Source: Aurantiochytrium sp. KH105 (lineage: Eukaryota > Sar > Bigyra > Thraustochytrida > Thraustochytriidae). Taken from it: DNA of 64,000 nt. The stretch is taken from the NCBI GenBank assembly GCA_003116975.1, contig BGKB01000097.1:124001-188000 (forward strand), written 5' to 3'. Every line of letters starts with the position of its first letter. The stretch's first letter is position 1. The notes beneath the pieces are model-generated. The model ran no database searches and was not told the DNA's origin. It worked only from the letters and a program-made list of their open reading frames with translations. Shown piece after piece: positions 1 through 64,000 of the stretch. A program made the translations under genes and the position numbers.

Positions 1-3000
1 TCATCAGCGAATACTGACAGACGAGAACGCTCGCAGCGTTCACGTGCGCGTCCCTTGGGCGGGCTGGTACTTGCGCCGGCCAAATCAAGGCCCGACAGCT
101 TGGCGATGACTTCCTCATCCTGGTCTGCGAGACGACGACCGCCCTCGGTCTGATCCACGAAAGCGCGCCATGCGTGTTCTGCATCGTCGACAAGTTCGGC
201 TGCCGCGTCTACATCGCGTCGTGCCAATGCAACAGAGGCGCGACTGAGGACAAGTTGCAGAGCAACCTTACGACTCTGCTCCCGTTTCATCGACCCGAGA
301 AGCTCTTCTGCATCATCTGGCTTGCCGCAGAGAAGGGCAACGCGACCCTTGAGCATTTGAAAGCGATTCAAGAGCGCATCCGAACCAACACGCTCCGCAA
401 GAGTCCGTCCCCGCTCTACATAATAACGAGCCGTGCGTGGATCTCCTCGCGAGAGATGGATCTCGCAAAGAAGCTCCAAGCAGTCGACGACGTCGTTGAC
501 GTGCTTCCAATTCAGACCCGTCACCGCCAGGGGTCCCTCCGGGGCCTCTTGGCAAGTCGCACGTAGCTTGAGCGCCTTAACGGCCGTGTCGAGCACAAGA
601 GCAGAGTCTGTGGTGCTAGCAAACGCCAACGAAGCGAGCAAAAAGGTGCACGTTGCGTACTCGTCGGCTTGCTCATCAGGGTCTAGACTCGCCATTGCGT
701 CGTGAACGCGGCTTTCCAGGACGCCAACAAACTCCCCAAGCCCAGTACTACGTTCCGTTTGCGATTTCGTCCCTTCCCTCTTTCCGGTGTCGTCTCCCTT
801 TTCCTCCTCGTCGTCGGCAAGCACAAGTCGATCCTTGCACTGTCGCGCTGTTTCTACGTCTGCCTCAATTCTGGTCATGTACCCAAGCTTGTAAAATTTA
901 GCGGCGACCACCGCAGCGAGGGTCTCGTCGAGCCGATCGCTCTGTTCGTACAAGAGACGCGCCAGGAGCGCGACGCCAAGTCTTGACTCTTTATGGGCTG
1001 CAATCTGAACAAGACGAACGGGATCGGCGCCGCGCGCAGCGCGTATGAATACCGCGCGCGCACGAAAGCTGGCCTCATGCAAACCAATGACTTCGCACCA
1101 CTCGCCGGCAAAGCCCACGTCTTGAATCGCACAGTAGTCCAAGCCCGCTTCGTCGCGTGCCGCCCAAAGATCGACCGCAGCACAAATACCTTCATCCAGA
1201 CCCTCCAGGACTTGCTCACAGGCCCCGAGCCAAAATCGAGCCGAGATAGTATCGCCTTCGTCCTCCGACACTTCGAGCGCCTCTCCGCAAAGCTCGGCCG
1301 CGCGGGCCAATCGTTGCATCTTCGATTCTTCACCATCGTCTTCGTGCGTACTATCGCTGCGTCCAGGCAATTTATCCAGGCCAATGCTGCGCACAACAAG
1401 GTAGCGCGCATGCTCAATATCAATAAGAGCTCGCTCCGGCGCATCGACGCAACGGGCTCTCGCGTCGTCGACCAGCGCGTCAGCCAAAGAAGGATCGCCG
1501 AGCGACATGAATGCATCAAGCTGAGTCCGCAACATAATTCGTGTCCACATGTTCTGGTCGTTGCTCTCAAGATCGACCGCATCACTGATGTCAGCCATGA
1601 CACCACGCACGTGTCCCTCTCCGGCTTCGACAAGGGCTTGCGTGCACCTGCAGAACGCGGTAACATCGGGAATTTCCCCCTCGGCAACTTGAGCAGCAAT
1701 TGCCCTGGCAAAGGCGTCCCGCGCATCTGCAAGGCGCTCTGCACGTTGCAGACAAACGGCGAGGATCTTGAAGCGTTCTCCCAGAGAGACTTGTGTCGAC
1801 GAAGACGACGAGTCCATGAGCTGAGTTGAAACTTGCAAGAATTTCACTGCTGACTCATATGAAGCCTCATTAAAGAATCTCGCGCCGACGTTGTACGCAG
1901 CATTGGCCACACTTCGTCCCAGAGACTCATCTTGTCGGGCAATCTTTTGCATTTTGGTCAAGTGAGCAAGAGCTGCGTCCACGTCGTTTGCAGCAGCGCT
2001 GCGTTCCAGCACTACTTTGAGACCAGCGAGTCGGGCCTTGAAAAGGGCCTGAGGTGCAAAAGTACGAGCAAAATCGAGCATCGAAGCGAGAACAGCATGA
2101 AGTTGCGCGTGCTTGGTCTTGGCGCATCTTTGCGCTTGTACGAGTAGCTCTTTTTCCAAGAGTCGCGCGAGATGCGGGCCGTGCACTTGGTCATCGAACT
2201 GACAAGAGCTTGCGCATGCTTTCAGGGCATCGCACAGCGCAGGGAGCGCGGACGTAGCTTGCTGGGCGTCTGCGCCCAAGACTTGCAGGAGCTTTGACAT
2301 TGAGCACGGCGGAATTTTTCGTCGAGTCACCAACGTCCACTCAATGATAGACATGAGCGCGGAGAGAATGACCACGCCTTGGAGGTTCCCCGTTGCTACA
2401 GAAAACCAACGCGCAAACATTGCGATGCCGGGCTCAATATTGTCGATGCTCTGAAAAGACATTTCGCGATAGAATTGTACATAAGCCGACGCCAAAGGGT
2501 CTTGCGCGGCGAGTTCGAGGACACAGTCTTCTTCGAGCTCGTCAAGTGCTTCGAGGACAGTTTCGGTTGGTGAACTTCCTTCTCGCGCATAGCGATTGCA
2601 TGCGCCAAGCAAGCGTTCAATAAGGGCCACATCGAGCTTGCTTTTCACCATTGTGGCATGTGGCACGGAACCTCGTGCCGTCCGAAGCGCCTCAATACGA
2701 TATCTGAATGCCTTTTCTGCGTCTGAGACGGTTTCACAGCGGCTCGCCCCGTGGTGATAAAAGAGCGAAAAGTGCGCTTTGAGGAAAACAAACGTCTTGG
2801 CTTGGTCGTTGCGCGCAAGCTCGCGCAACCAAAAGGCGAGATTTGTACTCGAAGCGAGTAGGGCCTCATCAGAGCGTCCGAGCTCGACAAGGGCACGGAC
2901 GCAATTGTAAATGGTGAAGACGGTAATACCCACGACTTTGGCGTCGCCCACGGTGCCAAGCCGCAAGGTCTCACAACATACTGGAGCTTCTCCCATATCA

Positions 3001-3584
3001 TGTCGAGTCTGGTCTTCGTCCAGCGAAAGGTGGTCTGAACGGATGAGTGATACGAGGACGAGATCGCTCGCGGAGATGGCAGTTTCAAAGCACTTTGCCT
3101 CCGTGCACGCGCCAACAAGCTTTTGGCAAAGAGACTCGGGCGCAAGCGGGTGTTTAAAGGTCAGACTCGCGCGGATTCGCATGACCATCCGCACGGCAAA
3201 GAGCGCGACTGTCGCGTGGTCTTGGGTCGTGTCCGACTCCGTGCTGCTGGCAAGCGTCTTGCACGAGGTCTGCGCCAAGGTCGCCAGCACCATGCCAAGC
3301 TTGCTTGGCTTTGACACGAGCTGAGCAATTTCTGCCGACGCAAGCGGGCTGCCCGCGTCTTGGTGGTCCTCTTCGCACAGCGCCTCGAAGACGTTCCCAA
3401 GTCCGTCTTGAAAGGCCTCCAGGATGCCATTGGGGCCTTGCGAGGCGGCCAGGTCCAGCACATCGCCTTGCGACCACTGCACGGCTTCAGCCCCGTTTCG
3501 CGCCGGCCGTTTCTTCGTCTGTGCTCTCCTGCCGCGCGGCGCCGCCGAGTTCGAGGCGTCGCGCAGGACCTCGGGCTCCGCCAT
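1..3584 (-). CDS. Separase-like protein, N-terminal helical-repeat region (partial)
   Basis: A single frame on the minus strand stays open from an ATG at 3584 to the left edge, about 1,194 codons with no stop, so the 3' part lies outside the window. An in-frame stop lies just upstream of the ATG. The visible protein is almost entirely alpha-helical, TPR-like repeats. Near the left end (about 430-600) it reads as a separase-like signature: a conserved W, a helix, 'LYYVERGRTLAERVGSDALL' and a following helix ending in LLGSM, which resembles the superhelical repeat of separase (Esp1), the cysteine protease that cleaves cohesin at anaphase. The catalytic His-Cys domain would lie beyond position 1, so activity cannot be judged. 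SPO22/ZIP4-type TPR proteins are the main alternative. The gene is head-to-head with the next one over 261 bp. Confidence 0.55.
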   Translation of the reverse strand, partial: MAEPEVLRDASNSAAPRGRRAQTKKRPARNGAEAVQWSQGDVLDLAASQGPNGILEAFQDGLGNVFEALCEEDHQDAGSPLASAEIAQLVSKPSKLGMVLATLAQTSCKTLASSTESDTTQDHATVALFAVRMVMRIRASLTFKHPLAPESLCQKLVGACTEAKCFETAISASDLVLVSLIRSDHLSLDEDQTRHDMGEAPVCCETLRLGTVGDAKVVGITVFTIYNCVRALVELGRSDEALLASSTNLAFWLRELARNDQAKTFVFLKAHFSLFYHHGASRCETVSDAEKAFRYRIEALRTARGSVPHATMVKSKLDVALIERLLGACNRYAREGSSPTETVLEALDELEEDCVLELAAQDPLASAYVQFYREMSFQSIDNIEPGIAMFARWFSVATGNLQGVVILSALMSIIEWTLVTRRKIPPCSMSKLLQVLGADAQQATSALPALCDALKACASSCQFDDQVHGPHLARLLEKELLVQAQRCAKTKHAQLHAVLASMLDFARTFAPQALFKARLAGLKVVLERSAAANDVDAALAHLTKMQKIARQDESLGRSVANAAYNVGARFFNEASYESAVKFLQVSTQLMDSSSSSTQVSLGERFKILAVCLQRAERLADARDAFARAIAAQVAEGEIPDVTAFCRCTQALVEAGEGHVRGVMADISDAVDLESNDQNMWTRIMLRTQLDAFMSLGDPSLADALVDDARARCVDAPERALIDIEHARYLVVRSIGLDKLPGRSDSTHEDDGEESKMQRLARAAELCGEALEVSEDEGDTISARFWLGACEQVLEGLDEGICAAVDLWAARDEAGLDYCAIQDVGFAGEWCEVIGLHEASFRARAVFIRAARGADPVRLVQIAAHKESRLGVALLARLLYEQSDRLDETLAAVVAAKFYKLGYMTRIEADVETARQCKDRLVLADDEEEKGDDTGKREGTKSQTERSTGLGEFVGVLESRVHDAMASLDPDEQADEYATCTFLLASLAFASTTDSALVLDTAVKALKLRATCQEAPEGPLAVTGLNWKHVNDVVDCLELLCEIHLSRGDPRTARYYVERGRTLAERVGSDALLNRFQMLKGRVALLCGKPDDAEELLGSMKREQSRKVALQLVLSRASVALARRDVDAAAELVDDAEHAWRAFVDQTEGGRRLADQDEEVIAKLSGLDLAGASTSPPKGRARERCERSRLSVFAD

Positions 3585-3845
3585 GGGCCCCGCGACGGCG
3601 AGCCGCTCGAGGCCGGGGCCGCGCTCGCTTTCCTCCCGCTCGGGGTCTCTCCCGAGGTCCGCCGGCGCGTCCAGCGCGTCCGGCGAGGCGCGGCGAGGCG
3701 TGGCGCGGCGCGACGCTGCTCGCGTTCGAGGTCTGCTGTCTGCGAGCTCCGCCGCGCTCGACGGAGATGCTCGAAGGGATTCAAAACCGGTCGTTCAAAA
3801 CCCGAAAACCGTCGCGGCAGCCCGGCCCGACCTAACCGTCGCGCC

Positions 3846-4298
3846 ATGGGCCGCGGCCTCGACGCGTGCGCGGCGCTCGAGCGCGCGCGCGCGGAGGCGG
3901 CGAGGCCCCGCGCCGCGGCGCCGCGCCGCGCCGCGCCGCCCGCGCGCCCCGCCTGGGCGGGCGACCCTGCGCGCCTCGAGGGGCTCGGCATCGCCGACCT
4001 CGCGGGCCTCGAGAAGACGCTGCGAGCTGGAGATGATGATGACGGAGACCCCGTCGCGCTCGGGGTGCCGGACGCGGACGAGGCGCGCGGGGAGGCGCGC
4101 GGGGCCGCCGCTGCTGCCGCCGAGGCCGTCAGAGCAGCGCTCGTGTCCGGCGACGAGCTCGCCAAGGTCGCGGACGCCGAGCTCTTGCCGTGGACGACGC
4201 AAATCGTCCCGGAGACCAAGGGTGTAGGAGCTGCTGCTGCGGCAGTCGACGACGAAATGGAGAAAGCCTTGGCGACGTTGCGAGGCGTTGTGCAGTGA
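3846..4298 (+). CDS. Hypothetical protein, 150 aa
   Basis: An ATG at 3846 opens 150 codons ending in TGA at 4298. The N-terminal third is rich in Ala, Arg and Pro and GC-rich. The rest is acidic and helical, with an alanine run near residues 84-100 and a C-terminal segment, LLPWTTQIVPETKG, followed by an amphipathic helix. I do not recognise the family. Head-to-head placement with the separase-like gene and a tail-to-tail gap of 261 bp to the ABC transporter leave room for a real gene. The very GC-rich start is also open on other frames, so the exact ATG is uncertain. Confidence 0.5.
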   Translation: MGRGLDACAALERARAEAARPRAAAPRRAAPPARPAWAGDPARLEGLGIADLAGLEKTLRAGDDDDGDPVALGVPDADEARGEARGAAAAAAEAVRAALVSGDELAKVADAELLPWTTQIVPETKGVGAAAAAVDDEMEKALATLRGVVQ

Positions 4299-4559
4299 GA
4301 CATTGCATCCCGCGCTTCGCAGTATCCACAGACATACACACGCATTTCAATACCGTGTACAATACTTATGGAAAAGGACGAATACCAAAGGGGCTTGGCT
4401 TGGCTTAAATCTGGGGTTGCCAGAGGTGCTGGCGTCGCTGGCAAAGCATACCTGACTGTGAGACTCTGCTCGTTTCACAGGCAAGAAGACTTTGCCGAGC
4501 TGATCACGCAATATATTTAGCGTTTATTGTTAATGTTCTTGCTTTGGTTCTTATTTTGA

Positions 4560-7349
4560 TCAGGAGGCAGCCACGTCGACGATATCTACGTAATCATCAG
4601 CATTCTTGAGCTTTTCTTGCAATGCGTTGATCCAAGGAAAGTACCACTCCTGAATCAGCGTCATAATCAAGAGTGCCACGACGTGGCAGCTAAGGACCTT
4701 GAAAATGAAAATGAGAAAGAGCGGCGTGTCGTGGAGAGAGTGAAAGTCATTCGAGTTGCGCAGTCCAAACACAACAAAGCGCACCGCCTGCATGAGCGTC
4801 CACAGCGAAAACATTGAAGTGGCACATGTCGTCTTGTCCGAATCGTGGTATCCGAAGTAGCGCAATACGTAGGAGCGCCCGCCAGGATCCATGGGCGAGG
4901 GATCCCAGAGGAAAATGGCCTCGAGAAAGAAACGCACATAGCTCACGGAACAAACCCTTTCAACAACCGGCGCAATGTTGATCGTGCCAAAGAGAATCGA
5001 GTCGTTCTGGATCTGATTCTGGTTGGGCGTAAAGAAGGCGAAGACGTGACAGCCAATGAGTGTCGCCATGGAACCAATATATGATACAGTGGTGGCGTGA
5101 TTTGCAAAGACGCAAATCGCCTGTCCAATGGCTTGCGACGTTAAGTAATTGAGGTGCAAAAGGTGTGCAAACTCGTAGTACTTTTGCAGACGCACCCAGT
5201 AGGCAAGATCAAACCTGCTCACGCCGGCTGGGACGGGGGCGGGCGTGTCAATCACCCAGACGCCCGTGCGTGCCCATAAACCGACAAAGTAGGAAAACGA
5301 ATAAACATGACTCACGAACCATCCCCAGAGTAGTGACTCCGCGAGGACGGCAAACTCATGTGCGCCAAGGAGCATGCCAGCAGCGGCGGCGCGCTTAGCG
5401 TACGCGACGTCGTCATTAAATACGGCCCCAACCATACCCAGGAGCCCAATCGAAATGCTGAGAAAGAGGTTTGAGACAGCACGCCGATTCCACGTCTTGT
5501 TAAAGCTGCGCACAAAGGATACGACCAGCGCCAATGATGCCACCGATGCTACTTCGGTCGCAATGCCTCTTCGCAGCTTGAGTACAAAGACATTACGCCA
5601 AAACCACAGCTGAACCTGACGCTTGAGCCCAGGCTTTGTTCGTTGCTGCGTCGAGGGTAGCAGCGCATCGCGATGCTCCAAAAAGGCGCAGTACAGCGCT
5701 GTACTTTCTTCATCACAGAGCATCTCGACAAGGCTCGACAGGAGCGTCTCCGACGAGCTGGAATCCTCTTCTGCGGGACCCTTGGCGGCCTGCATGAGCT
5801 GATCATCGGGGAGCGCCTGGCACTCGGCACGCCAGGTGACCACGAGGGCCTCCAGGGCAGCACGGTCCTCGCTGTGCGCAAGCACTTCCTCCTTTGCGCT
5901 GTCGGCTTTGGCTGCAACGCAGCGCTCCGCGTCTTCCGCCCTGCGGTCACGTCTCATACGCTCCTCGATCGCTGTCCACACCCCACGCGTTTGGGAGACC
6001 TCTCGAAAGAGGACGGGCAGCAAAGGATGCCTCTGACCATCCGCTCGTGCAAGACAGAACTCCTGATCGTGCTCGGCGCAAATGTCCTCGATACGACGCC
6101 CACCTCCAAGTTCTGGTGGACGAGACGGCTGCTCTAAACGGGCCGCAACGTCCAAAATGAATTCTGCAGGGGGTTCTGCAAAGTCAGCATGGATCCCGTC
6201 TCGTCCGCGACCTGGCACATTGTATCCCATTTGATTCAAAAAGTCCAGAATCCCTTCACGAGGCCCTACATAGGCTGCTTCGCCTTCCTGCATGAGCACC
6301 AGGTCATCCAACAGACTAAAGACGCGCGCCGAGGGCTGATGAATTACGGTCACCACGGAAACGTTGCGATCCGCAATCCGCTTGAGCATGCTCATGAGGC
6401 GGAATGTTCCCGCACTGTCGAGACCCGAGGTCGGCTCGTCCATGATGAGAACTGCAGGATTGGCAACAAGCTCCATGCCGATGCTCGTCCGTTTTCGCTC
6501 TCCACCGCTAATGCCGCGCTTGTTGACACCACCAACACGTCGATCCCTTACTTTGACCAGGTCGAGAGTTTCCATGACATCTTCCACCACTTGTTGACGA
6601 TCCTCTTCGGACAAATCCCGTGGAAGTCGCCAGCTTGCGCTAAAGTGCAATATCTCTTCCACTGTCAAATCAGGGCAGAGCACGTCATCTTGTGGCACAA
6701 AGCCGACGCGATCGAGAAAAGATTCCAAGTTCCGTGGGCGTCCGTTCAAGTAAAGGTCGCCGTAAAGCCCACCGGTGCAGTATCGCTTTCCGCGACCCAA
6801 TAAGCTCCATGACAGGGTGGTCTTGCCAGACCCGCTTGGACCCATGATGCCCATAAGTCGACCAGGTTGCACCTCGCCCGAGACATTTGATAAAATTGTA
6901 TGGTCGACGCCATTGATGGAACACCCAATATTCTCAAAGGCGATATGAAGGGGACTTGCCTGTTCCCAATGGAAATCGATCACGTGTTGCTGCTGCGGAC
7001 CCTCGTAGTACTGGTCTGCGCTGATTTGCACGCCGACGGTGCTGAGGCAAGACCCCAGAAAGAGAAAGAGCACGAAGCGTCTTGTCGGATACAGATGTTC
7101 GGGGTTGTCGGGACGCAAGAATCTTCGAAAGGGATTGTGTCCGTCCTCATCGTAGTACCTCCATGTCGCGTCAACGTCTTCGGACGCCTCCTCGTCCTCC
7201 TCCTCGTTCGGCTGCTCCCCCGCGTCGTCGTCGTCGTTTTCGTCGCCGTCGTCGAATTTGCCAAAGACTCGACTCGAGGCAAAGTCCTGCGCAGCTCCTG
7301 GGCGCCGTCGTCGAACGCCTTCCTGCGTCTCGAAAGGCACCGTCCGCAT
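4560..7349 (-). CDS. ABC transporter, ABCG (White/BCRP) half-transporter
   Basis: The product is 929 aa from the first in-frame ATG (7349); the frame is open further upstream but has no other ATG. Residues 33-61 form an acidic, disordered stretch and 91-111 a hydrophobic segment. The nucleotide-binding domain follows, with Walker A GPSGSGKTT (170-178), signature SGGER (281-285), Walker B LIMDEP (301-306) and H-loop His337 in VIHQPS. Several hydrophobic segments in the C-terminal third form the ABC2-type membrane domain. NBD-before-TMD order and the signature region are typical of ABCG half-transporters that dimerise to export lipids or xenobiotics from the cell or an organelle. A long charged linker (about residues 450-640) separates the two domains. 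The substrate cannot be inferred. The hydrophobic segment ahead of the NBD resembles plant ABCG24/28-type proteins. Confidence 0.92.
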   Translation of the reverse strand: MRTVPFETQEGVRRRRPGAAQDFASSRVFGKFDDGDENDDDDAGEQPNEEEDEEASEDVDATWRYYDEDGHNPFRRFLRPDNPEHLYPTRRFVLFLFLGSCLSTVGVQISADQYYEGPQQQHVIDFHWEQASPLHIAFENIGCSINGVDHTILSNVSGEVQPGRLMGIMGPSGSGKTTLSWSLLGRGKRYCTGGLYGDLYLNGRPRNLESFLDRVGFVPQDDVLCPDLTVEEILHFSASWRLPRDLSEEDRQQVVEDVMETLDLVKVRDRRVGGVNKRGISGGERKRTSIGMELVANPAVLIMDEPTSGLDSAGTFRLMSMLKRIADRNVSVVTVIHQPSARVFSLLDDLVLMQEGEAAYVGPREGILDFLNQMGYNVPGRGRDGIHADFAEPPAEFILDVAARLEQPSRPPELGGGRRIEDICAEHDQEFCLARADGQRHPLLPVLFREVSQTRGVWTAIEERMRRDRRAEDAERCVAAKADSAKEEVLAHSEDRAALEALVVTWRAECQALPDDQLMQAAKGPAEEDSSSSETLLSSLVEMLCDEESTALYCAFLEHRDALLPSTQQRTKPGLKRQVQLWFWRNVFVLKLRRGIATEVASVASLALVVSFVRSFNKTWNRRAVSNLFLSISIGLLGMVGAVFNDDVAYAKRAAAAGMLLGAHEFAVLAESLLWGWFVSHVYSFSYFVGLWARTGVWVIDTPAPVPAGVSRFDLAYWVRLQKYYEFAHLLHLNYLTSQAIGQAICVFANHATTVSYIGSMATLIGCHVFAFFTPNQNQIQNDSILFGTINIAPVVERVCSVSYVRFFLEAIFLWDPSPMDPGGRSYVLRYFGYHDSDKTTCATSMFSLWTLMQAVRFVVFGLRNSNDFHSLHDTPLFLIFIFKVLSCHVVALLIMTLIQEWYFPWINALQEKLKNADDYVDIVDVAAS

Positions 7350-8193
7350 GGCGCCCGAGGCGCGCGCCTCGCGCACTCGCCGGCGCGTCTCGCGGGTCGT
7401 CAAGGACGAAGAACCGTGGGCCGGCCACCTACGGCTTTTCACGACTTGTCGTCGTGCAGGCGCCGCGAGCCAATCCGCCCACCACGCGAACGATCCCCGA
7501 CACGAGGCGCGGCGCGCGCGAGGGAGGGAGCTTGGCAGTGGCACTGTGAAGCGATCCTTCTGCTCCCTTGGAGGGAGCGCGAGGCTGCCTGCCTGCCGGC
7601 CGGCCGGCCGTGCCAGCTGCGCTGGGCGGTCCCACCAGCGTCCCGTCGTAGGCACGCTACACCCGCGCGACCCCAGAGCGGTTTGCAAGTTTGCAACTCA
7701 ACTCATACAAGCCAGGTCGCCGTCACCACTGCGTTTGACATGTGCGAGACGCTTTCGAGGGGATGGGATGGATGATGCCATGACAAGTAACAGCGAGTCT
7801 GTCATGCATGCAGCTGCCAAACAGATCATGCTGCATCGTTGTCCTGCGTGCGTAGTTTTTAGTGCATGGGCAACGAGCAGTCTGGTGCGACCGTGACGTA
7901 ATATCTTGCTCGTTTTGAGTGTCTTTTGAGCGACGCTACCGCGGAGGAAAACTCTTCTCCTTCTTCTGATTATAAAAAGAAGGACGCGAAGTTTGTTTTT
8001 GACTTTTGAGACTTGAAGTTGACTCTGGTCAGCCTAGCTAGCAGCTTGAGAGGCATTAGTCGAAGCCAGTCGATGAGGGGGGGAAATGTCACGACGCCAG
8101 CGCACGCATAAATCTGCAATAAGTCAAAGATTGCATGAGCATCGTATTTACATGATTTATCTACATCGTACTTGTTACGCGTGTCATCCATGT
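7350..8193. other. Intergenic region, no gene seen
   Basis: This is the upstream region of the ABCG gene and the 3' flank of the TPR gene. The part next to the ABCG start is GC-rich, with a short CCGGCCGGCCGG tract near 7597. The part next to the TPR gene is AT-richer. I see no supported coding sequence, RNA gene or mobile element. Confidence 0.6.
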
Positions 8194-10791
8194 TCATTTT
8201 TCTGGACTTGACTCGGACCGAAAGCGAGAGGAGAGCCTCTTCCACGCGGACGACGCCCGCTTGAAGGTGGAGATCTTGTCGATAAGTCTTTGTGTACATT
8301 CGTCATCGGGGCCCAATTCTCTCTTGCACAGAGCCTCGGCACGACGCAAGACTTGTAACCCCTCGTTGCGATTGTTTTGCTCGGCATGAATGTCTGCGAT
8401 AGCTTCGAGAATATATACAAATTCAGCCGGATAAACATCTTGGATTTGCTCAAGAACTTCAAAAGCTTCATTGAGAAGTGCGAGCGCCTCATTATAATGT
8501 CGCAGGCGCTGATGTAGCGAAGCTACATTGCGAAGAGAGTAGACCATGTCGAGATCAAAATCCTCGGCATGTTGTCGTCGAATTTCGAGAGCAGCCTCAT
8601 AGTTCTTGAGGGCATCCACGTACTTTCGCTGGGCGCATTGGACTCCGGCAATTTTGTCCAACACTTGTGCTTTCAAGAGCCGCGCCGCGGCGCCCTTGCA
8701 ACGTGGAAGGGCGTCCTCGTAGTAGTGGAGCGCACGCGCAAACTGGCCCGTAGTGGTGAAAATGTTACCCATGTTGACAAGCAGCGCCGCAAGCTCCAAC
8801 TGCGAAGGTGTGACGGCGCCCAAATACACCGACCGGGCCTCGCGGTAGTACTCTAAGGCAACGCCAAAGTTGTGCAGGTCTCGATGAACATCCGCAATGT
8901 GGCAAAGTACCGAAGCTACGGCTTTGTGGCGCGGTCCAAGGGCTTCTCTTCGAATGTCAAGAGCCTCAAAGTACTTTTCCAGCGCTTCATCGTGCTCGCC
9001 TGTCTGGTGCAAGACGAGCGCGATGCCATTGAGTGTTTCCGCCACAGCTGGGTGACGCGATCCGAGCGCTTCTTGGCGAACTTCGAGCGCCTCGTGATAC
9101 ACTTGGAGGGCCTGCTCAAAGTCTTGCTGGCTCGCGTAGGCCTTGGCGATATTGTGCAAAGCCGTGGCAACAAGTGGGTGGCGCTCGCCGAGCGCATTGA
9201 CGATAATCGAGCGAGCTTGGTTGTAGTTGCGGAGAGCTTTTTCGTTCTTACCTTGAGCGTGACGAACATCTGCAATTCCGATGAGCGTGATGGCAACCTT
9301 TTCAAGTTTCGCTCCCAAGCTAGCTCGATAGATGGCAAGCGCATCCTTGTAAAAGGTGAGCGCATCTTCATACTTTTTCTGTCGAAAGTGCACGCGTGCG
9401 ATGCTGTTGAGGACGTTTGCGACGGCTGGCGTTCGGCTTCCGCGTCCCTCTTGCAAGATCACCAGGGCATCATTAAAAATCTGCAGAGCCTCCGCAAAAT
9501 AGCCCTGCTTTGTGTAGACGTTGCCGATGCCTACAAGCGTGTTCGCGGTCTCGTGATCTGAGGGTCCGAGAACGCGCCTGCGAATCTCGAGCGCCTCCAT
9601 ATAAAATTCCGACAGGGCGTCCTGGTAGTAGCCTTGAGAGTCCGCCAAGAACCCCGTCTGCGCAAGAAGACTAGCAAGGTAAAGTTCGTCGCTCTGCGTT
9701 CGCGCAGTCGCAATGGCTTGGCGTGCCATTCCAAGTAGCCACGTTCGGACCTGCTCGTTGATGACGGAATTGAGGGTGACGAAACCATTTTCGAGTGTAC
9801 GCTTGATCGCATTGGAAATGCGGCGTTCATCCTCTGGCTTCCAGCAGCGCGCCTTGCGCATGTCCATATTATCAGCCATGACCCGAGCGATCTGCGCAGG
9901 GTCTTCAAGTAGCTGCGTAATATAATCGGACTCTTGACCATCTGCGTAAATGACACGCGCCGGCTGGCCGTTGTTGACGGAGCCTAAAATTTCCCAAACA
10001 CACCACGCGCGCTGAAGGGGTGCTGGTCGGTCCCATCGGTCGAAGAAAACAACAGTGTGGTTGAAGCGAGCAATCGCCTCGTGCAAACCTTCAGTGAGAA
10101 TGCGCTCTCGCGAAGCGAGCACTTCAGCAGGGAGGTCTTCGTCGGTACACAGAAGCAAGGGCTGATTGGCGCAAAAGAGATCGAGCCAGACAAAGGGCTC
10201 TGTATCGTCTTCGTTCTCAGCAAAGTACATATCGAGCGCTTGGACGAGATCAGCAAAGCAGCACTTGCGCGCTTGGCTGACGAAGATGCCTTGGAACTCG
10301 TCGCCTACGTCGGTCGCGTCTCCAATAATGTCCAAGTAGATTTGCGATCCTCGAAGCTGCTGGGTGGCTGCGAGAACGACTCGCTGGGCCACGTCCTCGG
10401 TGCTCCACTCGGCGCGCGGTTTCTCGCGAGCATCTCGGCCGGGAACAAAGTCGATGGTACCTGGAACAAAGTCGACGGTTCCCTTGACTTTGCCGTTTTG
10501 TAGAGTCGCAACGTGACGAATCGTCGTGCCTGTCGGAATGTCTGCGCCAAGGTCGCGCAACGCGACAAAGAGTTCGACGTCGCTTGCAACGCGCTTGCTG
10601 GCGATGTCGTCGACGAGTTCCTTGAGGAAGCGCAAGCTTACGCTTTGGTGACTTAGGATGCGTCGCGTCTGTTCCACATCTTGGCTTTTCAGCGAGTCGC
10701 GACTCGCCTGGCTGTGGCTGCTATTGCCGTGAAAAAAGGACGCCCTCTTGGCAAGGCTCCTGCGCAGCATGCTCGCGCGGCGCGCAGCCAT
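8194..10791 (-). CDS. TPR (kinesin-light-chain-like) protein with HET/TIR-like N-terminal domain
   Basis: An intronless gene of 865 aa begins at an ATG at 10791. Residues about 130-300 form a globular domain with VWLDLFCANQ (201-210), a FFDRWDRP segment (249-256) and RAWCVWEI (261-268). This pattern, W-D-x-F-x-x-N-Q followed by R-A-W-C-x-W-E, recurs in protist proteins and resembles the HET/TIR-like fold used in incompatibility and immunity. From about 380 to 835 there are ten or more tetratricopeptide repeats of the 42-residue kinesin-light-chain/NPHP3 type, each with pairs such as ALGxxHPxVA and YxxALxxY. The architecture suggests a scaffold or sensor whose TPR superhelix controls the N-terminal domain. 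A near-perfect internal duplication (TVDFVPG/TIDFVPG, residues 105-118) precedes the domain. The TPR assignment is firm; the N-terminal function is inference. Confidence 0.85.
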   Translation of the reverse strand: MAARRASMLRRSLAKRASFFHGNSSHSQASRDSLKSQDVEQTRRILSHQSVSLRFLKELVDDIASKRVASDVELFVALRDLGADIPTGTTIRHVATLQNGKVKGTVDFVPGTIDFVPGRDAREKPRAEWSTEDVAQRVVLAATQQLRGSQIYLDIIGDATDVGDEFQGIFVSQARKCCFADLVQALDMYFAENEDDTEPFVWLDLFCANQPLLLCTDEDLPAEVLASRERILTEGLHEAIARFNHTVVFFDRWDRPAPLQRAWCVWEILGSVNNGQPARVIYADGQESDYITQLLEDPAQIARVMADNMDMRKARCWKPEDERRISNAIKRTLENGFVTLNSVINEQVRTWLLGMARQAIATARTQSDELYLASLLAQTGFLADSQGYYQDALSEFYMEALEIRRRVLGPSDHETANTLVGIGNVYTKQGYFAEALQIFNDALVILQEGRGSRTPAVANVLNSIARVHFRQKKYEDALTFYKDALAIYRASLGAKLEKVAITLIGIADVRHAQGKNEKALRNYNQARSIIVNALGERHPLVATALHNIAKAYASQQDFEQALQVYHEALEVRQEALGSRHPAVAETLNGIALVLHQTGEHDEALEKYFEALDIRREALGPRHKAVASVLCHIADVHRDLHNFGVALEYYREARSVYLGAVTPSQLELAALLVNMGNIFTTTGQFARALHYYEDALPRCKGAAARLLKAQVLDKIAGVQCAQRKYVDALKNYEAALEIRRQHAEDFDLDMVYSLRNVASLHQRLRHYNEALALLNEAFEVLEQIQDVYPAEFVYILEAIADIHAEQNNRNEGLQVLRRAEALCKRELGPDDECTQRLIDKISTFKRASSAWKRLSSRFRSESSPEK

Positions 10792-11564
10792 CTCGTTCGT
10801 TCACGGCAAACGGGCGAGGCCTAGGTCTAATTGGGCTTTGCTGACCTTCCGGCGCCTCCTCCTTCTCGTTTCTTCTCCCTTTTTGGCCGCGGAACGGCGT
10901 CTTCCCGGACTCGTGCATGCGAACCGGAACGCATGCATGAAGCCAAGGATCTGCCGCCGTGTTTTCGTCACCGACGTGGCCGGAGAACGGGAACCGCTGC
11001 TTCTTTGCACTCCGAGTCGGTGGCGGGTTCCCCTCTCGTATCACGATTATGGTCATGGTATACACAGGTGTGGGTAGATGGGCCCTTCCGGGCTCCTCTG
11101 TCTGTCAACTTGAAAGCCTGATATACCCGGGAGTCGGAGGGAGAACGTGCTTGGCGCGGCGCTTCAGCGGCTCGCGGCGAAAGGAAGCTCACCGGGGCCG
11201 CCTCTTGCGCCCGCAAAAAGGGTGCCAGGTGCATTGGCCACGGGGAACCCTCAGGTTGTGTGAGGACAGAACAATCGCAGAAGATCGTTCTGTGACAAGG
11301 TTTGCAGCGGGGAGGTTTGCAGTGCGGCACATAAGTTGGTGGATTATTAGCCATTCGAGGAAGCACGCGACACAAGAGGAACTGAGCGCTACAGAATCGC
11401 AAGGTGTAAAGAAGAACGCCGTGCAAGCAAGCTGGAAAAAGAAGAAGAAGAAAGAGAAGAAGAATGCATTTTGGGGGACGTCACTCGTACCGTAGTAGGA
11501 TACCACAAGGTGAACTGTCCTTATGTTAGTCATCCTAGGCCTCGTACAGTGTGCTGTGAAAGTG
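10792..11564. other. Intergenic region, no gene seen
   Basis: This lies between the upstream side of the TPR gene and the 3' end of the penta-EF-hand gene. It contains a purine-rich AAG tract near 11440-11465. Open frames here lack domain-like composition and are not supported as genes. Confidence 0.55.
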
Positions 11565-12437
11565 TCAAGTGTGGATCGAGTAGGCGGCCTCGAGGAACTC
11601 CTCGTACTGGAATGTAGCATTGCCTGAGTAGTTGGTGTCCTTTTTCTTGAAGGCTTCGGTAAGTTTGTGCAACTCGCAAAAGAGCGCGACAAACATATCA
11701 AAACCAATGCCACCGGCCTTTTCGGTGCCGTAGACATCAAAGAGACGCTTGAAAAAGGCGTCTGAGAAAGAATAGCCAACCTGTTTGATGGCAGCCTTGA
11801 GCTCATTATGATCAATGAGACCCGACTTGTTGCTGTCGTGACCTTCAAAGCATTCGCGCCACTGCTGCAAATAGCCCCAAAGACCCTCGAACTCGGTGCG
11901 ATCGACGGAGCCATCGAGGCTCGTGTCATAGAGGTTGATGAGAAGGCGGCAGGTCTTGAGGCTAAAATCCATCTTGCCTTGGCTGAGGCCATATTGAAGC
12001 TCGTCCGCCGTCACGGAGTTGCTTGCATCACGGTCCATGGCCGTAAAGATGAGCATCGCATCGGCCGGATAGCCTTGGCGCAGCTTGGCCTCGGCGTCGC
12101 GAGAAGCCTGGCATTGGTGCGCCAACGCCTGTGCAGCGGCGGTCGGCGCGTTACCCCCTGCAACAGGTTGCGGCGGTGGTGGCGGCATGGGTGGCGGCGG
12201 TCCGCCATGATGCGGCGGTCCGCCATGGTGCGGAGGTCCGCCATGGTGTGGAGGTCCTCCAGGGGGTCCGTGGTGCTGCGGACTCGCTGCGGCCGGAGCA
12301 GGGGCCTGAATGTCGAGCTGCATGCCCGTGTAGATGCCGGCGGGGCAGGTGACCCTCATCTTTTGACCGTTCACGCTCACCAGGAACGATTGGCCGGGGC
12401 CCACGCCCGCCGGGACGGTCACGCGGTAGCGCTGCAT
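11565..12437 (-). CDS. Penta-EF-hand (ALG-2/PDCD6-like) calcium-binding protein
   Basis: The product is 290 aa from the ATG at 12437; the frame continues upstream without an ATG. Residues 1-45 form a small beta-rich module (YRVTVPAGVGPGQSF and a VTCPAGIYTGMQL copy) of the kind often fused to protist proteins. Next comes a Gly-Pro-His-rich linker with repeated HHGGPP units, then five EF-hand-like helix-loop-helix units (about 130-290). Readable loops include DRDASNSVTADEL, DTSLDGSVDRTEF and DSNKSGLIDHNEL. This is the layout of penta-EF-hand proteins such as ALG-2, peflin and sorcin, which couple calcium to membrane traffic and ESCRT binding through a flexible Pro/Gly N-terminus. The region just upstream carries CAG/CTG microsatellites. 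The family call is solid; the specific orthologue is not. Confidence 0.88.
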   Translation of the reverse strand: MQRYRVTVPAGVGPGQSFLVSVNGQKMRVTCPAGIYTGMQLDIQAPAPAAASPQHHGPPGGPPHHGGPPHHGGPPHHGGPPPPMPPPPPQPVAGGNAPTAAAQALAHQCQASRDAEAKLRQGYPADAMLIFTAMDRDASNSVTADELQYGLSQGKMDFSLKTCRLLINLYDTSLDGSVDRTEFEGLWGYLQQWRECFEGHDSNKSGLIDHNELKAAIKQVGYSFSDAFFKRLFDVYGTEKAGGIGFDMFVALFCELHKLTEAFKKKDTNYSGNATFQYEEFLEAAYSIHT

Positions 12438-12660
12438 CCTCTTTTGTCGTGGCGTCCGGACGGTCTTGCTCGCTCGGTTTCTCGCTGTTTTTTTCGAACA
12501 AGATCTGCCAGACTGACTCGCTGCAGCTGTCAACGAGAAGAACGAACCTCAGCTCAGATGAACTTGAAATGACCGACCTCGGAGACAAAAAGAAAGCTTT
12601 GCCGCACTGCAAGTGGCATGAAAGGCATGTTTCACACCATCATCGAAATCAGTCACGATG

Positions 12661-12662
<2 letters not shown>

Positions 12663-12700
<38 letters not shown>
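12663..12700. repeat. AGC trinucleotide microsatellite
   Basis: About 12.7 uninterrupted copies of AGC, roughly 225 bp upstream of the penta-EF-hand start codon. It is noncoding by position. Confidence 0.95.
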
Positions 12701-12703
<3 letters not shown>

Positions 12704-12849
12704 CCGTGTCTGGGCAGGCAGACAGACGTTCAGTCAGCCAGGCAAGGTGCCGCAACCCTCTGGCTCCTTTATGAAAATGGGTTGCGCAGAGGAGCGAATC
12801 TATTGTATACAGTCATGTTTACAAAAGACTGGCGCCTGTCTGTAAGCAC

Positions 12850-12870
12850 TGCTGCTGCTGCTGCTGCTGC
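12850..12870. repeat. CTG trinucleotide microsatellite
   Basis: Seven CTG units, complementary to the AGC tract 150 bp to the left, so the two tracts could pair as a large hairpin. Confidence 0.9.
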
Positions 12871-13780
12871 CGATTTTTCAAATCTGCTTTGCTTGAGATT
12901 GCTGATCACTTGACGTACGCTTCCGTGCCGCCAAAGTCGGGCACGGAGAAGCAGCTGTTGTTGCGACTGCAGCGGCAGGAACGCTAGCAGCGTAAAAACG
13001 CGGGATCCTGCGCTCGCTGTCTGCGTTAGTGTTGGTGCGAGACTTCGAACGTGGGTGCACGTTGTGTTGAGCGTGTGCATGCACAAGGAAAGGCGAATCT
13101 ACGAATTTGAAGGTGAAAGATCAGTTCTCGCAAAAGCCTGGCCTGTTGTATACTGCTGGTGTTGCTTGCAGCAGCAGTTGCATCGCCTGTTTCGCTGCCG
13201 CGCACCGTCGGTAGTGTAGTAGTATATATCTCCACAAACAAGGTCGGATTCTGGGGACGGGGCCCTGCGACCAGGCTGGCCTCGCTCCTCGTGTGCTCGC
13301 TATCGCGTGTGCTCCCCGGGACACGGTCAGCACTCAACAGCAACCAAAGTGTAGCTGCAGCTGCAGCTGCAGCAGCGCCAGCAACATTGGCCAGCGCAGA
13401 CAACCTGTGCAGTGTGCCAACTCTTTTCTTCGCGGAGGGCCCGCGAAAAAAACATTTCTTCTGTCTCCAACGCTTCCTTTGTCGATACTGTTCGGCAACG
13501 CCGGAGCCCTTCCCCCCCCTTCCCCCCTCTCTCCTCTCTCCCTTGACTCTTTTTTGTTGTTCGCAGGGGGTCGCGTCGAGTCCGCGAATCCCGACGAGAG
13601 CCCGCTCCTATCCCTACCGCACCGCTGCCTGTATCAGTCAATCTTTTTGGAGCACCTTTTGTGCTCACGAAGGCAACGCCGCAGACGCCGCGGAAACGCC
13701 GGCCGATCGCCGACGAAGGCGTGGACGGCACCAACCTAGCGACGAGAGCCCTGTCACCCCCCTCTACCTTTCTTCTTGCT

Positions 13781-13802
13781 TCTGCTGCTGCTGCTGCTGC
13801 TG
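13781..13802. repeat. CTG trinucleotide microsatellite
   Basis: A third CTG tract, just upstream of the ATG chosen for the next plus-strand gene. Translating through it gives a polyleucine run, which is why I start that gene after it. Confidence 0.85.
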
Positions 13803-13835
13803 CGGCTGCAGTGGCGGAACTTCCACAGGAGATTC

Positions 13836-15299
13836 ATGAACCCGCCCTCGTCAGCTCGGCTGATAAGCGGCGAGGATGACGAGGCCCTCTCGATGCACCT
13901 CTCATCATCCCAGCGACGCAGCAGCGGCAACACACAGCATTCTCATCAGAGAGACGCTGCCGCAGACGACGGAACGAACCCGCGTCGCTCGCCCCCTGCT
14001 GCGTGTGGCAGACCGCTGACGAGCACGAGCACGAGCACGACCAAGGCAGCGACAAAACCGCAAGTGGAGCGAGGTCCAGGCACAAGAACAGAAACAGGAA
14101 CAGAGCGAGCTTCCGAAGACTCGAACTCGGACGGAGCCGTCTCCATGGCGCTCACGGCATCGACCACTGGCAAGAAGGTCGAGGCTGGAGCAGCAAAGCT
14201 CAGAAAGCTTGCGAGCAGCCTGAAGCCTTTCGGAAAGCTGCCAAACCTGCTGTCGGCACAGCACCACGCGCGCAGCGCCACAACCTTTGACAAGCAAGGC
14301 GGAGAAGCCCGGCAGCAGAAACTTGAGCCTGAGCACAAGCTCGAGGACAAGGACAAGGACAAGGAGCACCAAGAAAAGATCCACGACAAGAACTCCAACG
14401 AGTCCCTCGGCGACCCGTACCCTACGACGAGCACCGGCGCAAGCCCCAGCGCCAACGATAACAACAACAACAACAACAACAACAACAAGACATCGCCTCC
14501 TGCAACGCCCCCGACGAAAAAGGCGGCCAAAAAGAAGAAGCGCTCCTTTTTTGGAGAAATGGAGGACGACGAAAGACGCGAGACCAGCACCGCCGTGAGC
14601 GAGTCCACTTGTACCACGCACACACCGAAACGTAGTCGCACAGAATCCTTTGCTCGCCCACAAACGAACACTACTCCTTTGGGTGGCCCCGTTCGTTCCT
14701 CAAACGCTGGACGCCAAGATGCTCCGCGACGCGCAATTCTCCAGCAGTCCTCTGAAAATGCAGGATCCGACATCAAGAAACAAAACACCAGTCTTCGTGC
14801 ACGACAAGATGAAAAGGAAAACGAAGCGGCGACGTGGAACGCTCTGCGGAGCAGTGATGAGGACGTTGGCAAAACCTGCGACGGCAAGGATGAAATTGAG
14901 AAAAACGGGGACGAAAACGACCGCAATCAAGAGGACGATCATCTGGAGGACCTGGAGGTCATGAATGCCTTGCGACGTCCTCTTTCTCGCTCATCTTCGG
15001 CGGCAACCTCGCCTTCCCCCTCGCCATTTCCACCAACGCCCTTTATTCGCACTGTTGATGGCCACGCAATGCGGGTCCCGGTCTTGGACGCGGCGCCGGA
15101 ATTCACGGCCGATCCGCTCTTCCAGGCCGTTCACGATCAACTCGCGCAGCTCGTTGATGGCGTGTCCGAGCGTGCGGACTTTGCCTCGAATCTTGCGGGC
15201 ACTGCCTCCGAACTCCGGCAACGCGCAGAGTCCCTCGTCCGATCCAAGCAGGCAGCCGTCGGTCAAATCAAGGCGCTCATCGAGCAAGCGGGTCTTTGA
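13836..15299 (+). CDS. Intrinsically disordered protein, unknown function
   Basis: The product is 487 aa from the ATG at 13836. Almost the whole chain is low-complexity: Ser/Thr/Lys/Glu-rich, with a KDKDKDK-like run, a ten-residue Asn run encoded by AAC repeats (near 14456-14487) and a basic KKAAKKKKR stretch (about 229-237) that could act as a nuclear localisation signal. Only the last 85 residues look folded: a conserved-looking PFIRTVDGHAMRVPVLDAAP segment followed by two amphipathic helices ending in QIKALIEQAGL. I do not recognise this C-terminal module. Nuclear location is inference from the basic stretch. The reading frame is long and ends in a structured, non-repetitive region, which argues for a real gene. 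Confidence 0.7.
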   Translation: MNPPSSARLISGEDDEALSMHLSSSQRRSSGNTQHSHQRDAAADDGTNPRRSPPAACGRPLTSTSTSTTKAATKPQVERGPGTRTETGTERASEDSNSDGAVSMALTASTTGKKVEAGAAKLRKLASSLKPFGKLPNLLSAQHHARSATTFDKQGGEARQQKLEPEHKLEDKDKDKEHQEKIHDKNSNESLGDPYPTTSTGASPSANDNNNNNNNNNKTSPPATPPTKKAAKKKKRSFFGEMEDDERRETSTAVSESTCTTHTPKRSRTESFARPQTNTTPLGGPVRSSNAGRQDAPRRAILQQSSENAGSDIKKQNTSLRARQDEKENEAATWNALRSSDEDVGKTCDGKDEIEKNGDENDRNQEDDHLEDLEVMNALRRPLSRSSSAATSPSPSPFPPTPFIRTVDGHAMRVPVLDAAPEFTADPLFQAVHDQLAQLVDGVSERADFASNLAGTASELRQRAESLVRSKQAAVGQIKALIEQAGL

Positions 15300-15696
15300 T
15301 TGATCTTTTCGCAGCCGATCACATGGCGCATCTGTAACACTATAATCTACGAAATTCCCCTTTCCATTAGCCACAAGCTCGCTCATGTGCTCCTCGTCTT
15401 CGTCAACGAGTAGAGTCTCATCTCACCCTTGCAGTTGGTTGCCTCGTGTTGTCCTTGGCCCTGTCACGAGTGCGGAGAGCTATCTTGTGTGTGACGAGAG
15501 TAATAAGGGCCTAGTTCATCCATGGTCGAAGAGCCTGGTCCCAATTCCGTCTTATGGTCGTCCATTGACTTTCGATTGATCGGGTTGCGCGAGACAATCA
15601 AGCCGCGAGCGCGACGCCGGCCAAACAGGAAACGACACGAAGATCGAGCGAGCCGACCAGACGCGACGCGAGCGAGCACGAGCAAAAAAGGGAAAG
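15300..15696. other. Intergenic region, no gene seen
   Basis: This lies between two plus-strand genes and should contain the terminator of the first and the promoter of the second. I see no repeats or RNA genes. Confidence 0.5.
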
Positions 15697-16430
15697 ATGG
15701 CCAGAGTCTCGGCGGTTGCGCTGCTCGCGCTGTGCGCGACTGCGCTCCTGGGCGCCGCGCCCTGCGCCGCGGAGATCTCCGCGACCCGCAGCATCACGGC
15801 CATCAACGGCCTCGACTTGGATATCGAGATCGACGGTGAGTTTTGCCCGCGCAGCGTCTGCGCGCTGCGACACAGAAGCGAGGAGGGAGTAAAAGGAGGG
15901 AGAAAGAGCGGCCGGCGTGAGTGCTGCACGGACATGGTGGGCTGACTCAATAAGAATAACTCGCGCGTCTCGCAGGCTGCAAGAGCAAGGACAAGTATGG
16001 CTGCAAGAGCTTCACCACAGATTGGGGCAAGAACATCTCGGGCAACGTTCATGCCAACCTCAAGCGGGACCTCGACGAGGGCTCGCACTTTGTGGCGAGC
16101 ATGCACATCAAGACGGGGCTCTTTCCGCTCCCCTTCAAGGTACAGTGCAAGCTCTGCAACGCCCGTTGCGGATTCAAGATTCCGGTCCTCGAAAAGGATC
16201 TCGACATTGAGATGCCGCCCTGCCCAATTACGGCTGGCGAGGCGAGCAAGAAGTTCAACGAGATGATCCCGGATCGCGATCCGGTCCCACTCAAGCTCGG
16301 CGTTGACGGCATCGCCAACGTCTACGACCACAACGGCGATGAGCTTGCAGCCGTCCACTTTTCGGGCCGAGTCAGCAACGACCACTTTGCGCCCATCAAG
16401 TTCTCGCTCGAGGAGGGTCCCTCCAAGTAG
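15697..16430 (+). CDS. Secreted ML-domain-like lipid-recognition protein
   Basis: Two exons, 15697-15835 and 15976-16430, joined by a 140-nt intron (GTGAG...CAG), give 197 aa. Residues 1-24 are a clear signal peptide with a hydrophobic ALLALCATALLGAA core. The mature part has six cysteines: two in the GCKSK/GCKSF pair, three around VQCKLCNARCGF, and one in MPPCPI. It has a beta-sandwich-like pattern, with a lumen-facing segment GLFPLPFKVQC resembling the ML (MD-2-related lipid recognition) family, whose members bind sterols or lipids outside cells or in lysosomes. The repeated DLDIEI/DLDIEM motifs flank the domain. The fold assignment comes from pattern recognition only. The signal peptide and splice join are firm, since the join preserves frame and fits the flanking sequence. 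Confidence 0.7.
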
Positions 16431-16646
16431 ACGTTATCAACTCCGTGCTAGCTTTTTTCCATTTTTTTCCACTTAGCCCGACCAACTTGAGAATTTTCGT
16501 TCTTCCTTTCCTTCGCTTTTCTTCAAGCTTTCTTTTCTTATCTTTATTTGATAAAACGAGGAAAGACACAGAGCAAAATTTGACCACGGCATTCACAATA
16601 AGGCCCGCCGTCATCTTTCTCAAGCTTTCATCCTTGGTATACGAAT

Positions 16647-17621
16647 TTAGATCATAAAGGCAAGGTCCTCATTCTTGCGACCGTCGCCCATGTAGAGGCT
16701 ACCAAAGCGTGCCGTGCCAGGCTCGTGGTAAAACGAGAAACCAGGGTAAACCAGACTCTTGATGACTACCGTGGTCTGGCACGGATCCGCCTGCACGGAC
16801 CACGCACCAGTGGGATGAGTCGCGGAGATGGGCTCGAGAAAGCATTCCGGCTTGAGGAGACCATCAATGTCGCGCACCGCAGCGCCCTCGCTCGGCTTGC
16901 GGAAAAGCAAGTAGCTGCTCACGTCCTGCGCCTCGGCCACGCTAAGACCCGTAAAGTTCACATTCTTGGCAACACGGTGTAATGGGTCCACCACAAAGGC
17001 TCCACGGGGCACCACTGCAGTGGCGCCGTGGATATCCTTGACGACGCAGGCGAGCAAATCTTTCTCGGTGAAGGCATCCACCGCGGCTGTTCCCTTGGTC
17101 TCCTCATCGTCCTCGGTGGCCTCCACAGCGGCCACCAACTCCGTGGCGGCGTCGCCGGTGAATCGCATCGTCGTTGCGTTGACTGTGCCATGCATCTGTG
17201 CTGTTAGTGACTGGGTCGCTCAATACATTTTCCTCGAGTCTATTCGTTCACTCTTTTCGTTCGTGCATGCGTCTTCGTCGGGCGAGTACAATTGTAAAAC
17301 ATATAAAGGACAAAAGCACCTTTACTTACCTTCCGGGTGACGCGTTGCCCACGTCGTGGTCAGAGGACGCAACTTAAAGTCTGTCGTCGAGCAGAACCAA
17401 AAGCTCTGGTCTGGATAATCGTCCTCCTCCTTGAGCTTGTCCTGGCCGACGACAATGAGATAGTCGGCATCGTTTCCGTCAATCTTGCCCCAAAACGTAA
17501 TGTTATCGAGGTCCGAGGTATCGAGAACGCTCAACTCGTTGCTAAGGAGTGTCTCCTCCTCGGGCGTCAGCCATCGACCCGCCAGAGCGCCCACGCGCGC
17601 ATCGAGGGCAGACGACGACAT
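16647..17621 (-). CDS. RSPH9: Radial spoke head protein 9 homologue
   Basis: Exons 17330-17621 and 16647-17182, split by a 147-nt intron (GTAAG...ACAG), encode 275 aa, very close to the usual RSPH9 length of about 276. The N-terminus contains ITFWGKIDGNDADYLIVVGQ, matching the 'fWGKI.G...DY.I' signature. The C-terminus ends GSLYMGDGRKNEDLAFMI, matching the conserved 'YxGxGxKNxDLPFML' end. RSPH9 is part of the radial spoke head that links the central pair to the doublet dyneins in motile 9+2 flagella. Its presence shows that the organism makes, or recently made, motile flagellated cells. The splice join restores the family alignment (ATRHPEVNATTMRFTGD). Confidence 0.92.
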
Positions 17622-18056
17622 GATGTTTTTCCTTGTTCGCGAGGAGTTCAATCAGGCACGAGCGCCACTTGCGTCGCCCTGCGCGAGCGTCTCGAGACTC
17701 TGCTTCGTCTCTCTGCACGAATATTTGTCTGAAGTGCCTTTTCTTGGCCTTGCTTGGCCTTGCCTTCCTTCCTTGCCTTGCCTTGTCTTGGCTTCCTCTT
17801 CGGCGGCAAGTCTGTAGCGCAACAAATTCTGCGTTTGACCGTTGAGAGAGACAGGTGGGCGTCTCACTCGTTTAGGCCATTACATTTGAAGACTTGATGG
17901 GTTTAGTCTATCCAATGCCTAGAACTTCCTATTAAATCGCGGTCGCAGCGCCACGTGCAGGAGATAGGCCGTGACACTGCGGTAAATTTTTGTGCAGCTA
18001 ACTTTGAAAATTTATCCGTTGAAGACCCGTTTATCTTATGGTGTGAGCATTGAAGG
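17622..18056. other. Intergenic region, no gene seen
   Basis: Upstream flank of RSPH9 running into the protease relic. There is a CCTTG-rich stretch near 17740-17795. No supported gene. Confidence 0.5.
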
Positions 18057-18745
18057 TCATTGATGAGACATCTGCTCTTGCGATTGGTCTATTTGGGTTT
18101 GAAATGGCACATTGGAAGAAATGCTATCAAGGAAGAGTTCAGCAAGACCGATCTGGGCAGCTAAACGCTTCTGCGGGATCGCACTGCTGCCCGCCTCAGG
18201 TGTCAATGCCATGTCAAGCTCAGTCTCACCGTGCCCAGCTGCAAGCCCTGCCATCATCATCATCACGTAAATACCACAGTCAAACCCGTTTCTTTGAGAC
18301 TTTGAGCGGTAACATGGCTCCGCCCAATTCTCAGTTTTGAAGAGTCCCGAAGTAGTTGGCGACAACAAAGGCTTTGTCTTCTCTCCTCTTCGGATCCGAC
18401 ACTTACGCTCTTTCAGGCTCTTTGACCTGCCTCAGACCCTGCCACACTCTCCACCTCACGATTTCCTTGGTTTGAGTCTATCATGTCAACCGTTCGTGCA
18501 TGCTCCTGCTCTTTGCAAGCTCCCGAGGGAGATGGAAGTGAGCTGAAGCAATTTTGAGTCCCATAGCGCCAGCGAAGCTTCTCAGCTCTGTGGTAAATGC
18601 ACTCGAGGACGAGAACCCTGCTGTTGGGCCGAAAAGGACCAAGCGGCCCTTTATCATGTCGAGATACATTGACATCCAGTGAGCATTGTAGCAGGCGGGC
18701 ATGAACACAAAGAGAAGATTGCTCGGAACGCAAGTCTCATATCTC
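18057..18745 (-). pseudogene. C48 (Ulp1/SENP-like) cysteine protease fragment
   Basis: Two minus-strand frames carry the two halves of a Ulp1-like catalytic domain. The upstream half (18745 down to 18481) has VFMPACYNAHWMSMYLDM, with the catalytic His-Trp and a downstream Asp. The second half (18368-18057) has SQRNGFDCGIYV, with the Gln and catalytic Cys. They lie in order on one strand but in different frames, separated by about 110 bp with a stop. No start codon or N-terminal part is visible, and an in-frame stop lies just upstream of the His segment. This family removes SUMO-like modifiers; related proteases also occur in DNA transposons. It may be a relic or an intron-containing gene that I cannot resolve. 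No terminal inverted repeats were seen. Confidence 0.5.
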
Positions 18746-19140
18746 TTCAGCTCCTCTCAAGATCTACGGTTATGAGAAGCTTGTATGGTAACTGAGGCTT
18801 CCCGATGCAATGAACGATCCAGTCTCCCAGAGTGTGTACATACAAACGCACAGCCGTCCTTGTGAGTCCCGTTATTTTCTTGAAGGATCTCCACGAAGAC
18901 TTTCATCACAAAAGAGGTCAAGCATCAGCAGTTGACAGTTGGTGAAGCTCTTTGAAACTAGCTTGCAGTCGAAGTCCAATTTTGCTGTGCCGCCGCCCGC
19001 ATCGATGGCTTCTGTGAACGNCCAGAGACACAGGGGGTGTGTACTACTAGGCCATGATGGAAAAGTTAGTTCCGGTTCATCATGCCAGCGCGTACACTAT
19101 TATTATAGGCCTACCTTAGGAAGGAGAGAAGGGGTGTGGA

Positions 19141-19159
19141 GGGGGGGGGGGGGGGGGGG
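19141..19159. repeat. Poly-G run (19 G)
   Basis: An uninterrupted run of 19 G, about 120 bp from the only N in the window. Length is likely to be unreliable in the assembly. Confidence 0.9.
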
Positions 19160-19267
19160 AAGCGCGACCCGACCAAGATCGCTTGGAATAAGAACTACTA
19201 CAGATCATTTTTATTGTAAAAAGTAAAAAAGGAGTTCCCCCATTCCCTCATTGCACTTGCTTCTTCT

Positions 19268-19290
19268 TGCCTTGCTTGCTTGCTTGCTTG
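19268..19290. repeat. TTGC tetranucleotide repeat
   Basis: A short run of TTGC units, followed by T-rich sequence, in the 3' flank of the ataxin-3 gene. Confidence 0.75.
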
Positions 19291-19475
19291 CTTACTCTAT
19301 TTTTTTATTTTTTTTTCTCTTTCTCTCTCTCCATACGCTGTTGATCGTTTGTCACCAATTGCTTGCAACAGAGGGGTCTGGGATCTCGCGCAAGTTTCTA
19401 TACAGCTCGCACACGCACGAATCAAAGCCAGCTTAAGAAGCTGCGTGCGATGATGTTTTCTGGGCCACTGAGAGC

Positions 19476-19531
19476 CTAGCGAGAGTCCTTGAGACTCTCT
19501 TCGATCGCACGCCGTACAAGCTCTTCCTCGT

Positions 19532-19563
<32 letters not shown>

Positions 19564-20515
19564 AAATCCTCGGCATCCAACTCGACATGAGCAGCGTTTT
19601 CGTGCGTAGATCCCCTGTTGTGCATGCTCATTGCCAGAGCAGCCTGCAAGTCGGAGTCGCTTTCCTCGAGAGAATCAAAGGCGCCGACAGAGTAGCGTTC
19701 TCCGGCCGTAGCAGCGGTGCTGTGATTCCCATAGCTTGAAGAGGAGGCCATGCTTGCGCGCAATGCAGCGCGCAAATCAGGGTCATCGACATCGTCTGGA
19801 TTCAGTCGCTGTGGCGCGGAATCATCTACACCAACGTCGTCGACGCCAGGAACAAACCAGTCGGACCTCTTGCCCATGGCGTTCATGTCTGTGAACAGGG
19901 GTGGAAGCGTGCCTTCGACGACAAAAATCGAGTAGCCTTCCTCGCGGAGTTGACCCAAGTATGCTGACAAGTAAAAGAGCGAAATGCAAGCCGGTCGCTT
20001 TTTCAGAGAATTGAGATCCCAGAGCTCTCCACGAATGCTGCGGATACTGAACCAGTGGTTGGCAAGGTTGCAGACGAAAGCGACATCTTCGCTTAAATCT
20101 GCATTGTCGCCATTGAGATATTCGAGCAACTCGTTCACGGCCCTTCTATCCTGCACCAGCTTGAGGCCGTGACTCCGGTCCAAGGCTGTTGAGAGGACCT
20201 GGATCGAAAAGTTGCCAGAGTCGTCCACGTTATTTGAAGTGCTCGTCGCTGTCGTAAGATGGAGAACGCACGGATACGCGAATCAAGAAAAAATGTGAGC
20301 TAGCCATTCGTAAACGCATGGTTGTGATCGTCGTCAGACTTACCGCCGCCGTCTTCCATGAGGTGACGTTCCAGCGCATCGAGCTCGGCAGCAATCTCCG
20401 CAAGGTCATCAGGACCAAAATACGGCCCCTGCAGCAGGTTGTTTAGGCAGTGCTGCCCGCACATGGACCCATACTGCTTTTCGTGGTAGATGGCCTCGGT
20501 CAACTCGTCCGTCAT
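19476..20515 (-). CDS. ATXN3: Ataxin-3-like Josephin deubiquitinase with three UIMs
   Basis: Exon 1 (20344-20515) and exon 2 (19476-20248), with a 95-nt intron (GTAAG...CAG), give 314 aa. The Josephin domain has the catalytic Cys19 in GSMCGQHCLNNLLQG, His122 in NLANHWFSIR and Asn137 in WDLNSL, so the triad is intact. The exon join restores the NVDDSGNFSIQV motif. Three ubiquitin-interacting motifs follow: DPDLRAALRASM, DSDLQAALAMSM and the C-terminal EEELVRRAIEESL. Before the last UIM there is an acidic DADDADDADD repeat where human ataxin-3 carries its polyQ. The role, by family, is trimming of ubiquitin chains and protein quality control with p97. No polyQ tract is present. Confidence 0.95.
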
Positions 20516-22087
20516 GTTGCTCGGGTGTCTGGAAAGTTGTGCTCTTTGCTTTGAGCAAGGTTGTGATCAGAGAGGATAACGCGCCGCCGCCTCGCGCACA
20601 AATCTCTCCGTTCTCCGCGCCGCAGACGCTCGCTCGCTCGCTCGCCGCCCGCTTTCTTTCTTGGTTGCTTGTTTGCTTTGGCGCGGCCGGCGTTCGCGTG
20701 CGTGTGTGCCACTTGCGGGATTGCGAAGGGATTTTATTTATTATTGCCAATAATGGTGATCATCGCCTTTTGACACATGCCATCACGGTGTGTCCACGCA
20801 TATCCGAGAGCGAGTCCGAGCACGCGGAAAAAAGAATTAAACACGATGAAGAGCAAGTGTTTCTCTTTCCGAATTGCAAAAGCTTGAGCAAAAGTCTGCC
20901 AAGTATCGCATCACAATGCGGATTGGATCGATTCAACTCAATGTAACAAGAGTCACGAAAAGGAGAAATATAGGCCTATCTTGTGAAAGGAATTTTTGGC
21001 CTTCCAGACATAGTAGCCGTGCGCAGAGGCACGGGAAAACCTGGTATGCTTTCTGAGCCAATAATCGAAGCATAAGTTTTCTTACTTTTCGGGGCGTTGC
21101 AAACTGGCATTTGGCTCATTTGGAATGGGTCCAAATGCTCATCTTTAGCTGCGGTAGTATTACAAGAGTGACTTGACTACGCAGGCTCTCAGTCTGTCGT
21201 TTGTTGCGTAAAAGGTACTGTCTTGTCTTGCATTCTTCTATCGAGACGTCAGACATTCGCTCTTGCAATGAAAGAAGAAACCTTACCACTCGCTCCTCAT
21301 TAAAGTATCCAAACAAATTTGGGTCTTCGCGGATGCCTGACTCCTGGTATGAGCATTGTCAAACTTCCCTGCCGTGGGCCAGCCAGTGACCAACGTCGCC
21401 TGAACAAGGTCCACGTTACCTCAGGTGGCCGGCCGGTCAGCGTTGACCTCGGAGTCCCCACCTCAAGCGCCCGCCTCATCGAATGGTCAAAACAGCAAGA
21501 AGTTCGATGGACGAACAGTCTAGTCTTTAAAATAACTGTAAGGTTCGAGTTCAAGTCAAATTTGTTTGGGACCGGTCAGGTCAGCCAGCCAGTGGCAGGT
21601 CAGGTTGCGGTTCTAGCGAAGCTTCTATTTGCGAGTGTCCCAAAACATGCCGAAGCCAAACCAGGTTTTGGTCCCCCGGTCGTGCCTCCTTTCCGGCCGT
21701 CGTGATTGTCTGTCACCAGCCAGGCCAACGTCGCGCAGGGCGTGCGGCCAGCAGCTGCCGGACGAGCGGACGAGGTCGGGGAGCCCCAAGTTGGCGCGAG
21801 CGCGAGTCTCGCGCCTGTCCTTGCGCCGCAAGCGCGTGGCGCGAGGCCTTGTCCGATGCCCGTCATATTGCGCTATGTCCGCTAGCTTGCAGAGGAGGAC
21901 TGACAGTTCTGCAACACCACTACTACCTCCTAGTACGTACGTACCGGCAGGTTAGTAGTAACAAAGACTCGGCGAAGCAAACCCGGACGGCAGCAAAGAC
22001 AGAATCCACGCTCGCTCGCTCGCCCACTTGCAGAACCGAGGCAGCAGAGGCAGCAGAGGACGCGGAGGAGGGAAAGACCGAGACACG
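20516..22087. other. Long intergenic region, no gene recognised
   Basis: A 1.57-kb gap between the upstream sides of the ataxin-3 and nitronate monooxygenase genes. It contains several near-repeats of CAGCCAG/GGTCAGG-type sequence around 21370-21740. The open frames present have no recognisable domains and no family signal. It may hide a decayed element, but nothing is supportable. Confidence 0.5.
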
Positions 22088-23360
22088 ATGAAGGAGACCA
22101 TCCAGACGCCCGTGACCGAGAAGCTCGGAATCAAGGTGCCCATCCTGCTGGCGGGCATGAGCGGCGTCAGCCATGGCGAGCTCGCGGCAGCCGTGTCCAA
22201 CGCTGGAGGTAAGTCGAGGAAGGAAGATGCGCGAGTGGAAAGCGAGGCGCGAGTGAAAAACGCAATGGCAACGTAGCGAAACGATTGATCTCTAACCAAG
22301 AGGTGCTTTGGATGCGTCAACTTGGATGTATACGATTTCCTTTGCGTCTTTACTTCCCCCTTTCCCTGGTTTGATTCATACGTGCGATGGTCCATACCCT
22401 GCACGTGCGCTCATAACAGGTCTTGGCGTGATCGGCGGTCTTACGCTTTCGCCCAAGGTGCTCAAGAAGGAGATTGACGACCTCAAGGCGCACCTTACCG
22501 ACAAGAATCTCCCCTTTGGCGTTGATTTGGCCATTCCCCAGGTTGGCGGCAACGCACGCAAGACAAATCACGATTACACGCACGGCAAGCTGCCGGAACT
22601 GATTGATCTCATCATTGCAGAGAAGGCAAGCCTTTTTGTCTGCGCCGTCGGTGTGCCGCCCCAGTGGGCCGTCGACAAGCTCCATGCCGCTGGCATTCCC
22701 ATTATGAACATGGTTGGCGCGCCCAAGCATGTGGACAAGGCTATTGCCAGCGGCGTCGATCTCATCTGCGCCCAGGGCACCGAGGGCGGCGGGCACACTG
22801 GTGAGATTGGCACCCTTGCGCTCATTCAGCAATGCGTCGATCGCTGCAAGGGCCACAAGTCTCAGATGGATGGCAGCCCCATCATGGTGATTGGTGCTGG
22901 CGGTATTGTGAACGGCGCAAGCATCGCCGCAGCGCTCTCCCTCGGTGCCGAGGCCGTCTGGGTTGGCACTCGTTTTGTTGCCAGCGAGGAGAGCCATGCC
23001 AGCGACCGCCACAAGGCCCGCGTACTTGAAATTGGCGCGCTCGACACCACGCGAACTCTCGTGTACTCGGGACGGCCCCTTCGCGCCTACCAGTCGCCCT
23101 ACATCCGCGAGTGGCATACCAAGCGTGCGAGCCAAATCGAGGAACTCTGCAGTAAGGGCGTCATCCCTTTCAACTACGACTTGAAGGAAGCCGAGAAGAA
23201 TGGCGAGCATTTCGATCTTGCGGGCAACTTCCCTCAGCTCATTGGCCAGGGTTGCGGACTCATCACTGAGGTCAAGCCTGCGGGTTCCATTGTTGAGGAG
23301 ATGATGACGGAAGCTGTTGAGATTCTACGCAAGGCTCCCTCGCGCATTGCCAAGCTGTAA
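22088..23360 (+). CDS. Nitronate monooxygenase (2-nitropropane dioxygenase family)
   Basis: Exons 22088-22208 and 22420-23360, with a 211-nt intron (GTAAG...ACAG), encode 353 aa. The join forms SNAGGLGVIGGL, the family's N-terminal FMN-binding motif. The TIM barrel continues with GTEGGGHTGEIGT, which holds the candidate catalytic His, and GAGGIVNGASIAAALSLGA followed by VWVGTRF, the phosphate-binding part for FMN. By family these flavoenzymes oxidise nitronates such as propionate-3-nitronate, and related members are FabK-like. No targeting peptide is obvious, so the enzyme is probably cytosolic. A longer open frame starting inside the intron was rejected because it replaces the conserved N-terminus. 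Confidence 0.93.
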
Positions 23361-23962
23361 GTGGCGTGAGAGGCACCCCCCTCGTGAGAGTCTTTCTCCT
23401 CCACCTAATTTCTTTCACTTATCTATCTACCTTCATCTTTTACTGTACGAAGCTGTTTTCTGAAACTGGCATGGTCAAGACCATGAGCCATTGAGACGTA
23501 AATTCTGACATCATTTGGAATAGGCAGGCCTACACACGGGCCTTCTTTCAACCCCAAAAGCAACAATTTCGTGCTCAAGCTGGCTCAAATTGCAATTCAT
23601 CTACAGTCAAAGGACCAACGACTTTGATGCTTTGTTTGGTCACCACGCGTATTGATGTGCCAGCTTGGGGCTTTTATTTCATAGAGAAAAGAATAGGAAG
23701 GCATAGAGCAAGCGGGCTTTTGACTGACTGACTGACTGACTGACTGACGGGGACGAGGTGTGATCGTCATCGTTCTGTCAAAGCGCGCTTTTAGAAAAAA
23801 ACAAAACAAAACAAAAACATATCCGGCCGTGTTGGCAACTCTAGGCCTGCTTGCGAACTCTTTCGCAGACGCGCGAGCACGAGTCTTCCACGTTGGCCGA
23901 TGCAAGTGGAAATTGTACGAAGCAAGAGACGAAACGAGAGCAATTTAGTGTTTACAGCAAAG
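23361..23962. other. Intergenic region between convergent genes
   Basis: AT-richer 3' flanks of two convergent genes, with a TGAC repeat and an A-rich stretch (AAAACAAAAC, near 23796-23818). No supported gene. Confidence 0.55.
23721..23748. repeat. TGAC tetranucleotide microsatellite
   Basis: Seven perfect TGAC units between the convergent nitronate monooxygenase and IMP4 genes. Confidence 0.9.
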
Positions 23963-24850
23963 TCACAGCAATCGCCGCTTTTTGGCCGTGTTGGTGTACG
24001 TATGGCGAACCCATTCCATCTCAGCATTACGATCGTCAACAGTACCCAGCTTGATTTGAAACAGCTGCATCTCAAAGCGCGGGCCAACCTCGCTGAGCTC
24101 GACATGCTCCTTGTCAACCGTGTTCGATTCGCCGCCGAGTTTCTTAAATGTGTGATGGCGAAAGGAGATAAAGTCGCGATTGTTTGAAAATGTAAGCACG
24201 CGCGTTGACTCTGGTTTGGGTACAGGAAAAAGGTACTTGAGAATGTTTGACACACGCTCTCCGAGTGCTGTGTTGAAGTTGTCAAAAATCAGGTGCGGGT
24301 ACGCCTCGGACATGGTGCCGCAATCCTCAATATCGTGCCGCATGACTGCGTTGGTAAGAGAAAAGGTCGCGGTCGGCCCATACGGCAAATGGCAGACAAC
24401 GAGGGCGTCGGGCTCACCGCGGTGCTCCTGGACAATGACAATGTCTGTAAAGTCGTTGGACCGGCATGTATCTACAAGTTCTGCAAGCTTGACATTACCA
24501 CGATTGATGCGCTGCGAGTTGGGAAACATCAAACGCACCTCCTTGGCAAACTGTTTGAGGCGAGAGCTCGGGTCCGACGAGGTAGTCACACAGATTTTCG
24601 GGTCTCGAACGCCCGCGTTCGCGTACTCGTCATCCATGTGCGTCTTGGGTTTGATGGTGAATTCGTCATCTCTGTCAAGTTCCTGGCGAAGCTTGCCTTG
24701 CTCGTCGCGCAGCTCCGTGGGGATCGGCTTGCCTGCTGCAAGGGCCTCCCGAATCTGGCGCTTCTTCTCGTACTGCTCCTTGTCCTTTCCCTCGAGCGAC
24801 TTGCGGTAGATGTACTCCTTCCGCATACGAATGTGCTTGCGCAGCGACAT
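23963..24850 (-). CDS. IMP4: U3 snoRNP protein IMP4 (Brix domain)
   Basis: The product is 295 aa, single exon, from the ATG at 24850, matching the family's usual length of about 290. The N-terminal basic helix RMRKEYIYRKSLEGKDKEQY and IPTEL segment precede a Brix domain that carries KICVTTSSDPSSRLKQFAKE, SQRINRG, HLPYGPTATFSLTN, MRHDI and a C-terminal VGPRFEMQLFQIKLGT. IMP4 binds the U3 snoRNA-pre-rRNA duplex in the small-subunit processome in the nucleolus. The frame is open upstream of the ATG but has no further ATG. The gene is head-to-head with a small open frame at 25110. Confidence 0.97.
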   Translation of the reverse strand: MSLRKHIRMRKEYIYRKSLEGKDKEQYEKKRQIREALAAGKPIPTELRDEQGKLRQELDRDDEFTIKPKTHMDDEYANAGVRDPKICVTTSSDPSSRLKQFAKEVRLMFPNSQRINRGNVKLAELVDTCRSNDFTDIVIVQEHRGEPDALVVCHLPYGPTATFSLTNAVMRHDIEDCGTMSEAYPHLIFDNFNTALGERVSNILKYLFPVPKPESTRVLTFSNNRDFISFRHHTFKKLGGESNTVDKEHVELSEVGPRFEMQLFQIKLGTVDDRNAEMEWVRHTYTNTAKKRRLL

Positions 24851-25109
24851 CTTTGCTACGCTCTGCTCTCTGTCGCGCCCCCTTTGGCCAGGTCCTCCTC
24901 CGCGGCGCGCGCTTTGAGCCGAGGGCCACTCGCTCCTCTTCTTCGAGTTCTGTCGCCTCGACGTCCACTCAAGAGACGACAATTTGGGGTCCCTGTCCAG
25001 ACACCCAAAACCATTCTAGGGATAGTAACCGCTTTTTACATAACTGAAACCATAACGGACGGGGAATCGCTGCAGAACATCGTCAACTTGTTGATGTTCT
25101 GGGGCAGCG

Positions 25110-25310
25110 ATGGACACTCGACCGGCAGCGTCGGAGAGCGAGAAAGCTGCTCTGCAGAGAGCAGAGCAACGCGTTCGCGAAGCCCGACTTTGGCAGTGGG
25201 AACTCAAGGACGTTTTGCTCGAACCTGCCATGCGTCGCGCACGAAAAAAGATCGAGGCTGACCTTTTGCAAAAGTATCTTCAAGAGGAAAACGCTCACCG
25301 CCACTCTTGA
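25110..25310 (+). CDS. Small helical protein, 66 aa, unknown
   Basis: An ATG at 25110 opens 66 codons. The peptide is highly charged and helical (ALQRAEQRVREARLWQWELK, then a second amphipathic helix), with no cysteines, signal peptide or membrane segment. It sits between IMP4 and the FSH1-RWD-GTPase gene, with 141 bp to the end of the latter. Composition looks like a real protein rather than a shadow, but I recognise no family and the length is short. Confidence 0.4.
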   Translation: MDTRPAASESEKAALQRAEQRVREARLWQWELKDVLLEPAMRRARKKIEADLLQKYLQEENAHRHS

Positions 25311-25451
25311 ACGCCAAGCGAAAACATTGTAAAGAACACCCGTAGAACGATCAATCTATCGAAATCAGCAACAAGAACAAAGAAAACAAAAGCATGCCAA
25401 GCCACACGAGAGCCGCACGAAAAGATATAAGATACCCTTGACACAACGCTC

Positions 25452-28274
25452 TTATTGCCCAGACTTGGGCTTGATTGTATGCTGCCATGCAACCTTGCGA
25501 TTCGTGAGAATCCGCAAGACTTGAATCGAAGAGTCCATAACGGCATTCTTGCCAACAAGACGAGTTGCGCCATCAGGAGTGCGCGTGGTTCCTTCGGCGC
25601 GAATAAAGTCACCCTCGAGTCGGAAACTGTCCACGACGCCGTGTTTAAGTGCAGAAAAGATGTCGTCTACTGTGCAACCCGGGAGCGATTGAAGACACTC
25701 GCGACGCTTGCCAGACTTGAGATCGGTCACAGGATACACCAGCGTAGGTTCTCGGAGCGCGACCGCAGAGCTGATGCAGTCCACGACGCCTGTCGACCCA
25801 AATAAATCCATCACCTTGCGAGCTGCTTGGAGTTCCTTGCGTAACTTGGCTTCCTTGTTGTCTGTCGTTGACGAGGAAACGCTCTCTTGCAAGTACCCAG
25901 GAGCGGCAAAAGCGCTCGAGCCGAAGGCATACTCGATTTTGCCCTCGCCCGCTAACGACAACAAATTTGTCTCGAGCATCGCAGAGCAAGGCACGGCAAC
26001 GTATCCCTGCTCGAGAGCAGCTTTCTTGGCTTGCTCCAGCTTTTCGAGGCCCACCTCTTGACCGAATTTGGGGTTTAGAATGAGACGGTCGCACTTGTTG
26101 AGCGCCAAGCACATGGGAAAGCGCACGCTCAAAAAGTGCGCAATGAAACGGTGCAAATCAGCACGACTCCAGCGTTCCGCAATCATTGGATCGAGCTTGC
26201 TCCGTGCCGCTGCAGCCGTGACAATGCTTCGCGTCGGCCCTTGATAGCCCGTAAGCAAGGCTACCAGACGGTCTTCTGCCGCATGTTCCGAGTTACGAGC
26301 GCGAGCCGCGCGCACCACGCCTCGCCACTTGGCGACGACATTGCCAAAAATCCAACGATGCAGCTCCTCGCGCACCCACTTGATATCCTCCTCTGCAGTT
26401 GACGCAGATTGAACATCATCCATCACAGCCACACCATTGCGGTCGCTCGATCCAGATACATCCACAACGTGAATAAGAACGTCGGCGTCGCACAAGTCAT
26501 TGAGAAACTTGTTACCCTTGCCTTGACCCTTGTATGCGCCAGGAATAAGCCCCGCGACATCCTTGATGAGGAGCGGAAGCAGACGTCGTCCTTGGCCGTC
26601 GCGGCCATGCTCGGTCTCAAAGGCAGCATCGCTCGGATCCGTCGCCACATCAGTCACATCGTTTGAGGCCCACCATCCGACACCATAGTTGGGCTCAATT
26701 GTCGTAAAAGGGTGCGCCGCTACTTTGGCGAGAGTTTGCAGGCGTGTTGTACAACAGAACAAGGTAGATTTGCCTGCCGAGGGCTTGCCTACAAGTCCCA
26801 CGACAAACTTTTTCACACCTCGACCCTTGGCCACGTGACCAGCGTCCTCTACAGGATTCTTTTGCCGTCGCGCGACCTCAATGCATGCCTCTTTTGTGGC
26901 CTTTTCTACGAGCTCGTTCTCAACGCTCTCCTCGGGCTCTTCCTCCCAGATTTTTCGCGTGCCAGGCAGCATGTCATCCTCTTCCTCGTCCTCGGCTGCA
27001 TCTTCATCCTCCTTGCCACTCTTGGCGGCTGCAGCTGCTTTTGCCTTGGCATCTGACTCACCGCGCGCCTTGTCAAGCAGAGCAATGTTTTGCGGATCTT
27101 CAAGCCAGGTTTCCGCAGCCGAAATTGCAGTGTACACACAGGGCATGCCTGCCTGCTCATCGAGCTCGGCGCGCACATGCTGCAGCAACGCCGTCTCGAC
27201 ACGCTGCGGGAATTGCAGCATTCCGAGTGAATGTTCAATGTGTACCCGAGGTACCTCCTCCGGGTAGTTGGCTGGATAATCTACGACGAGCTCGAGTTTC
27301 TGGTGAAGGGGGGAGTCCTCGCATGCCAGTCGGAACGCTAGAGCACCGCAAGGAGCTCCGGCACCGCTCGCAGCTGGCCGGATGATTTTCATCGTGTCAG
27401 GATAGATCGACTCGAGAGCCTCGACCTCGTCTCGCTGCTCCGCCGCACCTTCATCTGATGTGCACGTGGGCGGAGGTGGCGGCTCGTTGGATTTCGAGGC
27501 CTGCTGCTGCATCTCGGCTGCCTTGCTCGGCGATGGTGGAGAAGGAGGAGGAGGGGGACTAGAAGTAGCTAACGCGGCCGAAGAGGCCATGATACGCTCG
27601 TGCTGCGCATTGAGAAAGTCTACGATGAGATTCCGTGCCGGTGCGTTTGACGGAATAAGGTGGCCCTGATCGTGCTCGTAGATTTGGGCGTCTACGAACC
27701 GGGCAGCAAGCTCCTTGCTCGAACTAAGGTCCACAACGCGATCTGTACGTCCCATAATGTGCAAACTAGGGGTCGACATTTCCGCAAGCTCGGCATCCTG
27801 CCAAAAGGACGCCATGCTCGTCATGCATGGCGCGCCACCCAGAATCACAAACTCCAAACCCTGTCATTGGCGTCATTGTCAGTCAATTTTTTCTCCGCAG
27901 CGAGGTACGAATCTACTTACAGGAAATCTTGAAGGATTAGCGGCAATGCGCGCCGCGGCGGCGCCGCCCATGGAAAAGCCAATAATGCCATCGAAAGGAC
28001 CCTGTTCTTTCCAGACCTTTTCGAGCATGACAAAAGACTCCTGCAGTGTGCGCGTCTTCTCTTCCTCATCGGCCTGGTGCCGCCACCACGTACGCGTCGG
28101 GACGCTGTCGCCCTCGCGCAGCGGCAGCTCGTGCGGCGCGTCCACAAACACCAGATCCGCCGTCTTGCGCACCTTTTTCGGGAGCCATCCGAGCCGCGCG
28201 CGCAGAATCTCCTTCGTCTGGCTGCTCCCGTGCAGACACAGCACGCGCAGCAGTCCCTCGCCTGCCGCCGCCAT
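25452..28274 (-). CDS. Fusion protein: FSH1 serine hydrolase, RWD domain, YchF/OBG-type GTPase
   Basis: Exon 1 (27921-28274) and exon 2 (25452-27860), with a 60-nt intron (GTAAGT...ACAG), give 920 aa. Residues 1-205 are an FSH1/ovarian-cancer-gene-2-type alpha/beta hydrolase with LCLHGSS, nucleophile Ser101 in GFSMGG, Asp158 in GRTDRVV and His185 in DQGHLIP; the triad is complete. After a Pro-rich linker, residues about 259-377 form an RWD domain (EVEALESIYPDTM, then YPANYPEEVP). Residues about 465-920 are a GTPase of the YchF/OBG family, closest by eye to the archaeal-type/yeast YGR210C group: G1 GKPSAGKST (476-484), a DVAGLIPGAYKGQGKG switch II, EEDIKWVREELHRWIFG, and NKCD as G4. The splice join lies inside the hydrolase and keeps it intact. 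Confidence 0.88.
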
Positions 28275-29197
28275 CCTGATCCTTCCCTTTCCTGGCCCTG
28301 CCGCGCGCTTCCTGGCGCACCACCGCTCAAGAGGTTCTGGATGAGAGAGAATGCGCGAGGAATGACGACGCGTGCGATTTCAAGGATGTCTGGGATTCAT
28401 CTAAGATGAAGGACTCGGAGTGAAGGACCTGCGACTTGCGGCTCTGCCGGGCTCCGCCAGGAGGATCATTCACGTGCATTTCCAGAGCACATCAAGCTTC
28501 GCACGAAAAGCAGCCACCAGCCAGAAGCGACACGAACATCGCCCGCAAGGTAATCATCCAAATGCATGCCATGCCATTGATGATTTGCGAACGAAGACCG
28601 CTCGCTCTCGGGACGTGCTCTCTTTGAAGTTCATGGGCGGGTCAGCCAGACAGCACTTCTCTGGCAGCACGCGCAGTGTCTGTCTGATCGCTTCGAAAAG
28701 GGCTGAGCGGTTAGCGGTGACCTTGCTTGTCTCTCGTTGGTCTTGCCTCGAAAGGATGCAGGATGCGCATTCCGGTCTGCTTCGGGGAAATCGGGCTTAC
28801 TTCGGACTTACTTCGGACTTACTTTGGGCGGGGCAAGATGAACAAGATAGAAGAGTTCAAACCTGCAGCGTCCGCGATCATCGAGCGGCCCTCTTGCGCG
28901 CGAGAGACCGCCGAGGGCGTACCGGAGCGCCTGCCGAGCGGACGGTCATCCGGCGCTCACTCGCTTGCAGCGCTGCAGCCTCGGGCATAGGGCCAACACA
29001 CGCGAGCTGCAGCAAGGCCACTTTTGCAGGGAAGACAAGCACACGTGCTCGAACTCGAAAAGTCTGCATACTTGCGAGCTTGCAGAGCCCGCGAGTTACA
29101 GGCCAGGCGCTTGCTTGTCTTTTCTATTCACTAATTGCTGCAGATAAACAAGATCGTTGATACGCGAAAGACAAGGACTTATAAGTTTAAGGTCGAA
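28275..29197. other. Intergenic region, no gene seen
   Basis: A 0.9-kb divergent upstream region between the fusion hydrolase/GTPase gene and the LRR-Roc-COR-TIR gene. It holds a small tandem repeat (28797-28829). No supported gene. Confidence 0.55.
28797..28829. repeat. 11-bp tandem repeat (ACTTACTTCGG type)
   Basis: Three nearly identical 11-bp units, about 370 bp upstream of the LRR gene start; the last unit is degenerate. Confidence 0.7.
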
Positions 29198-32100
29198 ATG
29201 ACTACCTCTAATGAAGATGTGATTGCCGATGCAATCCGACGAATGTCAGAACGTGAGACCTACCTACAGTAAGTAAAACGAGCAACTCCAAATTGCCAAC
29301 AGGCCTCGTTGCAATGAATTGTGTTTATTCTGACCTGAACTCATGTCTTACCACTCACCCTTCGATGGCATTGCACATAAAATGTTCAATCGTAGTCTTG
29401 CGTCTATGAAAATTAGCGATGATGGCGCGACAGCACTGGCGAATGCGCTAAAGGAGAACAAGTCGCTGCAAACGCTTTAGTAAGTTGCACGCGGGAAAAG
29501 CAAAGAAAGCTTGCAATGAACGAAAAAGACTGACCGTCTCGCAATGGTACAAATCACCCAACCCAATACGTGATGCTATGACTGTTCGTCTCTTTCTTCG
29601 ATCATGCTGCCATGCATGCTTTTACGTTTTCAATTTGCCCATAAAATGCACAATCGCAGTCTTGTGAAGAACGAAATTGGCTGTACTGGCGCGACAGCGC
29701 TAGCGATTGCGCTCAAAGGGAACACATCTTTGCAGGTGTTCAAGTAAGTTGCACGCGGAAAAAGCAAAAAAAGCATGCAATGAACGAAGATGACTGACCA
29801 GCTCGCGATACTACAAATGACCCAACCCCGATACGTGATGCTATGATTGTTCTTCTCTTCCTTCGATCATGCTGCCATGCATGCTTTTACGTGTTCAATT
29901 TGCCCATATAATACACACTTGCAGTCTTATGAGGAACAAAATTGGCGACGATGGCGCCACAGCGCTGGCGAATGCGCTAAAGGAGAACAAGTCGCTGCAG
30001 TCGCTTCAGTGAGTTACTCGCGAGAAAAGCAAAAAAAGCATGCAATGAACGAAGATGACTGACCAGCTCGCGATACTACAAATGACCCAACCCCGATACG
30101 TGATGCTATGATTGTTCTTCTCTTTCTTCGATCATGCTGCCATGCATGCTTTCACGTGTTCAATTTGCCCATATAATACACAATTGCAGTCTTTCGAGTA
30201 ACAAAATTGGCGACGATGGCGCCACAGCACTGGCGAACGCGCTAAAGGAAAACAAGTCACTGCAAAAGCTTCAGTAAGTTACTCGCGAGAAAAGCAAGAA
30301 AAGCATGCAATGAACGAAGATGACTGACCAGCTCGCGATACTACAAATGACCCAACCCCGATACGTGATGCTATGATTGTTCTTCTCTTTCTTCGATCAT
30401 GCTGCCATGCATGCTTTCACGTTTTCACTTTGTAAAAAAATGAAAATTAACGCAGTCTTTGGGGCAACCAAATTGGCCATGATGGCGGGGCAGCACTGGC
30501 GAATGCGCTCAAGGAGAATGCGTCGCTGCAGATACTTCGGTAAGTTGGGAGTGAGGGAAGAAAAGCCGCATTTGGGAAGCGAGGAGAACTAAATAAAAGA
30601 CAAAACATTTTTTGTGGCAATCTTCCTGTTCGTCATTTATGTGCACGTTCACACCATTTTTGAAACGAGAGCAGTCTTCATGAAAACAATATCAGTAGAC
30701 ACTGGTTGCACAAAATATACGCACTGGTGAGGAAAAACAGGTATGTGTAGTTTCAAATTGGAGGAGAAGTCAGGATAATAAAAGATGAGCCATTGGAATT
30801 ATGATTGACTTCTCATCAACGTTTGCAAATACTACAGGAGAACTACCACGTATCACCGCTTGCGCAACGATAACGTCATTGGGCAAGCGGGCTCAGATGC
30901 TCACAGGAGCTCCGAAGGCCAAGCGGGCGCAAGAGCCCAGGCGGGCTCGAGATCGGGACTCAAAGAGCGCGCAACGATTGAAGCCCAGAAGCAAGCCGAA
31001 TTTGAGGCTGCGAAAGAATTGGAGTATGTTGAGTTGAGATCTTCGCATACGTTGGACCGAGATTAATTAACGTTTTGCGAAATTTTACGTAATCACCACC
31101 GTCGACATCGGTGCTTCCCTTTGGGTCTCATGTTTTTTCTTGGATGAATATAGTCGATCCGGTGATGGTATTGGCCCACAAGGCGCCAAGGAAATGGTGA
31201 AGAGCCTCGCAAAACACACACAGCTCCATTCTTTGAAGTAAGTCTTGGGAAAACTACGGAGCAGAACGAAGATAGATTTTGGGTTGCATGAACAAACCAA
31301 ACTTACACAGCGAGACGTGGTCACTTATCTACTTTATAACCACCCTCACAGTCTTTCCAAGAATGGCATCGGCGATAGTGGTGCTGAGGCTGTGGCATGC
31401 GCGCTTGCCGAGCATAAGTCGCTGCAGAACTTGAAGTATGTGGTGAGAACGGTCAAAAGCGTTTTGCAAAAGACCAAGAAAGACTGACCTGGATTTCTGC
31501 GGTGCTCCGAACTTGCCGATAAAATTGCAATCGGTTCCATGAGCGAAGTCTTGGGGCTGACGAGATAGGTCTCATTGGCGCCAAGGCTGTAGCGGATATG
31601 CTCGAGAATAACGAGTCCCTGTTGTCGCTCAAGTAGGTCAGGCGAAAAAGTGCACGAAATTCCGATAACTGACGACGAAGCAATTCATGTCACTTTACTT
31701 TGCAACTTGCTGCTCGTCGTCACACAAATACAGCCTTGGCTGGAACCGTATCGGTGACGGTGGCGCCGCGGCAATAGCGAGATCGCTCGCCGCGAACAAA
31801 ACGCTGTGTTCTCTCGAGTACGTAGAAACAGTGCGTTGTAATTAAGCAATGAGACTAACCACCAAACTACCTCGCGGTGATATCGTATTTTGATCTTTCT
31901 TTACGAACCAACGCAGTCTTCAAAAGAACAGAATCAGCGCTGATGGCGCCAAGGAGATAGCGGAAGCATTCGTGAATTCGCAAGTGTTGGAGCTGCTCAA
32001 GTAAGAATCACAGTATCGAGAATGAGGTGTGTGCAATTTGATGAAGGCTGACAATTATGTATGGCAAAACGGCTTCCAAATATTCACAATTTGGCGGTGT

Positions 32101-35100
32101 TTTCTCAAATGGCAAGGGCAGTCTGGGGTGGAATGCTATTGGCGATGATGGCGCTGTGCATGTGGCCAAAGCGCTCGAGGAGAACAAATCGCTGTTCTTC
32201 CTTGAGTAAGTGATACTAAGACAATTGGGGGCACATTGAATGCAAGGAGTCTCACATTTTCCAAATCAAATGCAAAATCTTGTTGAGGTACGCAGTATTG
32301 CAAGGAACAAGATTGGCAACGTAGGCGCTGTTGCTGTGGCGGGCGCACTACTGAAGAACAAGTCGCTGCACACACTGAAGTAAGTATTGGGGAGCGAGCA
32401 TTGCGCGAGGAAAGAGTAGCATGGACTCACAAAGATGCATTCACGACTCCTTGTGGCTTTTCCTCACGTCTTCATGAATCCGTATCACGCAACACCCTGC
32501 AGATTTCGTAGCAATGACATCACGAAGGATGGCGCTGAACAGCTAGCAAATGCGCTTGCCAAGAGCGAGTCACTACAGGCGCTAGAGTAAGTTCTATTGT
32601 TCAAACATGGCGGAACTCAAGAACCGAGTATAACTAACGACAGCTCGATGCTCGTCGTGATATGGTTTAATGTGGATGTTCGTGGGCTCTGTATGACGAT
32701 CAAAACACTCCTCATCTTCACAGTCTCGCAAAGAACAAAGTCGGTATGGCTGGCGCAAGATCTCTCGCGGGCGCTCTCAAGGAAAACACGACGCTGCACT
32801 TTCTGGAGTAAGTATTTATGATGATGGCAAAAGGAGCAAGACGAGCTTAGCTGACGAGCATGTTCATCAACTATTTCTTCCCAACTCGCGCTTGATGTCG
32901 CAATTCACAGTATATCTAGCAACCACATCAAGGATGATGGTGCTTCTGCGCTGGCAGGTGTTCTCGCTCAGATCAAATCTCTCGTGACGCTGCAGTACGT
33001 TGACATGGCGGAGTCAGGGTGTCGGCGCTGTTAATAACTGACCAGCAGTCGCTCATCTTTTTGACGATTTTTCATACCCCTTATCGCGTACAGTCTTCAA
33101 GACAATGCGATTGGGGACGACGGCGCGAATGAGATTGCGAAAGCGCTCGCGGCGAACAATTCTCTGCAGTCTCTAAAGTACGTTGAATTCGGAAAGGCGT
33201 TGCATTAGGGGCAAATCGTAACTTACGAAGACGCCGTCGAAAACGCTCAATTCTCTGTGATTTTGTCATCCTGTTTCTTTACAAATGACTGCAGTCTCTC
33301 TGGGAATCAGATCGGTCCACATGGCGCTGAAGCTCTTGCCAAAGCGCTCGTGAAAAACAGCACACTCGAGGAGCTTGAGTACGTTATGACAATGATACAA
33401 GAACGACCGATGACATGATGAAATCTCTAACAAACGTGCGCACTATCACGCCATGCTCGGCGTTACCATATTTCTTCTTTCAGCCTTGGAGACAACAATC
33501 TTGACGATGAAGGCGCCGAAAAGCTGGCAAAGGCACTTGAGCAGAACAAGTCATCTCTTCAGTCCCTCGAGTACGTTTGCCGGCAACACATCAGACTCAG
33601 AGGCATTGTAGCATGCAATTGCTGACTAATTCACGTGAAAACAGTCTCACTGGATGTAGGATTGGAAACGAAGGCGCTGAAGCTCTTGCCAAAGCGCTCG
33701 AGAGCAACGACATCTTGCAGGAGCTAGCGTAAGTTCGACCCTCACTTTTCGCCTTAATGACGTGGGCATAATGCAAGAATGACTCACGTGATTGATTGAC
33801 AGTCTTGGCCACGTCCCTGCTGATATTTTTGCTCGTATTGGCTCTCGCCTCAAGCTTGTCAAGGATGAGCTAAATGAGCTGAGCAAGGAAGCGATTGAGG
33901 CGCTCAGGACAGATCAAAAAGTACGCTGGGGGCGTGCCAAGCTCATGGTCGTGGGTAAGGCAGCCGCAGGCAAGACGTCGACGATCCGCACGCTCCTGGA
34001 CCAGCCGTTCGTACCCGAACATGTCTCAACGATTGGAATAGATCTGATGCTCATGCACACGCGAGACTGGAAGGAGCGAAAAAACATTGGCGATGCCGAT
34101 CTCGGCGAACAACTTGCAAAGCACAAGTACCGAAACAAAAGAAAGCATGGAGAGCTGGATCAGTCTGAGGCTCAGTCGTCGAAAGACGCAGCGCGTAGCG
34201 TTCCCAAGGCGCCACGCGCTGCTCCACCTGCCGATTCAGCCAGTGGTGCTTCCGCTGTGCGTCATCCTCCGCCGCAGTCTCCATCAGTCCAGTTTGATAA
34301 GGAGGTAATTGCGAAAGCTGTGAACACCCCGCTTCGCATTCGTGTCAAGGAGCAAGCCAATAAGGAGGAAGAAGAGATCAGCTTTACGATATGGGACTAC
34401 GGTGGTCAGGAGGTCTTTTACGCGCTGCACCACCTGTTCCTGACGCAGTATGGCGTTTATGTTGTGGTCTTCGACATGCGCGAGGTGCTGGGTAAGGAGC
34501 GTTTCAAAGAGAAGCTTGACGTGGAAGAGCTTGCGAAGCTCGCCTCGCAAGACGACGCGATTCAGACGCTTCGTTTCTGGCTCGACTCTATCCGATTGCA
34601 CGCGCCAGGTGTCGAGGTTGCGCTGGTTGGGACATATCTGGACCAGGTTCCAGAGCTTGATCAGCATGATGACATCCAGGAGATCCTTGAAAAGAAGATC
34701 TTTCGCGAATTGGATGGCGATCCTAAGATTCAGAGGAACATTTGGAAGGAGGAGTTCCTTCAATTCTTCCCCATTAACAATCAAGATCGCGGGGACGTAG
34801 ACGGACACGTTGCGCGTCTCAAGGATCAGCTGACAAAATCCGTGGCGGAGAAGGCGTTTGTGAAGGAGAAGGTGCCTCTTCGCTGGTCCTACTGCCTGGA
34901 CCGATTGCTTCAGCAAAGCGACCCATACATGCGGTTTGGTGATGTTGAGACGCTTGCTGTGACGAAGTGCTTCGTTGCCAAGGAGGATGTTAGGAAGATG
35001 CTCGAATATCTGCATGAGCTCGGTGTGCTTTTGTACTTTTCCAAGAATGAGGCGTTGTGCAAAGTCGTTGTGATTCAACCGCAATGGCTATTGAAAAACT

Positions 35101-36395
35101 TGTCACGCGTCATTTGCGACCCAAGCGCAAAGCACATGAGAAGGCACATGAAGAAGCTACGGTCGGGAGCCGGAGACCACGCGGCCCTTCCTGCCCATCT
35201 TGATTCTGCACTTTACCAGTGGAGAGACGACGCTATTGCCAGTCGTGCTTTGCTGGAGTTTTTGTGGCAAGGCAACCCTGTTGACTTTTTGGTATCATTG
35301 ATGGAATCGACATTGTTGGCATGCCCGAGCCCTTGGGTCAGCGATGACGCTGGCAAGAAGGACTCAATTTTGGTGCCGAGTCTCTTGCACGCTGCATCGG
35401 AACAAGACAAGGAGGATGGACGAAGAAGGGTCGGCGACTCTGCTCTTGCCTACGTCGACTTCGAGCTTTTGCCAAAGGGCTTCTTCCAGCGTCTCGTGGC
35501 TCTTCTTTTGCAGAGATTTCCAGGTGTAGCGACCGTGGGTAAGAAGCTTTTCGCGGACGTCGCAAGTGTTGATTTCAACGGCATGGAGTGCCTCATGGAG
35601 GTATCGCAACGACGCATCACCTTTCGCTTCGGCAATGCCAGACAGAATCGCCCGCTCGTATCGCTTCTCGCATTGTTGAGCAAGGAGCTGAAGGAAATCG
35701 ACGAAACGTTCATGAGGGGCAAACTGGGACAAAGGTTATATGTCAGCTCCGACGGAACCGACAATGACAAGTCTTGTGCTCTTGCGGAATCCCTTGCACA
35801 CCCTCTGGAGGGCAACACGATTCGAACGCGATCGTCATGTCAACCACTTGAAGCCTTTGCGTCGTTCGTGGATGGGGCCTCTCAGGCTCAAATTTTTGGA
35901 GAGTCAGCGGGCAGCGCAGGATTTCGGTTTGATGCTTTTCTCGGTCACGCGTGGGGTCCCGGCAGTGTCACGCATGAGAGGGTGAAGGCTGTCGAGCGAA
36001 GGCTGGCGGAGCTAGGCATTCGGTGTTGGATTGATGCAAATAACATTGAGCCAGAGATCTATCGATCCATGGCGTTTGGCATCGACAAGTCCCGGACCAC
36101 CGTCATCTTTGTGACGCGCGAATACATGGAAAAGGTGAATGCGGGGCGATCAACGAATGACTATTGTTGCATGGAGTTTCACTACGCGATGGACCGCCAT
36201 AAACCTGTACGTGTGATTGCGTGCGTGATCGACGAGGATATGGCGGACAAAGACAGATGGGATGGCGAATTTCGATTCCGTTGGTGTGGAATACCGCTGT
36301 TCGTCCCAATGCATAGCGAGGTTGAACCTACTGATGCGGAGATTGCCGAACTTGCACAGAGGATCAAAGACACGATTGCCCAATACCAGCTGTAG
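29198..36395 (+). CDS. LRR-Roc-COR-TIR (ROCO family) protein, 23 exons
   Basis: Twenty-three exons, all joined in phase 2, give 1,504 aa. Exon starts: 29198, 29396, 29660, 29925, 30190, 30456, 30675, 30838, 31154, 31352, 31549, 31734, 31917, 32122, 32296, 32503, 32724, 32911, 33094, 33295, 33484, 33645, 33803. Nineteen exons are one ribonuclease-inhibitor-type LRR each: 84 nt (28 aa), except 33484 with 87 nt. Typical units read LxxNxIGDxGAxALAxALxxN. Exons 30675 and 30838 (residues about 164-248) instead encode a charged, coiled-coil-like insert. The last exon carries the Roc GTPase with P-loop GKAAAGKT (692-699) and DYGGQE switch II (839-844), a COR domain (about 1010-1290), and a TIR domain from 1348 (FRFDAFLGHAW) with Glu1432 in CCMEFHYA at the position of the catalytic Glu of TIR NADases. 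A signalling or immune-type receptor is inferred. Confidence 0.9.
29396..30539 (+). repeat. Tandem array of about 265-bp exon-plus-intron LRR units
   Basis: Five successive LRR exons start 264, 265, 265 and 266 bp apart (29396, 29660, 29925, 30190, 30456). Introns 3 to 5 are almost identical, sharing blocks such as GACTGACCAGCTCGCGATAC and GATCATGCTGCCATGCATGC. Other introns of the gene differ in sequence and give exon spacings of about 160-220 bp. Confidence 0.93.
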
Positions 36396-36518
36396 GATGA
36401 ATTAGATGAACCGAGTAAGATTGCGAAAGCACGGGCACCACGGACTATAAGTAAAAGGGGAAAACGACCAGCGATTGGTAAGAAAACTTAAATTGCATCT
36501 CTATCCTGTATAATCTTC

Positions 36519-37589
36519 TCATTTTGTCATTGCTGCGACAAATTCCTTGTACGAGATCTGATTGTTCTGAGACTGATCGAAATGCTGGAAAACAGTCATG
36601 ACAGTCTGTTCGTCGCGTCCGAGGCCAAAATTGGCCATACAAGCTGAAAATTCACCAAGAGTCACACTCCCCAATGAGTCGCTATTCACAAGTCGAAAGG
36701 CGTCGAGAAGAGTACGTGACTCGGTGACACCCTCGCGTGCTTTTTCGTGCACCTTGCGGAGAAGCGTTTCCTTAAAAGACTGCACAATTTGTTGTGTTTC
36801 GGCGCTCTCATCCGCTTCACGCACACCGAACTGGCGCTCTACCATTTGACAGAAAACATCATCGCTATCGATCGTTGCACTCATGTCGGTAAAATGGGCC
36901 ATGAAAGCCTGCTCGTCGACAAGATCATCGCCACCTGTCCAATGCTCGAGGCCATCGTTTAGCAGATTTTCGACCTCCTCCTCCGAGGCCTGGCCGCTGC
37001 GAATGAGAGGATGTTGATCCTGCGATCCAAAGGCGTCGCTCTTTTGTACAACTTGTGCGCCAGGCTCCTTGCGGGAAATGAGATATTTCCACGCACGCTC
37101 ACAGATTCGATGACGCCGCTCATTCATCGGTCCTCGAAGGCCACTGAGAAACTCGGTGTGGTTGATGCGTCCGTCTCCATTTGTGTCGAAAGCACGTTCG
37201 AGTGTTCGCATTGCGTCTGCACTGAGAAAGACGCCAAACTTGTTGATGGCTTCCTGAAACTGCCAAGGTTCCATGGCGGCATCACCATCATCGTCCTGCA
37301 TGTCTCGCGTGACTGCATCGAAGATGCGATTAAGACCACGGATTGTCCATGTGCGCGCTCCACCATGGTACATTTGGCGACGGAACTCTTCAAGGACAGT
37401 GTTGCGATCGAGCGCGTCTGCGTTGGAGAGCTCCCGGGGATCCCAGACATCATTCTTTTCCTCCAAAGGAGCCGCTTCAGCAAATCCGTGAGGAATGAGG
37501 TATGACTTTGCATAGCCAGCAGCTACTTTGACGATATCGCCGCGTTTCCGTCCTGCCTCGAGGTCTTCGAGCAATCGTACACGCAGCAT
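36519..37589 (-). CDS. Ribosomal-L9-N-domain fused to calcyphosine-like EF-hand protein
   Basis: The product is 356 aa from the ATG at 37589. Residues 1-40 (MLRVRLLEDLEAGRKRGDIV, then AAGYAKSYLIPHGFA) match the N-terminal RNA-binding domain of bacterial-type ribosomal protein L9. From about residue 75 the protein becomes an EF-hand protein of the calcyphosine type: IRGLNRIFDAVTRDMQDDDG, then EF loop DTNGDGRINHTEF followed by LRGPM, and two C-terminal EF-hand-like units including DQSQNNQISYKEF. The L9 linker helix and C-terminal domain are missing. The frame is open 117 codons upstream without a convincing leader, so a mitochondrial presequence is not ruled out. The gene ends 123 bp from the ROCO gene, tail-to-tail. 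The EF-hand call is firm; the L9 resemblance is strong but short. Confidence 0.78.
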   Translation of the reverse strand: MLRVRLLEDLEAGRKRGDIVKVAAGYAKSYLIPHGFAEAAPLEEKNDVWDPRELSNADALDRNTVLEEFRRQMYHGGARTWTIRGLNRIFDAVTRDMQDDDGDAAMEPWQFQEAINKFGVFLSADAMRTLERAFDTNGDGRINHTEFLSGLRGPMNERRHRICERAWKYLISRKEPGAQVVQKSDAFGSQDQHPLIRSGQASEEEVENLLNDGLEHWTGGDDLVDEQAFMAHFTDMSATIDSDDVFCQMVERQFGVREADESAETQQIVQSFKETLLRKVHEKAREGVTESRTLLDAFRLVNSDSLGSVTLGEFSACMANFGLGRDEQTVMTVFQHFDQSQNNQISYKEFVAAMTK

Positions 37590-38044
37590 CTTCGAAGATA
37601 GGTACAAGTGCGTGCGCTCTCGCGTCAACAAAAGCGTGACCTTTCTATCTTTATTTTCCAAGACTGCGAACCCTTGCAAGCTGATTTGCACCCGTTTTCC
37701 CGAGCTCGGTGTGCGTGACCTTGATGCGAAAAGATTGTACTTGCCGCTTGCAAGAGGCTCACATCGATGGATGGGACTTGGGTATTTTCTCTGTGACACA
37801 ATACAACAGAGAAAGAAGAAGGTCAAGATAGATAAATATCCGTTGAGAAAAGGGGGTCCCCGAGGACCCCCTTTTTCGATCGCGCACACCGTCTTTGCCA
37901 TCCATGCAAAGTGGAGCGTCTGCAAACGTAGAGTTTGCAAGCGCCACCGCGCGCTTGAGCGGGCAGCACCAGGAGCTGCTCCAGCGCAATACAGCGTAGA
38001 ATTTTTGCCAGGGTGCGATAGCGGAGGCGCGAGAATTCTGGACG
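37590..38044. promoter_or_regulatory. Shared divergent upstream region with a perfect hairpin
   Basis: A 455-bp region between two divergent start codons, presumably a bidirectional promoter. It holds a perfect inverted repeat at 37848-37875 (12-bp arms AAAAGGGGGTCC/GGACCCCCTTTT, 4-nt loop). Promoter function is inferred from gene orientation only. Confidence 0.5.
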
Positions 38045-41000
38045 ATGGCGTCCACTAAAGATTGGCTCAAGCAAGTGGACGAGAGCAACAACGTGTTTTT
38101 CTACAATGCGCAGACTGGAGAAACGCAATGGGAAGCACCTGAAGGGTATATTGACACTCTTGGGAAGGATTGGGTTGAAGCTCTCGATGAATCAGGCACA
38201 TTGTACTATTACAATATCATCACCGGGGAAGCATCGTGGGACCATCCTGCCAAAGATCTTGTGGCTCCTGCTGATGCTGATGCTAATGCTGCTGCTGATA
38301 CTGCTGTGACAGAAGAAGAAAACTTGGCAGCCGCAGACGACGCCTTTCCCGTGAAAGAAGGAGACGAAGCGCTTGCTTCGGCACAGGATCAAGCTGACGA
38401 TGATGCCCCAAGTGCAGACAAGCAAGACATGCCAGAGTGGTCGAAAGTCTTCGACCCAAGCTCCAAAGCCTACTACTACGTCAACAACCACACGTTAGCA
38501 AGCCAATGGGACGAACCCGAAGGCTTCCAGGAAGTAGATCTTGCAAAGGTAAAGCTTTTAATGGCGCCCGAGGTTCGCGCTGCCATGCTCTTGCAGTCAG
38601 CATTCCGTGCCAAGCTTGCACGACGTGATGTCCGCGTGCAGCGTGCCAAGACAGCAGCAAGTTCTACAGATGAAGTTAGTGGCTGGCGAGAAATGCTGGA
38701 CCCAGCTTCAGGATTTCCATACTACTTTAACAGCGAGACAAATGAGGTCACCTGGGAAAAACCAGCTGATTTTAACAAAGTCGATGCGGACAACTCGACA
38801 CGAAAGAAATCAGACCCGATTTCAGAAGAAGAAGAAAGAGAAAACAAATTGGTAGACAAGGATCAAGGCGCTTCGGGAGCAAAAGCCGAGATACAATCTG
38901 ACATTGATTCAAACGACGCCGAGGATTCTCCGAGTGGAGAACACGTAAGCGCGACGAAAGATCTCGGGCCCGAAGAAGTGGTCGAAGATGCATCGGAAAT
39001 GATCTCCAACGATGCGGAGACATCTCGTCGCATGATCCCCGAGTGGGTTCAGGTGTTCGACCCGCAAACGAAACTGTACTACTTTTTCAACAATCACACA
39101 TTTGAGAGTCAGTGGGAAGAGCCTGAAGGTTTTGAACGTTTGGACTTCTCCAAGGCCAAGCATTTGATGGCGCCTGAACTTCGTGCCGCGCTAATGATGC
39201 AGTGCGCTTTTCGCTCAAAGAAGGCGCGGCAGGCAGTGCGAGCACAGCGTGGTCTCGTGAGCTCCAGCAAGAATCTCAACGCAATTGATGGCGAAGAGTC
39301 GAGCGGTGTGTGGAAAAAGCTCGTCGATCCTAAGACGGAGCTTCCGTACTACTACAATCGCGAAACGCATGAGACCACATGGGACCCGCCAGTCGAAGAA
39401 GTCGAATGTGGTGAGAAGAATGCCAAAACAGAAGCAGGGCCTCCAGCCACCAACAGTAGTGGAGATGCTCACATGCCAGCAGAGGATACGACAGACAGTG
39501 TATCACCTAGCGTTGAATGGGTCGAGGTTTTTGATCCCCAATCGAAGCGATACTACTTTTTCAACAATCGAACGCTCGAGTCACAGTGGGACGAACCTGA
39601 AGGCTTTGAGCGCATAGATTTCTCCAAGGCAAAGGTGTTGATGGCACCCGAGCTGCGCGCTGCAATCATGCTACAATGCGCTTTTCGTGCCAAACAGGCC
39701 CGCCAAGATGTCCGCATTCAACGTGGAAAAGTCATGGCTGACGAAAACGACGGGGTGCTCTGGCAAGAATTGCATGATCCAGCATCTGGTCAGTCGTATT
39801 TTTACAACAGAGAAACGCAGGAGACGACCTGGGACAAACCGCGCGAGCTCATGACGGAGAGCGAACGCGAGCGTGCCGACGAAGCCGCCAAGGCGCCAAA
39901 ATGGTACACCGCTGTGGATACCGACAGTGGAGATGTCTATTTTTTCAATGCAGAGACTGAAGAGGTTTCGTGGACCAAGCCTGAGGATTTTGACGGTGAC
40001 GAGACCTTGATCGCTTCTGATCAGGAAGAAAATGAACGCCTTCGGCACATTCGCCGGCGAATGGCACTTGCTGTGCAGGGCAAGCTTCGAAAGCGAACCA
40101 AAGAAATGGATGCGCGCATGAGCGTCGTTCGCGCAGAACAGGCCAAGGCCTCTGTCGTGGCCAAACATCGATGGTACGAAGTCTTTGATGAGGAGCATGG
40201 TGCGTACTATTACTACGATGTTGATACGCGAGTCACTGTCTGGGAAAAACCTGCCGACTTTGTCATGGAGGCAAGTGATGAGTTGCTGCATGCGGCACTT
40301 CTCATGCAGGGGCTCTTTCGTGCCAAAAAGGCTCGCTCCGACGTTCGTCTCCTGCGTGCTATCGAGCTCACCAAAGATGAACCTCCGGAAAAAGAACCAC
40401 AGTGGGTGAAGATCTTTGACAAGGACGCAAACGCTCATTATTGGTTTCACAAGCGATTGCACGAAATCAGCTGGGAGCCACCGCTCCAGTTAACGCTTTC
40501 ACAGGGTGAGCCTGGCTCTGAGCTGTCTGAAATGGATCCTGACGAATCTCCTCGGATGGAAGGAGATGATCAAGCTCTTGCTGTGACAGATGCTGAAATT
40601 GCTGCAGTGGACGACAAGAACAGCAACGACGCCAATACTCGTTCAGATACTGGTGCAGTCGAAGTAGCAGAAGCTGTGGCTACAGGCTCACAGCAAGGGT
40701 CTCAAGATGAACAGCCAAGGGAACAAGAACCTGCACAAGAACATGAACAAAAGGAGTCGTCACCGCCACCATCACATGAACAAGAACAAGAACAAGAACA
40801 AGAACAAGAGCAAGAACAACAAGAAAATCAACAACAAGAGCAACAACCTCAAGAATCCGCACGACGAATAAGTTCGAACCCTGGCACTCTTGAGCAAGAA
40901 GGACTTTTGTCAAAGGAAAAAGACAATACGAAGAGAACAGATAATGGAGAAAGCGTTGAAACAGCGCGTCAGCCAGAGACAGTCTCCGACGCAGTGGATG

Positions 41001-42490
41001 TGTCGGAAGATACCCTTGAAGCCAAGGTGAATAAAGTGGCAGAGGAGCCCAAAGGAGCGGCGAGTCTTGTCGCTGCAGCTACTCAGGGTTCGCAAACAAG
41101 TGACACAGCGAGCGAGACAATTGATCCAAATGCCCTTGCAAATCCTGAAGAGCGACGCGAAGCGCGCGCTCGCGAGCGAGCGCGGCGAGACGAAAAGCTT
41201 CGCAAAGCTGAAGCAAAGGCAGAGAAGAAGCGAGAAGCAAGAGTTCAAGCTCGTAAAGTACACTTGCTTTCCGCACAAGCGTTGCACAAAGAAACACGAG
41301 AAAAGGAACGAGCAGCTCATCTTGCGCAAAAGAAAACTCTCATGGAGAAGGCGCAAGCGCAGCATGAAATGGACGCGAACTCCAAGGAAGCAATCAAGAA
41401 GAAACGCTTTGAAGCCGTGTTAAAAGAGAAACAAGCTGCTCAGCAAGAGCGCGCCAAGGCTCGCGCAGCCGAAAAGGCGCAACGTGCAGCAGATCTCAAA
41501 AGCTGGACACAGCTGTATCACGACAGTGTGAGCAAGGAGCGAGCGCGTCATGCTGCAGAACAAGATGCAATCTTGCAGAATTGTTTGAAAGAACGAAAAA
41601 TTGCTCAAGAGAAGCGCGAAGTTCGGCGCTCGACCCTTGCGCAGGACAAGGCAACGCGACAATACGCAAATATTTTCGAAGCTGTGCGCGCTGGAGTTGC
41701 CGATGTCTCAGTCCTTGCACCACTGGTTCCCGAGACTGGGGATGGACTCATTGACGTCCGCGACGAATTCGGGCGCACTGTGTTGCATGAAGCGAGTTGG
41801 CTTGGATTCTCATCTGTGGCCAAAGCGTTACTCACGCTCGCCGAGAAACTTACTCCGGGGGGGTCTAGTTCGCTCGTGCAGGCAGTTGACTCGTGCTGCA
41901 CCCTTACAACGCCACTCCACGAAGCAACGCGAGCTGGTTGGGGCGGAGATCTTATTCGCGTTCTTCTTGCGGCAGGCGCAAACATTAGCGCACGCGATCA
42001 TCTGGGTGACATCCCGCTACATTGCGCTGCGCGTCACGGACACTATCCGACCATTCGCATTTTGGTCGAGGTCGAAGGCGGGCTGGAGACCCTTTTGGTC
42101 CGCAACTACAAGGGGCGAACAGCCTTGGAACAAGCGGAGATGCGCAATGATGGTCTGCTTCCCAAACGGATCGAAGAGTTGCCCGCCGCCAGAACCAAGC
42201 GCAGGCTTGGCATCGAAACGGCCCCGGCGGAAGAACCCGCTTCGACGGAGCTCGAGAGCGGCGAAGTCTTTGTTTTTGACGGCGATTTCTCTCAGACTGT
42301 GGACATTTTGCGCACGTTTCACAACGCGGCGATCGAGCAATTCGGTCCCGAGCTCAAAGCCAAGCGAAAGCTGCAAAACCGACATGGAAGTCTGGGCTCT
42401 CCCTCGCAGGCCCGTAAGTCCAAACTTCAAAGAGACAACTTCTCTATTCGCAACATGTTTCCGCAAGGTGCGTCTACCTCAAAGAAATAA
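38045..42490 (+). CDS. Multi-WW, IQ, coiled-coil and ankyrin-repeat protein
   Basis: A single-exon gene of 1,481 aa from an ATG at 38045. The first 820 residues hold eleven WW-like repeats, each ending in patterns such as YYYNxxTxExxWxxP, at DWLKQV, DWVEAL, EWSKVF, GWREML, EWVQVF, VWKKLV, EWVEVF, LWQELH, KWYTAV, RWYEVF and QWVKIF. After repeats 3, 5, 7 and 10 there are IQ-like helices (for example MLLQSAFRAKLARRDVR) expected to bind calmodulin or light chains. Residues about 900-945 are an EQEQ-rich stretch, then a long basic/acidic coiled coil (about 1,025-1,215). Three ankyrin-like repeats follow (GRTVLHEASWLG, TTPLHEATRAGW, GDIPLHCAARHG). WW modules bind proline-rich ligands, so a scaffold, possibly cytoskeletal, is likely. 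Repeats 3-4, 5-6 and 7-8 plus IQ look like an internally duplicated block. Confidence 0.9.
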   Translation: MASTKDWLKQVDESNNVFFYNAQTGETQWEAPEGYIDTLGKDWVEALDESGTLYYYNIITGEASWDHPAKDLVAPADADANAAADTAVTEEENLAAADDAFPVKEGDEALASAQDQADDDAPSADKQDMPEWSKVFDPSSKAYYYVNNHTLASQWDEPEGFQEVDLAKVKLLMAPEVRAAMLLQSAFRAKLARRDVRVQRAKTAASSTDEVSGWREMLDPASGFPYYFNSETNEVTWEKPADFNKVDADNSTRKKSDPISEEEERENKLVDKDQGASGAKAEIQSDIDSNDAEDSPSGEHVSATKDLGPEEVVEDASEMISNDAETSRRMIPEWVQVFDPQTKLYYFFNNHTFESQWEEPEGFERLDFSKAKHLMAPELRAALMMQCAFRSKKARQAVRAQRGLVSSSKNLNAIDGEESSGVWKKLVDPKTELPYYYNRETHETTWDPPVEEVECGEKNAKTEAGPPATNSSGDAHMPAEDTTDSVSPSVEWVEVFDPQSKRYYFFNNRTLESQWDEPEGFERIDFSKAKVLMAPELRAAIMLQCAFRAKQARQDVRIQRGKVMADENDGVLWQELHDPASGQSYFYNRETQETTWDKPRELMTESERERADEAAKAPKWYTAVDTDSGDVYFFNAETEEVSWTKPEDFDGDETLIASDQEENERLRHIRRRMALAVQGKLRKRTKEMDARMSVVRAEQAKASVVAKHRWYEVFDEEHGAYYYYDVDTRVTVWEKPADFVMEASDELLHAALLMQGLFRAKKARSDVRLLRAIELTKDEPPEKEPQWVKIFDKDANAHYWFHKRLHEISWEPPLQLTLSQGEPGSELSEMDPDESPRMEGDDQALAVTDAEIAAVDDKNSNDANTRSDTGAVEVAEAVATGSQQGSQDEQPREQEPAQEHEQKESSPPPSHEQEQEQEQEQEQEQQENQQQEQQPQESARRISSNPGTLEQEGLLSKEKDNTKRTDNGESVETARQPETVSDAVDVSEDTLEAKVNKVAEEPKGAASLVAAATQGSQTSDTASETIDPNALANPEERREARARERARRDEKLRKAEAKAEKKREARVQARKVHLLSAQALHKETREKERAAHLAQKKTLMEKAQAQHEMDANSKEAIKKKRFEAVLKEKQAAQQERAKARAAEKAQRAADLKSWTQLYHDSVSKERARHAAEQDAILQNCLKERKIAQEKREVRRSTLAQDKATRQYANIFEAVRAGVADVSVLAPLVPETGDGLIDVRDEFGRTVLHEASWLGFSSVAKALLTLAEKLTPGGSSSLVQAVDSCCTLTTPLHEATRAGWGGDLIRVLLAAGANISARDHLGDIPLHCAARHGHYPTIRILVEVEGGLETLLVRNYKGRTALEQAEMRNDGLLPKRIEELPAARTKRRLGIETAPAEEPASTELESGEVFVFDGDFSQTVDILRTFHNAAIEQFGPELKAKRKLQNRHGSLGSPSQARKSKLQRDNFSIRNMFPQGASTSKK

Positions 42491-42535
42491 GTAAGATAAA
42501 TAATATGAAAGTGCAGTGTGACGTGACAGCGAGAA

Positions 42536-43777
42536 TCACCAAGCCAAAGGTTCGGGCGCAAACTTGCGTGCAAGCATCTTCGCTCGCAACAAATCTTGTT
42601 CAGAAGCAGGATCGTCGAAATTGAGTGCGAGAGCGGCCGGAAGCAGGGCGTTGCGCCACAATTGCGCATACAGGTGCACCCAGGAAAGTGCAGAGCGATC
42701 CCCAGGGCCAAGAATCTTGTCATAGACACCCGCCTGCAGAAGCTTGTCAAGACGCCGGAATCGCAGCATGTGCAGAAACGCCGAAGGAAGAACGCAGGCG
42801 TTCTTTTCAAAGACAGTGTACAAATATTCGTCGTCGCTCCAAACAGGTTGCACACCGTCAAGATGAGGTGCTTGGAGCTCGGTTTGATCGCCCGAGTTGG
42901 CCTCTACCTCACCCATTAACTTAATGCTTGCTTCCTCGCACCCTGCTTGAGCAGCCTGAGCCGTCGTGGCGGGCATGCCCGCGAGCCAGAGATCCGAAAG
43001 CGAGTCTGCTCCCTCCACCGCAGCTACTGGCTGGCCCCAGTCTCCCTGTCTCGAAAAAGCACCAAGATGCTGAACAAGAGCGAGAAACTGCACCCAGTCA
43101 GGATGACCGCAGGATTCGGCGGCGCGCATTCGCGAAGTTGCGCGCGCAAGACCCCCGCTACGAGAGAGCGCATCCCAAATTGAAATTGTGCAGCGGGTCG
43201 AGGAACGTGTGGCCTCTCGTTTGGCCAAAGCGTGCACGAGAGAGAGACGTTGCATCTGTGAAACAAGGAAACCACCTTGCGCTCGCAAGTTACAGCGCAT
43301 CGGTACCACGCGATAGGTCTCGTCGCCATTGTAGAGCATTTTGAAGGAGCTTCCATTCGGCATATCAACAACTTCGAATCCCGCGCGTTCGTAGAGACCA
43401 ACAAGTTTGCCAAAGCGAGCCATGTCTTCTTCGGCTTCGAGAAGCACGCAGCAATAGCCAAGATGGTCACGCATAAAATCCTTGCACATTTCCAGAAGCG
43501 CAAGTGCGACATTCTGGCCCCGGAGTTTTGGGCGGACAGACACGGCCTTGATGAAACCTTGCCGCTCCTCCGCACGGGTCGGCTCGCCTGCAGCACCGCA
43601 TTCATGCAGCTGCGCCACGAGCTTGCCTTGCGCTCCGCGCTTGTCCTCATGGAACACGAGCCACTTGACCTCCTTGCCGCATTCCTGGCGCTCGACGCGA
43701 AGATTCGGAGGCAGCGCGACGGCTCCGCAGCCGGCCATTTTCAGGTCGTCCTCGAAGACGTCGTCGTCCGCACCCAT
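42536..43777 (-). CDS. GNAT acetyltransferase fused to degenerate myo-inositol-oxygenase-like domain
   Basis: The product is 413 aa from the ATG at 43777. Residues 25-160 form a GNAT fold: IKAVSVRPKLRGQNVALALL corresponds to motif A with a weakened acetyl-CoA loop, and LGYCCVLLEAEEDMARFGKL then YERAGFEVV to motif B. Residues about 195-375 align by eye with myo-inositol oxygenase: IWDALSRSGGLARATSRMRA, GHPDWVQFLALVQHLGAF, WSDDEYLYTVF, LPSAFLHMLRF and DRSALSWVHLY. In active MIOX these segments carry His-Asp (HDLG), His (WGHDEYLY) and His (RFHS) iron ligands; here they read QHLG, WSDDEYLY and RFRR, so iron binding is probably lost. The gene ends 45 bp from the WW gene. Several frames open upstream of the ATG are GC-rich repeats and were excluded. 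Confidence 0.8.
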   Translation of the reverse strand: MGADDDVFEDDLKMAGCGAVALPPNLRVERQECGKEVKWLVFHEDKRGAQGKLVAQLHECGAAGEPTRAEERQGFIKAVSVRPKLRGQNVALALLEMCKDFMRDHLGYCCVLLEAEEDMARFGKLVGLYERAGFEVVDMPNGSSFKMLYNGDETYRVVPMRCNLRAQGGFLVSQMQRLSLVHALAKREATRSSTRCTISIWDALSRSGGLARATSRMRAAESCGHPDWVQFLALVQHLGAFSRQGDWGQPVAAVEGADSLSDLWLAGMPATTAQAAQAGCEEASIKLMGEVEANSGDQTELQAPHLDGVQPVWSDDEYLYTVFEKNACVLPSAFLHMLRFRRLDKLLQAGVYDKILGPGDRSALSWVHLYAQLWRNALLPAALALNFDDPASEQDLLRAKMLARKFAPEPLAW

Positions 43778-44410
43778 GGTCGCTCGCTCGCCGCGTCTCC
43801 TCGCTCGCTGGGGCGCTCGCTGGCCGGCAGGCTGGCCGCGACGCCGAGGCGGCGCCGTCTCGGCCGCGTCCAGGTCGCGTCCTCGACGCCGCCGCCGCCG
43901 CCGCCGCCGCCCCCGCCGCCGCCGCCGCCGCTGCCGCCGCTGCAGGAGCTGCCGCAGGAGCTGCCGCTGGCGGCCGCGTCCGCCGCGCGCTCCGCGTCGA
44001 GCTCGCCGCGCGCGCAGACCGGGGTCTCGGGCGCGAGCGAGGCCGAAGGGAATCGGGTCTGCTGCCGCCAGGTCCCGCCCGACCCGAGCGAAACTGGGAG
44101 ATAGGAGCGAATAGGAGGCGGAAGGCGTTGGCAGACTGCGTAGGAGGATGTGTACAAGACCGGGGCGGGCGGGGTTCATGATGGTCGCCGTGGCTTTCTG
44201 GTGAGTCTGTTGCAAACAGGAGGTCGTCGAGATTGGAGGCGCGCAAGTTGGCGGGTGCACAGAGCTTTGGTCGGGGAAAAAGGTATGAAAGGGGGGCGAG
44301 AATCATGATCGTCGCCGTGGTTTTTCCGGTGAACCTGCTGCGCCAAGAGATTGTCAAGATTCGAAGCATGCAAGTTGGCGGGTGCACAGAGCTTTGGTTG
44401 AGTAAGGTGT
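43778..44410. other. Intergenic region with CCG tract and a tandem repeat pair
   Basis: Upstream of the GNAT-MIOX gene and downstream of the VHS-GAT gene. It contains a CCG-rich tract (about 43887-43943) and two copies of a 127-bp unit. No gene is supported. Confidence 0.6.
44170..44402. repeat. Imperfect tandem pair of a 127-bp unit
   Basis: A 29-bp block beginning GCAAGTTGGCGGGTGCACAG is identical at 44243-44271 and 44370-44398, and flanking sequence (GTCGCCGTGG, TCATGAT) is also shared. Lies in the 3' flank of the VHS-GAT gene. Confidence 0.85.
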
Positions 44411-44723
44411 CTAGAAAAGGGAGTCCCAAGGATTGTCGTCGTCTTTCTTGGCGGGTTGCTGTTGCTGCTGCGGCGGCGGTTGCTGCTGGTGCTGCTGCTG
44501 CTGCTGCTGCTGCTGCATGTAGTGTTGCTGGTGCTGCTGTTGTTGGGGCTGCGGCGCTGTCATGGGATGCTGCGCAGCTTGGGGAGGAGGAGGACGAGCC
44601 TGGGGTGCTGGAGGTCGACTACGCACCGGGGCATTCGGTCGTGGATGCTGCACCCTGTTCTGCGCTGTTTGCTGCTGTTGGTACTGTTGGCGCTGCATTG
44701 GTTGTTGAAATTGCTGCTGCGGC

Positions 44724-44756
<33 letters not shown>

Positions 44757-46441
44757 GGCGGCGGTGCCTGTGCAGGTTGCTGAGGGTGTTGCTGAGAGTA
44801 GTGGTGCTGTTGATACTGCTGCTGGGGATGCGGAGCCTGTTGAGGTGCACCAGGTTGAGTAGGGCGACCGCCCCATGAAGATGCAGAGGCAGAAGATCCA
44901 TTTTCCCCCAGACTCATAGAATTCATCATTCCAGCCCAAGCATCTGCAGCGCTGTCCATTTGCTGCTTCGGCTGTTGAGGCGGAACAGAGGACCACTGGG
45001 ATTGCTGGCCCTGCGGCATGGACGGAGCAGGATGAGGATTCGTTGGCGGAGGTGTGGGCGAGGCCTTGTCCCACGCAGCCGCGGCCCAGTCATCGTCATC
45101 ATCATCCTCGTCGGAAGAATCGCCTCCTGCACGGAAAGCATCAAACGGGTTCTCGTCTTTTCCAGGTACCCCTGTAGGAGACGGCACGCCCCCCCAGCCT
45201 GGCGCAGAAGGCGCCTCACGCTGAGGCGGTTGTTGGTGATTGTTGCCAAAGGGGTCGAAAGAGTCAGCATTCGCTGCCCAAGACGAAGGCTGTTGTTGTT
45301 GTTGTTGTCGCTGCTGCTGCTGCTGCTGCCAGTGTGACTGGGGTTGAAGAGGTTGTGAACTCATGTTCCATCCAGACGAAGCACCCGTTGCATTCGGTGC
45401 GGACGCTGAGCCCCCTACAACGTGGCCTACCATGCGCCCAGATCCATTTGCGGAATTGGGCGTTAGAGGTTGCGCCGTGGGAATGTCAGGACTACGACTA
45501 CGGGTTTGACCGTCGCGCGCAAAGTCCTCCATGGTGAATGTCGTTGGCTTTGTATCTGCGCTCGGAGGACCGACCTCCACAGCACGCTTGTGAAGGCTGA
45601 GAGCGTTGAGAACGCGCTCATTCAGCTTGATGAGGATATCCATGCGCGAAGCATCCTCCTCCTGACTGAGCTTGGCAGCAATGACGTTCTGAAAGCCCTT
45701 GACCTGTTGTACGAGCTCTGTAATGAGATCGTTGGAAGCGGCCTCCTCCTTTGAAGATACATTGTACACGAGTTCCTCGAGCATGGCCGTTGCGTTCGAA
45801 ATGACCGAATCCTGCTCCTGCGGCGACAGGCCCTGAAGCTGCGTCGTGGCCTGCGAAAGTGCGGACCTGCTACCACCCCCCGTCGCGCCGCCAGTGTGAC
45901 CAGAACTCCTCGTCGCGCTCGCGGCCGATGTCACATTTGCTTCACGCGAGGAGTCGTTGTAGGCAACCCCTTTGCGCTGAAGCAAGGCAAAGGTATCGAG
46001 AATGTTCTTGGCCATCGCAGGCCGTTCGCGATACTTTGCGCTCCACATCTCGAGCAACGCAAGTGCCTTGTCGGCCTCCTCTTGCTTGCTCCTCCCGCCT
46101 TGCTTGCCGGCCTTTATGAGACGCATGAACTGCTTCATCATCTTCGGAATGGACACAGCCATAATCAGGTCCGGGTGAAACTCGTCCATGAGTGTCTCGA
46201 GCAGTACAAACGTGTTCATCACAATGTTATGGTCCGGGATCTTGAGCTTTTTCCGCAACCTGCGTACAATATCCGCCAGCTGCTTGGGCTCCTTGATCCC
46301 GTGGACTTTTGTGGCAATCTGCGCGTTGAGCGCCTCATCAGGCCCGTCGCCATTGACCGCGGCCTCGATCAGGTTGAACAGCTCCGAGTCCGCCTTGCCC
46401 TTGCTGGCGTAGTACGACGCCGTGATCGCCTTGAACGACAT
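44411..46441 (-). CDS. VHS-GAT endosomal adaptor (TOM1/GGA-like), Q-rich tail
   Basis: The product is 676 aa from the ATG at 46441. Residues about 5-150 are a VHS domain (LFNLIEAAVNGDGPDEALNA; ALALLEMWSAKYRERPAM). Residues about 200-290 look like a GAT three-helix bundle (TAMLEELVYNVSSKEEAASN; DILIKLNERVLNALSLH). The rest is disordered and Gln/Pro-rich, with polyQ runs up to ten, a DPFGN motif, NPFDAF, an acidic DEDDDDDDW patch and the C-terminal NPWDSLF. By family such adaptors bind ubiquitinated cargo and clathrin/ESCRT on endosomes; VHS-GAT proteins are the ancestral eukaryotic ubiquitin adaptors. The NPF- and DPF-type motifs fit EH-domain and clathrin-adaptor binding, but that is inference. 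Confidence 0.9.
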
Positions 46442-46635
46442 CTCCCCGCGTCCCGCTCTGCGCCGCGGCGCCGCGCAGGATACTGGCCGGCAGCACCTCG
46501 CTCGGCGAGGCTGCGCCGCGCGGCGCCCTCGAGCCAGGCCTCGCCCGGTTCGCGCCGGCGCGCTGGCGCTGCCGGGCTGCGCGTGGCCGCGGCGCTGCGC
46601 GCCTGTCCTCGCGCTCGCGGGCCCGTCGCGCGCGC

Positions 46636-46678
<43 letters not shown>

Positions 46679-46923
46679 CGTGGCGCGGATCGGGGTCTGC
46701 GCGGCGAACCCGGCCGCGCTCATTTGTGCCGCTTGCGCCGGCGGCGGGCGGCACGAATGTGGCCCCCGCGCGGCGGGCACATTTGTGCGGCGGGGCGCGG
46801 GAGGGGCACAAGAGTGGGGGTCTGCGCCGGAGCCCTCGCCGGCGCTTCGTTCCAGACGACCAGACCCTCGACGCGGCGCCGCGGAGACCACCTGCGCGGG
46901 AGCAGCGAGCCAGCCGCGCGGCG
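46442..46923. promoter_or_regulatory. Shared divergent upstream region, GC-rich with hexamer repeat
   Basis: A 482-bp region between two divergent start codons. It carries about seven copies of a GGGCTC hexamer near 46635-46678 and two oppositely oriented GGGCACATTTGTGC-like sites near 46720-46830. Promoter function is inferred from orientation. Confidence 0.5.
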
Positions 46924-48147
46924 ATGAGGACGCTCGCGGCGACGCTGGCGGCGGGCGTGCTGCTCGCGAGCGCGCAGGAGTCCAGGGCCAATGTCTGCAG
47001 CTTCGAGGTCGACGGCCTCGCCTTCGATCTCAAATCTGCGAGCAAGGAGTGCGTATCTGCTGGGGCTGGGCTGGGAGGGCGCGGGGAGGAAGACGACGCG
47101 GAAGATGCGGAGTGCGGCGAGCGTGCATGTCGAGGAGCGCGAGATGAAGACTGACGCCATCCTGCCGAATTGCGATGTCCAACGATCTTTTTTTTGCACA
47201 GGTTGCCACCGTATCAGAAATACATGGCCGAGCAGCAACTGTCGGCAATCTTTTACGTTAATATCTGCGAGCCTGTTGTAGCAGGCGTCACGGAAAAGGG
47301 ACCATGCGCGGACCACCCAGACGCCGTGGCCGTGAGTGTCAATTACCAAACGTGCCAGCCCTGGGGACTTTTGCAAAATGAGCAGCCTTGGAAGGGCATC
47401 AATGGCAATGTAGGCGCGGGCATCGAAACTACCTACGCTGGTCCGAGCGACGGGCTGTGCGCACAAGGTCGGGTTACCCGGATCCAAATCAAATGCGAAG
47501 AGACAATCACGGCGCCAACTTTTTTGGATACAGTCACCGTCGGCCCAGACCATTGCGAAGTGACCTTTCTGTTCAGGTCCAAGACTGGGTGCGGAACCCC
47601 CGTTGGAGACGCCGGCGCATCGGGCAGCGATGCGGGAAACACAGGTGCTGGTGGCTCATCTCCCACAGCGCCGTCCTCTTCTCCCGGTCACAAACCTGCT
47701 TCTTCGCCCACGCAACAAGGAAACGCGCACAATGGGAGCAGCAATGACCCGGATACGGGCAGCATGTCGGTCTTCCTGACCCTACTCTTGGTTGGCACCT
47801 TTCTCTATTGTGTGATTGGCATCTTTCTCAACATGCGGAATGAGGGACGTGAGGGTCTTGAAGCCGTTCCGCACATCGACTTTTGGCGCGCTCTGCCTGC
47901 CCTCGTTGTGCATGCTGCTGCAATCACCTTTTCGTGGGTAAAGGGTCTGCTTGGTTTTGGCGCCGAAGGTGGCTACCACAGCTTCTCGCCCACTAGTGCT
48001 CGCAGTGGCAATGTAAATGGGGCTGCGGACTACTCCATGCCACCGCCGCCCTCCTCAGGCGGAGCAGCAGTCTCGCCAACAAGCGAGTCACAAGTCCCCA
48101 TTACCGGTCAACCGCGTGGACCTTCCGGGGAATACACAGTCATATGA
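46924..48147 (+). CDS. MRH-domain type I membrane protein (Atg27/M6P-receptor-like)
   Basis: Exons 46924-47048 and 47202-48147, split by a 153-nt intron (GTGCGT...CACAG), encode 356 aa. A signal peptide (1-17) leads into a luminal domain with paired cysteines and the spacing typical of mannose-6-phosphate-receptor homology (MRH) domains: FYVNICEPV, TCQPWGLL, YAGPSDGLCAQGRVTRIQIKC and DHCEVTFLF, ending in GCGTP. A Ser/Gly/Pro-rich stalk precedes one transmembrane helix (SVFLTLLLVGTFLYCVIGIF). The cytoplasmic tail has DYSMPPPP and ends in EYTVI, a C-terminal YxxPhi-type sorting signal. Atg27-like or small M6PR-like cargo receptor function in the Golgi-endosome system fits. Its direct neighbour is the VHS-GAT adaptor, head-to-head. 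Confidence 0.82.
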
Positions 48148-48243
48148 ACAAAAGACACGCAATCAAATATTTTGGCACATACATGAGCTCAAGTCTTATT
48201 CTCTCCCTCCCTACCTCCCTCCCTTTCTCTATCGTCACCCTTT

Positions 48244-48258
48244 CACGTTGTCTGTCTG

Positions 48259-48289
<31 letters not shown>

Positions 48290-48298
48290 GTCTGTCCA
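48244..48298. repeat. TCTG/TC-rich microsatellite
   Basis: Mixed TCTG and TC units between the convergent MRH gene and the TOR gene, in a 285-bp gap that holds nothing else recognisable. Confidence 0.85.
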
Positions 48299-48432
48299 TG
48301 TTATTGCTATACTATACCATGGTGAAAGCACCAACGTGCGCAGCACTTCTTCAATCGGATGCAAGTAAATGTTTCATAAAATACAACTGTCTCTCAGGTT
48401 AAAGATCTCTTCAAGGGGAAACTGAACTGAGC

Positions 48433-51400
48433 TTACCAGCATGCGGACCAGCCTCTGTAAAGTTGCGCGAGGTTTTCGTGAGAGGTGGCCTGATTGATGA
48501 GTTTCTCCACCTGCTCTTTCACCGACAATGCACTTGGTTCGCCATCGACCTCACCCGAGCCAGCAAAGTCTGTCCCTTGCAACTTGTCGCGTACGCGGTC
48601 AATCACATCCACAGCGCGCTGGTTCAAGGTTGACTTCTCTGGTTTCTGGGGTCCACTTCCCGCGATCTTGTCGCTTGACGCGGAATGCCGTCTGTTTTCA
48701 CTTCTTGCTGCAGTCGATGAAAATCCATTCGCAGTTGCGTCTTTGCTTGCACCAGCTTCCGCCACAGCGGCAGCGACGGCGGCAGAGGCACTTACAGCAG
48801 TGTCACCTTCCTTGCCATCCTTGTCTGGATTAAGAATGCGCCAGGAGACAAGCGGGTCGTAGACAAAGGCCTCAAGCATAGTGAGAATCGATTCGTGGTT
48901 TTCGCGCAAAACATGCATGACCGCATGGCACGTGTGTCGAAAAGTACCATCAATCCCGGACGCCTCCATAGCCTTCACGAGCATTCGTGTGAGACGAAAG
49001 GGCACCGTTTCCGGAAAGTTCTCGCGATGCATGGTGGACTCGAAACAATCGCCAAAGTCAATGTGCAAAATTCGACCGGAGCTGCGCTCGAGCATCAAAT
49101 TGGAGGGATGCCGATCGCCAAGTCCCAAAATGTAGCCCACCATGGACATCGCTGCGAGGGAGCGTGTGTAGTTGGTCCGACGATCAATCCAAACCTCGGA
49201 ATTCGGACTTTTCAGCCAAAGAACACGTGCCAGATCCTGCCCAGAGGTGTTATCCAGCGCATGCTGAAAGATCTCAACCTTTTGCATCACCGTCAGGTCA
49301 TCGTACTTGGTGTAGAACTCATTCATCAGCTTGTGCTCAACTTGAATCGGAATGCGCCGCGACTCGCGGTACTCTTCAATAAGGCGGTGCAGAGTGTCGG
49401 TGTGAGGCACCCACTCCACAACACCCGAACTCGAGGAAAGGGGAACCACGGCATACCGCTGGATCTCGAGACCGAGCTTGCTTGTGTCTTCGTCAAGATG
49501 CAAGAGTCCGTTCACGAGACCAAAGAGCTGCATGACACGTTCGTCCATGCGCAGGTCCTCGTTGCCCTTCAGAAGAAACATGTGAGAGAACCCGTCACTG
49601 CCCATGATGGTGATCACTCGAGGTCTTTGCTTGGAACTAATGATGCGAACCGACGGCTCGAAACCTGCAATGCGAATGACCGGCGCACCCACCTGATAGG
49701 TGCCAGGAACGGCGAGCTGCAGGTCGCGCGCGCGCAAGAGAATGGGCGATACGTTTCGAAGCTCAATCTGCTTGTGCTGGAGTTGCTGCTTGATTTGACG
49801 GAAAACGCCATAGTACAGATCCCAAGCCTGGTCCAAAAACGTCTTGTTTTTGTTCCCTGAGGCTTTGAACTGCCAAAGCCATTCTGCAGCCTCTTCCAGA
49901 TTCAGGCCATACGCCTGCACAAAAGCTACCTCGTGCAGGGTTTGAGGCCCATCTTCGTCCATGTCGTGGTGTAACGAAATGAGAATTTCCGCCATCGCAT
50001 CCACGTCAGGGTTCTCTGTAAAGTATGCTCGCGAAGCGTCTTCGAGCCGAACATACCACTTTTCGTGCCAGAGCACCGCGATACGAATGAGTTCACGGGA
50101 TACGACAATCGCTTCCTCCGCAAGGGCCGGGTAAAGATTGTGCATGCCGCGAATCACGTGCTTTGCGGCAGCAGAACGCGCGGGGTCATCCGACTTGGAC
50201 GCCACCGTTAGGGGGTAAATGAGCGTCTGCGGATGCGCTTCTCCAATGCGAAGCAAGAGCTCGCACACGAGATCGCCATCGGTCTTGAGACGCGCAATCA
50301 GTTGCGGAATGACGCCCAGCCACACATCAATCTCAAGTGTTCCAAAACCCTCGTGCACGGAGCGCTTCACCGCCTCCTCTTCGTAATGACTGAACCAAAG
50401 AGTCAAGAGTCGAAGAATGTCTTGCAAGACGTCAATTCCGCGTTCACGTCCAAGAGAGATGGAGCGAAAGAAGCCATTGATCGCAGGCACGACAAATTGT
50501 CGCTGATCTTGGAGCGCCCCACCCTCGTCCGTCTTTGCTTCACCATCCGCATGCGCAGCGGCAAGTTGCGGCGAGACCGAAGCTCGAAAGTTGGCCAAAG
50601 CCCAGGCATGCCAGGCCTTGTAGTTGTTTGGATCCAAGTCCGTCGCGTCCCGATAACACTGCAGAATCTGTCCGAAAATGTGCTTGCTCTGTTCTTCGAG
50701 CAGCAGCGGGTCCCGTGACATGAGACTGTCACCTCTCAATGACGTTGAGTCATAGCCTTTGTGAATCGTCGCTGTGATGGACATGCGCGCGCGTCGAGGG
50801 CGCGCTCGAGAGCGTGGCACAGGGCCTAAGCGTGGGGATCCTGGAGGTGATGTCGGCCGCGCGTCAGATTCATGGTTTGCCCCACCGCGCCCATTCTGTG
50901 CAGATGGCGCGCGCTCCATCGGCTGCTGGGGAGCAACAGGAGGGCGGGCTCCAGAGTCCGTGTCGCGTGGGCTCGGCGCCAAGGCGGCCTGTTTGTCCTT
51001 GACTGCGATCAGCCACGCACCCAACTTATTACTGCACTGGACCACGAGTTTACGCAGCGCGTCTTTGCGTTGGAAATTCACGTCGAGCGCTTGTAAATCA
51101 GGAATAAGATAATCTTCAAGATCCGCATCGCTTTCATCAACACGAGGGCCTTTGCCCTCGGCTTCGTCAGCTGCATTCATCTCCGCGCGAAGCTGATCGA
51201 GATCACTCATGCTGAACAACGCGTTTGCATCCCCGATCACCGCCGCGGACGTCTTTGGCTCGTTCGAGGCGAAGACATCGCCGCCGTCGGAAAGGTCCCC
51301 GCTTCCCTCCTCGTCACCACTCGTGAATGCGGATCGAGGCGACCCAGCCTCTTCACTGACCTTGTCACCTCTTCGCAGCTTGTGCAAGCGTCGGGAAGAA

Positions 51401-54400
51401 CTCGCAAACATACTACCATCGTTGCTGCTCTGGCCACTGTCATCCCTTGCGTGCTCACGTGTAGCGTGTTCCGTACGAAGAAATGAGGAACTTTGCAGAC
51501 CAAGGTCGAGCGGGTGGTCTGCTTCCAGGCATCGCATGAGTACCAGTCGGAGACGTCGCAGACGGTGAACCGCCTCGACGTGGTGGCCGCTCGCCCAAAT
51601 GTACTTTACATACGCAAAGGCCACGCGTGGTTTCACCTTGAACTTGCGCGCACGGATGTGGGCACGCCCGCGCTCGCTGGGGGTCACCATGTGAAAACTC
51701 ATGTCTTCCTTGCTAAAGAACTGGAGATCTGCCTTTTCCTCGTCATAATCAAGTAAAGCAGTCAAACTTCGCGTTCCCTCGGCACGCAACGACATGCCTT
51801 GGTTGTCGATGCTGGCTCCGATGCCAAGACGCATCAAAGCCTGCAGCGAAAGATTCAAAAGCTTTTCTTTGCGCGCAATCTTGGCAAAATGGAGCCAGGT
51901 GTCCAGATCGTCAACGGGATCGACAATGATGCTCCGATAGGCAAGAATCAGCATGTAAGACGAAGCTGTATTCTGCACACCTTGCAGCCGTGCCGACCAT
52001 ACGCGCCGCAGACGATTGAGATATAATTTTGCCTCCTCGGTGTTCTCTTGGCGCAAAAGCTTCTTGTAATCTAGAATCTCTTGAAGCTCGACCATGTGCT
52101 GGACTTGGATCAGATGCGGATACGCACGTCCGTAGCTCTCCGCGACGAGCGAGGTGAGCGCTTTGTCCAGGATCGTATACGAATGATCGATAAAGGTTTG
52201 GGCATGCTCTAACCGGCCTTCATGCAGTGCCAAAATCACATTCAGGGTGCAGCCATCCGTGCGACTTGTATCAAGATAAGGAACAAACCGAGCAAGGTTT
52301 TCCCACTTACCCAGCGCATACGATGCAAGACCACCAATGGTCGCGAGCTTTTGCGCGTACCACCGAAGGTCTGACTCCGTGCTTTGTTCAGCATTCGTTG
52401 CCATATTGCTGCGCTGTGAAATCTCTTGCGAGTACCCCGAGACTTCGGCCACCTCGCGATGTTTTGACAATTCTTTTTCGACTTCGTTTGACACAACGCC
52501 TGAAAACGCGCCCATGCCCTTGTAGTAGTCGCGAATGTCGCGAGATACCGGACTCAAGCTGTCGCCTGCAGCGTCAAAGGGGCTGGTCGCACGCACGGCG
52601 CCCACATATGCCTGATCCGGAACGTGTGGGCCTAGGTCGACGGGTGACGAGAGGCCCACCAACGGCTGTGGGTACGAAGTTGGCGACTTCTCACCAAGCG
52701 AAGAATAAATTCGGTCTGTTGACGCGCTCTCGGCGTTGTTGGGGGCTGGAACGAAGCTTCCACTTTGGCCAAAGAGCGCCTTGAGTTCGGGTTGGGGCCT
52801 TTCGGTGGCGCTCTTTGGCGAACGAGGGCCTGTCACTTCATCTTCGCCATAGGCCAATCGGAGTGCTCCAAGTCGTGACTCAGAGAGTTCCTCGTCCGTG
52901 TTGTGGGAAACTACGGATGAAGAGGCGTGCGAGCGATTCCGCATAAGCACCCCGATGGGCTGGCCGAGCGTCGACGTGGTGCCGCCGGGACCCTCGTCCA
53001 GAGATCGACGCCGACCCGAAGCATGGTCACCATTGCCCAAGGACGGATCGAGAATGGCGAGATGATCCGAGGATCCTCGAAATTTGGGCAGAAAGTGTGA
53101 CAAGACAGGTGGAGACGAGGCAGAGCCCGGTGAAGACGGCGTTGCATCGGCTCGGGGAGAGTGCGCGCTGCCCTCGCGAGGTGACGACGCGACTCGTGCA
53201 AGACTTTGATCGATCTCGCGCAGCTCAGCCCAGTGACCCTCGAGGAGGGACAGCACAGAATTCCACCCTCCGACCTTGTTGAGACAGCGCAGCCGGCCCA
53301 CCGTCAGATTGAGTTGCTCCTTGACGGGCCACGATGATCTTGAAAGGCCATTGCGGCTTGATGAAGGTTGGCGGCCGCGCAAATCGCACTCGAGCTGATG
53401 CATCTTTTGATCGTATGCCTGCAATGCCTCGTCCCATTTTTGCAGACGCTCGTACCACAGAGGTTTGACTTCTGTTGTTTCGGAAAAGTGAGATCGCGCA
53501 AACAGGACAACTCCAGCTGCAGCGTGGTGCATTTCGAGATTGTTGTTGATGTTGATGAGCTTTTCAATGCAGTCCTCGGGAACGGTGCGAAACTCGAGCT
53601 CTTTAAAGCGCAGCGCCTTGGCATACGCCTGACAACGGATTGCCACATCGCTCAACACACGAAGATCGATGGGCAGCGGCTTGTCATCGTGTTCCATAAA
53701 GTCCACAAGACCTAGGAAGACCTGCAAAAGGTCTTTGGGGATCTTGGGCGATTTCATCGCCAGCTCCATTTGATCGACCAGGCTATCACGCGCATTACTC
53801 TCAAGGTTGTCCCAACAGGAGAGAAATGCGGCGTTGAAGAGTTCGCGCGCGACGGGGTCGTACGTTTCTGCGAGCGCATGGCATACATAAATAGCCTCAA
53901 TGGGTGACTGCCGCAACAGCGCGAGCGTGAAGCGTCGCATCCACTCAAGCCACTCTGCTTCTGTGCTGATTTGCGCCGTGTGCCATGCGGGTTTGAGCTG
54001 GCTCAGATCCATACTGTGCGAACGAACCATGGACTGCGTGCGTGTCTTGCGCGTCGCACTTTCCTTGAGTGGTTTCTCAAGGTACAAAAGTTCCACTTCG
54101 TTTTTGGCGTTGAGCCACTTTGGGCGGTCGAGCGCCTGTCCCCGAAGCACGCGGTTAACCAGGGCCAGATAAGACTCAATGGCTGCGCCTTCCTTGCCTA
54201 CGATTCCTGTCGTCGAATGCGGTGATCCAGGCAGCAACAAGAAGAGGCCGGACGCTACCACTTCGCCAAGGGCCTTCTCCACAAGGGATACATAGACGGC
54301 AAAGTCTTCCTCGAGACGAAAGACAAGAGACTCGAGAGCTTCCATGACGAGAATAAAGAGGGTCCGTTCTCCCTTGTTGCGAGCCACTTGCGCGGCAGCA

Positions 54401-57400
54401 CTCGCTGTTGAGCTCGATGCCTCGGTCGCCGAAGATTCGCTCGACTCGGGCACAGAGACAGAAGCTGCAGCTGCCGCACTACGCGCTTTGCAATCTTCCA
54501 AGGCATGCACGATTGGATGAATAATAAGAGAAGCGTACTCACTGACGTTGCATGAGCGTATGATGAACTTGAGCGTGCTTACAGACTTGGCGCGAATCTC
54601 CAGCGGGACCAACGTACTATCGATGAGCGCACACAGCGTCGGGATGACGAGATAGAGGTGTTCGTCAATGGCGGATCTGAAGCGTGACAAGACGTGCAAC
54701 ACATGCGTTGAGTCGACAAATTGAAGAGCGTCTCGCTCGCTGTGCAAAAGACTGAGCATGTCATCGAGCACGGTAGCCATATAAGGCCGCAAGGCGTCCG
54801 GCGAAAGAGTATCCACCAGAGCGTCTACGAGTTCTACGATGGCAGTCTTGTGTTTTCCGTTCCAGATTTCGTGGTTCAGTTCAAAGATTGCCGCCACATA
54901 TGGCGTGATGTCGTCTTTGACAATTTTCACGAGAAAGATCAGCTCTTGAAGCTTTTTGGAAGTGATAGGTCGGCCATGCAGGCCCGCGCGCTGGATAACG
55001 TGGATCAAACGGGGCATGACGAGCGGGAGAAAGAGCGAAAAATTTGACTCGAGCGCCCGGAAAACACGATTGATCGCCTCGATGGCCGACATGAGATGCT
55101 CTTCGTGCTCAAGCTGACTCCGCGCAAGGACCTTGGACAGCGCCGTAATGGCGACGCGAGGATAGTACTCGGCGTTCATTTGCACGGCTGACGGAAGGAT
55201 TGCGCTTGCAGAAGTTTGATCGAGGAGGTCTGCCTGGACCTCTTCGTCTGCAAGCTGGTCTTGAATTTGCTGGTTGGCTGCGGCTGCTGCATAGGCTGCG
55301 GCTCCAGTGAATACCTGGGCACCATTCGTGGCATGCCAGGCACTGTTCGCTCCTGCAGCTTCATCGAGGGCCGAGCCCGCAGACACGCTCTGCGCTGCTA
55401 CTGCGGTGCTTGCATTTGCAGGACCGGTAGCTTTCGTCGCGTCTGCACGCGTTCCCGCAGCGCCTGAAACCGAGATCGTAGAGGCCTTCACGGGCGTCTG
55501 CGCCAACACGTTTGGTCGATTGGCTGCAGAGGCTGCAAAGCTATGATCTCCAGGCTTGCTGCTGAGATTCTCGGCGCCCGTCGAGCGACCAGGGGCTTGG
55601 TGGAACTGATACAAGGTACTCTGGCGGCGCTTGTTCTTTGAAGTGTGCGACATGACATTAATTTGCTGGGCCACAACGCGGATCGAAGACTTGCGCCGAC
55701 CTCGACCTCGTCCGTTCAGAGCACGCGCAGACGCTCTGCGCGCCTGATTGCTGCTGCTCGTAAGTGTGTCTTGAAACGTAGGATTTGCCGTTGCCGCGCG
55801 TCGGTGCGCACCACCTGGAATGAAACCTGGCGGCACACCCGCGACGTGGGCATTTGTCCCAGTGACCCCAGGTGGTCCCGGCAGCATCATCAGACCGGAG
55901 TCCTGGCTCTGCTGCGGTTCAGCACTTGGGAAAAGCGCGGATCCTCGTCCTCCAGGATGGCCAAAGTTCGCTCCGCCAAGGGTGCGACGAGCTCCGCTGT
56001 GGTCGCCGCCAAGAATGCTCGACATTTGCTCGAGGCCGGACATGGGAAAGGCGTCGGCAGGTGGCGGGCCCGGTGGCGGAGGTGGCGGAGGCAGAGGTGG
56101 GAGATCCGGGAACGCAGTGGACGGAAGATGAGCCGAAGATGGTCGAGGCACTGGACGAATGACAGGCGAGACTTCATGTGCTGGAACCGAGGGCTGTGGA
56201 GAATGTAAAATAGCAGCTTCATTGATCCCCTTGGGAAGGGAATCATGGCTCTCCTCTGTTGCGAGGGTCTCGGACGAAGTCCCAGGCACAGGATACAAAT
56301 CAGACTTGACGAGATAGGAAGTCCGGCGAGATCGGGATCCCCAGAGACCCCCAGAAGCTGCTGGCATTGGTCTCGAGCCGGGAGCCTCACCCGACTGCCA
56401 GCCAGACCGAGTGGTCGCACGGGCTCCAGAAAGTATCGCGGTCTCCAGCGGTCGGTTGTGATCTGCATACAAAGTGGGAGGCGGCTGCAAGGATGAAGAG
56501 TTTTTGGACAGAGCCCGAAAGGAGCCACTGCCGAAGCCATCAGTGGTGCTAGCAGACGCGTGATAGGAATGTTGCTGGCCGTGACTATCGAGGTCGAAGC
56601 TGCTACCCTCTACAAAACTATCTGTAAAGTACACTTCCTCCTCGGGTTCGCTTGAGCTGTCGTCTGCTTCATCATCGGAATCGACTTTCCTTGCAGCGAA
56701 AGCTTGGAGAACTGCAGCTGGAAGGTCGCGACTGCCGCCAAAGGCCAACAAGAGCTTTGGAATGGACGCTGCACTTTCGCCTTCAAGAGAACTTCCTACA
56801 CCTTCCGCCGCGAGTTGCTGGTGATTCGTAAAGAGCCAGGGGTCGAGAGCGCCGAGTACACCATAGGTGATCATCGCTTGCTTGCGAAGTTCTACAGGAG
56901 CGCCCGGCATGACCATGGTCTTGAGAATGCTTTGGAGAAGTTGGGGGAAACACAGGTAAGGCCAAATGGGAAGAGCTGCGTTGCTTGCCATGATGGCGAG
57001 CGTGGAGAGTGCCACCTCTCGCTTGAGAAAGGTGGAGGACGATCCGTCATCAAGAATGGTGACAATGATGGGAAGCACGCGCGCCAAGAGTGGCGAAAGC
57101 GTCGCTTCATCACCGACACGTGCAACTTCGCCCAAAGTTGCAAGCATGGCCGTTGCTACACCACGATGCACGCGATGAATCTTCGGGAGAAGAGTGTCAA
57201 TGACCGTGGAAATGTGCGGACGCGCCAACGCTGGATTCAATGACCGAATGAGGAGACCAAGCAACATGACCGACTCTTCTCGGTGCTTTGGTTCGACGGC
57301 AAAATTCAGCTCATTGAGATGGCGTAAGAGCACCGTGTGCACAGATGGCATAATCCTCGAAGGCGCTTGTGATGCGAAGCAACCTAGCGCATCCACTGCG

Positions 57401-60399
57401 ACGGCGCGAACTTCAAAGTTTCGATCATTGGCCAGCACCATAAAGGAGCGGATAAGCTCTGGGCTCTGCAAAAGAATTGGGGCGAATCGTTGCGAGAGGT
57501 CTTCCACCACGTACTGGCGCAACGCCACGTCCTCATCCGTCATGGCCACCATGACGAGCCGCGCCATGATGTGATGGACAGCATGCATGTCAAGGGAAGG
57601 AACGCGGTCATCGTCTGCATATCGATCCTCCTCGTCAACGACAAAGACTCCATTTGATGAGGCTTGCGTATTGGCGGTATTAGAGGTTAGCGGAGGCGTT
57701 TGCGGTCTTCCTTGCTGCTGCTGTTGTTGTTGCTGCTGTTGCTGCTGCTTTGGCTTTGTGCTGTCCGAAGCGGCTGAGGCACTGTTCGTTGCATCGTCCT
57801 TATTTCGAGCATCCACAGAAAAGATGCCAGCATGCGCAAACATGCTCTCCGAAAGTGAGAATCGTTGGCGAGGGTCTGACCCAGAGCTCTGTGAAGACCT
57901 CTTGCTTAATATTCGCGAAGGCGACCCTGATGCAAAGGTTTTACCCGAGACTGCAGCGGCGAGCTTGCAGGTGGCAGCATGAGCCGCAAGCGCACGCGTG
58001 AGCACATAGCCTGCAGCTCGGCATGCTTCCATTCTCACGCGGGGATCCGCGGCCTCGAAATGCCGCGCGACAAGTGATACGAGAATCGGGATAAGGTCAA
58101 TGCTCTCAAACTTGAACGTCGACAAGGTCCTGAGAGCCAGAATTTGCATTTGCGCGCTTGGGTCAGAGTCCGCGTACTGCTCCTTTTCCGATCTTTGCTT
58201 CAAGACGTTGGAGTTCACGGTCGTACCGGTGTTGGCCCAAAAATTTGCGGCCCTCCATTTGAAGTCCTTCCAGACTTCCCGCATAGACGACCCATTGTCC
58301 GAGGTGCGCGAATCCGCACGAGCGGAGCGGTGAGAAGCGCTTGCGGGCGACGCGTTTGCAGCGCTTTCTCGTCTGGAAACATACGAGCTGAGCGTCTCGG
58401 TCTCGAGTTGGTTGTTGAGGGCAAGCTTGCGCGTGAGCTTGAACTGCTTTTCTTGGACGTGCTGCTGAAAAGCGCGATTTTTCTTGCCGCCGCGGACCGC
58501 GGAGACAGACAAAATGGCCGTCACTTCCTGAAGAAGGCGCGCCTGAAGGACAATGGCGTCGTTGGCAAGGGTGTCGGTGAGAACAGCTAGCGTGGCGACG
58601 AGGCCTTCGCTAAGACCGCCACCGAATAAATAGGGAATGAGGGCGCGGAGAGGTTCATTAGAACCGAGGACGCCTACAACGTTGTGGGACTGCAAAAGCA
58701 GGCGGAGACAGTAAAGTGCCTCGGGGCAAAAGGGCCATCTGGGTGTGGCCGTGAGGCCGTCGCGAATGGTTTCGATGACTTGCAAAAGGTGGCTTTCGAT
58801 AATCGCAGAGGCCTTGTTGAGCGTGCTCATTTGGCCAAGAGCACGAAAAGCTGCCGGGCGGCTGCTCACGCGTGCGCTCTTTGCGGATTCGTCAGTGTTT
58901 GTTGTGCCGTTCGCAGACGAATTGGAAGTAGTCGAAGCCGACGAAGGTGGCACTGGGGACGAGATGGGAGGCGTTGAAGAGGGCGGCGGGGGTGGTGGCG
59001 TCGATGGCATGCTGCTGCTATTGGCTTTGCCCCGATCCCAAGTCGCGGCTAAGCGATGTTGCCCCGCGGAAGATGATGCGGAAGTGGCGGCTTGGCCTTG
59101 ACCTGATCCCGAAGTCGGAATTCCTGCGTTCATGGGAGATGAACTTGCCGACGAAATGAGGTAACGAAGACTTTGTGAGAGAAAAACAGCAACCGATGAC
59201 GGATCTGGACAATGCAGCGCCAATCGAGGAAGAATCATCATGACAGTTTCTCGTACGAGCGGATCGCTATGGAACCGCACATCGGGAAGCCAAATGCACT
59301 GGTCAAAAATTTCATCGAAACGAAAGCGTATGAACTCCCCCGTACACTCGCCAATCAGCTCGTAGAACCCTAGCAAAGCGCCGTGCAAGGCCGCAGCATT
59401 GCGAAAACTCTGTCCACTCGAATGCGAGAGGGTAGATGGGCCTGCATCACCATTTGCACCGGGACCAGCACCCGCAGCAGCACCAGCGCCACCCGCGTGG
59501 TCGTGGTGGTGGTGATGCAATGCGTCACCCGATCCTGTTGATCCGTGTCCGCTGCCGCTGATGAAGCCAAAGAGGCTGCTTGGCTTGCTCCCCGCAGCGG
59601 CTCGCTTGAGCTTCGAGAAGCGACGACTTCGTGGAGATGTGACACCGCCTCTGGACCCCGTACTGGCGCTGCGAGCCCCGGAAAAGGATCCGTATGGGTC
59701 TGGGAACTGTTTCCTTGCGAGTTCCCAAATGTCGTTGTACAGTTTGTATTTTTGACGCGCCTCGCGCTGTGCGATGACGCGCAGTGCGTAACGAAGAGCA
59801 ATGGAGGCCGTGAAGCGAATACGGAAGTGTTTGTCACACAGTGCACTGTAAATACTGCCAAAGAAGTCTTCGCTATGAATGTTAAACAGTGTTGGCGCGT
59901 TGAGGGCAAACTCTTTGAGCATGAGCACAGCGGCCAAGCGCTTCATTTCATGATTCGTTTTGGCGTCGAGCCAGGCGATTGCCTTTTTGGACTCTCGCTC
60001 GACAAAAAAGGATGTCACAGAGGCTGGACCGGTAGCCAAGGTTCCGAGCACGTGACATGCAGATTCGAGCGCCACGAGGCCAGCGCTCTTGTCCGAGGCA
60101 GGAATGCGGCCCGAAGCTTCCTGCTGGACGATGCGTGTTAAAAGGTTTATGACCACTACCTGAATGTTTCTATTTTTCACCTCGGGGTGAGCCATGTGAA
60201 CGATTTCGTTAATGAGGATCGTGCACGCGAGACTGTCTGTGGAGCTCGAGGTTTTCTTCCACACCTCCATTTGAGCAATGACAGTTTTTAGAACGCGAGC
60301 AAAGCTCTCGCTTGACCGGCTGCGACTTTCTTGCTCCAAGTAGCGCCGCACGCGCTTTGTCGCAATGATGCGGTCATCTTTGTTTTTGGTGCGGAGCGA
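48433..60399 (-). CDS. TOR: TOR serine/threonine kinase (PIKK), unusually large
   Basis: One open exon of 11,967 nt (3,988 codons from the acceptor at 60399) encodes a complete TOR minus its first exon. HEAT repeats fill the N-terminal half, followed by FAT domain, FRB (near 49780-50125: ELIRIAVLWHEKW ... QAWDLYYGVF), kinase domain with GDRHPSNLML catalytic loop and HIDFGDCFE (DFG at 49051-49059), and FATC ending in GWSACW. TOR is normally about 2,500 aa. The excess is long disordered inserts: His- and Gly-rich near 59,500, polyQ near 57,720, a Pro-rich block near 55,900-56,150, and others near 52,400-53,200 and 50,760-51,450. TOR is the central growth and nutrient kinase. The reading frame enters a stop just upstream of the CTGTAG acceptor, so a short first exon must exist; a candidate ATG at 60564 (MAAWEAHVLREIKSL) fits the family but I could not fix its donor. 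Confidence 0.96.
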   Translation of the reverse strand, partial: SLRTKNKDDRIIATKRVRRYLEQESRSRSSESFARVLKTVIAQMEVWKKTSSSTDSLACTILINEIVHMAHPEVKNRNIQVVVINLLTRIVQQEASGRIPASDKSAGLVALESACHVLGTLATGPASVTSFFVERESKKAIAWLDAKTNHEMKRLAAVLMLKEFALNAPTLFNIHSEDFFGSIYSALCDKHFRIRFTASIALRYALRVIAQREARQKYKLYNDIWELARKQFPDPYGSFSGARSASTGSRGGVTSPRSRRFSKLKRAAAGSKPSSLFGFISGSGHGSTGSGDALHHHHHDHAGGAGAAAGAGPGANGDAGPSTLSHSSGQSFRNAAALHGALLGFYELIGECTGEFIRFRFDEIFDQCIWLPDVRFHSDPLVRETVMMILPRLALHCPDPSSVAVFLSQSLRYLISSASSSPMNAGIPTSGSGQGQAATSASSSAGQHRLAATWDRGKANSSSMPSTPPPPPPSSTPPISSPVPPSSASTTSNSSANGTTNTDESAKSARVSSRPAAFRALGQMSTLNKASAIIESHLLQVIETIRDGLTATPRWPFCPEALYCLRLLLQSHNVVGVLGSNEPLRALIPYLFGGGLSEGLVATLAVLTDTLANDAIVLQARLLQEVTAILSVSAVRGGKKNRAFQQHVQEKQFKLTRKLALNNQLETETLSSYVSRRESAANASPASASHRSARADSRTSDNGSSMREVWKDFKWRAANFWANTGTTVNSNVLKQRSEKEQYADSDPSAQMQILALRTLSTFKFESIDLIPILVSLVARHFEAADPRVRMEACRAAGYVLTRALAAHAATCKLAAAVSGKTFASGSPSRILSKRSSQSSGSDPRQRFSLSESMFAHAGIFSVDARNKDDATNSASAASDSTKPKQQQQQQQQQQQQGRPQTPPLTSNTANTQASSNGVFVVDEEDRYADDDRVPSLDMHAVHHIMARLVMVAMTDEDVALRQYVVEDLSQRFAPILLQSPELIRSFMVLANDRNFEVRAVAVDALGCFASQAPSRIMPSVHTVLLRHLNELNFAVEPKHREESVMLLGLLIRSLNPALARPHISTVIDTLLPKIHRVHRGVATAMLATLGEVARVGDEATLSPLLARVLPIIVTILDDGSSSTFLKREVALSTLAIMASNAALPIWPYLCFPQLLQSILKTMVMPGAPVELRKQAMITYGVLGALDPWLFTNHQQLAAEGVGSSLEGESAASIPKLLLAFGGSRDLPAAVLQAFAARKVDSDDEADDSSSEPEEEVYFTDSFVEGSSFDLDSHGQQHSYHASASTTDGFGSGSFRALSKNSSSLQPPPTLYADHNRPLETAILSGARATTRSGWQSGEAPGSRPMPAASGGLWGSRSRRTSYLVKSDLYPVPGTSSETLATEESHDSLPKGINEAAILHSPQPSVPAHEVSPVIRPVPRPSSAHLPSTAFPDLPPLPPPPPPPGPPPADAFPMSGLEQMSSILGGDHSGARRTLGGANFGHPGGRGSALFPSAEPQQSQDSGLMMLPGPPGVTGTNAHVAGVPPGFIPGGAHRRAATANPTFQDTLTSSSNQARRASARALNGRGRGRRKSSIRVVAQQINVMSHTSKNKRRQSTLYQFHQAPGRSTGAENLSSKPGDHSFAASAANRPNVLAQTPVKASTISVSGAAGTRADATKATGPANASTAVAAQSVSAGSALDEAAGANSAWHATNGAQVFTGAAAYAAAAANQQIQDQLADEEVQADLLDQTSASAILPSAVQMNAEYYPRVAITALSKVLARSQLEHEEHLMSAIEAINRVFRALESNFSLFLPLVMPRLIHVIQRAGLHGRPITSKKLQELIFLVKIVKDDITPYVAAIFELNHEIWNGKHKTAIVELVDALVDTLSPDALRPYMATVLDDMLSLLHSERDALQFVDSTHVLHVLSRFRSAIDEHLYLVIPTLCALIDSTLVPLEIRAKSVSTLKFIIRSCNVSEYASLIIHPIVHALEDCKARSAAAAASVSVPESSESSATEASSSTASAAAQVARNKGERTLFILVMEALESLVFRLEEDFAVYVSLVEKALGEVVASGLFLLLPGSPHSTTGIVGKEGAAIESYLALVNRVLRGQALDRPKWLNAKNEVELLYLEKPLKESATRKTRTQSMVRSHSMDLSQLKPAWHTAQISTEAEWLEWMRRFTLALLRQSPIEAIYVCHALAETYDPVARELFNAAFLSCWDNLESNARDSLVDQMELAMKSPKIPKDLLQVFLGLVDFMEHDDKPLPIDLRVLSDVAIRCQAYAKALRFKELEFRTVPEDCIEKLININNNLEMHHAAAGVVLFARSHFSETTEVKPLWYERLQKWDEALQAYDQKMHQLECDLRGRQPSSSRNGLSRSSWPVKEQLNLTVGRLRCLNKVGGWNSVLSLLEGHWAELREIDQSLARVASSPREGSAHSPRADATPSSPGSASSPPVLSHFLPKFRGSSDHLAILDPSLGNGDHASGRRRSLDEGPGGTTSTLGQPIGVLMRNRSHASSSVVSHNTDEELSESRLGALRLAYGEDEVTGPRSPKSATERPQPELKALFGQSGSFVPAPNNAESASTDRIYSSLGEKSPTSYPQPLVGLSSPVDLGPHVPDQAYVGAVRATSPFDAAGDSLSPVSRDIRDYYKGMGAFSGVVSNEVEKELSKHREVAEVSGYSQEISQRSNMATNAEQSTESDLRWYAQKLATIGGLASYALGKWENLARFVPYLDTSRTDGCTLNVILALHEGRLEHAQTFIDHSYTILDKALTSLVAESYGRAYPHLIQVQHMVELQEILDYKKLLRQENTEEAKLYLNRLRRVWSARLQGVQNTASSYMLILAYRSIIVDPVDDLDTWLHFAKIARKEKLLNLSLQALMRLGIGASIDNQGMSLRAEGTRSLTALLDYDEEKADLQFFSKEDMSFHMVTPSERGRAHIRARKFKVKPRVAFAYVKYIWASGHHVEAVHRLRRLRLVLMRCLEADHPLDLGLQSSSFLRTEHATREHARDDSGQSSNDGSMFASSSRRLHKLRRGDKVSEEAGSPRSAFTSGDEEGSGDLSDGGDVFASNEPKTSAAVIGDANALFSMSDLDQLRAEMNAADEAEGKGPRVDESDADLEDYLIPDLQALDVNFQRKDALRKLVVQCSNKLGAWLIAVKDKQAALAPSPRDTDSGARPPVAPQQPMERAPSAQNGRGGANHESDARPTSPPGSPRLGPVPRSRARPRRARMSITATIHKGYDSTSLRGDSLMSRDPLLLEEQSKHIFGQILQCYRDATDLDPNNYKAWHAWALANFRASVSPQLAAAHADGEAKTDEGGALQDQRQFVVPAINGFFRSISLGRERGIDVLQDILRLLTLWFSHYEEEAVKRSVHEGFGTLEIDVWLGVIPQLIARLKTDGDLVCELLLRIGEAHPQTLIYPLTVASKSDDPARSAAAKHVIRGMHNLYPALAEEAIVVSRELIRIAVLWHEKWYVRLEDASRAYFTENPDVDAMAEILISLHHDMDEDGPQTLHEVAFVQAYGLNLEEAAEWLWQFKASGNKNKTFLDQAWDLYYGVFRQIKQQLQHKQIELRNVSPILLRARDLQLAVPGTYQVGAPVIRIAGFEPSVRIISSKQRPRVITIMGSDGFSHMFLLKGNEDLRMDERVMQLFGLVNGLLHLDEDTSKLGLEIQRYAVVPLSSSSGVVEWVPHTDTLHRLIEEYRESRRIPIQVEHKLMNEFYTKYDDLTVMQKVEIFQHALDNTSGQDLARVLWLKSPNSEVWIDRRTNYTRSLAAMSMVGYILGLGDRHPSNLMLERSSGRILHIDFGDCFESTMHRENFPETVPFRLTRMLVKAMEASGIDGTFRHTCHAVMHVLRENHESILTMLEAFVYDPLVSWRILNPDKDGKEGDTAVSASAAVAAAVAEAGASKDATANGFSSTAARSENRRHSASSDKIAGSGPQKPEKSTLNQRAVDVIDRVRDKLQGTDFAGSGEVDGEPSALSVKEQVEKLINQATSHENLAQLYRGWSACW

Positions 60400-61120
60400 C
60401 TACAGGTGGATAGGCCAAGCAAGACAAAGCGTCAGTATGTTGGGGTTGGTTATTCGTGCCTTCCACCACCACCATCACCACTACCACCAACACCATTTCT
60501 TCTTCTTCCTCTTTGAGAACAAGCTCTTGATCTCTCGCAGCACGTGCGCCTCCCATGCCGCCATGATTCTCCTACGCGCTACACCTGCGGCCTGGCGGCC
60601 TCGACCCAGTCGGGCCTGCGTAGTCGTGCGGCAAGGGACCGGCACGGGTCGAGGGCCTCGCGTCGAATTCACATTTTTCCTCCACCCTCTCCTCTCCAGA
60701 CGTCGCTGCGACGGGAAACTCACGTCGAGGGTCTTGCGCAGCGTCTGCTGGCCCTTGTCGTTGACCTGCTGCGACTGCCGCAGGTTCATGCTGGCCGCGC
60801 CGCCGCCGCCGCCGCCGCAGCCGCCGCGCGTCGGTCTCCCGGAGGATTTTTTTGCTCTGCGCCGCCTCGTCTTCGCGCGAGGGCATTCTCCACTTGCGGC
60901 GCCGGGCGCAAGTGCGAAATGCCCGCCCTCGGAAGTGAAGTATACGCGCCGCAAGTGGCGAGGCGCGGCGGCGGGCCGGTTTTGCAGCGTCGTACGCGCG
61001 AGAAGAGGGGCAAAGTCCCGGATTGATTCCTTTCGCGGCGGCAGCGTCAGTCGGAGCTTCCCAAATCCGAATCGAGAAACCCGCGAGCTGGCCGACGCCA
61101 GGAACTCGCCAACGGAGAAG
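60400..61120. promoter_or_regulatory. Divergent upstream region with CACTTGCG inverted repeats
   Basis: This 0.7-kb region separates TOR and the NEL gene and probably contains the TOR first exon (about 60490-60564) and its intron. It contains an inverted repeat (60881-60924) built around CACTTGCG and a third copy near 60950. Regulatory function is inference. Confidence 0.45.
60881..60924. repeat. Imperfect inverted repeat (18-bp arms)
   Basis: Arms GGGCATTCTCCACTTGCG and CGCAAGTGCGAAATGCCC match at 15 of 18 positions around an 8-bp GC-rich loop, about 200 bp upstream of the NEL gene start. Confidence 0.85.
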
Positions 61121-63364
61121 ATGCTCGTCCACTCGGCGCGGACGTCCACGACGAAGCGGGACACGGACGCCTGGCTGGAGAGCGAGGGCGGACCCGGCCT
61201 CGCTCTGGCGCTTGCCGGGTGCCGCAAGTTCTGGGCCGACGACGAAGACAGCAACGACCAAGGTCCCAAGACGGGCGAAAACGCCAGCGACGCCCAAGGG
61301 CTCAGCGGCGGGCGCCTGCGGACGCTCATTGTGATTCCGCCAAAGTGGCGTGAGGTGGCTGTGTTGGCGCTTGGCGAAACGCGATTGCCACGGCTCGACT
61401 TTCGCTGCTCTGTCATTTTGACGAGTTGTCCCAAGCTCGAACGTGTGGACGAAGGATACACCGTGAATGGGGACCTGACCATCGAGCATTGCAACGAGCT
61501 CGTCGAGTTGCCGCCGAATTTAGCCGTCTACGGCTCGCTGACGATTCTTCGCTGCGCCAAATTCGCGCGACTCGGACCTGGAACCTTTGTTTCGGGGGAC
61601 TGCCGCATCCAGGGTTGCAAAGCCTTCCAGCACCTCCCCTCAGAGTTCCGAATCGGCGGAAATTTGGAGTTAAACATGTTGGACGAACTCGAGACGCTTC
61701 CTCGTGATCTTGCGATAGGAGGGCGTGCAATCTTTTCCTATGGCCCGACGCTGGCTCTCCGCACGGACGAAGAAATTCTCGCGCGGACCGCTCCCGATCG
61801 AGTCAAGAGCGAGATGGTAAGAAAACTGCAAGTACCTACGCATCGCCGAGCCGTCGTGGCAGGAAGCTTGCGTGCTCTCGGCTGCAAGCGACTTGAGCTG
61901 GGCGAAAACTCGTGGGTAGGCGGGTCGCTTTGCGTCGCTTCGGAGGGCGGGCCGACGGGCCTGCTGGGTTCATCGACAATTCCATCCCCGCGACTTCTTC
62001 CATTTTCAAGACTATTCGTCGGTGGAAATCTATATCTTGAAGGTCTCACCGGCGCCGCCGAGCTCTCGGAGAACTTGAACGTACGCGGCGAATTTGTCGA
62101 GCTGCGTTCCTGCTGGGGCGTTTCTCACCTTCCCTCGAGTTTGTTCGACGTGCGCAGTGCGACGAAGCCGCTGTATATTCGACTTATTGGAACTGGTCTT
62201 CGCGGAGGCGCTCTTGATGTCGTTCGAACCATGCAAGTACCTCACGTGAACGTGGAAATTTCGGGCGCTCAGCTCGAGGAACTCGCGGCTGCCGCGCAGC
62301 AGTCCAGCAAGCAGCTCGCGGAGCAAGAGCTCGCGGAGCATATTCGTAACTGGCACCCAACACTTCACCTCGAAGTCGACCCGGCTTATCAACGAGGGCT
62401 CCAGCTCTTCCTCACCAAACTGAGGAGCTCCAAAGAATACACCAATGAGGTGCTCCGCGTCGGCCTCGTGCGCCGCGTGCGTGAAGCATTGGAGCTGCTA
62501 GCTCAGGAAGATCTTTCTACGCGTGCCGAGCTACTCTCGCGCGTGTGTGATAGTGTCGACAGCTGCGGAGATAAGCCCATCTGGGCACTGAACCAAATAT
62601 GCGCTCTGGCCGCCATTATCAAAGCTCGCAGGGACGCTGACGCGCTTCGCGAGGTGGGACGAGCCATCATGCGGCTTGGAATTGTACATGACTTTGCAAT
62701 GCGCAAAGTGACGGCGCTGGGTCCGAGTGTTGACGAGGTGTGCGTGTTTTTGAGGTACGAAGTTGATCTTCGCGAGCGCCTCGCGCTTCCTGTATCAGCG
62801 GTAGAAATGCTGTATCCTCACTATGTAAACATTGGGTCAGAAGACCTCGAGGCGGCCGCACGAGCTGTGGAAGCCGCCACGGAATCCTCATTCCAGCAGT
62901 GGCTCTCTGCTTGGGATGAGTGGCGTCGATTCCTGCGTTGGCAGCAAGTCGTTCCTTATGATCAGCTGCAATGTGCTGATGCTTCTTTTCGATTTTCGGG
63001 AGCATGGTCTCGCGCGGTTGTGCTCCGTGGCGAAGAGTGCGGATATGACGAGGTGGCCGAGTATTGGGAACGCACAGGGCTAGACCTTTTCACGAATTCT
63101 CGAGTTGATGCACAGACGTTATTTTGCGGGTTGTTGCGTGCGCCCGGCCCGTCTGAGTCCTCGCGTTTGCAGCTCGAGGGCGGAATCATTATGGCAGAGG
63201 ATGCAGCAGAGCAGAGAGACATTGACGCGGCCGAATCCGCGTCGTTCGCGCGACACCGCGCGGAAACAGTGGGCGGTGGCCGTCGTCGCAATGCTCTGTA
63301 CCGCCTCTGGGCAAGCATCTGTTCCATCCTTCCTTCGCGCAATAGCAAGGCTCTTTTGGTGTGA
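61121..63364 (+). CDS. LRR-like solenoid protein with C-terminal NEL-type E3 ubiquitin ligase domain
   Basis: An intronless gene of 747 aa from the ATG at 61121 (earlier in-frame ATGs back to 60365 read through GC-rich, TOR-overlapping sequence). Residues about 80-380 hold a solenoid of roughly 20-residue repeats such as VNGDLTIEHCNELVELPPNL and VGGNLYLEGLTGAAELSENL, a form common in bacterial LRR-like proteins. Residues about 400-610 match the NEL (novel E3 ligase) domain of IpaH/SspH/SlrP-type effectors: an FLTKLRSS helix, the catalytic C-x-D motif with Cys482 and Asp484 (SCGDKPIWALNQI), RLGIVHDFAMRKV, DEVCVFLRYEVDLRERLALP and a final WLSAWDEWRRFL. In NEL enzymes the Cys accepts ubiquitin from E2 and the LRR both binds targets and represses the enzyme. 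Catalytic residues look intact. Domain calls are from pattern; function in this host is inference. Confidence 0.85.
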   Translation: MLVHSARTSTTKRDTDAWLESEGGPGLALALAGCRKFWADDEDSNDQGPKTGENASDAQGLSGGRLRTLIVIPPKWREVAVLALGETRLPRLDFRCSVILTSCPKLERVDEGYTVNGDLTIEHCNELVELPPNLAVYGSLTILRCAKFARLGPGTFVSGDCRIQGCKAFQHLPSEFRIGGNLELNMLDELETLPRDLAIGGRAIFSYGPTLALRTDEEILARTAPDRVKSEMVRKLQVPTHRRAVVAGSLRALGCKRLELGENSWVGGSLCVASEGGPTGLLGSSTIPSPRLLPFSRLFVGGNLYLEGLTGAAELSENLNVRGEFVELRSCWGVSHLPSSLFDVRSATKPLYIRLIGTGLRGGALDVVRTMQVPHVNVEISGAQLEELAAAAQQSSKQLAEQELAEHIRNWHPTLHLEVDPAYQRGLQLFLTKLRSSKEYTNEVLRVGLVRRVREALELLAQEDLSTRAELLSRVCDSVDSCGDKPIWALNQICALAAIIKARRDADALREVGRAIMRLGIVHDFAMRKVTALGPSVDEVCVFLRYEVDLRERLALPVSAVEMLYPHYVNIGSEDLEAAARAVEAATESSFQQWLSAWDEWRRFLRWQQVVPYDQLQCADASFRFSGAWSRAVVLRGEECGYDEVAEYWERTGLDLFTNSRVDAQTLFCGLLRAPGPSESSRLQLEGGIIMAEDAAEQRDIDAAESASFARHRAETVGGGRRRNALYRLWASICSILPSRNSKALLV

Positions 63365-63401
63365 GAGAAGAAGAACAATGTATATACGTTTTTTTATCGT
63401 C

Positions 63402-64000
63402 TTACAAAATAAAGTCTTGAAGTAACCTGTCGAGCTCGTCTGTGTTTTCCTCGACAAGTCCGTCAAACGAGGATGATGAAGAAGAAAACGAGGCACCAGC
63501 ACCAAAAGTAGCCGTTCCTGTTTGATCTGGAAGGAGGCTAGCGCCAAGCATGGCGTCCACAGCTTGTTGAGACGGCTCGGTCCCGGTGTTGTTTTGGACA
63601 AAGATTGAACGCGTTTGTAACGACGCGCCCGGTCGATGGCCAGACGAAGGTTGAGTTTTGGAATAGGGCTGCGGCAAAGCGAACGAGGACGCCTGATTTT
63701 GGCGCCTATTTTGCGTGTGATCGTTCTGCGAGCGCCGATCGAGGTGGTGTGTGGGTGCGTGGCGAATGGCCTGCTGCTGTTGTTGTCTCTGATTGTGTCT
63801 CTTCTGGCGTTGGGCCTCTTCATTGGCCTGGTGCTGCTTCAGCGCACTGACCTCGCGCACGAGATCCCGCAAAGCATCTTCCTGCCGGCGAATTTGCTTC
63901 CGCAAGGTGTCGCATTCGCCAAGAATTTCTTCTCGAAGAACCGAAAGCCGGGCATGTCCGACCTCGGCGTGTCCGTAATAAAAGTCGCGGCCCGGCGCAG
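63402..64000 (-). CDS. Coiled-coil protein, C-terminal part (5' end outside window)
   Basis: The minus frame is open from the right edge to a stop at 63402 (199 codons visible, no ATG needed inside). Residues about 15-50 of the fragment form a heptad-patterned coiled coil (LSVLREEILGECDTLRKQIR), then a QR-rich and disordered tail, and it ends in LDRLLQDFIL. Composition with an acidic, hydrophobic C-terminal end is compatible with a transcription-factor tail, but I do not recognise the family. The 3' end lies 37 bp from the NEL gene, tail-to-tail. Confidence 0.65.
   Translation of the reverse strand, partial: APGRDFYYGHAEVGHARLSVLREEILGECDTLRKQIRRQEDALRDLVREVSALKQHQANEEAQRQKRHNQRQQQQQAIRHAPTHHLDRRSQNDHTQNRRQNQASSFALPQPYSKTQPSSGHRPGASLQTRSIFVQNNTGTEPSQQAVDAMLGASLLPDQTGTATFGAGASFSSSSSSFDGLVEENTDELDRLLQDFIL

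What the first reader, a model, noticed from the sequence alone, without database searches (positions are those of the whole stretch)
61121..63364. NEL-type (IpaH-like) ubiquitin ligase encoded in a eukaryotic genome
The C-terminal 210 residues carry the NEL domain layout, including the C-x-D catalytic motif (Cys482/Asp484) and the W..W..FL end, joined to an LRR-like solenoid as in bacterial effectors. NEL ligases are characterised in bacterial type III effectors that target eukaryotic ubiquitin systems. Finding one as an apparently resident, intron-free gene between TOR and a normal eukaryotic gene suggests horizontal acquisition and domestication. It could act in self-regulation or against intracellular bacteria. 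I know of no described function for such a protein in protists.
Basis: partly seen in the sequence, partly recalled or inferred. Interest (0 to 1): 0.88.

Follow-up and report, generated by a model that had tools for sequence, protein, structure and literature searches.

The report
Thraustochytrid NEL ubiquitin ligase with U-box-like end
A marine protist carries its own family of ubiquitin ligases built on a catalytic domain known from injected bacterial proteins, and where the bacterial versions have a helical E2-binding piece these appear to have a eukaryotic U-box-like piece instead.

Summary
Window 61121-63364 encodes a 747-residue protein whose residues 424-608 match Pfam NEL (PF14496) at 95 bits, E 4e-27, cut-off 24. 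Cys482, Asp484 and a further catalytic-type Asp538 are kept. It is no contaminant: it lies 0.77 kb from the TOR ORF, an allelic copy lies on another contig, and the same 76 Mb genome holds 32 NEL loci, read here as 16 genes in two haplotypes. All 16 keep C-x-D, and all 16 pairs show pN/pS of 0.30 or less. Named relatives are Hondaea and Thraustochytrium, so this is a resident thraustochytrid family, not one domesticated gene. Bacterial NEL ligases have a helical E2~Ub-binding 'thumb' directly after the catalytic core. Here a ~70-residue module follows that resembles a U-box in profile comparison and predicted fold; I found no such match in 12 bacterial NEL proteins. Best reading: an LRR-guided, cysteine-relay E3 that recruits E2 through a U-box-like domain, an RBR-like hybrid. 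The module is divergent in the window's own copy, and no member's module hits Pfam U-box. Activity, substrates and direction of gene transfer are untested.

The parts
61121..63364 (+). NEL gene, intron-free, 747 aa
   Evidence: translation; start supported by allele and P0002
61310..62296 (+). LRR-like beta-solenoid, residues ~64-392, presumed substrate-binding part
   Evidence: AlphaFold model and VIA matches to LRR proteins over 64-392; LRR chain 8z5u by sequence E 5e-5. No Pfam LRR hit for this protein
62330..62947 (+). NEL catalytic core, residues ~404-609
62564..62572 (+). Cys482-Gly483-Asp484, catalytic C-x-D
   Evidence: invariant C and D in 35 of 35 eukaryotic and 12 of 12 bacterial NEL cores
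62732..62734 (+). Asp538, presumed equivalent of IpaH9.8 Asp397
   Evidence: alignment to IpaH chains, numbering offset inferred; column census: D in 33 of 35 eukaryotic, 12 of 12 bacterial. Asp397 as catalytic base: PMC7728815 passage
62957..63175 (+). U-box-like module, residues ~613-685, in the place of the bacterial helical E2-Ub-binding thumb; divergent in this member
63176..63361 (+). low-confidence tail, residues 686-747; last stretch partly kept in P0002
60352..61120 (.). stretch between the head-to-head TOR ORF and this gene (TOR's true start codon not determined)
   Evidence: ORF coordinates
48433..60351 (-). TOR kinase ORF, eukaryotic context
   Evidence: Pfam PI3_PI4_kinase, FAT, FRB, FATC, mTOR_dom

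Best explanation
The gene encodes a resident thraustochytrid E3 ubiquitin ligase of NEL catalytic type. The LRR-like solenoid binds a cellular target. The NEL core takes ubiquitin on Cys482 as a thioester, with Asp484 and Asp538 assisting, and passes it to the target. The E2~ubiquitin is brought in not by the helical thumb of bacterial NELs but by a U-box-like module fused directly after the core, which makes the family an RBR-like hybrid of a RING/U-box recruiter and a cysteine relay. Shown: NEL domain, catalytic residues, gene family, low pN/pS, no detectable module match in the 12 bacterial NELs compared. Inferred from prediction and profiles: U-box-like fold, LRR fold. Inferred only: ligase activity, E2 recruitment by the module, endogenous targets. 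In the window's own copy the module is divergent, so its E2 contact may be weakened or altered.
For: NEL 95.3 bits. Top Foldseek matches of both models are SspH1, IpaH3, SspH2, SlrP. Catalytic C and D invariant in 47 of 47 cores compared. 32 loci over cut-off, 16 near-identical pairs, summed pN/pS 0.137 over 8871 codons of their C-terminal parts, window gene 0.13. Relatives in Hondaea fermentalgiana, Thraustochytrium sp. LLF1b and MMETSP transcripts. Module: profile match to six U-boxes of the same genome scores 28.6, against at most 18.95 in 100 column shuffles, at most 13.8 in 12 NEL-core windows and at most 13.6 in 60 N-terminal windows. Foldseek of relative P0003: Prp19 U-box 2bay chains prob 0.94-0.99, TM 0.61-0.64 by target length; E4B, E4A and LubX U-boxes 0.72-0.82. 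Window model: 2bay_F 0.87. Bacterial post-core regions score background. SspH1 has NEL 405-622 then the helices of the E2-Ub-binding domain 623-697 (PMC12506513 passages), and the last aligned residue pair of the window model with SspH1 is 609 = 623.
Against: No member's module hits Pfam U-box: 0 of 16 at E 10. A profile of the module finds no U-box chain in the PDB by sequence. Foldseek E-values for U-box rows are 0.3-3, only the probabilities are high. In VIA the SspH2 rows run on into the module (window model to 675 = 733, P0003 to 863 = 742) and a SlrP row to 628 = 705, with rmsd 12-30, so a remote relation to the bacterial thumb is not strictly excluded. The window's and P0002's modules lack the D-P-[VI] motif and are less conserved (43%) than the NEL core (64%). 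Model pTM is 0.45 and 0.51, so domain arrangement is unknown. No biochemical data.
Confidence: 0.68

Rival explanations
1. Eukaryotic NEL ligase whose core still recruits E2 by itself or through another surface; the C-terminal module is a small unrelated domain, a scaffold, or a much altered thumb that only looks like a U-box.
For: No Pfam U-box hit in 16 members; no PDB U-box by sequence; Foldseek E-values of 0.3 and more; SspH2 rows of VIA run into the module; motif lost in the window's copy.
Against: Profile score above all shuffles and real-domain decoys; 14 of the 50 rows shown for P0003 are named U-box or Ufd2, 8 of these at probability 0.72-0.99; the same position as the bacterial E2-binding thumb; bacterial thumbs match neither the module nor U-boxes.
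Confidence: 0.2
2. Anti-bacterial or cell-autonomous immune ligase: an expanded LRR family that recognises intracellular bacteria or their proteins and tags them.
For: LRR-like parts of variable length and added SPRY, SAM and ARM-like parts across about 16 genes; a Roc-COR-TIR gene lies 25 kb away; two Hondaea entries are named disease resistance proteins TAO1 and RPP5 by their source.
Against: All 16 allele pairs show pN/pS at or below 0.30; three orthologues in Hondaea are 96-99% identical; the source names probably reflect LRR similarity only (my inference).
Confidence: 0.15
3. Bacterial DNA misjoined into the assembly, or a recently acquired, decaying effector gene.
For: Closest characterised relatives are bacterial effectors.
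Against: Allele on a second contig 97.5% identical over 3115 bp including flanks, codon usage correlating 0.85 with TOR, 32 loci on many contigs, a transcript-derived orthologue and named thraustochytrid proteins, no stops, low pN/pS.
Confidence: 0.01

Closest known systems
Bacterial IpaH/SspH/SlrP and NopM NEL effectors (PF14496, IPR029487)
   Same: LRR plus NEL core, C-x-D catalytic motif, second Asp, W at the end of the core; 25-26% identity over the core to IpaH structures
   Different: No secretion context known; helical E2-Ub-binding thumb not found and a U-box-like module in its place; encoded in a eukaryotic nuclear genome as a gene family
Large Pseudomonas NEL proteins (L052-L060)
   Same: NEL core with C-x-D, 26-30% identity
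   Different: No U-box-like match after the core; 8 of 9 ORFs are at least 1560-1640 residues, 7 of them running off the fetched stretch
Hondaea fermentalgiana entries 'TAO1', 'RPP5' and FCC1311_016312 (NEL domain-containing)
   Same: Same family; orthologues of three other members of this genome at 95.8, 99.4 and 97.6% identity
   Different: No function described in what I saw; an orthologue of the window gene itself was not among the hits
U-box E3s (Prp19, E4A/E4B/Ufd2)
   Same: L-x-G...D-P-V motif and a Trp in the following helix in most modules; predicted fold
   Different: Below Pfam recognition; fused to a cysteine ligase core, which known U-box E3s lack (recalled)
RBR E3s such as HHARI
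   Same: Proposed logic only: E2 recruiter plus catalytic Cys in one chain (RING/HECT hybrid, PMC5548887 abstract and passages)
   Different: No sequence relation claimed; no RING or IBR hit in Pfam

Membership tests
NEL (PF14496) catalytic domain | Score above curated cut-off | tested here: met
   95.3 bits against 24
NEL (PF14496) catalytic domain | Catalytic C-x-D and downstream Asp | tested here: met
   C482, D484, D538
NEL (PF14496) catalytic domain | Thioester-forming E3 activity | not testable with these tools
   no biochemistry
IpaH/SspH-type effector | N-terminal LRR domain | tested here: met
IpaH/SspH-type effector | Helical C-terminal E2-Ub-binding thumb | tested here: not met
   by prediction only: 613-685 is strand-strand-helix then short elements, not two long antiparallel helices as in SspH1 (passage); module and bacterial post-core regions do not match. 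Against: SspH2 rows of VIA run into the module
IpaH/SspH-type effector | Secretion signal and T3SS context | not tested
   no secretion motif was searched for; the gene lies in a eukaryotic genome beside TOR
U-box domain | Pfam PF04564 recognition | tested here: not met
   0 of 16 modules at E 10
U-box domain | U-box fold | tested here: inconclusive
   P0003 model matches Prp19 U-box chains at prob 0.94-0.99, window model 0.87; E-values 0.6-1.5; predictions only
U-box domain | Profile similarity above decoys | tested here: met
   score 28.6 against decoy maxima 18.95, 13.8 and 13.6; six leave-one-out runs 26.8-27.7; 15 own sequences alone 22.9, 14 of other species alone 25.0
RBR E3 | RING1-IBR-RING2 zinc domains | tested here: not met
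   only NEL hit in Pfam at E 10

The most novel reading that the evidence does not exclude
A separate class of eukaryotic E3: NEL cysteine-relay core with its bacterial E2-binding thumb replaced at the same position by a U-box-like recruiter, founded once in thraustochytrids and expanded to about 16 genes with LRR-like, SPRY, SAM and ARM-like target-binding parts, working by an RBR-like hybrid mechanism on the cell's own proteins.
Probability: 0.55. Interest if true: 0.9.

Novelty: new variant of a known kind. Interest (0 to 1): 0.8.

Why it matters
The passages of the 2022 NEL review that I read treat NEL ligases as bacterial T3SS effectors (PMC9320238). A resident eukaryotic family would show that this catalytic solution can serve a cell's own ubiquitin system. 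A swap of the E2-binding part at the same position would be an independent route to an RBR-like hybrid ligase and would make thumb function testable. It also gives a non-pathogen source of NEL enzymes, in a group of protists cultured for DHA.

Tried and rejected
Contamination or misjoin: rejected. Viral origin: one scan of viral contigs gave 7 pattern matches and 0 relatives; phages gave one 1.9 kb Escherichia phage record; not pursued. Close bacterial donor: the genome-contig scan with patterns from the eukaryotic alignment gave 85 stretches, 9 relatives, all Pseudomonas at 26-30%; the patterns favour eukaryote-like motifs, so other bacteria were undersampled. A tblastn of plasmids gave 162 records, all under 60% identity, none covering 80% of the query. 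Direction of transfer: not resolvable with 12 bacterial rows, 9 Pseudomonas and 3 rhizobial. Other eukaryotes: the three protein searches scored only about 8000 candidates each and gave 1, 2 and 18 hits, so absence elsewhere is not shown; one Durusdinium trenchii record (P0007) may be a thraustochytrid contaminant, judged only from its compact fused gene model. Pfam and PDB sequence searches for the module found no U-box. VIA-align shows no U-box among its 50 rows for either model; the rows are filled by LRR and NEL matches, so this is no evidence either way. A missing linchpin Arg in the module was considered as a hint at an RBR-like open E2~Ub but dropped: by eye most U-boxes of the same genome lack it too, and PMC5548887 calls it a secondary factor in HHARI (passage). 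Taxon by 18S: not answered. The pairing of 32 loci into alleles is inferred from near-identity and from U-box genes pairing on the same contig pairs (11 loci, 5 pairs and one single). pN/pS was taken from 300 codons before the catalytic Cys to the stop, not over whole genes. Literature: ten searches of open PMC papers. I saw listings (often 10-25 of a longer list) and passages of 8 papers, and read no paper whole. Searches were poorly worded and tell little. No listing showed a eukaryotic or thraustochytrid NEL family; but one passage (PMC7145615) says that a domain of a green-algal NLR is highly homologous to NEL, and the Giardia inventory PMC7029713 lists PF14496 among the families it searched with (its result not seen). 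Subscription papers were not searched. Four of 35 modules lack my hand-made U-box motif pattern: N11, the window's, P0002 and P0019. P0017 was dropped from the profile comparison because of an insertion. N06, the window's allele, was left out of the tree as a duplicate.

Full report
What is there. Window 61121-63364 (+) is one uninterrupted ORF of 747 codons. The frame is open back to 60365, but the other allele (contig C200) has a stop about 30 codons before the same ATG, and the transcriptome relative P0002 (723 aa, 52% identity, end to end) begins at the matching Met, so the gene most likely starts at 61121 and has no intron. Pfam finds only NEL, PF14496: E 4.4e-27, 95.3 bits, cut-off 24, residues 424-608. 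NCBIfam points to IpaH, SspH2 and SlrP, far below their equivalog cut-offs. PDB chains of IpaH, SspH and SlrP match at E 1.4e-12 to 5e-9.

Catalytic residues. In 35 eukaryotic and 12 bacterial NEL cores the C and D of C-x-D are invariant. A second aspartate, Asp538 (33 of 35 eukaryotic, 12 of 12 bacterial), aligns with the VDE motif of IpaH9.8. I place it at Asp397 by counting with an assumed chain offset of 19; a passage of PMC7728815 says that Asp397 functions as a catalytic base in aminolysis.

Not contamination, not single. The assembly has 76.03 Mb in 367 contigs and the window is C97:124001-188000. A NEL search finds 32 loci above cut-off and rings in none of the 14 control genomes. They form 16 near-identical pairs (paired by eye; all 16 aligned), which I read as haplotypes: pS is 0.05-0.10 within pairs, and U-box genes pair on the same contigs, for example C4/C55 and C49/C90. 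Over the part from 300 codons before the catalytic Cys to the stop, summed pN/pS of the 16 pairs is 0.137 (8871 codons), the highest single pair 0.30; for the window gene it is 0.13 (24 synonymous, 9 non-synonymous differences in 568 codons). The allele matches the window at 97.5% over 3115 bp with both flanks, and codon usage of the gene correlates 0.85 with TOR (0.57-0.77 with three other window genes). TOR itself is clear.

Organism. A PfaA-like PUFA synthase is present at 930 bits, though below its model's cut-off of 1010 bits and with weaker hits of the same model in 11 of 14 control genomes. Three other NEL genes of this genome are 95.8, 99.4 and 97.6% identical to Hondaea fermentalgiana proteins. 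Hondaea and Thraustochytrium sp. LLF1b are Labyrinthulomycetes. I take the genome to be Hondaea or a near relative; no 18S comparison was obtained.

The family. A profile search returned 18 proteins, all with NEL. Named ones are Hondaea (3), Thraustochytrium sp. LLF1b (1, by taxid) and one Durusdinium trenchii record; the other 13 come from the jgi, lgn, ena and mmetsp collections without organism names. Architectures in this genome: LRR-like repeats (by eye) plus NEL in most; SPRY plus LRR plus NEL in two (N02, N09); SAM domains plus NEL in a 3539-codon ORF (N05); ARM-like plus NEL in N04, where the ARM score is below cut-off (18.5 against 20.6) but relatives P0005 and P0007 carry precomputed Pfam ARM hits. 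The tree puts all 35 eukaryotic rows on one side of a branch and 12 bacterial rows on the other, support 95/98. Many forks inside the eukaryotic side are unresolved. The root is a midpoint, so direction is open.

How it probably works. Step 1, target binding by the LRR-like solenoid: inferred from bacterial NELs and the predicted fold. Step 2, E2~Ub recruitment by the U-box-like module in the thumb's position: inferred. Step 3, transfer to Cys482: inferred from invariant residues. Step 4, aminolysis onto a target helped by Asp538: inferred. The nearest logic is the RING/HECT hybrid of RBR ligases (PMC5548887 abstract and passages). IpaH9.8 is autoinhibited by its LRR (PMC7728815 passages); whether that holds here is unknown. 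I favour endogenous targets, because pN/pS is low and orthologues are close; an immune role stays possible.

Novelty. Ten paper searches of open PMC text, seen as listings plus passages of 8 papers, showed no description of a eukaryotic NEL family or of a NEL with a U-box (two of them poorly worded). One passage does speak of NEL likeness in a eukaryote: a domain of a green-algal NLR is called highly homologous to NEL (PMC7145615); I did not test that protein. A NEL domain in a Hondaea protein is already recorded by name in UniRef. So the domain's presence is in databases; the family, its selection, its architectures and the thumb replacement appear undescribed in what I could search.

Noticed in passing
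window 33792-36395 (+): ORF with Roc, COR-A and a C-terminal TIR_2 domain (Roc-COR-TIR), a possible immune-type ROCO protein in a thraustochytrid.
   Followed up: no
window 38045-42490 (+): 1481-aa ORF with ten WW domains, IQ motif and ankyrin repeats.
   Followed up: no
G000 C31:323992-329179 (L026, L001) and C93 (L002, L028): Two NEL genes lie next to each other in divergent orientation on both haplotypes.
   Followed up: no
P0007: Durusdinium trenchii record (11.3 kb contig) with ARM-NEL-module fused to a PF01984 stretch; may be a labyrinthulomycete contaminant or a fused gene model.
   Followed up: no
L052-L060: Environmental-type Pseudomonas carry NEL proteins of at least 1560-1640 residues in 8 of 9 loci (7 run off the fetched stretch), much larger than IpaH.
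   Followed up: partly
P0001 residues 686-747, window 63176-63361: C-terminal tail ends in a short stretch (LPSR..KA) kept in P0002; possibly a targeting or membrane-contact element.
   Followed up: no
window 14001-15000: Strong AT skew (0.43) in a 1 kb block, the highest of the 64 blocks of the window.
   Followed up: no
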